This document shows positions 1 to 25,261 of a DNA stretch of 25,261 nucleotides, in pieces. Location: the IMG/VR virus record IMGVR_UViG_3300046001_003129, positions 1-25,261 of that record. One strand, given 5' to 3'. Below the pieces are notes generated by a model, which worked only from the letters and a program-made list of their open reading frames with translations, made no database searches and was not told where the DNA came from. Source of the DNA: a virus. Every line of letters begins with the position of its first letter. Within the stretch, counting starts at the first letter, position 1. The translations under genes were made by a program, and so were the position numbers.

Positions 1-19
1 GAAAGAGACAATCGCGGTG

Positions 20-242
20 GTGGCGATTAGAGCCCAATTTCGGCATACCCCCCCTATTTGCGTAAAAACGCCACTTTTTTTGAGTTATTTCTCTAAAAAC
101 GCCACATTTTATGGCGATTCTGACTCAAAAACGCCATTTGTCATCATCAAAATAGTGGCGTTATTAGCCTAAAAACGCCATAAGTGGCGATATTGATGCG
201 CAATCGCCACATTTTTGATTTCCAACTTTTCATAAGTGCCAC
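20..242. repeat. Cluster of CGCCA/TGGCG repeats, terminator-like on the minus strand
   Basis: This is the non-coding stretch beyond the HNH gene stop at 247. The unit AAAAACGCCA occurs at 64-73, 95-104, 127-136 and 171-180. Inverted TGGCG units lie at 21-25, 112-116, 156-160 and 185-189, and an ATCGCCAC copy at 203-210. Starts of the direct copies are 31, 32 and 44 bp apart. Read on the minus strand, three units take the form CGCCA-loop-TGGCG-TTTTT (189-171, about 160-127 and 116-95), the shape of intrinsic terminators. An 8-bp inverted repeat (184-191 with 203-210) competes with the first. The position fits termination of the HNH operon. A cos/pac or replication-origin role is also possible if the genome is circular. 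The repeats are seen directly; the role is inferred. Confidence 0.7.
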
Positions 243-246
243 TTTT

Positions 247-552
247 TTATTTTGCTTCGCCTTGCGTCTTTCGTGCGTGACATGAGGCGCACAGCCCCTG
301 CAAATTTATCCTGACCAATCGCAGGTCGGGAGCGATGGAGATAGGGACGATGTGATCCACGCACACAGCGGCAGTAACCGTGCCCTCACGCAGGCAATGG
401 CGACACAACGGCTCCTCGTTGCGCACCTGCTTACTGAGCGCACGCCATGTCCAGTCGTACCCGCGCTTCTGACTCTGCTCTCTGTGATCAGGCAATCGCT
501 GTTGCTTTGCTTGCGGCGCACGCTGACCCAAGCGCGGCGGTCTATTCGGCAT
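247..552 (-). CDS. HNH endonuclease next to the packaging genes
   Basis: A 101-aa protein with an HNH nuclease core. C50xxC53 and C88xxC91-H92 are probable structural zinc ligands. The catalytic DHIVP motif lies at 66-70, and N83 is followed by the LCASCH segment. In HK97-like phages a small HNH protein encoded beside the small terminase acts with the terminase complex in DNA cleavage and packaging (established for HK97 gp74 and relatives). Here it is the last gene of its transcript and overlaps the end of the HExxH gene by 11 nt. TerS would follow if the window is a closed circle. The basic, Gln/Arg-rich N-terminus (about residues 1-35) is normal for DNA contact. A homing-type HNH is the alternative but less likely at this position. 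Confidence 0.88.
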   Translation of the reverse strand: MPNRPPRLGQRAPQAKQQRLPDHREQSQKRGYDWTWRALSKQVRNEEPLCRHCLREGTVTAAVCVDHIVPISIAPDLRLVRINLQGLCASCHARKTQGEAK

Positions 553-826
553 GCTTGTAACCCGACTTCAACAGCACGCGGGCAATGTCTGTCGCAGTCG
601 ATAGCACTGCTGCCTCGTCAAGCAGCGGCAGCGCAGCATGCAGCGTCTCGTGTATGAGCGTGTCAATGCGTTGCGCTGGTGTCATCGATGCACGGATGCA
701 GATGGTCGGCCGTCTGCCCGGTGGATGATCGCATGTTCCCCAAGCCGTGCGGCTGATCTCGCTGCTCTTGACGAACTTCACGCGCCACATGATGCCGCCG
801 ATCTTGCATGTGAAGTCATTGGGCAT
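542..826 (-). CDS. Small HExxH putative metalloprotease-like protein
   Basis: A 94-aa protein with a zinc-peptidase signature, HETLH at residues 59-63 inside a predicted helix (DTLIHETLHAAL), followed by acidic D70/E71. The two histidines and the glutamate are the expected zinc ligands and catalytic base of a zincin. A third ligand cannot be assigned with confidence. The start at 826 has an excellent Shine-Dalgarno (GGGAGGTG) and overlaps the end of the metallophosphoesterase gene by 11 nt. Proteins of this size with one HExxH helix are common in phages and their substrates are mostly unknown. It could be an ImmA/SprT-like peptidase or part of lysis, but nothing here proves activity. Confidence 0.6.
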   Translation of the reverse strand: MPNDFTCKIGGIMWRVKFVKSSEISRTAWGTCDHPPGRRPTICIRASMTPAQRIDTLIHETLHAALPLLDEAAVLSTATDIARVLLKSGYKHAE

Positions 827-1736
827 CGAGCACCTCCCAATTCATACGAGGTCGCATCACGCTGCGATTCGATGTGGTTGCCTTCTGCAATTCGTAGTCG
901 ACGAATAATCGAATCCACTTTTGCCGGCACGGCTTCGGGCCGCTACCAAGTTGCGCCTCGTATCCTTGCGCTCCGTCCTTGTATCCCTTTGCCAATGTGC
1001 CCACACGAATGAACGAGCAGAAACGATTGTGCACGCGATACGCGCCGTTCTGACTCGAGAGATACTCGCGCTGCACGCCGATGATGTTTGAGTTGTGATC
1101 ATGCCCGCAAACGATTGCGTCGCATGACTCGATCCAACTAAACATATTCTTTGCCGCGCTAAATCCGCCGCCTGCGCCGTGAAAATACTTCATCGTGAAT
1201 GTCAAGTGATTGCCACCCGCTTCGAGTTGCACCTTCATCCATCCACCGTATCCACCCGCTCCAACCTGTGTATTTTTGCACTTGCTTTTGAGTGCGCGCA
1301 CCGTGTGCGAAACTGGACAGGTCTCGTGGTGACGAGTCCATGATGTCTCATGATTGCCAGCCCCAAAGAACACCCAACGCTCCGCAGCACCTGGCACTTC
1401 ATCGCACAAGAACGATGCCGTCTCGTCGATGCACTCGTCGAAGTATGCCGTCGCCGCAAGGTTAGATCGCAGCCGTGCTTTGTCTTGCCTCGCATCACTT
1501 CTGCCCTGACACAAATCGTACCAATCTCCGTTTGACACTATCATTGAGTCTCGCTTGACTGCGGTCTGTAGCAATCGCTTGAGCACTGGTCGATCGCAAT
1601 CGCCATCAAAATGCACATCGCTCAACACAAGAATCCATCGCTCCCAATTCTTTAGTTGCGACGCTGTATCTTTTACGATGTGGATGTTGCGACCGTGATG
1701 CGTGACAATCCAACTTGGTTTCACGCTCTTTGCCAT
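816..1736 (-). CDS. Calcineurin-like metallophosphoesterase
   Basis: A 306-aa protein with the full set of binuclear metallophosphoesterase motifs in order: D40-x-H42 (LSDVHFDGD), GD at 70-71 (SNGDWYD), GNHE at 127-130, H186 (YFHG) and GHDH at 211-214. These residues bind two metal ions in enzymes that cleave phosphomonoesters or phosphodiesters, including nucleic-acid ends and cyclic nucleotides. The substrate cannot be read from sequence. I chose the start at 1736 because it overlaps the upstream resolvase stop as TAATG and has GGGGAGAAGTA just before it; an upstream in-frame start at 1811 would lie inside the neighbour. Its place between a resolvase-like nuclease and the HNH gene suggests a DNA-processing role, which is inference. 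Confidence 0.85.
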   Translation of the reverse strand: MAKSVKPSWIVTHHGRNIHIVKDTASQLKNWERWILVLSDVHFDGDCDRPVLKRLLQTAVKRDSMIVSNGDWYDLCQGRSDARQDKARLRSNLAATAYFDECIDETASFLCDEVPGAAERWVFFGAGNHETSWTRHHETCPVSHTVRALKSKCKNTQVGAGGYGGWMKVQLEAGGNHLTFTMKYFHGAGGGFSAAKNMFSWIESCDAIVCGHDHNSNIIGVQREYLSSQNGAYRVHNRFCSFIRVGTLAKGYKDGAQGYEAQLGSGPKPCRQKWIRLFVDYELQKATTSNRSVMRPRMNWEVLDAQ

Positions 1737-2080
1737 TACTTCTCCCCGATTAGATTGAGCAACTCCCTCGCAAACTGCGGAGCGTCGCTCACGCGCATCA
1801 TCACGACCCAATTGTTCTCGCCGTCTTGTCTGAAGACAACGACTGGCACTTGACCGGGAGCCGCGTCGAGTTCAGCCTGCTCCAAAAAATCTGTGACTGC
1901 GATTCTGCAATATCGCTTGACCTCGCAATGGATGTTGCCCGTGCCTTTAAGATCCGCATCACCAGCGTCGCCGCAGTATTGCACCGAGCGTCGTGCTTCC
2001 GTGCAGTTCCAATGCTTTGCAAGTTCAGCGGCGCACTCGCGCTCTCCGACCTTGCCTTTGGTTCGCGAGTGGCTTCCCAT
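1736..2080 (-). CDS. Holliday-junction-resolvase-like PD-(D/E)XK nuclease
   Basis: A 114-aa basic protein. It opens with SRTKGKVGERECA, where E13 matches the N-terminal acidic residue of archaeal-Hjc-like resolvases. The core follows with ADL (D43) and the EVK triad (E53-V54-K55), the order E...D...E-x-K of small PD-(D/E)XK nucleases. Such proteins resolve recombination or replication intermediates, or nick DNA before packaging. The gene starts a new small transcript: 66 non-coding bases precede it, holding a palindrome (2121-2146) and the 14-bp motif (2101-2114), exactly 20 nt before the ATG. The ribosome site is poor. It is translationally coupled to the phosphoesterase gene. It could instead be a type II restriction-like nuclease, but its size favours a resolvase. 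Confidence 0.7.
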   Translation of the reverse strand: MGSHSRTKGKVGERECAAELAKHWNCTEARRSVQYCGDAGDADLKGTGNIHCEVKRYCRIAVTDFLEQAELDAAPGQVPVVVFRQDGENNWVVMMRVSDAPQFARELLNLIGEK

Positions 2081-2100
2081 GACTACATTTTGCCCTTTAT

Positions 2101-2114
2101 ATTTTCGCTCGCAA
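2101..2114 (-). promoter_or_regulatory. 14-bp conserved motif, copy upstream of the resolvase gene
   Basis: On the minus strand this reads TTGCGAGCGAAAAT. The identical 14-mer occurs at 25117-25130 (before TerS) and 20736-20749 (before the capsid genes), and a variant occurs at 2428-2441. The gap to the start codon at 2080 is exactly 20 nt, the same as for TerS. It may be a phage promoter element or transcription-factor site. It does not fit a normal -35/-10 pair. The function is inferred. Confidence 0.6.
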
Positions 2115-2120
2115 TAGGGC

Positions 2121-2146
2121 TATGCATATCAACATGGATATGCATA
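2121..2146. promoter_or_regulatory. Perfect AT-rich inverted repeat, operator-like
   Basis: TATGCATATC (2121-2130) and GATATGCATA (2137-2146) form perfect 10-bp arms around a 6-base spacer. The repeat sits directly after the stop of the upstream gene and 6 bp from the conserved 14-bp motif. It is AT-rich and has no U-tract, so a dimeric regulator site is more likely than an intrinsic terminator. Confidence 0.45.
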
Positions 2147-2407
2147 TTAAGATTCGCTGAAATAGGTCTTGTCTCCGTCCCACCTATACCGCCCGATATA
2201 GACCCACTTGCCGTCGGGCATGCGCGTGTATAAAGCCTCCGTATATTCGCCCTTAAGATGCAGCGGAACCTCACGGTCGAGACACTCGCCGCGAACAACC
2301 CCAAGCCGAATATGCGTGTCGCTCTTGTCAGGCTGTATCGTGTCGCCGCAGCACGGCCCGCCGATGAGCACATAGGTGATGTCGTCATTCTCGGGATCGC
2401 TTTCCAC
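2147..2407 (-). CDS. Small phage protein with an 'IGGP' start, function unknown
   Basis: An 86-aa protein whose N-terminal part reads ITYVLIGGPCCGDTI and whose C-terminal part is rich in aromatic residues (WVYIGRYRWDGDKTYF). Short phage proteins beginning with an IGGP..G motif and ending in a Tyr/Trp-rich strand are common in accessory regions, with no known role. I chose the GTG start at 2407 because the variant 14-bp motif (2428-2441) then lies exactly 20 nt upstream, as for TerS and the resolvase. TTG at 2410 is in the same frame. An ATG at 2415 opens a different, less protein-like frame. The end of the 66-aa neighbour (2385) overlaps its first codons. Confidence 0.55.
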   Translation of the reverse strand: MESDPENDDITYVLIGGPCCGDTIQPDKSDTHIRLGVVRGECLDREVPLHLKGEYTEALYTRMPDGKWVYIGRYRWDGDKTYFSES

Positions 2408-2585
2408 CAATGCATTTTCTCACAGAATCTTCCGCTCGCAATAGCGGCAATATCGGATAATGCTTCAGCAGCTGTAGTGCCCGCTTGCGGATGTCTTTGA
2501 TCTCAACCGCTTTTGCATGCAGCAGGAAGAAAAGGAAGTCCCGCGTCTGTGCGATTGTGCGCTGGCTCTCGTCTTCGGTTGTCAT
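2385..2585 (-). CDS. 66-aa helical hypothetical protein
   Basis: The protein starts MTTEDESQRTIAQTR and continues as a predicted amphipathic helix with a basic C-terminus ending GGKRSRE. It has no recognisable domain. The ATG at 2585 overlaps the stop of the upstream 83-aa gene as ATGA, and GGAA lies upstream. Longer in-frame extensions to 2741 are low-complexity and lie within the neighbouring gene, so I did not use them. It belongs to a run of three short coupled genes after the primase-helicase and may be an accessory or host-takeover gene; that is inference. Confidence 0.5.
   Translation of the reverse strand: MTTEDESQRTIAQTRDFLFFLLHAKAVEIKDIRKRALQLLKHYPILPLLRAEDSVRKCIGGKRSRE
2428..2441 (-). 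promoter_or_regulatory. Variant copy of the 14-bp motif
   Basis: The minus strand reads TTGCGAGCGGAAGA, 11 of 14 bases matching the three exact copies. It is 20 nt from the GTG start at 2407, the same spacing as at TerS and the resolvase. It lies inside the 3' end of the 66-aa gene, so it would be an internal signal. Confidence 0.4.
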
Positions 2586-2833
2586 TTCAATTTCCGTTCC
2601 TTGGGGTCTTGGTTGCGAGTGAGTCGCGGCTGCAAGCAGAACTCGAGATGTCGGATGTGATCCCGCTCTCCCTCGCACTGGCGCAGCCTCGCCTCGACTG
2701 CCTCGAACTCCCGCACCTTCACCTCCCAAGAGACAATCCAAACGACGACCTCCCGTAGCCGCTGTGCATCTCGCTCAGACCCGAGCGCGGCGACTCGGGT
2801 GGCAATTCGAAGGATGATGTCGGCTTGGGTCAT
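2582..2833 (-). CDS. 83-aa coiled-coil hypothetical protein
   Basis: The protein is almost entirely predicted helix, with alternating acidic and basic residues (VREFEAVEARLRQCEGERDHI) typical of a short coiled coil, and a basic tail ending KERKLK. No family is recognised. The ATG at 2833 overlaps the stop of the primase-helicase gene as ATGA. The hairpin at 2837-2873 lies just upstream in the mRNA and could affect re-initiation. It is probably co-transcribed with replication genes. A role as a replication or DNA-binding accessory protein is possible but unsupported. Confidence 0.55.
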   Translation of the reverse strand: MTQADIILRIATRVAALGSERDAQRLREVVVWIVSWEVKVREFEAVEARLRQCEGERDHIRHLEFCLQPRLTRNQDPKERKLK

Positions 2834-4896
2834 GTCAAAACATTGGAGGGGCTAACTCCGCCTCCGATGTTTTGGAGATGTCCTAAAGCGATGTCGGTAT
2901 TGAGTGGAGGGGCAGTTCCTGTAAGGACTGCCCCTCCACTCTTTACCGCCCCTGCATCATTGGAGGGGGATACATTGGAGGGTGCTATAGATAGACCCTC
3001 CGATAAAGTTATCGGGTTACAAATTGTCACCTTCTTGTATGGCCCACGAAGCGTCTCAGCGTTAAGTAACCCTGCGCCCATAGCGGCTTGTCGGAGGGTC
3101 TTGACTCGGTTAGCGGATAGTTTGTAGCCAAGGGCAATAGCCAAAGCCTGATGACTAGTCAGGGTCTTGTCACCCCAAACCTCGTCAACGAATCGCTCGG
3201 GAGTCCAGCCGTCATCCGTCTGACCTTTGCGCTTGAGACGCTTGGCATCTTTGTCCTCGCCTGCGCAACTAAAGATAGGAAATTGCCAATGCAACACCTT
3301 CGGCTCCACCGGGGCGAACGACCGTACGGCTGCGTCAAGAACTAGATGGTGTTCGTCCTCGTGATGGCGCAGGATGAGATGCGTGTCTGCGGCTCGGCTC
3401 ATGCTGCCTGCGCCCGAGCCGACATCCGTGACATCCTTGTCGGATTGATTGCCCTTGGATGTGTGATGGATCATGATAAAGCAACAGCCCAACTTCTCAG
3501 CCCATTGGTCAATCATGTTGTATACGCCTGCCATCGCTCCGTTGTCGTTCTCAGCCATGCCGGCAACAAGAAAGCGATAGAACGCATCAAGGATCACAAT
3601 GCCGTAACGACCCTTCTCGATCTTGTCAAACAACACTGGCCCCAATTTACTAAAGTCAATCAGGTTGCCACGGAGATTTAGAGTGTCGAGGTCTTTAAGT
3701 TGGTCAATGTTGATGCCCATCGCATCGCACAATGCGGGTATGCGCCTCGCCGTTGTCTCGCCGTGCAACTCGTTGTCAATTAGCAGTACGCGGGTCTTGG
3801 CGCATTGAAAGCCAAGCCACTCTTGCCCGAGCGATGCCTTGATGGCTAAAGCATTAACCATCCAACTCTTTCCCATCTTCGGGGCACTAATGATGTTCAT
3901 TGTTTCGCCATAGCGCAGCAGTCCGTGAATAATTGGTTTACGCAAATCTTTATGCGCAGCACTTAGTTCGCATATCGGCGTGATGACGAGCGCGGAGTCT
4001 GCGGCCGCTGGTGTCGCCGTCTCCGCTTCTCCCACGCACGGCAATCGCGTTTCTTTGAATGCGTTTGAGATCTGCCTTGGGATGTCACGCTCATCCATTG
4101 GCGACAGCCCGAGCGACTGCGCTCGCTCCGTGATCGCCTTAATGGCATCGCCCTCGTCCCACGACCGAGCCGCAAGATCGCACGCCACCGTGAAGATGGT
4201 CTGACGGCGACCCGCTGGCATCACATAGCCTTCGTTAAGAAATCGGTGCGACAGATTGCTCATGCTCTTCGGCACTGGCGGCACAACAACACTCACTCGC
4301 TCCGACTTCTCATCCGTCGGGTCAGGGAAGTCCGCAAGCGAGTAAGTGTTGTCGGTGTCGACTGCGGCCACATAGCAGAGCGGTCGGTGGTCGTACTTGG
4401 TGTTCACAAAGCCCGGCAAGCGCATCAAGCGCGGAGCGTCGTGAATACATTTGTCAGAGCCGAGCCGAGCCGCGAGTGCCTTCTGATGCGCACAGTGAAT
4501 ATCCATGTCAAGGCAAGGTTCCGACAACCTCCACCACGCATGCACGCCGCCTCCAGTGGCAACAATCGCGGTCGGCTGAGGGATCAGTGATTCTAAAATG
4601 CGCATCTTCGCTTGCTCGATGGTCGTACCACCGTCAAAGTCTGCGTACAGGCATCGAGCCATGCTCACATCCTTTGCCGTGCCGCCCTTCTTGTTCGCCC
4701 TCGGGTTGGCTCCGAAGTACATGTCGGTTGCACTGCCTCCGAGTTTGGTCAGGTCGGCAATAATGTCGGGCGCGTCCTTGAGGTTCGTCCACTTCTGCAC
4801 GCGCATCGCGCCGAGCGTGCGGATCTCAATGATGTCGTCCTCTGCAAAGATGTACGGCAGCAAGCGATATGCGTGGCTGATGACTTCAGTTTCCAT
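2830..4896 (-). CDS. Primase-helicase replication protein
   Basis: A 688-aa fusion of a primase and a RepA/DnaB-like ATPase. The N-terminal archaeo-eukaryotic-type primase region has YFGANPR (60-66), the metal-binding ADFDGG (85-90), GGGVHAWW (115-122) and HDAPRLMRLPG (152-162). A helical PriCT-like segment follows at about 218-285. The ATPase has Walker A SAPKMGKS (337-344), Walker B YGIVILDAF (431-439) and IMIHH at 474-478. A wedge-like helical domain (about 560-630) precedes a low-complexity tail with repeated APSN/SPSN units. It would prime and unwind phage DNA. The start at 4896 has GGGGGGTG upstream and overlaps the 37-aa gene by 11 nt. The tail's DNA contains hairpins and direct repeats (2837-3015) that could be an origin. 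Confidence 0.9.
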   Translation of the reverse strand: METEVISHAYRLLPYIFAEDDIIEIRTLGAMRVQKWTNLKDAPDIIADLTKLGGSATDMYFGANPRANKKGGTAKDVSMARCLYADFDGGTTIEQAKMRILESLIPQPTAIVATGGGVHAWWRLSEPCLDMDIHCAHQKALAARLGSDKCIHDAPRLMRLPGFVNTKYDHRPLCYVAAVDTDNTYSLADFPDPTDEKSERVSVVVPPVPKSMSNLSHRFLNEGYVMPAGRRQTIFTVACDLAARSWDEGDAIKAITERAQSLGLSPMDERDIPRQISNAFKETRLPCVGEAETATPAAADSALVITPICELSAAHKDLRKPIIHGLLRYGETMNIISAPKMGKSWMVNALAIKASLGQEWLGFQCAKTRVLLIDNELHGETTARRIPALCDAMGINIDQLKDLDTLNLRGNLIDFSKLGPVLFDKIEKGRYGIVILDAFYRFLVAGMAENDNGAMAGVYNMIDQWAEKLGCCFIMIHHTSKGNQSDKDVTDVGSGAGSMSRAADTHLILRHHEDEHHLVLDAAVRSFAPVEPKVLHWQFPIFSCAGEDKDAKRLKRKGQTDDGWTPERFVDEVWGDKTLTSHQALAIALGYKLSANRVKTLRQAAMGAGLLNAETLRGPYKKVTICNPITLSEGLSIAPSNVSPSNDAGAVKSGGAVLTGTAPPLNTDIALGHLQNIGGGVSPSNVLT
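2837..3015. repeat. Hairpins and TTGGAGGG repeats in the primase-helicase 3' end
   Basis: A 14-bp perfect inverted repeat (2903-2916 with 2927-2940) has a 10-base loop. A second hairpin pairs 2837-2849 with 2861-2873 (one mismatch), near the stop codon. A third pairs GGAGGGT 2977-2983 with 2995-3001, and CCGATAA/TTATCGG lies at 3000-3015. The direct unit CATTGGAGGG begins at 2841, 2958 and 2973. All of this lies within coding sequence for the low-complexity C-terminal tail, so the DNA structure may matter more than the peptide. It is a candidate origin or a transcription/translation control element. Confidence 0.6.
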
Positions 4897-4999
4897 AGTT
4901 CACCCCCCACGAGTAAAGGATCCACCACATACCAATCAAGCCCGCGAGAAGTCCTAGATAGAACGACTCGACGCTGTCGTGCATTCGTTTGAGTTTCAT
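4886..4999 (-). CDS. 37-aa single-span membrane protein
   Basis: A tiny protein, MKLKRMHDSVESFYLGLLAG followed by a Trp/Tyr-rich hydrophobic stretch ending SWGVNYGN. One membrane span is likely at about residues 13-31, with a positively charged N-terminus. The ATG at 4999 has a good Shine-Dalgarno (AAGGATGCGAC). The stop overlaps the primase-helicase start by 11 nt, so translation is probably coupled. It is just after the SSB-like gene and a 73-nt gap containing a GC-rich hairpin (5030-5061). Function unknown; a small inner-membrane modulator is conceivable. Confidence 0.5.
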   Translation of the reverse strand: MKLKRMHDSVESFYLGLLAGLIGMWWILYSWGVNYGN

Positions 5000-5072
5000 G
5001 TCGCATCCTTGCGTTAATTGAAAGCGAGCGACGGCAACCAATGTGACCGCCGCCCGCCGTCCGGGGCTTATC

Positions 5073-5534
5073 TCAAAACGGAATATCCATGTCGTCGACT
5101 GGCACTGGATCTGCATGCTTCGTCACGGCCGCAGGATGCGCAGGCAGATACGCCTTCACAATGTTGCTCACCTTGCCGACCTTTGATGTGTACTGATCAA
5201 TCGATGCCTTGATGTCGACATCGACCAGGCTTTGCTCGTTAAGCGAGCCGCCCTTCTTAACTGCGGGCAAGTTGCAAGCGATCACGACAGTGTTTATTTC
5301 CCAAGGTTTGTCCACGCCGATCGTCGCAAAGATGCGTTTGTTGTTGCCTTGAAACTCTGTGTCGAGCCACAACTTGAGCGACATCCCATCTTTGTTGTGC
5401 TCGTTCACCTTGTACTTGTCGGCTGCAAACTCTGCCTTGGTGATCGTGAATGTGTACACGCCCTTAGGCAAAATGATCTCCTCAAATTTGCGGTCGGTCT
5501 TTAAATCTTGCGGTGCATCCCATATCAGTTTCAT
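5073..5534 (-). CDS. Single-stranded DNA-binding-like protein
   Basis: A 153-aa protein with a beta-rich body (residues 1-120) and a disordered Pro/Ala/Val-rich linker. It ends in the acidic tip DDMDIPF (147-153), which is nearly the DDDIPF tail of bacterial SSB that recruits replication and recombination proteins. The body resembles phage DUF669-type ssDNA-binding proteins more than E. coli SSB. Its start overlaps the upstream stop as ATGA. Position after an exonuclease and a probable annealing protein, and before the primase-helicase, supports an ssDNA-binding role in replication and recombination. The assignment rests on the tail and context. Confidence 0.75.
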   Translation of the reverse strand: MKLIWDAPQDLKTDRKFEEIILPKGVYTFTITKAEFAADKYKVNEHNKDGMSLKLWLDTEFQGNNKRIFATIGVDKPWEINTVVIACNLPAVKKGGSLNEQSLVDVDIKASIDQYTSKVGKVSNIVKAYLPAHPAAVTKHADPVPVDDMDIPF

Positions 5535-6271
5535 TTCTTACTCGCTTTCTTTTCTGACAATTTGCTGTGACCAGTCGCCACCTTGGCGACAAGTCTGTCC
5601 CGAACATCCTCACGCGATGTGCTTCCCTTTTCCGCTGCGGCTCTCGCCGACGCGGCTGAAATCTTGTGTCCCAATTCGCTTGCGATATCGCTGACTTGAC
5701 CCGCAAGCCCATCGATTTGCTCATCAAGCACTGACTGCTTGAGCATCGCCATCACGCTGCTCGACCCGCTGCTAGATGCAGCAGCTGGAGGCAACGCACG
5801 CGCCTCGGGCTGCGCCGACTCGATCGGCATCTCCTCTGCAGGCGTGCTCTCGATCTTCAGCAAGTGCGGGATGATTGCGCATCCGTGTCTATACGCACGA
5901 CCAGTCGCTCGCGTGATCGCCATTGATCGCACCGAGAATGCCGAGCGTCCCCACGGCGCACGCTCCGCGCTCGACGCAATCGCAGAGCCACGACTGACGG
6001 TCTCGCCAGTGTCAATGCGAACAATGGCGACGACCGCCATGTACTCAATCGAGCCGTCCTCTGTTACCTGCTTTACTACCTCTATTTCAGTTGATGTCAC
6101 ATTGAATGCCCATCCCACTGCTTGCCACCAAGCCACAGTCGGATACTGCCGACCTTGGATGTTGACGATTAGATGCCCGACGGTCGCCGCAATCTCCTTG
6201 GCGATTGCCTTTGCCCGCTGCATCTGCGCAAGCGGTGTCGGCTGATCTGTTGACATGATTTCGTTTGTCAT
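5531..6271 (-). CDS. Probable single-strand annealing / recombination protein
   Basis: A 246-aa protein. The core (about 25-160) includes WWQAVGWAFNVTSTEIEVV, a glycine-bearing strand region (GETVSRGSA) and the helix SVRSMAITRATGRAYRHGCA followed by a TPAEEMP segment. This pattern is found in phage proteins placed between an exonuclease and SSB. A flexible Ala/Ser linker and a Lys-rich C-terminus ending EKKASKK follow. In Red/RecET-type systems this slot holds the annealing protein that pairs resected ends. I do not see clear RecT, Beta or ERF signatures, so context carries most of the weight. The start at 6271 has AGGAGC upstream and an ATGA overlap with the exonuclease stop. Confidence 0.55.
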   Translation of the reverse strand: MTNEIMSTDQPTPLAQMQRAKAIAKEIAATVGHLIVNIQGRQYPTVAWWQAVGWAFNVTSTEIEVVKQVTEDGSIEYMAVVAIVRIDTGETVSRGSAIASSAERAPWGRSAFSVRSMAITRATGRAYRHGCAIIPHLLKIESTPAEEMPIESAQPEARALPPAAASSSGSSSVMAMLKQSVLDEQIDGLAGQVSDIASELGHKISAASARAAAEKGSTSREDVRDRLVAKVATGHSKLSEKKASKK

Positions 6272-7119
6272 AGTTGCTCCTGTAATTTCTTCATCGCCCA
6301 CGCTGGCAACGAGATGTCGACGACATCTGTCTGCGGCCAACCTTTGTATTCATTCTTTAACACGCACTCCCACCACTGCTTCTGCAACTCGACAAGTCGA
6401 TCGCTGTAGCAGTCCATCACCTCATCACTCATGCGATAGACCGCAGTACCGTGCGGATATGTGGTCTCAACAACAAGGAACACAAAGGAGAAGTCGTCAG
6501 GCATTAGACGACCTTCGGTCGCAAACACGCTGCGCAGAACCTCTCGATACCAAGCCGCTTGCAGGCCGTATCCAAAGTTGGCGATTGACTTCTCGAAGTC
6601 GCACGCAAGGTCGCGTGTGGTCTTTAGATCGAGCACCATGCCGTGACCATTCCAAGCATCTAGCCGGGCTTTGGCTTTGTAACCACCCACCGATCCAAAA
6701 ACGGAAACCTCGCGCTTTTTACAGGCTGACAGCGAGTGCTTTATGCGCCAATCTTTTAGGCACGCAATCACCATGCCGTCGAGTTGCTCGGCTTGCTCTT
6801 GATTAATTATGCAACGACCTTGACCTTGATAAGCCAATTCAAATTCGGCGTGTATTTCCTTGCCTGCTTTCGTTCGCTTGTCCACATCAGGACTCACGAC
6901 AGCCTGCGCTAAATCATTTTCAGGCTCGAGCATTGCCGCATGCAGAGCAGTACCCAACGCCAGCGCGGGCGAAGACATCGGAGTCTCCATCATCGCCTTG
7001 GCATGCATCGGTGTACTGGTCTGCAACTTGCGGATCAGCGAAGACCCGACTGACTCGTCCGAGTGGTACGCCTCGGCGGGAAGGTTTTCAATAATGCAAT
7101 CGTGTAGACGCAGACTCAT
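6268..7119 (-). CDS. PD-(D/E)XK exonuclease, RecE/YqaJ-like
   Basis: A 283-aa nuclease. Motifs in order: SSLIRKL near residue 26-32, GTALH with H60, E137 in the EVSV strand, D154 (ARLDAW), then the catalytic LDLKT at 163-167 (D164, K166) and GLQAAWY (185-191). This matches phage RecE C-terminal/DUF3799-type 5'-3' double-strand exonucleases, which resect linear DNA to make 3' overhangs for an annealing protein. The start at 7119 has GAGGTG at good spacing and overlaps the upstream stop as ATGA. It forms a recombination cassette with the next two genes. The assignment is solid at fold level; the polarity of resection is inferred from the family. Confidence 0.88.
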   Translation of the reverse strand: MSLRLHDCIIENLPAEAYHSDESVGSSLIRKLQTSTPMHAKAMMETPMSSPALALGTALHAAMLEPENDLAQAVVSPDVDKRTKAGKEIHAEFELAYQGQGRCIINQEQAEQLDGMVIACLKDWRIKHSLSACKKREVSVFGSVGGYKAKARLDAWNGHGMVLDLKTTRDLACDFEKSIANFGYGLQAAWYREVLRSVFATEGRLMPDDFSFVFLVVETTYPHGTAVYRMSDEVMDCYSDRLVELQKQWWECVLKNEYKGWPQTDVVDISLPAWAMKKLQEQL

Positions 7120-7511
7120 GCGACACCTCGCATCTGTCGCCACGCAAGTACAGCTCGCTGCATCAACGACGACTTCTGCACTTCGCTTACAAGGTCACGC
7201 TCAAGGATCTCGCGAACCATGTCTCCCTGCCCGAGCGAGACCAGCGGGATCTCCTTCGGTCGGTCGCCCTGCAAGATCTTTTCGCAGGCTGTCATCACTG
7301 ACTGAGGATCTGCCTCGGAGACTGGATCAAGTAGACGGATCACATCGCCGAGTCGGCTTGCGATGACGAGTTGAATCGCCATTGCGCCCATGCGAAGTTG
7401 CCTCGCCTGTTCGGGCTTTGTCGCTTCGATCCTCGCGGCCAATCCTCGAAGCCGATCCATTGCCAAAATTACGTCCTCGGCTCGGTCTCCCCATGTTGCG
7501 TCCTTGCTCAT
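7116..7511 (-). CDS. 131-aa helical protein of unknown function
   Basis: A mostly helical protein starting MSKDATWGDRAEDVILAMDR, with no recognised motif and no obvious helix-turn-helix. The ATG at 7511 has a clear Shine-Dalgarno (AAGGATGCAGA). The reading frame looks genuinely coding. It overlaps by 185 nt the formally open end of the integrase frame, whose last ~60 residues look like an out-of-frame shadow. Directly coupled (ATGA) to the exonuclease, it is probably an early recombination or replication accessory gene. Confidence 0.65.
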   Translation of the reverse strand: MSKDATWGDRAEDVILAMDRLRGLAARIEATKPEQARQLRMGAMAIQLVIASRLGDVIRLLDPVSEADPQSVMTACEKILQGDRPKEIPLVSLGQGDMVREILERDLVSEVQKSSLMQRAVLAWRQMRGVA

Positions 7512-8625
7512 TCTGCATCCTTATCTGACTGACCAATTGGTCAATCGAGTGGATCAGACGGTCGATCGGGCTGTCGTTACAAATCCCGCCAGCCCGACCT
7601 AGGTCTGATTGCAGTTGATGAGAGTCCCCACGAGGGTTTAAGTGTTCAAGCCCAAAGCCCCCGCGAGGACACTCATCAGCTGCATTTGTAGTAGTGGAGG
7701 GCTTGAACACATGTGCAGAAGAACATGGCTGATCCTGCTTGTCAAGGGCTGTAGATGATAAATCTTTCCCGAATTGTGAAATTATTTCTATGCCTGCTTT
7801 GAGGGTCGAATCCTTGTGTCGAAGGTAGCGGTGCGTTTGGTCAACGCTTTTATGCCTCACAAGTTTTTGAATTAGGTCTGCGGGCACTCCCAATTCAAAT
7901 GCGCTGGTGATGAACCCGACTCGCATGCGATGCCATTTGCCGCGACCTTCGATGCCGCAACTTTTCATGTCCCGATCAAGTCCTTTCTGCGTCGGGTAAT
8001 CAATGAACACCATCTCGCCTGCGATGACTTGTCGCCACGCTCGCAGCGTTGCCACAACGCTTGCGGATATTGGAAGTGTGTCACGCCTGCGACTTTTATC
8101 TTTTGTCACTCTTAATTCTGCCCGCTCGAGATCAACATCATCCCACCGCTGCCAACGCCATTCACCCCAACGCATGCCAGTGCCGTTGAGCAATCGATAC
8201 AGCACAGCGCGGGCGTTGGCGTTGTTGCGTATACGGCCATCAGGATGCCGCGCCGCACGCTCGGCGGCGACGATCAACCTATTGACCTCGTCCTGCGTCA
8301 ATGCGTCTGCGCCTACGCCAGCGCGTCCACGCGGAGCGGGTATCGACACCCAAGGGTTTATACTTAAACGACCCTGAACTACGAGCCATCCCGAAAACTG
8401 CCTGCATAAACTCATGCGATTGCGCACGGTCTGCGGCGATAGTTTGCGGCTCATGCTCATTGCGCTCAACCATGCGACGCAACTTGCGGGTGTGAGTTTG
8501 TCGCTTGCGTGCTCGACCCATCGCCTTGCCCATCGCCCGGCGTTCTTAGAGTGATGAATGTCGTAGCCTTGTTGCTCGACTAGCCACACTTCCCACGCGA
8601 GAACTTCGTCCGTGAGTGTCAACAT
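7327..8625 (-). CDS. int: Tyrosine-family site-specific integrase
   Basis: A 432-aa integrase from the ATG at 8625; an in-frame start at 8688 is possible but has no ribosome site. The N-terminal SAM-like DNA-binding domain covers about 1-100 and the catalytic domain about 110-285. Catalytic residues are visible: R152 (GTGMRWGEW), K175/K177, H232-x-x-R235 (WHRMR), H258 (VRHKS) and nucleophile Y267 (HRYLR). The enzyme would recombine attP and attB for lysogeny. After about residue 290 the sequence becomes low-complexity, and its final ~60 residues overlap the next gene. The functional protein may end earlier, or the open tail may simply read through attP-like repeats (7611-7710). Confidence 0.85.
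   Translation of the reverse strand: MLTLTDEVLAWEVWLVEQQGYDIHHSKNAGRWARRWVEHASDKLTPASCVAWLSAMSMSRKLSPQTVRNRMSLCRQFSGWLVVQGRLSINPWVSIPAPRGRAGVGADALTQDEVNRLIVAAERAARHPDGRIRNNANARAVLYRLLNGTGMRWGEWRWQRWDDVDLERAELRVTKDKSRRRDTLPISASVVATLRAWRQVIAGEMVFIDYPTQKGLDRDMKSCGIEGRGKWHRMRVGFITSAFELGVPADLIQKLVRHKSVDQTHRYLRHKDSTLKAGIEIISQFGKDLSSTALDKQDQPCSSAHVFKPSTTTNAADECPRGGFGLEHLNPRGDSHQLQSDLGRAGGICNDSPIDRLIHSIDQLVSQIRMQNEQGRNMGRPSRGRNFGNGSASRIGREDRSDKARTGEATSHGRNGDSTRHRKPTRRCDPST
7566..7710. repeat. Interlocking inverted repeats in the integrase 3' end (possible attP)
   Basis: Arms at 7611-7639 and 7655-7683 match at 23 of 29 positions as an inverted repeat; half the mismatches are G-U wobbles in minus-strand RNA. 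Its loop holds GTGTTCAAGCCC (7642-7653), an exact 12-bp inverted match to 7699-7710. In the mRNA this would be an H-type pseudoknot, and in DNA a set of arm-type sites. A further 8-bp inverted pair lies at 7566-7573 and 7590-7597. Position beside int fits attP. The sequence relations are seen directly; the role is inferred. Confidence 0.6.
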
Positions 8626-8722
8626 AAGGGTTGTATTGTAGGCGTTTAAAGTACAAAGACGAAATAAGCTGCGGAAAGTCTTAAACATATTTTCAGACAG
8701 TCGGTCTTAATTTGTTGCAACT
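8626..8722 (-). promoter_or_regulatory. Intergenic leader upstream of int
   Basis: This 97-nt AT-rich gap separates the late genes from int. On the minus strand TACAAT lies about 15 nt before the ATG at 8625 and could be a -10 box, with only a weak -35 (TTTCGT) 18 nt upstream. The 7-mer GTCTTAA occurs at 8678-8684 and 8704-8710. AGAC/GTCT half-sites flank the second copy. No intrinsic terminator is evident. Confidence 0.3.
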
Positions 8723-9214
8723 TTAGCCGCCCGATAATTTATGGATGATCGATTTTGCCACGCCCGCCACCGCACTGACTGCGCTGGCGACCGTTGCGCC
8801 AGTGCCTTCGACTTTGCCCCACTTGCCTAATGGGCACTCGACACCTGCCAAGGTGCACTTAATTGTGAGTTGAGCACGCGGGCTTGCATTACATCCGCAC
8901 TTCGTACACCAACCGACCGTGTCAGTCTGCCCTTTGTAATCAGTTGCTCGATGTTCGCACGCCATGCATATGGCGAGTCGCGCCGCCGCGTCGGCTTCGC
9001 TCGCCGGGCCTTGCATGGCGTGCGTGAGTTCGGCGCGAGCGTATTGCTTGGCAAGTTCGATTGTGGATTTGTCTTTGTCAATCAATACGCCATCGACAAC
9101 CCTATGCGAGCATTGATTGCACACGCCGAACGATGGCTTGCCGCCGTAGTGATCTGCGGAGCAGCAGCCGCCGCCGTTGATCCCGCACTGGCTCCAGTGG
9201 TCGCAGGAGATCAT
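8723..9214 (-). CDS. Cysteine-rich zinc-ribbon-like protein
   Basis: A 163-aa protein with paired cysteines in three groups: C4, C10, C17-C18 with C32xxC35; C83xxC86 with H88; and C103xxC106xC108, followed by C120 and C127-PLGKW. The pattern C..C...C..CGC...CPLGKW resembles zinc-ribbon tails of uncharacterised phage proteins. A small Ala/Val-rich segment (about 136-155) near the C-terminus could touch a membrane. The ATG at 9214 overlaps the stop of the preceding cysteine-rich gene as ATGA, so I preferred it to the TTG at 9241. The two are probably made together at the end of the late transcript. Function unknown; a tail-tip partner is my guess. Confidence 0.6.
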   Translation of the reverse strand: MISCDHWSQCGINGGGCCSADHYGGKPSFGVCNQCSHRVVDGVLIDKDKSTIELAKQYARAELTHAMQGPASEADAAARLAICMACEHRATDYKGQTDTVGWCTKCGCNASPRAQLTIKCTLAGVECPLGKWGKVEGTGATVASAVSAVAGVAKSIIHKLSGG

Positions 9215-9948
9215 GTGACTACAACAGAATCTGTAGTACAAGGATCTGTATTTGGTATTGCAGGAGGATCACAATACTCGCCAAGTGGATTACAAACGCT
9301 GTTATATCTGTATAAATCACTTGGTACGCAAGAACTAGCACCGCAGTCAACATTGAATTGACCGTTTGGAAATCCGTCATGTGAAGTATTAGCCCATTCA
9401 GTAATTGCTGCAAGACTGTTATCTACACTGCAACTGAAATCAAACGGATAGCCAGTTGGAGCAGGTGAATATGGACAAATATCAACTCTTGATCCGCAAC
9501 TTACATCATGTGAATATCTCTTGACTTTGAGAACATAACTTTGTAACCGCCAAACATTTTCGCACGGAGTGTTTCCACAAACAAAAAAAAGTCTTGAAAC
9601 CAAATAATATTTGATTTCGTTTACAGTTTTACAGCATGCACATAAAGAATTGTCACAACTACTTCCATTATTTCCTTCATATTCATAGCCAGTGTGTATA
9701 AGTTGTGAACCCCAATAAACTGCCTCGGTCGAAGTGCAAGTACATTTATTAAGCACTACAGTTGGATTAGTAATAATTTGAGATATATAATACCCGAAGT
9801 TGCAACACCAAAGAACGCTTGCCTGATATAGAGTAAATGTCGGAAATGTTACAGATACGCTTGATGGAATGGTTGGCGAGCAGGTAGAACAATTACAACT
9901 CCAACTCTCACATTCATCACCACAACAACACTTCCCCATAAGACTCAT
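9211..9948 (-). CDS. Very cysteine-rich protein, possibly tail-tip or receptor-binding
   Basis: A 245-aa protein with about 25 cysteines (some 10%), starting MSLMGKCCCGDECESW and continuing with CxC and CC pairs throughout. It is also rich in Tyr, Asn, Ser and Thr and has no clear signal peptide. Such composition suggests many disulfides or metal sites, as in an extracellular structural or adhesive protein. The gene is visibly richer in A and T than its neighbours, a mark of recent acquisition or host-range modules. It overlaps the upstream stop as ATGA. Position after the tail and membrane genes suits a late structural protein. I recognise no family. Confidence 0.6.
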   Translation of the reverse strand: MSLMGKCCCGDECESWSCNCSTCSPTIPSSVSVTFPTFTLYQASVLWCCNFGYYISQIITNPTVVLNKCTCTSTEAVYWGSQLIHTGYEYEGNNGSSCDNSLCACCKTVNEIKYYLVSRLFFVCGNTPCENVWRLQSYVLKVKRYSHDVSCGSRVDICPYSPAPTGYPFDFSCSVDNSLAAITEWANTSHDGFPNGQFNVDCGASSCVPSDLYRYNSVCNPLGEYCDPPAIPNTDPCTTDSVVVT

Positions 9949-10451
9949 TTCGCCGACTCCTTGAATGCGGCGTTGAACAGCGGCGACGCAGCCCGCTTTG
10001 CGGCGATGAGTTCGCGCACTGTCGTCGGGTCTTCGCTCGACATCGCTTGCCGCGCTAGGTCTGCCTCGCTCTGCACGCGCCGCGGGATCCAACCCAAAGC
10101 AAGTCGGATCGCAGTCCCGATGCCTGTCTGCCACAGCAGCACCACCAGCGCGACCGCCACGACGGCTCCTAGACCCCATTGAATTAGCGTCGCCCAAAAT
10201 GGAACGATGTCTTTTACGCCCGAGACGGCTACGGAAATTTGGTTTGTTTCATGCAATACGACAGCCGCGTCTGCTTTAATAGTCACGGCTGCGGCGACGA
10301 TCTCAGCTTGAGCGGAGTGCGTAATGATGAACGCACTCCGCTCAGAGATTGAGTGTGCGGCGCTTGATGCGACGCTTGCGCTGCTGGCGATCTCCTTGGT
10401 CGCCGAGCAGCCCGCTGTGAGCACGGCGAGAATTATCGCTTGTCGAACCAC
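9945..10451 (-). CDS. Lipoprotein with C-terminal membrane span, u-spanin-like
   Basis: A 168-aa protein. An N-terminal lipoprotein signal (AIILAVLTAGC, lipobox cysteine at 15) is followed by an Ala/Ser/Val-rich periplasmic stretch and a strong transmembrane segment (FWATLIQWGLGAVVAVALVV, about 83-107). A charged C-terminal region of about 55 residues would lie in the cytoplasm. One protein with both an outer-membrane lipid anchor and an inner-membrane span is the layout of unimolecular spanins, which fuse the two membranes in the last step of lysis. The long cytoplasmic tail is unusual for that family. The start is GTG with GAGG upstream, and the gene overlaps the small membrane gene before it, as lysis genes often do. 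Confidence 0.45.
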   Translation of the reverse strand: MVRQAIILAVLTAGCSATKEIASSASVASSAAHSISERSAFIITHSAQAEIVAAAVTIKADAAVVLHETNQISVAVSGVKDIVPFWATLIQWGLGAVVAVALVVLLWQTGIGTAIRLALGWIPRRVQSEADLARQAMSSEDPTTVRELIAAKRAASPLFNAAFKESAK

Positions 10452-10569
10452 TTCGCTTTAACCTCGTTAAATCCGAACACCGAACCGCAGAGCCAACCAA
10501 CCAGTAATAGCAGACAGCCAAAAAAAGTAGTGCCGAGAGCGTGAGAAAGAAATTCCATAAGTCCTCCAT
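10342..10569 (-). CDS. Small membrane protein, holin candidate
   Basis: A 75-aa protein with one hydrophobic span (WNFFLTLSALLFLAVCYYWL, about 5-25) and an Arg/Lys-rich C-terminus. A short membrane protein with a basic tail beside a spanin-like gene suggests a holin, the protein that permeabilises the inner membrane at lysis. The start overlaps the upstream stop as TAATG. The last ~36 codons overlap the next gene in another frame and read like its shadow, so only the N-terminal part may be under selection. Moderate confidence that it is expressed, low on function. Confidence 0.4.
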   Translation of the reverse strand: MEDLWNFFLTLSALLFLAVCYYWLVGSAVRCSDLTRLKRSGSTSDNSRRAHSGLLGDQGDRQQRKRRIKRRTLNL

Positions 10570-10841
10570 TATTTCGAGTTCATCCGATCAATTTTCAACG
10601 CCAACGCGGCGATGGCTTCTGTGTGTTTCTCGTCGATTGATTGGCCGCGAACGACAGCCTTTTGAAGTTCGAGCGCAACGATTCGCAACTCCTGCGTGTC
10701 CGATGCGATTCGTGTCAGCACTGCATCGCGGCGACCAAGGTCGACGGCATACAGCGCAAGCGCGATCAGGATGCCGATCAGCTGCCCGACAAGCACAGTC
10801 GTCTGAAGCGGTGTCAAAGATGGCTTCTTCGAAGGAGCCAT
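10569..10841 (-). CDS. Single-span membrane protein with coiled coil
   Basis: A 90-aa protein. A short basic N-terminus (MAPSKKPSLTPLQ) is followed by a membrane span (VLVGQLIGILIALALYAVDL, about 16-35) and a charged helical region, probably coiled coil, to the end. TAATG coupling joins it to the preceding tail gene. Topology and place fit a holin, an antiholin or an inner-membrane spanin subunit. No motif separates these options. Confidence 0.5.
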   Translation of the reverse strand: MAPSKKPSLTPLQTTVLVGQLIGILIALALYAVDLGRRDAVLTRIASDTQELRIVALELQKAVVRGQSIDEKHTEAIAALALKIDRMNSK

Positions 10842-11317
10842 TATGGGCAGGTTCCGTCGATGGCGTTTGCAACAGAGAATGTGAACTTGAGAAGAGAATC
10901 ACCGCCGCGAGACATCAGCATGTGGACGCATGTTCCAGTGGCGATCGGTTGCAATGTGAAGCCACTAGGGATGCTTGAGTGTGTGAGTCCCGGGCCGTCC
11001 TTGGTTCCGCTTTGCTGCAATGCTTCGACCGTGTTGTATGCGTAGATGCCTGTATTTGTGTAAGTCAACGACGCACCCGAGCGTTGCTCGAATAGGTTTG
11101 AAGAATCCAAATGAGCAAGACCCCAAGTGTATTTCCACCGTCTGCCTGTGGTCACAACAACATTGCCAGTGATGTATGCAACAAATGTCTGCTGAATGTT
11201 TGGAGGACTAGAGCGAGCGTCAAATTCATTGCGCTCGTTTACCTTGTCGGCCATCTTCTTGAATGCGCGTACATTCAAAGCACCGAAATTGTTTCGGATG
11301 TTGCCGTTGATATTCAT
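10841..11317 (-). CDS. Unrecognised late protein, probable tail component
   Basis: A 158-aa protein rich in Thr, Gly, Ser and Asn with predicted beta strands (FVAYITGNVVVTTGRRWKYTW), starting MNINGNIRNNFGALNVR. No family is recognised. TAATG overlaps at both ends tie it to the tail gene before and the membrane gene after. It is encoded downstream of the tape measure, where distal tail, baseplate or fibre genes normally lie, so a tail-tip or fibre role is likely by position only. Confidence 0.5.
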   Translation of the reverse strand: MNINGNIRNNFGALNVRAFKKMADKVNERNEFDARSSPPNIQQTFVAYITGNVVVTTGRRWKYTWGLAHLDSSNLFEQRSGASLTYTNTGIYAYNTVEALQQSGTKDGPGLTHSSIPSGFTLQPIATGTCVHMLMSRGGDSLLKFTFSVANAIDGTCP

Positions 11318-12219
11318 TATGTGTTCACAATTCCAAGTGCTGAGAAAGCGACTTCATCGGGAAATGGCTGCTTCCAATAGACAACATTCGCCTGCTCAGG
11401 ATTCGCCGCGCTAATCGCTGATCCCGGTGTGACGCGGGTAGTCGACGCTCTTTGGTCTATGTCACGCAGCGGCTGCTGGCGTAGGTGGTAGGTCGTAGGA
11501 TCGTATGAGAATTGATAGTTGATCTCGTATTGATTCGGGCCAATTCTCGAAGTGTTTGCACCTACGAAAAGAAGTGAACTTGCAGCACATACAAATGTTT
11601 GACCAGTTGAACCCAAAGTAAAGGAAGCAACATTTCTTTTTCCAGCCACCGCCAAAATTGTTGCGTAATCAGGTCGACCGTAGATCACATTTCGCACGCT
11701 AATATTCTGAATTGGAAGCAACATTGATACTGGTTCGCCCGCGCTATCTACCTTTGTTCCTGCAATGTCGATCAATGCTGGCAGCGATATGTTTGAACTG
11801 GTTGGAACCGTCGCACCTGTGCGCCAAATATCAACCGTCTGAACGGAGGTCTGCACCTCGATGCTTGTGAAACCCACTTCCGTGGCCGTCTTCACATCTG
11901 CCGCCACTGGGCCTGCTGCTGCGTCTCCGACTGTCGAATCAAAATTGAAGTCGACAACCCACAACTTGCCTAGACCTTCTTGAACAGGACTGATGGTGTA
12001 GGAGATGAATCGAAAGAATGGAGCCGCGACCGATTCAGTGCCGCCGCCAAAATCCAAGTACGGCGTGATCGGGTTTGTGACAGTTGTGTCGACGATGTTG
12101 GCAATCGTCAGACTTTGCTCATCAGCATCACGAACAAGGTAACTGTGAACGGCTGTCCACTTGCCTTTGTCGAATGTCGCCGAGCGCGTGCGTTGAAGCC
12201 ATACGAGACTGAATGCCAT
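11317..12219 (-). CDS. Unrecognised tail protein after the tape measure
   Basis: A 300-aa, mostly beta-type protein with little charge clustering, ending PFPDEVAFSALGIVNT. It directly follows the tape measure (TAATG overlap), the slot that in siphoviruses holds the distal tail protein. I see no distal-tail or hub signature. With the following 158-aa gene it may make a reduced tail tip. Assignment rests on position and composition. Confidence 0.5.
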   Translation of the reverse strand: MAFSLVWLQRTRSATFDKGKWTAVHSYLVRDADEQSLTIANIVDTTVTNPITPYLDFGGGTESVAAPFFRFISYTISPVQEGLGKLWVVDFNFDSTVGDAAAGPVAADVKTATEVGFTSIEVQTSVQTVDIWRTGATVPTSSNISLPALIDIAGTKVDSAGEPVSMLLPIQNISVRNVIYGRPDYATILAVAGKRNVASFTLGSTGQTFVCAASSLLFVGANTSRIGPNQYEINYQFSYDPTTYHLRQQPLRDIDQRASTTRVTPGSAISAANPEQANVVYWKQPFPDEVAFSALGIVNT

Positions 12220-13247
12220 TATGCCGTTCCTCCTGAGTTGTCAACGATTTGTTTGAGTGCTGCAAGTTGTAATGTGGCAATATCATTTGCCTTCTTTGCG
12301 CTGTTGAGCAGTTCGGTCTGCTTGGAGAAGTCTGCGGAACCCGCTACCTTGACGCTGCCGATGGCGGTTGCGAGTGAGTCGACTCCCGGCATGGCGTTGC
12401 CTCGATTCGCCTGCTCTAAATTTTTGGCGGCCGCATCCGCTATCTCCTGCCCCTTCTTCAAGTCCTCAGTGTTCCATTCTTGGATTTGCTTTTGAAGTTC
12501 AGATTCCTTGCTGATGTCTTTCTCAAGTTGCAGTTGCTCCGTTTTTGCGTCAACGATTTTTTGATATTCATCGGAGTGCAGATTTGTTCTTTTCAAATCA
12601 ATTAGAAAAATCTCCATCTCTGTTTTGCCGAGTTTCTCTGTGTCAGTGATGATGTCCGCAAGGATGTCGGCAGCATTCTGTCGTTCCTTGTTTTCGTTGG
12701 CTAGAACTTCTTGATATTTTTTTTGACTATCTAGTCTTTGTTGCTCTGCAATTTTTTGTGTTGCTTGAGCAGCCGCTTCTTCTGCTTGAACAGCCGCATG
12801 ATTTGCTTTTTCTTTTGCGGCTGCTTCAATTCTGCTTTGTTGCTGCTGTTGCTCTTGTCCCATCGCTCCGCCCATGTACCCAATTGAGTCAAGAATCGAT
12901 GCAATCAACTTGCCTCCTGCTCCGGCGATCGGCAAGTCCTCGAGTGTCGTAGCAATTGTTTGCCCAATTGCAGTAGCAGTTTCTCCAAAGCCTTTTATGC
13001 TTCCATCCTTAAAACCTTTTACAAGTTCATTGGCTGCTTTTAGTCCTGCATCAATTAACCCGATAGCGCCCAATCCACCTAGCAATCCACCTACTGCACC
13101 CTTCATCTGCTTTGCATTGATCTTGGCAATATGACCCGCAATCCCAGCACCGCTTTTCTTTGCGGCATTTTCGGCTGCTTTCATGCCTTGCACGAACGGA
13201 TCAGGATTCGCGTAGAGATCGACTGTCATCTTTCCTGTGACTGGCAT
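12219..13247 (-). CDS. Short tail tape measure protein
   Basis: A 342-aa protein. The start, VDLYANPDPFVQGMKAAENAAKK, is the usual opening of tape measure proteins. A glycine/alanine-rich hydrophobic region (about 50-130) follows, then long Ala/Gln/Glu/Lys coiled coils (about 130-290). Tape measures set tail length. At roughly 0.15 nm per helical residue this would give a tail of only about 50 nm, short for a siphovirus. It comes right after the frameshifted chaperone pair, as in lambda-like phages, and overlaps it as TAATG. A CDS split or other long tape-measure gene was not found. Confidence 0.7.
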   Translation of the reverse strand: MPVTGKMTVDLYANPDPFVQGMKAAENAAKKSGAGIAGHIAKINAKQMKGAVGGLLGGLGAIGLIDAGLKAANELVKGFKDGSIKGFGETATAIGQTIATTLEDLPIAGAGGKLIASILDSIGYMGGAMGQEQQQQQSRIEAAAKEKANHAAVQAEEAAAQATQKIAEQQRLDSQKKYQEVLANENKERQNAADILADIITDTEKLGKTEMEIFLIDLKRTNLHSDEYQKIVDAKTEQLQLEKDISKESELQKQIQEWNTEDLKKGQEIADAAAKNLEQANRGNAMPGVDSLATAIGSVKVAGSADFSKQTELLNSAKKANDIATLQLAALKQIVDNSGGTA

Positions 13248-13537
13248 TACTTAATTCCCATCTGTCGTTTGAGTTTTTCAAGTGCTTGCTGTGGTGTCTG
13301 CTTTGGCTTCTCGAAGTACGGCATGAAGTCTTGCGGGCTGTACGACTTTGAATTGCTAGACCTGTTCGAGTTGGCGATCGTCGACGCGACAATGCCCGCG
13401 CCGAGGTCACCGCGCTGGCGTGAGTCGAGGCATCCTGTGATGCTCTGATATGCGATCCATTCTTGGAGTTCTCGTGATGACATTCGATCTCCTAATTCGG
13501 CAACAGTCATTTTCAATTCAGCCGCAAGCGTGAACAT
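13247..13537 (-). CDS. Tail assembly chaperone T domain (DUF4035-like)
   Basis: A 96-aa protein beginning MFTLAAELKMTVAELGDRMS, then SRELQEWIAYQ. This is the signature of lambda gpT/DUF4035 domains, which help assemble the tail tube around the tape measure. The frame is also open upstream to the slippery site at 13567-13573. A -1 shift there would give a 220-aa fusion with the preceding protein, 10 residues joining the two. AAGG upstream of the ATG could also allow independent initiation. Its stop overlaps the tape measure start. Confidence 0.82.
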   Translation of the reverse strand: MFTLAAELKMTVAELGDRMSSRELQEWIAYQSITGCLDSRQRGDLGAGIVASTIANSNRSSNSKSYSPQDFMPYFEKPKQTPQQALEKLKRQMGIK

Positions 13538-13563
13538 AAACAGCCTTAGTCCGCTGCGGCATC

Positions 13564-13908
13564 TCAGTTTTTTTCGAGTTCCTCAGCGTCCTTTGCCCCA
13601 AGTCCCGAAAGGCGTTGACAGTGCTCGTACAACTTATCGATCACCGAAGCGGGCATTGCGCCTACTTCTGCAATCTCTGCATCCGTGAACAGTCTCACGC
13701 CAGCCTCGTCGGTTAAACACCTCACGACGAGACTGGCGCGGATGTTCTTCACGCCCTTCTTGATGTCACGCTCCGAATACACATACTGCTCCCATGAGTC
13801 CCGCTCGCCAGCTGTGAGGCCGCGAAGCGAGATAAGTCCGTCAATGCCCGCAACCTTGACGGTGGCGGTTGGGATCTTGAGTGCAAGTAGTTGTTCTCGG
13901 ATTGACAT
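13564..13908 (-). CDS. Tail assembly chaperone G-like protein
   Basis: A 114-aa protein starting MSIREQLLALKIPTATVKVA, with LRGLTAGERDSWEQY and the VVRCLTDEAGVRLFTD motif of phage tail assembly chaperones. It is the short product of a G/GT pair: its last codons (GAA AAA AAC TGA) include a slippery A AAA AAC. It is encoded 12 nt after the major tail protein and before the tape measure, the standard order. The start at 13908 follows GAGA; upstream in-frame sequence belongs to the tail protein gene. Confidence 0.8.
   Translation of the reverse strand: MSIREQLLALKIPTATVKVAGIDGLISLRGLTAGERDSWEQYVYSERDIKKGVKNIRASLVVRCLTDEAGVRLFTDAEIAEVGAMPASVIDKLYEHCQRLSGLGAKDAEELEKN
13567..13573 (-). other. -1 programmed frameshift site A AAA AAC
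   Basis: The minus-strand heptamer A AAA AAC is read in frame as ..A AAA AAC immediately before the stop TGA. A -1 slip continues CTG AGA TGC and so on without a stop into the T-domain frame. GAGGAA a few bases upstream resembles the Shine-Dalgarno-type stimulator seen at dnaX. The frame arithmetic is exact; use of the site is inferred from lambda-like tail genes. Confidence 0.8.
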
Positions 13909-13919
13909 TGGGTTCTCGA

Positions 13920-14387
13920 TTAGGTGGTTGGGGTAATCGTGTACACGCCGCTGCACTTGATGGTGAATGACGCAGTCATCACAGCGTCGAGACCAGCCTT
14001 GATGCTGAGAGATGTGACGATGCCGATGCCAGTGATCTTGGTTGATTGATAGCCAGAACCACCAAAAAAGATTTCATAACTTTGTTTTAGACGACTAGTG
14101 AGAGCGGTTTGCAAAACCAAGATGCCTGCATCGTCGCTGTCGTAGTTCACTTCTGCGCTGATGGAACCCGGGTCAAGCAGACCAGCCTGAAAAATCTTTA
14201 CTGCTGAAGCAAGAGAAGTGGTTTCAATGGTGCTTTGAGCAACCCCATCAAATGAGAGTGAGGTGCACTCTCCGACTGTTGTAAGACTTGTGGTCTGCAC
14301 TGTGTCTTGCTGAGTTGGTGCAGCCGAAGTATTCGCAGGATTTGCGAGAATCTTGAATGTTGTTCCGTAACTAATTAACTGAGCCAT
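13920..14387 (-). CDS. Major tail (tube) protein
   Basis: A 155-aa beta-rich protein rich in Thr, Ser and Ala. Its start, MAQLISYGTTFKI, and its late SIKAGLDAVMTASFTIKCSG strands match phage tail tube proteins of the gpV/HK97 gp13 type in size and texture. It would stack as hexamer rings around the tape measure. Position between the completion protein and the chaperone pair is diagnostic. No extra Ig-like domain is present. Confidence 0.7.
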   Translation of the reverse strand: MAQLISYGTTFKILANPANTSAAPTQQDTVQTTSLTTVGECTSLSFDGVAQSTIETTSLASAVKIFQAGLLDPGSISAEVNYDSDDAGILVLQTALTSRLKQSYEIFFGGSGYQSTKITGIGIVTSLSIKAGLDAVMTASFTIKCSGVYTITPTT

Positions 14388-14405
14388 GTGATTATTCTTT
14401 CTGTG

Positions 14406-14876
14406 TTATGGCTGCGATCCGTCAGTTAACGCAACTGGAGAAGGAGCCGATGCGATGTAATAAATTTTCAGAGTGACGCTGCAAACGAAAGCACCAAGTT
14501 CAGTGCCTTCGCCGCCAAGGTCGTAGTTCATGTTCATGCCATCAATGCGAATGCTTTGAATCGTCATCGGGCTGTTGGTTGAGGTCGCCAGTGTTCCCTT
14601 TGCCGCGTAGAGATCGACCCGCACGCGGTCTGCAATGTTGGCCGCAGAGACGAGCGACGAGTGCACGCAATCCACAGTCACTGTGGCGACCCGCAGGCGG
14701 TCGGCTCCAACAAGTGTCGGACTCGCAGTGTCATCGCTTTGTGAACTCACGACGATGAACGGCATTGGGGTTGCTGGCGTGACGAACGACTGGAAGATCT
14801 TGGTCGAAGACCCAAGACCTGTGATCACGCTTGGAGACTGCTGCAAAGCGAGATGGATGGCTTCTACGAATTTCAT
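14406..14876 (-). CDS. Tail completion/terminator protein, DUF3168-like
   Basis: A 156-aa protein starting MKFVEAIHLALQQSPSVITG. Mid-protein features PFIVVSSQSDD, RLRVATVTVDCVHSS and SAANIADRVRVDLY are typical of DUF3168 tail-completion proteins. These cap the tail tube or join it to the head. The start overlaps the upstream gp10-like stop as ATGA. Confidence 0.7.
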   Translation of the reverse strand: MKFVEAIHLALQQSPSVITGLGSSTKIFQSFVTPATPMPFIVVSSQSDDTASPTLVGADRLRVATVTVDCVHSSLVSAANIADRVRVDLYAAKGTLATSTNSPMTIQSIRIDGMNMNYDLGGEGTELGAFVCSVTLKIYYIASAPSPVALTDGSQP

Positions 14877-15412
14877 CGTGCCGCCCTGTTCATTTCTTTT
14901 GCGATGCGCTTGAATACTTTGTCAAGTCCGTATCCAACATCCTCAGTAAATTTGGCGTTGATTGCCGCGCCGTGAGTCTTGAAAAAATATTGAAATATTT
15001 TCCAGCCTGTGTATGCGCGTGCGGGATCTTTGTAGCGACCGTGCTCGATAAGCCAGGAGTTTTGCGTATAGCCCCAAATGCGGCTCCACACGCTGGCCTT
15101 GTTCTTGCCGATTTCGTATGGAATGATTCTGTGACTGTAGATATTGTGAGCGATACGAAGTCGGCTCTCCTTGATCGGATGGATCGGCTGATGCTTATTT
15201 GCACGCCATCGCCACGACTTTTGAGCCTCGGTCTGATTGTCGTCGTTCTTGCCAATGTATGTGCCGTACAAGCCTGCAAGTTTGTCTCGCGGTCTAGTCA
15301 ACGCTTTGATCTCGGCTTTTTTCAAAACCTTGTAAAGATCGTCGGTGCGCATGGTCTTCATCTGATCAAGGAACTGATCCAAGCCTTTGATGATCTTGCC
15401 GTCGCTCGACAT
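14873..15412 (-). CDS. HK97 gp10-like head-tail/tail completion protein
   Basis: A 179-aa basic protein containing GLDQFLDQMKTMRTDDLYKV and an aromatic second half (WLIEHGRYKDPARAYTGWK). The pattern matches HK97 gp10-family proteins that help join heads and tails. I placed the start at 15412, where it overlaps the upstream stop as TAATG and has GAGAGGTG 6 nt upstream. A start at 15430 is in frame but lacks a ribosome site. It lies in the standard order between head-tail adaptor and DUF3168-like protein. Confidence 0.75.
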   Translation of the reverse strand: MSSDGKIIKGLDQFLDQMKTMRTDDLYKVLKKAEIKALTRPRDKLAGLYGTYIGKNDDNQTEAQKSWRWRANKHQPIHPIKESRLRIAHNIYSHRIIPYEIGKNKASVWSRIWGYTQNSWLIEHGRYKDPARAYTGWKIFQYFFKTHGAAINAKFTEDVGYGLDKVFKRIAKEMNRAAR

Positions 15413-15759
15413 TACTGCACCTCTCGACATTGCATGGTGAGTGTGTGACCCGCCGACTTGTAGTCGACGATGCTGACAATCTCGAATGTGGTGGAGATCG
15501 TCGTGCCGTTAGTGCCGCGACTCAGGCTCGCTGTGAAGCGGTCAAATGGCTTTATGCCCGGGTAGAAGTTGGTTGTGATCTGATGCGTCACGACCTGACT
15601 GAGAGCCATGTGGTTGGTCTTCTCCACCGCGCTCGAGTCTTTGATCTCGCCGAAGATGGTGTCGCCAGCGGTGTAGGTGTAGGTTGGTGTTCCAAATGAA
15701 GTCAGGGTCTGCGTGCGTGCGCCGATGATCATCGGAGTTCGCATCATCCCGCTGTTCAT
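15412..15759 (-). CDS. Head-tail adaptor/closure protein
   Basis: A 115-aa beta-barrel-type protein. The segments FGEIKDSSAVEK, VVTHQITTNFYPGIKPFDRF and FEIVSIVDYKSAGHTLTMQC match the Phage_H_T_join (SPP1 gp16) family, which closes the portal channel and docks the tail. The ATG at 15759 overlaps the upstream connector stop as ATGA. Confidence 0.8.
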   Translation of the reverse strand: MNSGMMRTPMIIGARTQTLTSFGTPTYTYTAGDTIFGEIKDSSAVEKTNHMALSQVVTHQITTNFYPGIKPFDRFTASLSRGTNGTTISTTFEIVSIVDYKSAGHTLTMQCREVQ

Positions 15760-16412
15760 TGATATTCTCCGCTCTTGTATTGAGCGATCAAAGCCTTGAT
15801 CGTGCCGGGCACTTCGTACTGTTGACCCGGAGCGAGTGTGGATCGATAGTCGTAGAGCGTCGAGCACTGCATCAAGATGGCGTGCTTGAGTGCGATCGGG
15901 ATCGCAGTTGCACTGGAGCCGTGACCCGCAACATAGACAACTGTGACGACTCCTGCGCCGCCGCCGACGAGTGACGGCCATGACTTGCCGTCAAGCAGCT
16001 GGATGCGTCCAATGCCGTTGTATGACTTCACGGTGTAGTCGGTTGACGCTGACAGCGTCTGTGTGTTGCCGTCGGTGTCGACATATTGCACGCTCGTCAC
16101 GCTGACCAGCGGCGAGCGCGGCAAGGCGATCTCGTAGGACGAGCCGTTGTACATCTCGCCGCTTGAGCCTTGGACTGGCGTGTTCTGTGGGAATGCGTCG
16201 TAGACCGATGTGAATGTCGTATTCGGGATTGCGATGCCGCAATAGTTCTCGATCATCATGCGGGCTGTTGTAATGATCGATGTCGACCCGCCAGTGCTGG
16301 CTTGGATATATGTGGTATCTAGAGAATGAAACACACGCAAATGCGCAAGACATTGCGCAGTTGAGATCGGCTCGAAACTTGGTTCGGTTGTGATCTTGGT
16401 GTTGACTCTCAT
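15756..16412 (-). CDS. Head-tail connector, gp6-like
   Basis: A 218-aa protein. EPISTAQCLAHLRV at 16-29, a helical segment (ARMMIENYCGIAI), the SPLVSVTSVQYVDTDGNT strand and PIALKHAILMQCSTLYDYR helix are the pattern of HK97 gp6/Phage_connect-type adaptors, which form a ring under the portal. The ATGA overlap with the 98-aa gene is retained. Confidence 0.8.
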   Translation of the reverse strand: MRVNTKITTEPSFEPISTAQCLAHLRVFHSLDTTYIQASTGGSTSIITTARMMIENYCGIAIPNTTFTSVYDAFPQNTPVQGSSGEMYNGSSYEIALPRSPLVSVTSVQYVDTDGNTQTLSASTDYTVKSYNGIGRIQLLDGKSWPSLVGGGAGVVTVVYVAGHGSSATAIPIALKHAILMQCSTLYDYRSTLAPGQQYEVPGTIKALIAQYKSGEYQ

Positions 16413-16705
16413 GCGAATACCCTCATCGGAGTTGTCGGTGCGGGGTCGAGGATTGGGAGTTCATCTAGTTGGTCTTGCGCTAGTAGGTCACCGCAGACGC
16501 GTAGGTTGGCGTGGTAGCGGTCGTCAAGCACTACGCTTTCCTTATCAACTATTCCGTAAATCTTGCCGATGAAATCAATGTCCACGCGGCCACCGTCCCA
16601 TTGCCCGATGATGTCGCCGCTGGCGTTGCGGGTTGCGACACCCGCTGCAAGCAAGCAGGATTCCATATTTGACTTGGTCGATGTGCGTAGGAAATAGTCA
16701 ATCAT
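16409..16705 (-). CDS. 98-aa protein between spike and connector genes
   Basis: Starts MIDYFLRTSTKSNMESCLLA and ends in ILDPAPTTPMRVFA. Small phage proteins with a ..YHANLR.. segment and a PxTPxRVxA ending occur next to head-spike or fibre genes; I know no tested function. It overlaps both neighbours as ATGA. A structural accessory of the spike is plausible by position. Confidence 0.55.
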   Translation of the reverse strand: MIDYFLRTSTKSNMESCLLAAGVATRNASGDIIGQWDGGRVDIDFIGKIYGIVDKESVVLDDRYHANLRVCGDLLAQDQLDELPILDPAPTTPMRVFA

Positions 16706-17949
16706 GTGGTCATCGCAATCAGTTGCGCGCTGGTAAGCGCGGTTGGGTAGTACTTGATTTGGCGAATACTGCCGTTGAGAACTGTGGTTAAATCCGTCAG
16801 CGTTGAGCCATCGGTGCTAGTTCCACCAAGCACAAGCCAGGTCGGCGCGACGCTGAACAACAACGCTGAAGATGTCGCAACAGTTCCACCGTTTAAAGAC
16901 AAATTGACTGTTGATGTCGTTCCAGTGCCGGGATAAGCAAAAGAGAAAGCGCCTTTAGTTCTTGCGCCGCTTGTCAAACTATTTCCAGTGGTTACATAAT
17001 TGGGACTTGCATTACGATCACCAACTCGCAACGCACCCGCCGCGCTTACCTGTTGCAAATGCAAATGCTTTGTGGCTATGTCATCAGTCGAAATCACGCT
17101 TCGCACAGTCGAAGTAATCCCGCGCACGCCGCCGTGGAAATCCACGAAGAATGTGCCTGTAGTTCCACCTGTGAACCAACTTGAAAAGTTGGTGGTGGTC
17201 ATCAATGCGAGATCGGGGTTGCGTGTTACTTGCGCCGTGGTTGTCGGGATGTAGGAACTTGCGGCTGTGCCTGTTTCAAGTTGTGCGCCCCATACATATA
17301 TTACTTCAGCTGGTGATGCTGCTGCAGTGCGGCTGCATATATAAACATAAATACCCGTGGTTGCGGCGTTAGTTGTAAAAGTAGTTGTAACTCTTGTCCA
17401 ACTGTTTGTAGTATATGTGTGATTTGTTAGTGTTACTAAATCGCCACTAAACCCTGCGTATGAATATATTCTGCATTGATTACTTGGCGTTCCTCTAATG
17501 TAATAACTAAATGTATATTGAGTTGATCCTGATACTGCAACTATTTGCGCCCGAGAACAGTATGTACTTGCAGTGAGTGCAATTTTTGTAGCGGTATTAC
17601 CATTTGCAGGGTCTAAAACTTCAGTTGTATTTTGGGTTAATGTAGTACCTGAGCCAACTAAATGACTAATACTTGAATTTATGGATTGAGAATATAAAGC
17701 AATGTTTATTGCTTGACCCTCAATTAACAACCCCTTCGCCGCAAGCGTCGTCGGGTCGTAATCGAAGCGCGCCACATCCTGCGCGGCCGTAGTGACATAA
17801 CCCGACGAATTGATGTAGGTCGCCGTGTTGGCTGATCGTGTCAGCACCACGCGGGGATCCAAAGAGCCACCTGTGAAATCTAAATTCAGCGTAGAGCCGT
17901 CGCCCTTTCGGCGAAACAATAGCGCGGCGGCTGCGTTGCTTCGGCTCAT
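16702..17949 (-). CDS. Head spike/lectin-like structural protein
   Basis: A 415-aa protein. LDFTGGSLDPRVVLTRSANT (23-42) with ATYINSSG, RFDYDP and GLLIE is the conserved opening of phage head-spike/fibre proteins. A jelly-roll region follows, with VWGAQLETG...SYIPTTTAQVTR (about 220-250) marking a carbohydrate-binding-like domain. The C-terminal part (about 260-410) is LamG/concanavalin-like. It probably decorates the virion and may bind surface glycans. Much of the middle is visibly AT-rich compared with neighbours, suggesting exchange. The start overlaps the 66-aa gene as ATGA. Confidence 0.7.
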   Translation of the reverse strand: MSRSNAAAALLFRRKGDGSTLNLDFTGGSLDPRVVLTRSANTATYINSSGYVTTAAQDVARFDYDPTTLAAKGLLIEGQAINIALYSQSINSSISHLVGSGTTLTQNTTEVLDPANGNTATKIALTASTYCSRAQIVAVSGSTQYTFSYYIRGTPSNQCRIYSYAGFSGDLVTLTNHTYTTNSWTRVTTTFTTNAATTGIYVYICSRTAAASPAEVIYVWGAQLETGTAASSYIPTTTAQVTRNPDLALMTTTNFSSWFTGGTTGTFFVDFHGGVRGITSTVRSVISTDDIATKHLHLQQVSAAGALRVGDRNASPNYVTTGNSLTSGARTKGAFSFAYPGTGTTSTVNLSLNGGTVATSSALLFSVAPTWLVLGGTSTDGSTLTDLTTVLNGSIRQIKYYPTALTSAQLIAMTT

Positions 17950-18146
17950 CGCGGAGTTGCTCCCTTCTTCACAGCCTTGCATGGAACGGCCCGCGAGCAG
18001 CACTGCACATCGTCAGAGTCTGCACGCTCGGCGTAACCAAGTGCGAGCCACTCGATCGCTGTGCGCTCGTCGACGGCGACCACTTCGCCCGGCGCGTGAA
18101 CGCCAGTCGCTGAGGCAACTGCTTGAATCATTTTCACATTCCGCAT
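17946..18146 (-). CDS. 66-aa protein after the capsid genes
   Basis: MRNVKMIQAVASATGVHAPG followed by EVVAVDERTAIEWLALGYAE. The pattern ..G..(x)PGEVVxVDxxTAxxLxxxGxAE belongs to small, widely spread phage proteins near head genes with no firm role. The start has GAGG, but that GAGG is in the 3' arm of a strong hairpin (18151-18178). The Cys-containing, basic tail is not conserved in my memory of the family. Confidence 0.6.
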   Translation of the reverse strand: MRNVKMIQAVASATGVHAPGEVVAVDERTAIEWLALGYAERADSDDVQCCSRAVPCKAVKKGATPR

Positions 18147-18150
18147 AAAT

Positions 18151-18178
18151 CCTCGGCACGCATTTCTGCGAGCCGAGG
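18151..18178 (-). promoter_or_regulatory. GAAA-tetraloop hairpin covering a ribosome site
   Basis: Minus-strand RNA forms CCTCGGC-T-CGCA-gaaa-TGCG-T-GCCGAGG: 11 base pairs with one T-T mismatch and a stable GNRA loop. It lies between the second capsid stop (18202) and the ATG at 18146. The last GAGG of the stem is that gene's Shine-Dalgarno. No U-tract follows, so translational damping or mRNA protection is likelier than termination. Confidence 0.6.
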
Positions 18179-18201
18179 GTTGAGTCAATTCAATTTAGTG
18201 A

Positions 18202-19452
18202 TTAGGTGGCGCAAGCAAGAACCTTGAATGCTTCGCTTAGCGTCACAGTAAAATCGCAACGCGTGCTTGCGATATATCCAGTCTGTCCGCTCGCCGCATA
18301 CAATTCTTTCAAGACGCGCATGCTGTAAGTTCCGCGCTCTGCGAGAACGGAATAGTTTCCGAAGTCGCCGATCACGCCGATCTTTGCAGTCGTCGCCATC
18401 ACTGGCATCGCGGCAGATGCGTAAACAGGGATGCCCATCAATCGATCTGGCTCGCCGAGCGCGCCAGAGTTTTGCCAGAAGTAATTCACAGTTCCACCTA
18501 CTGCGCCGAGCGCGCGCAACTTGCCGAGAGTCGCATCGTGAACCAAGATGCTGGCATTTGCGCGATATTGACGAGGCAGTGAGTAAACCCAATCGATCAC
18601 TTCAGCAGCTGTGATTGCACTGTTTGACGCAGTCGTCTTGCCAGTGGTGATGCCCGCGCCTGAGGACAGCAGAGGATTCTGCGGGCCTGAGGTGACGGCT
18701 GAAGTTGCACAGAAAGCAGTTTCTTCGGCTTGAGCAAACATACGAGCGAAAGACTCGGTGAGAATCGACTCGATGCTGAATCCTGCGCCACGCGCTGGAG
18801 CATCTTCGACGAGTTCATTCGAGACCTTCAAGAGAGCAGTCAACTTCGCAGGTGTCAAAGTCACCTTCTTGAAAGTTTGACCAGTCTCCGTAAACGAAGC
18901 GGCTTCCGCAGCCCATGTCGCAGAACCCGCTGTATCGTCAACGGCAAACTCACGCGCATAACTGCCAATGGTTACTACCTTGGCAATCTGTCGAATGGCG
19001 GTCATCGTCTTGAGACGAGTGGTGATCGCATTGTGGAACTCGAGTGGTGGCAACACTGTGCCGCCTGAAGCCTCGCTGATTGCGCGGATCTCTAGCGGAT
19101 TCGTATATTCACCAGAGCGAATGTATGAACCCCAAGCGTTTCGATATTCGTCTGTGTCGGTGTTGCGACCAAACTTGCTGGATGCATTCTCAGCACCGGG
19201 CAAATGTCGAACTTGTTTCGCAGCTTCAGGAGCGTCAGCCTTGAAACTTGCGCCAACATTCATCAGTTCATCGCTGCGTTGTCGTTGCGCTGTGAGTGAT
19301 GCGTATTGCATCTTCAATGCGCTGTACTTCGCCTCGAGAGCGTCTGACATGCCTTCGCCGCTGTCATTTGCGTCGTCGCACATCTTCTTCATTTCGGCGT
19401 ACACAGCGCCCATCTTTTCTACAAGTGCCTTGTATCCACTATCGTTTGCCAT
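18202..19452 (-). CDS. HK97-fold major capsid protein with scaffold domain (second copy)
   Basis: A 416-aa protein. The N-terminal ~65 residues are an Ala/Glu/Lys coiled coil, the delta-type scaffold. A linker leads to the capsid domain, which begins with EIRAISEASGGTVLPP (121-136) and continues through LLKVSNEL (207-214) to a C-terminal FNYSVLAERG region. The protease encoded upstream probably removes the scaffold, between about residues 65 and 125. Size and layout are those of a normal HK97-type major capsid protein. AAGGA lies upstream of the ATG. Its shorter paralogue is directly upstream. Confidence 0.9.
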   Translation of the reverse strand: MANDSGYKALVEKMGAVYAEMKKMCDDANDSGEGMSDALEAKYSALKMQYASLTAQRQRSDELMNVGASFKADAPEAAKQVRHLPGAENASSKFGRNTDTDEYRNAWGSYIRSGEYTNPLEIRAISEASGGTVLPPLEFHNAITTRLKTMTAIRQIAKVVTIGSYAREFAVDDTAGSATWAAEAASFTETGQTFKKVTLTPAKLTALLKVSNELVEDAPARGAGFSIESILTESFARMFAQAEETAFCATSAVTSGPQNPLLSSGAGITTGKTTASNSAITAAEVIDWVYSLPRQYRANASILVHDATLGKLRALGAVGGTVNYFWQNSGALGEPDRLMGIPVYASAAMPVMATTAKIGVIGDFGNYSVLAERGTYSMRVLKELYAASGQTGYIASTRCDFTVTLSEAFKVLACAT

Positions 19453-19550
19453 AATAAAAATTCCTTATTGTTGTGCCGAGCGAGAGTCGATTACCCCAAC
19501 GCTGGGGCAACAGACACGCACGCTCGACGGTGAATGTCTGTGAAAAAGTT
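19453..19550 (-). promoter_or_regulatory. Structured spacer between the two capsid genes
   Basis: This 98-nt gap holds CCCCA-ACGC-TGGGG (19494-19507) nested within CGAGCG/CGCTCG arms (19478-19483 and 19521-19526), and the Shine-Dalgarno AAGGA for the second capsid gene. No U-tract follows the stem. It may tune the ratio of the two capsid proteins. Confidence 0.4.
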
Positions 19551-20564
19551 TTAAGAGCGGTTCACATTGAGCACGCCCGAAGAATGTAAAATGCTGCCGT
19601 CCACGCGAACTGTCGCAACGAACAATGCCTGATCGTTGTCGGCAAGGGACTCGTCGAATCGAGCAACTGAAAATCCGTTGAAATTCGTAGCCAATAGATA
19701 TTTGCTCGGATCAAAGAAGTGACAGATCGTGTCGCCAGTCGTAGGAGTTCCAGTGGAGAGTCGGTGATAGATGACTGGCAAACCTTCGTAGGTCGTTCCC
19801 TCTTTCATTGATCCCGACATAGTTGGGAACAAGATTGGGAACGCCGATGGATCCCATGATGCCATAGTGCGGGAATTGATTACGGCAACACAGTTGCGCC
19901 AACTCTCATAAGGCAATGGAGAAAAGGTGCTTGCGCTTGAAAGCCAAGCGGCACTGATCACATCCTTGATGGTGTTGGTTGTCGCAAAGCCAGTCGACGC
20001 AGTGCGGGAATAAAGTTTCGCACTGTTGAATGAGCCTTGGCATTCTGTGCTGCCTGCGCCCATTAAGATTTGACGATTGACTTCATCCATCAAACCCATG
20101 ACTAATTCTTGGCGCAAGTATGTTTCAATATCTGCGGCGGCCTTGGTGTCGCTCAAGAGTTCGTTTGACACTTTGAGCCAAGATGTGATCTTGTTCAGGC
20201 TAAATGTGTACTTAGTCGTGCCACTTGTGCCCTGATATGGCTTGAGAAAAGCAGGATCTGCTTCAGTCGCGCCGAGACTTGCTTCAGCGACTCCAGTGTT
20301 GATTGCTGGCGGAGTCGTCATGATTGGCTGAACAAATGCAGTTGTAGTCTCAACACGACGGACGCGACTGAGAATTGCGTCCTGTGCCATTGCATTGTCA
20401 ATAAATTTTGCCCAACTTGTCGGAGGCAAAACAGTTCCACCACTTGCAATGCTGAGCGCGCGAATTTCGTTTTGATCCAACTTGCGATGACCAAGTCGAA
20501 GATAGTTTTGATAAATTTCGGAATATTGATCGCTGCTGCGATCGATCTTTTGATTGTCGTTCAT
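19551..20564 (-). CDS. HK97-fold major capsid protein lacking scaffold domain (first copy)
   Basis: A 337-aa protein. Only about 32 residues precede the shared EIRALSIASGGTVLPP segment (33-48), so it lacks the long coiled-coil scaffold of its neighbour. WLKVSNEL (129-136), YLRQELVMGLMDEVNRQIL and a C-terminal strand region continue the HK97 fold. It is a divergent paralogue of the next gene: same landmark motifs in the same order, different sequence between. It could form pentons, a minor lattice component or an alternative capsid. AAGGAG precedes the ATG. A 195-nt leader with the 14-bp motif lies upstream. Confidence 0.85.
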   Translation of the reverse strand: MNDNQKIDRSSDQYSEIYQNYLRLGHRKLDQNEIRALSIASGGTVLPPTSWAKFIDNAMAQDAILSRVRRVETTTAFVQPIMTTPPAINTGVAEASLGATEADPAFLKPYQGTSGTTKYTFSLNKITSWLKVSNELLSDTKAAADIETYLRQELVMGLMDEVNRQILMGAGSTECQGSFNSAKLYSRTASTGFATTNTIKDVISAAWLSSASTFSPLPYESWRNCVAVINSRTMASWDPSAFPILFPTMSGSMKEGTTYEGLPVIYHRLSTGTPTTGDTICHFFDPSKYLLATNFNGFSVARFDESLADNDQALFVATVRVDGSILHSSGVLNVNRS

Positions 20565-20574
20565 TCAAACTCCT

Positions 20575-20596
20575 TGCGTGTAAAAGAAAACACGCA
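20575..20596 (-). promoter_or_regulatory. Hairpin next to the first capsid ribosome site
   Basis: TGCGTG (20575-20580) and CACGCA (20591-20596) pair around a 10-base A/G-rich (plus-strand) loop. In minus-strand RNA the stem ends beside the AAGGAG of the first capsid gene and could affect its translation. Confidence 0.35.
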
Positions 20597-20735
20597 GCAA
20601 AATGCGGAAGGTCTAAGTACGCATCGGGCCAGCGTGCTCTCGGGGAGTTCGCGGAAGTCCGCTCTCGTGATCGATCGCCGTCAGGCAGCGTCGGTCGAGG
20701 CTCTATTCAGTTATGCAGCCCATTATCTCAAGCGA

Positions 20736-20749
20736 ATTTTCGCTCGCAA
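20736..20749 (-). promoter_or_regulatory. 14-bp conserved motif in the capsid leader
   Basis: An exact copy of TTGCGAGCGAAAAT, within a 14-bp palindrome-like AGCGAATTTTCGCT (20731-20744). It sits just after the protease stop (20760) and about 170 nt before the first capsid start, so here the 20-nt rule does not apply. It may start a separate capsid transcript. Confidence 0.5.
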
Positions 20750-20759
20750 GGGGTCTAGA

Positions 20760-21314
20760 TCAAAATTGTGGAGGCAAGTAAATTTTTCTTTTTTTCCCTT
20801 TTGGTTGCTCGGCGCGAGCCTCGACGCTGGTCGAACTGTTCGCCGGGAAGGTGACCACGGATACCTCAAGAAGTTTGGCAAGTTGCACAACTCGCGTGCC
20901 TTTGGTTTCGCCCTTGGCAGGTGGCTCGTAGGTTTCCTTTAGGCAGATGAACCCGAACGAGCACTGCGTGACAATGCCTGCGCGCACCAGCGCGTGCGCT
21001 TCCTCGCTTGTGTCGGTGTCGGGCAGATCGCACTCGAAGCACAGACCCGAACGATCTGCATAGACCTTCAGGTTGCCTGCGCTCACGCGACCCATCGGCT
21101 TTGCCGTATCGTGGTTCCAAAGCAAAGCGATCTTGTCGCCGTCGGCTTTGATCGATGCGTCAAAGCATGTCGGCTCGAGACGCTCGTAGCAGTTGCCCAT
21201 GTCGTATCGCTCCCAATTCGCGGCGATGCCGTTGAGTCGCAGCGGCTCACCGGGCTGCGGTTCGGTTTGTTCGATGCGGACTGCGCCAGCCTTGCGGGTT
21301 TCGATGTTGCTCAT
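20760..21314 (-). CDS. Prohead protease, HK97 U35 family
   Basis: A 184-aa serine protease. The catalytic histidine lies in LLWNHDTAKPMG (about 64-75) and the serine in VTQCSFGF. The segments LEVSVVTFPAN and GIVTQCSFGFICL are family hallmarks. It would cleave the capsid scaffold during head maturation. The start at 21314 has AAGGAGC and overlaps the portal stop as ATGA; upstream in-frame sequence is a shadow of the portal gene. Confidence 0.92.
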   Translation of the reverse strand: MSNIETRKAGAVRIEQTEPQPGEPLRLNGIAANWERYDMGNCYERLEPTCFDASIKADGDKIALLWNHDTAKPMGRVSAGNLKVYADRSGLCFECDLPDTDTSEEAHALVRAGIVTQCSFGFICLKETYEPPAKGETKGTRVVQLAKLLEVSVVTFPANSSTSVEARAEQPKGKKRKIYLPPQF

Positions 21315-23023
21315 AGTTGCTCCTTGTTGGTTTGAATGAGTTCTTGAATCAGGCGCGTGGCGAGAGCCACGGCCGTCTCGGTGTGTCCTGTGTTGTGCCA
21401 GTCTGCATTGCGTGCTTCGGTCTTGATCGACTCGGCGAATGCGTTGGCGATGGCAATGCCGTCGCTTGCGCGGTCGTCGTGACCTTGCAGCACGAGTAGC
21501 CCGCGCATGATCGGTGCGATCTCGCTGGCGATGCGTTCGACATTGGGTATCCAAGCCTGCAATTTTGCCGCGCTGCGACAGCCTCGGCGGTACTTCGCTT
21601 CTGCCTCGGTGCATCGCGTCATCGCTGCGAGAGCCGACGGATAGAAAAGATCAACTGCACGGTCAAGTGGATTGACGGTCGACTTTAACTCTGTCGGGTC
21701 GATGTCGACTGATGCTGCAATAACATCCGACTGCGGCGGCTCAATCTGTGTTTCGGTTTCAGTGGGGACATTCGGCGAAACAGGTGCAGCCGCAGTCGGA
21801 GTGCTCGTGTTCAGAGGCAAGCGGATCGACTCGCCGCCTTCGACGGCTGGCAATCCTTCACGCGCTCTGATTTCGTTGGGAGTTAAAATTCCATTTGTGA
21901 CTGCTACGGCGTAGTAGTTAAATCTTGACATGTCACCTCGAAGCAAATCATCAAACGAAATTCGAGTGACTACATCGTCGCCACGCTTAATCAACTTGCG
22001 ATTGATTTCCTGCTCAAGTCGAGCAGCCCAACCCGCCAGCGTGCTCTGCACAAAGACTGCATTGGCTTGCTCGGCTGACGAGTACGACACGCCGTCGTTG
22101 TCGCCGACGCGATGCGACGGCACATTGAATGCGGCGGCGATCTGTTGGCGACAGAACTTCTTCATGCTGTCGAGGTCGCTGTCTTTGGCGTTGGTGGAGA
22201 TTGCGTCGTACTTGAGACCTTCCTCAAGAATCGCAACCTTACCCGCACCTTGTGCGCCCGAATGCACGCGGGCGAATGCCTCGCGCAATCTGTTTGCACC
22301 TTCCGCGCTCAGTCTGCCCGGCATTGAGAGCACGCCAGCGGGGCGACAGTTGTTGGCGAAGAATCGAGATGTGAACTCCTGCAATTCTAATTCCATGCCG
22401 ATCAGATCTCTCATGCGGTGGATCGCCGCTTCGCCGAGCATGCCGTCTGCGCTTGGCCCGACTACATGGAGAATGTCGTAGGGTCTAAACTTGCGTTGCT
22501 TGATTTCCTCGGATGCCTTCTCGTCTGCCTTGCCTGTCCAGTATTGGTAATAGGGTTGATTCGCAGCGTCGCGCATCATGTACATCAAGTCAGGTCGCAG
22601 TCGCTCAAGTCCGATCGGCGTGCCAGCGGGATTGCGATTAATGAATGCAAACGAATTGCCATAAAGCAAGCAATCGGAAATCTGCGCCTCACGAAACACA
22701 AACGATGTCATGTCCTCGTTGGCTTCGCCGTTGAGCAGCTGGTACACAGGATGCGTCACATCATTGCTTGCGCCGTCTGCGCTGTTGCGCAACACTTGCC
22801 ACGGCATGCGAGCCAGAGTCTGCGAGATCAATCGCACGCACGCGTAGACAGTCGGCGACTCCATCGCGTTGTCGGGCGAAATGGTTTTGCCAGTCCACGC
22901 CCACGAACTTACATACGACTGGATGCCGCCGCCGATTGGCTGACCGATTGGCGTTGTGTCCTCAAACATAGATCGAGGCGGTGCTTTGCCGAGTGCGCGT
23001 GTGATGAGATCGATTAGACCCAT
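21311..23023 (-). CDS. Portal protein, HK97 family
   Basis: A 570-aa portal. ESPTVYACVRLISQTLARMP near the N-terminus, then GNSFAFINRNPAGTPIGLERL, GPSADGMLGEAAI and FNVPSHRVGDNDGVSYSSAE are typical of PF04860 portals. The dodecamer forms the DNA gate at one capsid vertex. The C-terminal ~130 residues are extra helical sequence beyond the usual core. The start at 23023 follows AAGGA and overlaps the TerL stop; an in-frame extension to 23194 is out-of-frame TerL sequence. Confidence 0.95.
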   Translation of the reverse strand: MGLIDLITRALGKAPPRSMFEDTTPIGQPIGGGIQSYVSSWAWTGKTISPDNAMESPTVYACVRLISQTLARMPWQVLRNSADGASNDVTHPVYQLLNGEANEDMTSFVFREAQISDCLLYGNSFAFINRNPAGTPIGLERLRPDLMYMMRDAANQPYYQYWTGKADEKASEEIKQRKFRPYDILHVVGPSADGMLGEAAIHRMRDLIGMELELQEFTSRFFANNCRPAGVLSMPGRLSAEGANRLREAFARVHSGAQGAGKVAILEEGLKYDAISTNAKDSDLDSMKKFCRQQIAAAFNVPSHRVGDNDGVSYSSAEQANAVFVQSTLAGWAARLEQEINRKLIKRGDDVVTRISFDDLLRGDMSRFNYYAVAVTNGILTPNEIRAREGLPAVEGGESIRLPLNTSTPTAAAPVSPNVPTETETQIEPPQSDVIAASVDIDPTELKSTVNPLDRAVDLFYPSALAAMTRCTEAEAKYRRGCRSAAKLQAWIPNVERIASEIAPIMRGLLVLQGHDDRASDGIAIANAFAESIKTEARNADWHNTGHTETAVALATRLIQELIQTNKEQL

Positions 23024-24687
23024 TGCATGTTTCCTTCTTCGTAGATTGATGTTTTGTTGTCTGCGTCTTTGTGCACCATGCACGCCAACGCCGTGACGAG
23101 CGCGGCGATGCAATCGATGCGCTCCGTCGAACTGCTTTTTGATGGTTTGATATTGCCTGCGGGATCGGTGTCGATCATCGTGTTGGCCATGCACCAGTCG
23201 GCGACTGGATGCGCGGCGTGCTTTAACTTCTTGCCGAGGACGAGTGCCTCGAGTGCTTTAGAACCTTCTGAGAGACTGCGATAACCTTGTCGCACTTCAA
23301 GCATTGGCAGACCTTCTTGTTGCAACCCGACTGCAAACTGCGTTGCGTTCCAAGGGTCGTAGCCAACAGCCTTGACCGAGCGAGCGATCTTGGAGATGTC
23401 GCGGATCTTCTGCGCCACATATTCGTAATCGACGACATCGCCCGGCGTGGCGATCAATGATCCTTGCGATGCCCAAGTGTCGTAGGGAACTCGATCGACC
23501 CGCGCTCGTCTGCGGATGCCGTTCTCGGGACAGAATGCGTATGAAAGAAATGCGACATTCTCATCTTCGTCGACATTGATCACAGCCACGGAAGTCAAGT
23601 CCGTCGTGGTGGACAAGTCGCATGCAATTATGATGTCCTTGCCCGCAAAGTATTGCTCGTCGATCTCGGGCGCGGCGCACGCGGCCCACGACTCAAGCGA
23701 GATCCATCGCTTCTTTGTTTCTGTCCACTGACAGAGATACAACTGTCGGAATGCGATTTCGTGGCCAGGCAAATCCTGCGCTTTAAGACACTCGCTCTGC
23801 AAAAATGATTCTTCAACACTGACACCCAAGTTGGGGTTAGATGCTTTCCACACCGCAGGCGATTTCCAATCCGCGTCAATGTCCGCTCCAAACAACACTG
23901 GCAAGTGAGCGCGATCGACAACTGTGCCCGCACGGACTTTCTGACTGTACTGATGCTGCTCGTAGCACAATGAATGTTTGTCATGCCCCGCAGTTGTAAT
24001 TGAAATAGTAAGTGGTTCTTGTCGTGCTCCCACGCCAGTCAACATCGCATCATAAAGATCCCTGTTCGGTGCTGTGTGCAGCTCATCGAATATTGTCGTT
24101 GACGGACTCTTGCCGTGCTTCGTGCCAGCGTCCGCGCTCAAGATCTCGATCTTGCCGTTGTTCTTTGCGCATGTGATCGTGTTGCGATAGATCTCGAGCA
24201 CGCTCGACAACGCAGGACACGCTCTGATCATTGCCTTGCAAGCGTCGCCGACGATCGCCGCTTGATCTCGACTCGATGCACAACAGTAAACCTCGGGGCT
24301 GTTCTCGCCGCTGGCGAGCAGCGACCACAACGCAAGGCCCGCGCAGAGTTGACTTTTCCCCTGCTTTCTTGCCACTTCGATGTATGCCGAGCGATATCTG
24401 CGTGTGCCGTCCGCACGCTGCCAGCCAATCAAGTTGCCGACGATTGCCTTCTGCCACGGCTGCAACTCGAAGGGCTGACCAGCCCACTTGCCTTTTGTGT
24501 GTTGCAACGCCTGAGAAAAGAATGCGAAAGCCGCGTCGGCTTTTGATTGCACGAAGTGATCGCCGTCGCCCGCAGTCGCTACTGCGTCGTAGCCGGGCAA
24601 GTCGTATCGCTTAGGATCCGAACTTGAACAAGTTTTTGATCGTGTCTTCTTTGCTATCGCCGCTGGCTTTCTGACCTTGTAAAGCAA
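23014..24687 (-). CDS. terL: Terminase large subunit
   Basis: A 557-aa ATPase-nuclease of the Terminase_1 (HK97 gp2-like) type. Walker A VARKQGKS (105-112), Walker B TTIFDELH (197-204) and coupling SITTAG (229-234) form the motor. The RNase H-like nuclease has D357 (ACDLSTTTD), D444 (GYDPWNA) and D525 (TERIDCIAAL). It pumps DNA into the prohead and cuts it. The start is TTG at 24687, overlapping TerS by 77 nt; a TTG at 24600 is an alternative. Neither has a strong ribosome site. Confidence 0.95.
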   Translation of the reverse strand: MLYKVRKPAAIAKKTRSKTCSSSDPKRYDLPGYDAVATAGDGDHFVQSKADAAFAFFSQALQHTKGKWAGQPFELQPWQKAIVGNLIGWQRADGTRRYRSAYIEVARKQGKSQLCAGLALWSLLASGENSPEVYCCASSRDQAAIVGDACKAMIRACPALSSVLEIYRNTITCAKNNGKIEILSADAGTKHGKSPSTTIFDELHTAPNRDLYDAMLTGVGARQEPLTISITTAGHDKHSLCYEQHQYSQKVRAGTVVDRAHLPVLFGADIDADWKSPAVWKASNPNLGVSVEESFLQSECLKAQDLPGHEIAFRQLYLCQWTETKKRWISLESWAACAAPEIDEQYFAGKDIIIACDLSTTTDLTSVAVINVDEDENVAFLSYAFCPENGIRRRARVDRVPYDTWASQGSLIATPGDVVDYEYVAQKIRDISKIARSVKAVGYDPWNATQFAVGLQQEGLPMLEVRQGYRSLSEGSKALEALVLGKKLKHAAHPVADWCMANTMIDTDPAGNIKPSKSSSTERIDCIAALVTALACMVHKDADNKTSIYEEGNMQWV

Positions 24688-25096
24688 CCCGACTCGAAGC
24701 AGTCAAACCGAAGTGAGTGATGATCCGCCACGCCGCGTCGCGCGACTCCCGACGCGCTCGTGCCCAAGGATTCATCATCGGTATCCCGCCTTTGCCCTCG
24801 ATCACATCGCCACCTGACTTGACAGCCATGTGTGCGGCGTGCTCCCCGAGAGCGAGTTCATTCGCAAGCATGCTTACGCTGATGCCGTCTTGCTCTTTCA
24901 TAACGCCCAACTTTGTAATCTGTGACACGACGAGATCAAAGATTCTTTTGCTCTCGATGTTCTCAGTAATGCACGGCAACATGAGCGGAGTTCCGTCAGT
25001 GCCGACAACTTCGCCTTTGAGTCGACGCGCCCCGCGTCGCGATCCTCTTAGATTTAGTATTGATGTTGGTGTCGGAGCGGGGCCGCGTGTTCCCAT
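24611..25096 (-). CDS. terS: Terminase small subunit, P27 family
   Basis: A 161-aa protein opening MGTRGPAPTPTSILNLRGSR, the hallmark of P27-like (Terminase_4) small terminases. The helical body includes MLANELALGEHAAHMAVK, and the C-terminus is the usual oligomerisation/TerL contact. It recognises the phage packaging site. There is no Shine-Dalgarno before the ATG; the 14-bp motif lies exactly 20 nt upstream. In HK97-like phages an HNH gene precedes it, here found at the other end of the window. Confidence 0.9.
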   Translation of the reverse strand: MGTRGPAPTPTSILNLRGSRRGARRLKGEVVGTDGTPLMLPCITENIESKRIFDLVVSQITKLGVMKEQDGISVSMLANELALGEHAAHMAVKSGGDVIEGKGGIPMMNPWARARRESRDAAWRIITHFGLTASSRVALQGQKASGDSKEDTIKNLFKFGS

Positions 25097-25116
25097 GCGT
25101 GCAGTTTTGCAATTTT

Positions 25117-25130
25117 ATTTTCGCTCGCAA
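25117..25130 (-). promoter_or_regulatory. 14-bp conserved motif upstream of TerS
   Basis: An exact TTGCGAGCGAAAAT copy with 20 nt between it and the TerS start codon, matching the resolvase copy in sequence, spacing and following ATGGGAA. It probably marks the start of the late packaging and head transcript. Confidence 0.6.
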
Positions 25131-25186
25131 GTGACGCGTGGAATTTTGTTACACTCCGCATGCGATGCCAGCGACCACGCACACGC

Positions 25187-25209
25187 AAAGTGTCAAATAT
25201 TGGCACTTT
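25187..25209. promoter_or_regulatory. Near-palindrome in the TerS upstream region
   Basis: AAAGTGTCAAATATTGGCACTTT is palindromic over 23 bp except for one mismatched pair. It lies 91 bp upstream of TerS. A related AAGTGCCA occurs at 234-241 at the other end of the window. It is a candidate operator or terminase-recognition site. The remaining bases to 25261 hold no gene. Confidence 0.4.
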
Positions 25210-25261
25210 CGACCTATAAACAACCCGAACACGCGCGTAAACACAGCCAAGCACGTCTTTT

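Follow-up and report, generated by a model that had tools for sequence, protein, structure and literature searches.

Tandem HK97-family capsid genes in an uncultured phage lineage: a proposed vertex protein that lacks the delta domain and co-varies with a fibre gene

The head module and its two capsid genes

The window analysed here is the whole of the linear IMG/VR virus record IMGVR_UViG_3300046001_003129 (positions 1-25,261; 25,261 bases). Its minus strand carries a head module composed of the terminase small subunit (TerS), the terminase large subunit (TerL), the portal, the S78 protease, two capsid genes designated A and B, a small gene, a fibre gene and the head-tail adaptor (Table 1), followed by the head closure, tail terminator and tail tube genes. 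The tail tube protein is of the lambda type, which suggests a siphovirus. A tyrosine integrase (7327-8688) is found together with exonuclease VIII-like and primase/helicase genes in the interval 2830-8688 of the window, and this gene content suggests a temperate phage. No prophage of the lineage was detected in a scan of 84,980 species genomes. The interval 9211-13247, located 3' of the tail tube gene, encodes several proteins of 158-342 amino acids that match no PHROG or Pfam family, and no tape-measure protein was recognised there. The scans of the window for Rfam families and for tRNAs were both empty. A calcineurin-like phosphoesterase (PF00149) is encoded close to the end of the record (816-1811).

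Table 1. Position of the head-module features in the window
Feature	Position	Strand	Evidence or remark
Terminase small subunit	24611..25096	-	PF05119
Terminase large subunit	23014..24687	-	PF20441/PF03354
Portal protein (extent of the open reading frame)	21311..23194	-	PF04860, 300 bits
Prohead protease (S78)	20760..21614	-	PF04586, 123 bits; true start probably near 21314
Non-coding leader 5' of A, about 195 nt	20565..20759	-	Alignment with relatives
MCP-A (337 aa), capsid protein of the HK97 fold that lacks a delta domain; putative vertex (penton) protein	19551..20564	-	PF05065, TIGR01554
Axial region of MCP-A, residues ~181-280	19725..20024	-	Homology and secondary structure of a low-confidence model; after the spine helix
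Interval between A and B, for which a strong RNA hairpin is predicted	19453..19550	-	Fold z-score -3.1
MCP-B (416 aa), major capsid protein of the HK97 fold; putative hexamer protein	18202..19452	-	PF05065, TIGR01554
Delta (scaffold) region of MCP-B, residues 1 to ~100, end approximate	19153..19452	-	TIGR01554 alignment
Conserved small protein, ~66 aa from ATG 18146	17946..18146	-	Homologues 3' of B in relatives; start by eye
Head-fibre protein, 415 aa from ATG 17949	16702..17949	-	NF048003; start read from the sequence
N-terminal anchor of the fibre (MSRSNAAAALLFRRK)	17905..17949	-	Common to fibres with different bodies and closely related A
Head-tail adaptor	15756..16412	-	phrog_442

A preliminary description of this DNA had proposed two tandem capsid genes of the HK97 family at 20564-19551 and 19452-18202. 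Both open reading frames are present on the minus strand, and their products pass the curated cut-offs of the HK97 capsid profiles PF05065 (79 bits for A, with a cut-off of 24.2, and 164 bits for B) and TIGR01554 (83 and 226 bits, respectively). In a comparison of the A profile with the B profile, each built from its family, hhalign gives a probability of 99.9 and an E-value of 2.7e-31 over 312 aligned columns. The closest solved structure is for both proteins the major capsid protein (MCP) of the gene transfer agent RcGTA (E 6.6e-11 for A and 2.1e-49 for B). The AlphaFold2 model of A, obtained from a shallow alignment of 12 rows, has a mean pLDDT of 50.5; its best Foldseek matches are HK97-fold capsids, a result given little weight at this confidence. 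By its profile match A is an HK97 capsid protein, and despite its low quality the model retrieves capsid proteins first. The model of B (10 rows, mean pLDDT 39.1) is too poor to use, its best-predicted part being the N-terminal region, where residues 3-31 and 37-65 form two long helices. The common landmarks noticed in the preliminary description are real, and correspond to EIRALSIASGGTVLPP and WLKVSNELL in A and to EIRAISEASGGTVLPP and LLKVSNELV in B. In most other A proteins the first landmark reads E.RALSE.SGG.VLFPT, and its near-identity between A and B seems to be partly peculiar to the genome of the window.

A scaffold domain had been attributed to the second protein only, and the profile alignments agree with this. 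B matches TIGR01554 from model position 6 and therefore contains the N-terminal delta domain, whereas A matches the same model only from position 82 and therefore lacks it. The delta domain is absent from every complete A of the family. Across the family, A begins with a short MxxKNQLDRGGEEY-like peptide, and the start of A is level with the segment TDTDEYRNAW of B, which would follow the removal of the delta domain. The length of A is consequently close to that of the would-be mature B.

The leader between the protease gene and A, of about 200 nt, is found in nearly all close relatives and is well conserved even where the alleles of A differ. It contains a short hairpin (GCGTGT...ACACGC) immediately 5' of the ribosome-binding site of A. 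The predicted hairpin between A and B (-32 kcal/mol, z -3.1) is located just 5' of the ribosome-binding site of B and might set the ratio of A to B.

Pairing of A and B in the relatives, and comparison with known systems

Relatives with A or B were collected in six scans of IMG/VR, the identity of B ranging from 100% to about 35%. An A-like gene lies directly upstream of B in 121 of the 131 distinct B genes. The ten others are at a contig end, where the record starts within B or leaves at most 46 bases before it, so that A is never missing where the DNA 5' of B is available. This answers the survey of relatives proposed in the preliminary description, and neither of the two findings that would have refuted that description came up. 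An independent Pfam search recovered two PF05065 genes, some of them as several split matches, in 31 of 32 long records, and the exception begins inside B. In a tree including single-MCP phages, the A proteins form one clade and the B proteins form another. The pair is therefore ancestral and older than the radiation of the lineage. The exact origin of A is unsure owing to long branches.

Two trivial origins of the pair were rejected. A contig artefact or a decaying duplicate is ruled out by the universal and intact occurrence of the pair in the relatives, and a recent duplication in the genome of the window by the separate clades of A and B, the single-MCP outgroups falling outside both. In one relative (L155, a 26.9-kb record), B is broken over three reading frames (5150-6455) beside an intact A, which reflects either frameshift errors or decay.

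At the sensitivity used, the pair was found neither in annotated phages nor in the 84,980 prokaryote species genomes, where the host scan gave one weak and irrelevant match only. No close A was found in annotated phages, and plasmids gave only distant MCP matches. We found no report of such a pair in HK97-like siphophages in the open-access literature.

The universality of A also bears on a role in size control, in which A would redirect the size of the lattice, as the protein Ccm of the satellite SaPIbov5 does, and shells with and without A would both occur. Ccm is a homologue of the capsid protein (CP) located in pentamers that restricts shells to T=4 (PMC8569155), and the window and its relatives are short records (at most 34 kb in the set of 32 long records), which may however be fragments. 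Against this, A is universal and encoded by a phage that possesses a terminase and a portal of its own, we saw no regulatory switch, and both genes are retained in 121 of 121 testable relatives. Switching between capsid forms, one of the options of the preliminary description, is accordingly disfavoured, and we consider this explanation highly improbable. A penton that sets the size of the shell would be compatible with the explanation preferred below.

Most HK97-type phages use one protein in both hexamers and pentamers, T4 being the well-studied exception. Like A and B, gp23 and gp24 of T4 are two homologous HK97-fold proteins in one phage, with about 20% identity (PMC9958956). The protein gp24 occupies 11 vertices and loses only 10 N-terminal residues, compared to 65 for gp23 (PMC9958956); it is a vertex protein with almost no N-terminal propeptide, in which it resembles A, if A is indeed at the vertices. 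The capsid family is nevertheless a different one: among the Pfam models (E 1e-3), A and B match PF05065 only and no T4 capsid family. The pair also differs from that of T4 by an A devoid of any delta domain, by a small siphovirus-like genome and by the co-variation of A with a fibre gene.

The second comparison concerns Ccm, a homologue of the CP of phage phi12 that forms pentamers, is devoid of the long N-arm and makes no shells alone (PMC8569155). It is thus, as proposed for A, a capsid-protein homologue found in pentamers. Ccm is encoded by a satellite, hijacks a helper and keeps a delta domain of 87 residues, whereas A is phage-encoded and has no delta domain. Contrary to the SaPI satellites, the window encodes its own TerS, TerL, portal, protease, MCP-B and tail tube.

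In RcGTA (capsid and head spikes Rcc01687, Rcc01079 and Rcc01080), the MCP pentamers carry the head spikes, the base proteins of which attach to the axial domains (PMC7296036). Besides possessing the solved MCP closest to both A and B, RcGTA has a fibre that shares the domain NF048003 with the fibre of the window. It differs by a single MCP used at all positions, and in RcGTA a distinct jelly-roll protein forms the base that links the fibre to the capsid. The integrase, exonuclease VIII-like and primase/helicase genes of the window also distinguish it from a gene transfer agent. Finally, the nearest annotated relatives are HK97-like phages from gut Clostridia and from streptococci (PV036xxx and Javan), with 29-39% identity to B and 22-27% to A. 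They share the order portal, S78 protease, MCP with the window, but only one MCP gene follows the protease in the four records that were examined. A second HK97 protein specialised for the vertices is already known from T4 and Ccm. Within the open-access literature, what appears to be new is the form without scaffold, its universal presence in a lineage that is uncultured, as well as the docking or cassette behaviour proposed below.

Separate evolution of A and its association with the fibre gene

Among relatives with B more than 80% identical, several alleles of A coexist, the divergent ones being 26-41% identical to A of the window. The clearest case is given by the genomes L019 and L020, where B is 99% identical and its axial domain 100% identical, and where A is only 32% identical and its axial domain 18%. 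Since axial domains touch when capsomers are shared, the exchange of A beside a nearly unchanged B argues that A is located in separate capsomers, and we infer that A probably forms its own homomeric capsomers. As a caveat on this contrast, B could be homogenised by recombination.

The same comparison bears on a mixed lattice, another option of the preliminary description, in which A would be a second lattice subunit co-assembled with B in the same hexamers and pentamers. The two proteins are homologous, their N-arm and peripheral landmarks are conserved and their genes are adjacent, as such co-assembly would lead one to expect. On the other hand, the axial domain of A is replaced beside the unchanged axial domain of B that it would touch, and the delta domain is present in B only. 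We regard mixed capsomers as quite unlikely. If A forms homomeric capsomers and has no scaffold, next to a B that has one, the simplest reading is that these capsomers are the pentons. The dedicated penton protein, the third option of the preliminary description, is thus the best supported of the three, although indirectly.

A could also be a special protein of low copy number, for example in a ring at the portal vertex or as a decoration-like HK97 protein on the shell. This would suit a protein that is never lost and yet evolves fast. A nevertheless keeps a full-length HK97 capsid domain, including the N-arm and the peripheral domain, and we know of no HK97-fold decoration protein; such a role seems improbable to us.

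The axial region of A (Table 1) behaves differently in genomes with and without the fibre gene. In fibre-positive genomes its conservation is equal to or above that of the rest of A, whereas in fibre-negative genomes it is by far the most variable part of the protein. For pairs with 40-60% identity elsewhere in A, the mean axial identity is about 0.64 when the fibre is present, compared to about 0.3 when it is absent. No such difference between fibre-positive and fibre-negative genomes is seen in the equivalent region of B. In the fibre-negative pair L034 and L037, the nucleotide identity of A is 98-99% in both flanks and 74% inside the axial region, and the silent divergence is 0.62 in this region compared to 0.02-0.07 in the flanks. 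The change in fibre-negative genomes looks like an exchange of divergent cassettes: the insertions and deletions and the raised silent divergence of the axial region suggest such an exchange rather than the action of a diversity-generating retroelement.

The fibre gene itself is variable in occurrence. The interval between B and the adaptor gene has two states, either about 130-210 bases with the small gene only or 1.2-2.1 kb with one main extra gene, which is in the window a fibre of the NF048003 type (GTA_spike_fiber, 98.5 bits with a cut-off of 36). The start codon of this fibre gene and the stop codon of the small gene share bases (ATGA), and the small gene is kept in relatives with and without the fibre gene. 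PHROGs classes the window fibre as tail, and it could be a tail protein.

The fibre state was mapped on 86 A/B pairs, 36 of which have the fibre gene. It changes once on the tree of A and five times on the tree of B. In a first set, the number of changes was six for the portal, six for the protease, five for the small protein and ten for the adaptor. The fibre-positive A proteins form one clade, and a single fibre-positive clade is rejected by the B tree (AU p 3e-5). About two dozen fibre-positive genomes added after the hypothesis had been formulated gave no exception to the association of A with the fibre. An independent-pairs test on the B tree comprises 4-5 independent contrasts, too few for significance.

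The N-terminal segments of the fibres in the family are MSRSNAAAALLFRR or M(K/R)GNxxVPFMLRR, and at least three types of bodies are found behind these anchors: GTA-type, glycine-rich (PF21722) and GDSL/SGNH-like (PF13472, in L254). A third start, MLITWRRES, is paired with SGNH-like bodies. On the A tree, the anchor type (first two classes) changes once and the fibre bodies change seven times. The anchor type therefore follows A and the bodies do not, which is the pattern expected if the anchor binds A.

The association of A with the fibre could be a historical linkage, the genes having spread as a block without contact between their products. This would concern the fibre part only and would be compatible with A as a penton. 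The A and fibre genes lie within about 3 kb of each other, and all fibre-positive A proteins group in a single clade. However, A is separated from the fibre gene by B, which makes simple linkage a poor explanation, and neither B nor the small gene, both located between the two, tracks the fibre. Moreover, the axial conservation is confined to fibre-positive A, and the anchor type follows A independently of the bodies. We consider the historical linkage rather unlikely. Fibres can also sit on hexamers, as Hoc does in T4, and the link with the fibre is therefore no proof by itself of a penton.

Proposed architecture of the head

The explanation that we favour, with a probability of about 0.64, is that B forms the hexamers and A separate capsomers, likely the pentons, with the axial domain of A serving as a fibre socket or as an exchanged cassette. 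B, with its delta scaffold domain, would drive the assembly of the procapsid and form the hexamers, and the S78 protease would trim it. A, devoid of a scaffold domain, would form homomeric capsomers, most likely 11 pentons, joined to the B lattice by the N-arm, the E-loop and the peripheral domain. At the vertex, the axial domain of A would point to the outside. In the lineage of the window, it would be a conserved site to which the fibre docks by its N-terminal anchor, the body of this fibre being exchangeable; in the lineages without fibre, the axial domain itself would be exchanged as a cassette. More generally, and with slightly less than even confidence, an HK97 vertex protein may here have become an obligate and separately evolving outward module, the axial domain of which is either exchanged between phages like a receptor-binding protein or held constant as a socket for interchangeable head fibres, with hardly any change in the hexamer protein.

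If this explanation is true, the two roles of an obligate hexamer/vertex pair would be separable experimentally by varying A alone beside B. The vertices would then be likely sites of adhesion, and the lineage would offer a system, found in nature, in which vertex anchors and fibres can be exchanged.

Some features of the variable proteins can be added. GDSL/SGNH-like motifs (GDSNxG) are present in the fibre genes of L107, L226, L237, L243, L254, L275 and L277; among those scanned, only L254 gave a Pfam match for the SGNH-like body. These fibres perhaps act on surface sugars. In A of L076, L098, L101, L104-L106 and L111, which form one fibre-positive group, we have detected an insertion of about 70 amino acids made of the repeat GGSGYTSAPTVxFTGGGGSGAxATAT. 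This insertion is located before the spine helix, probably in the E-loop.
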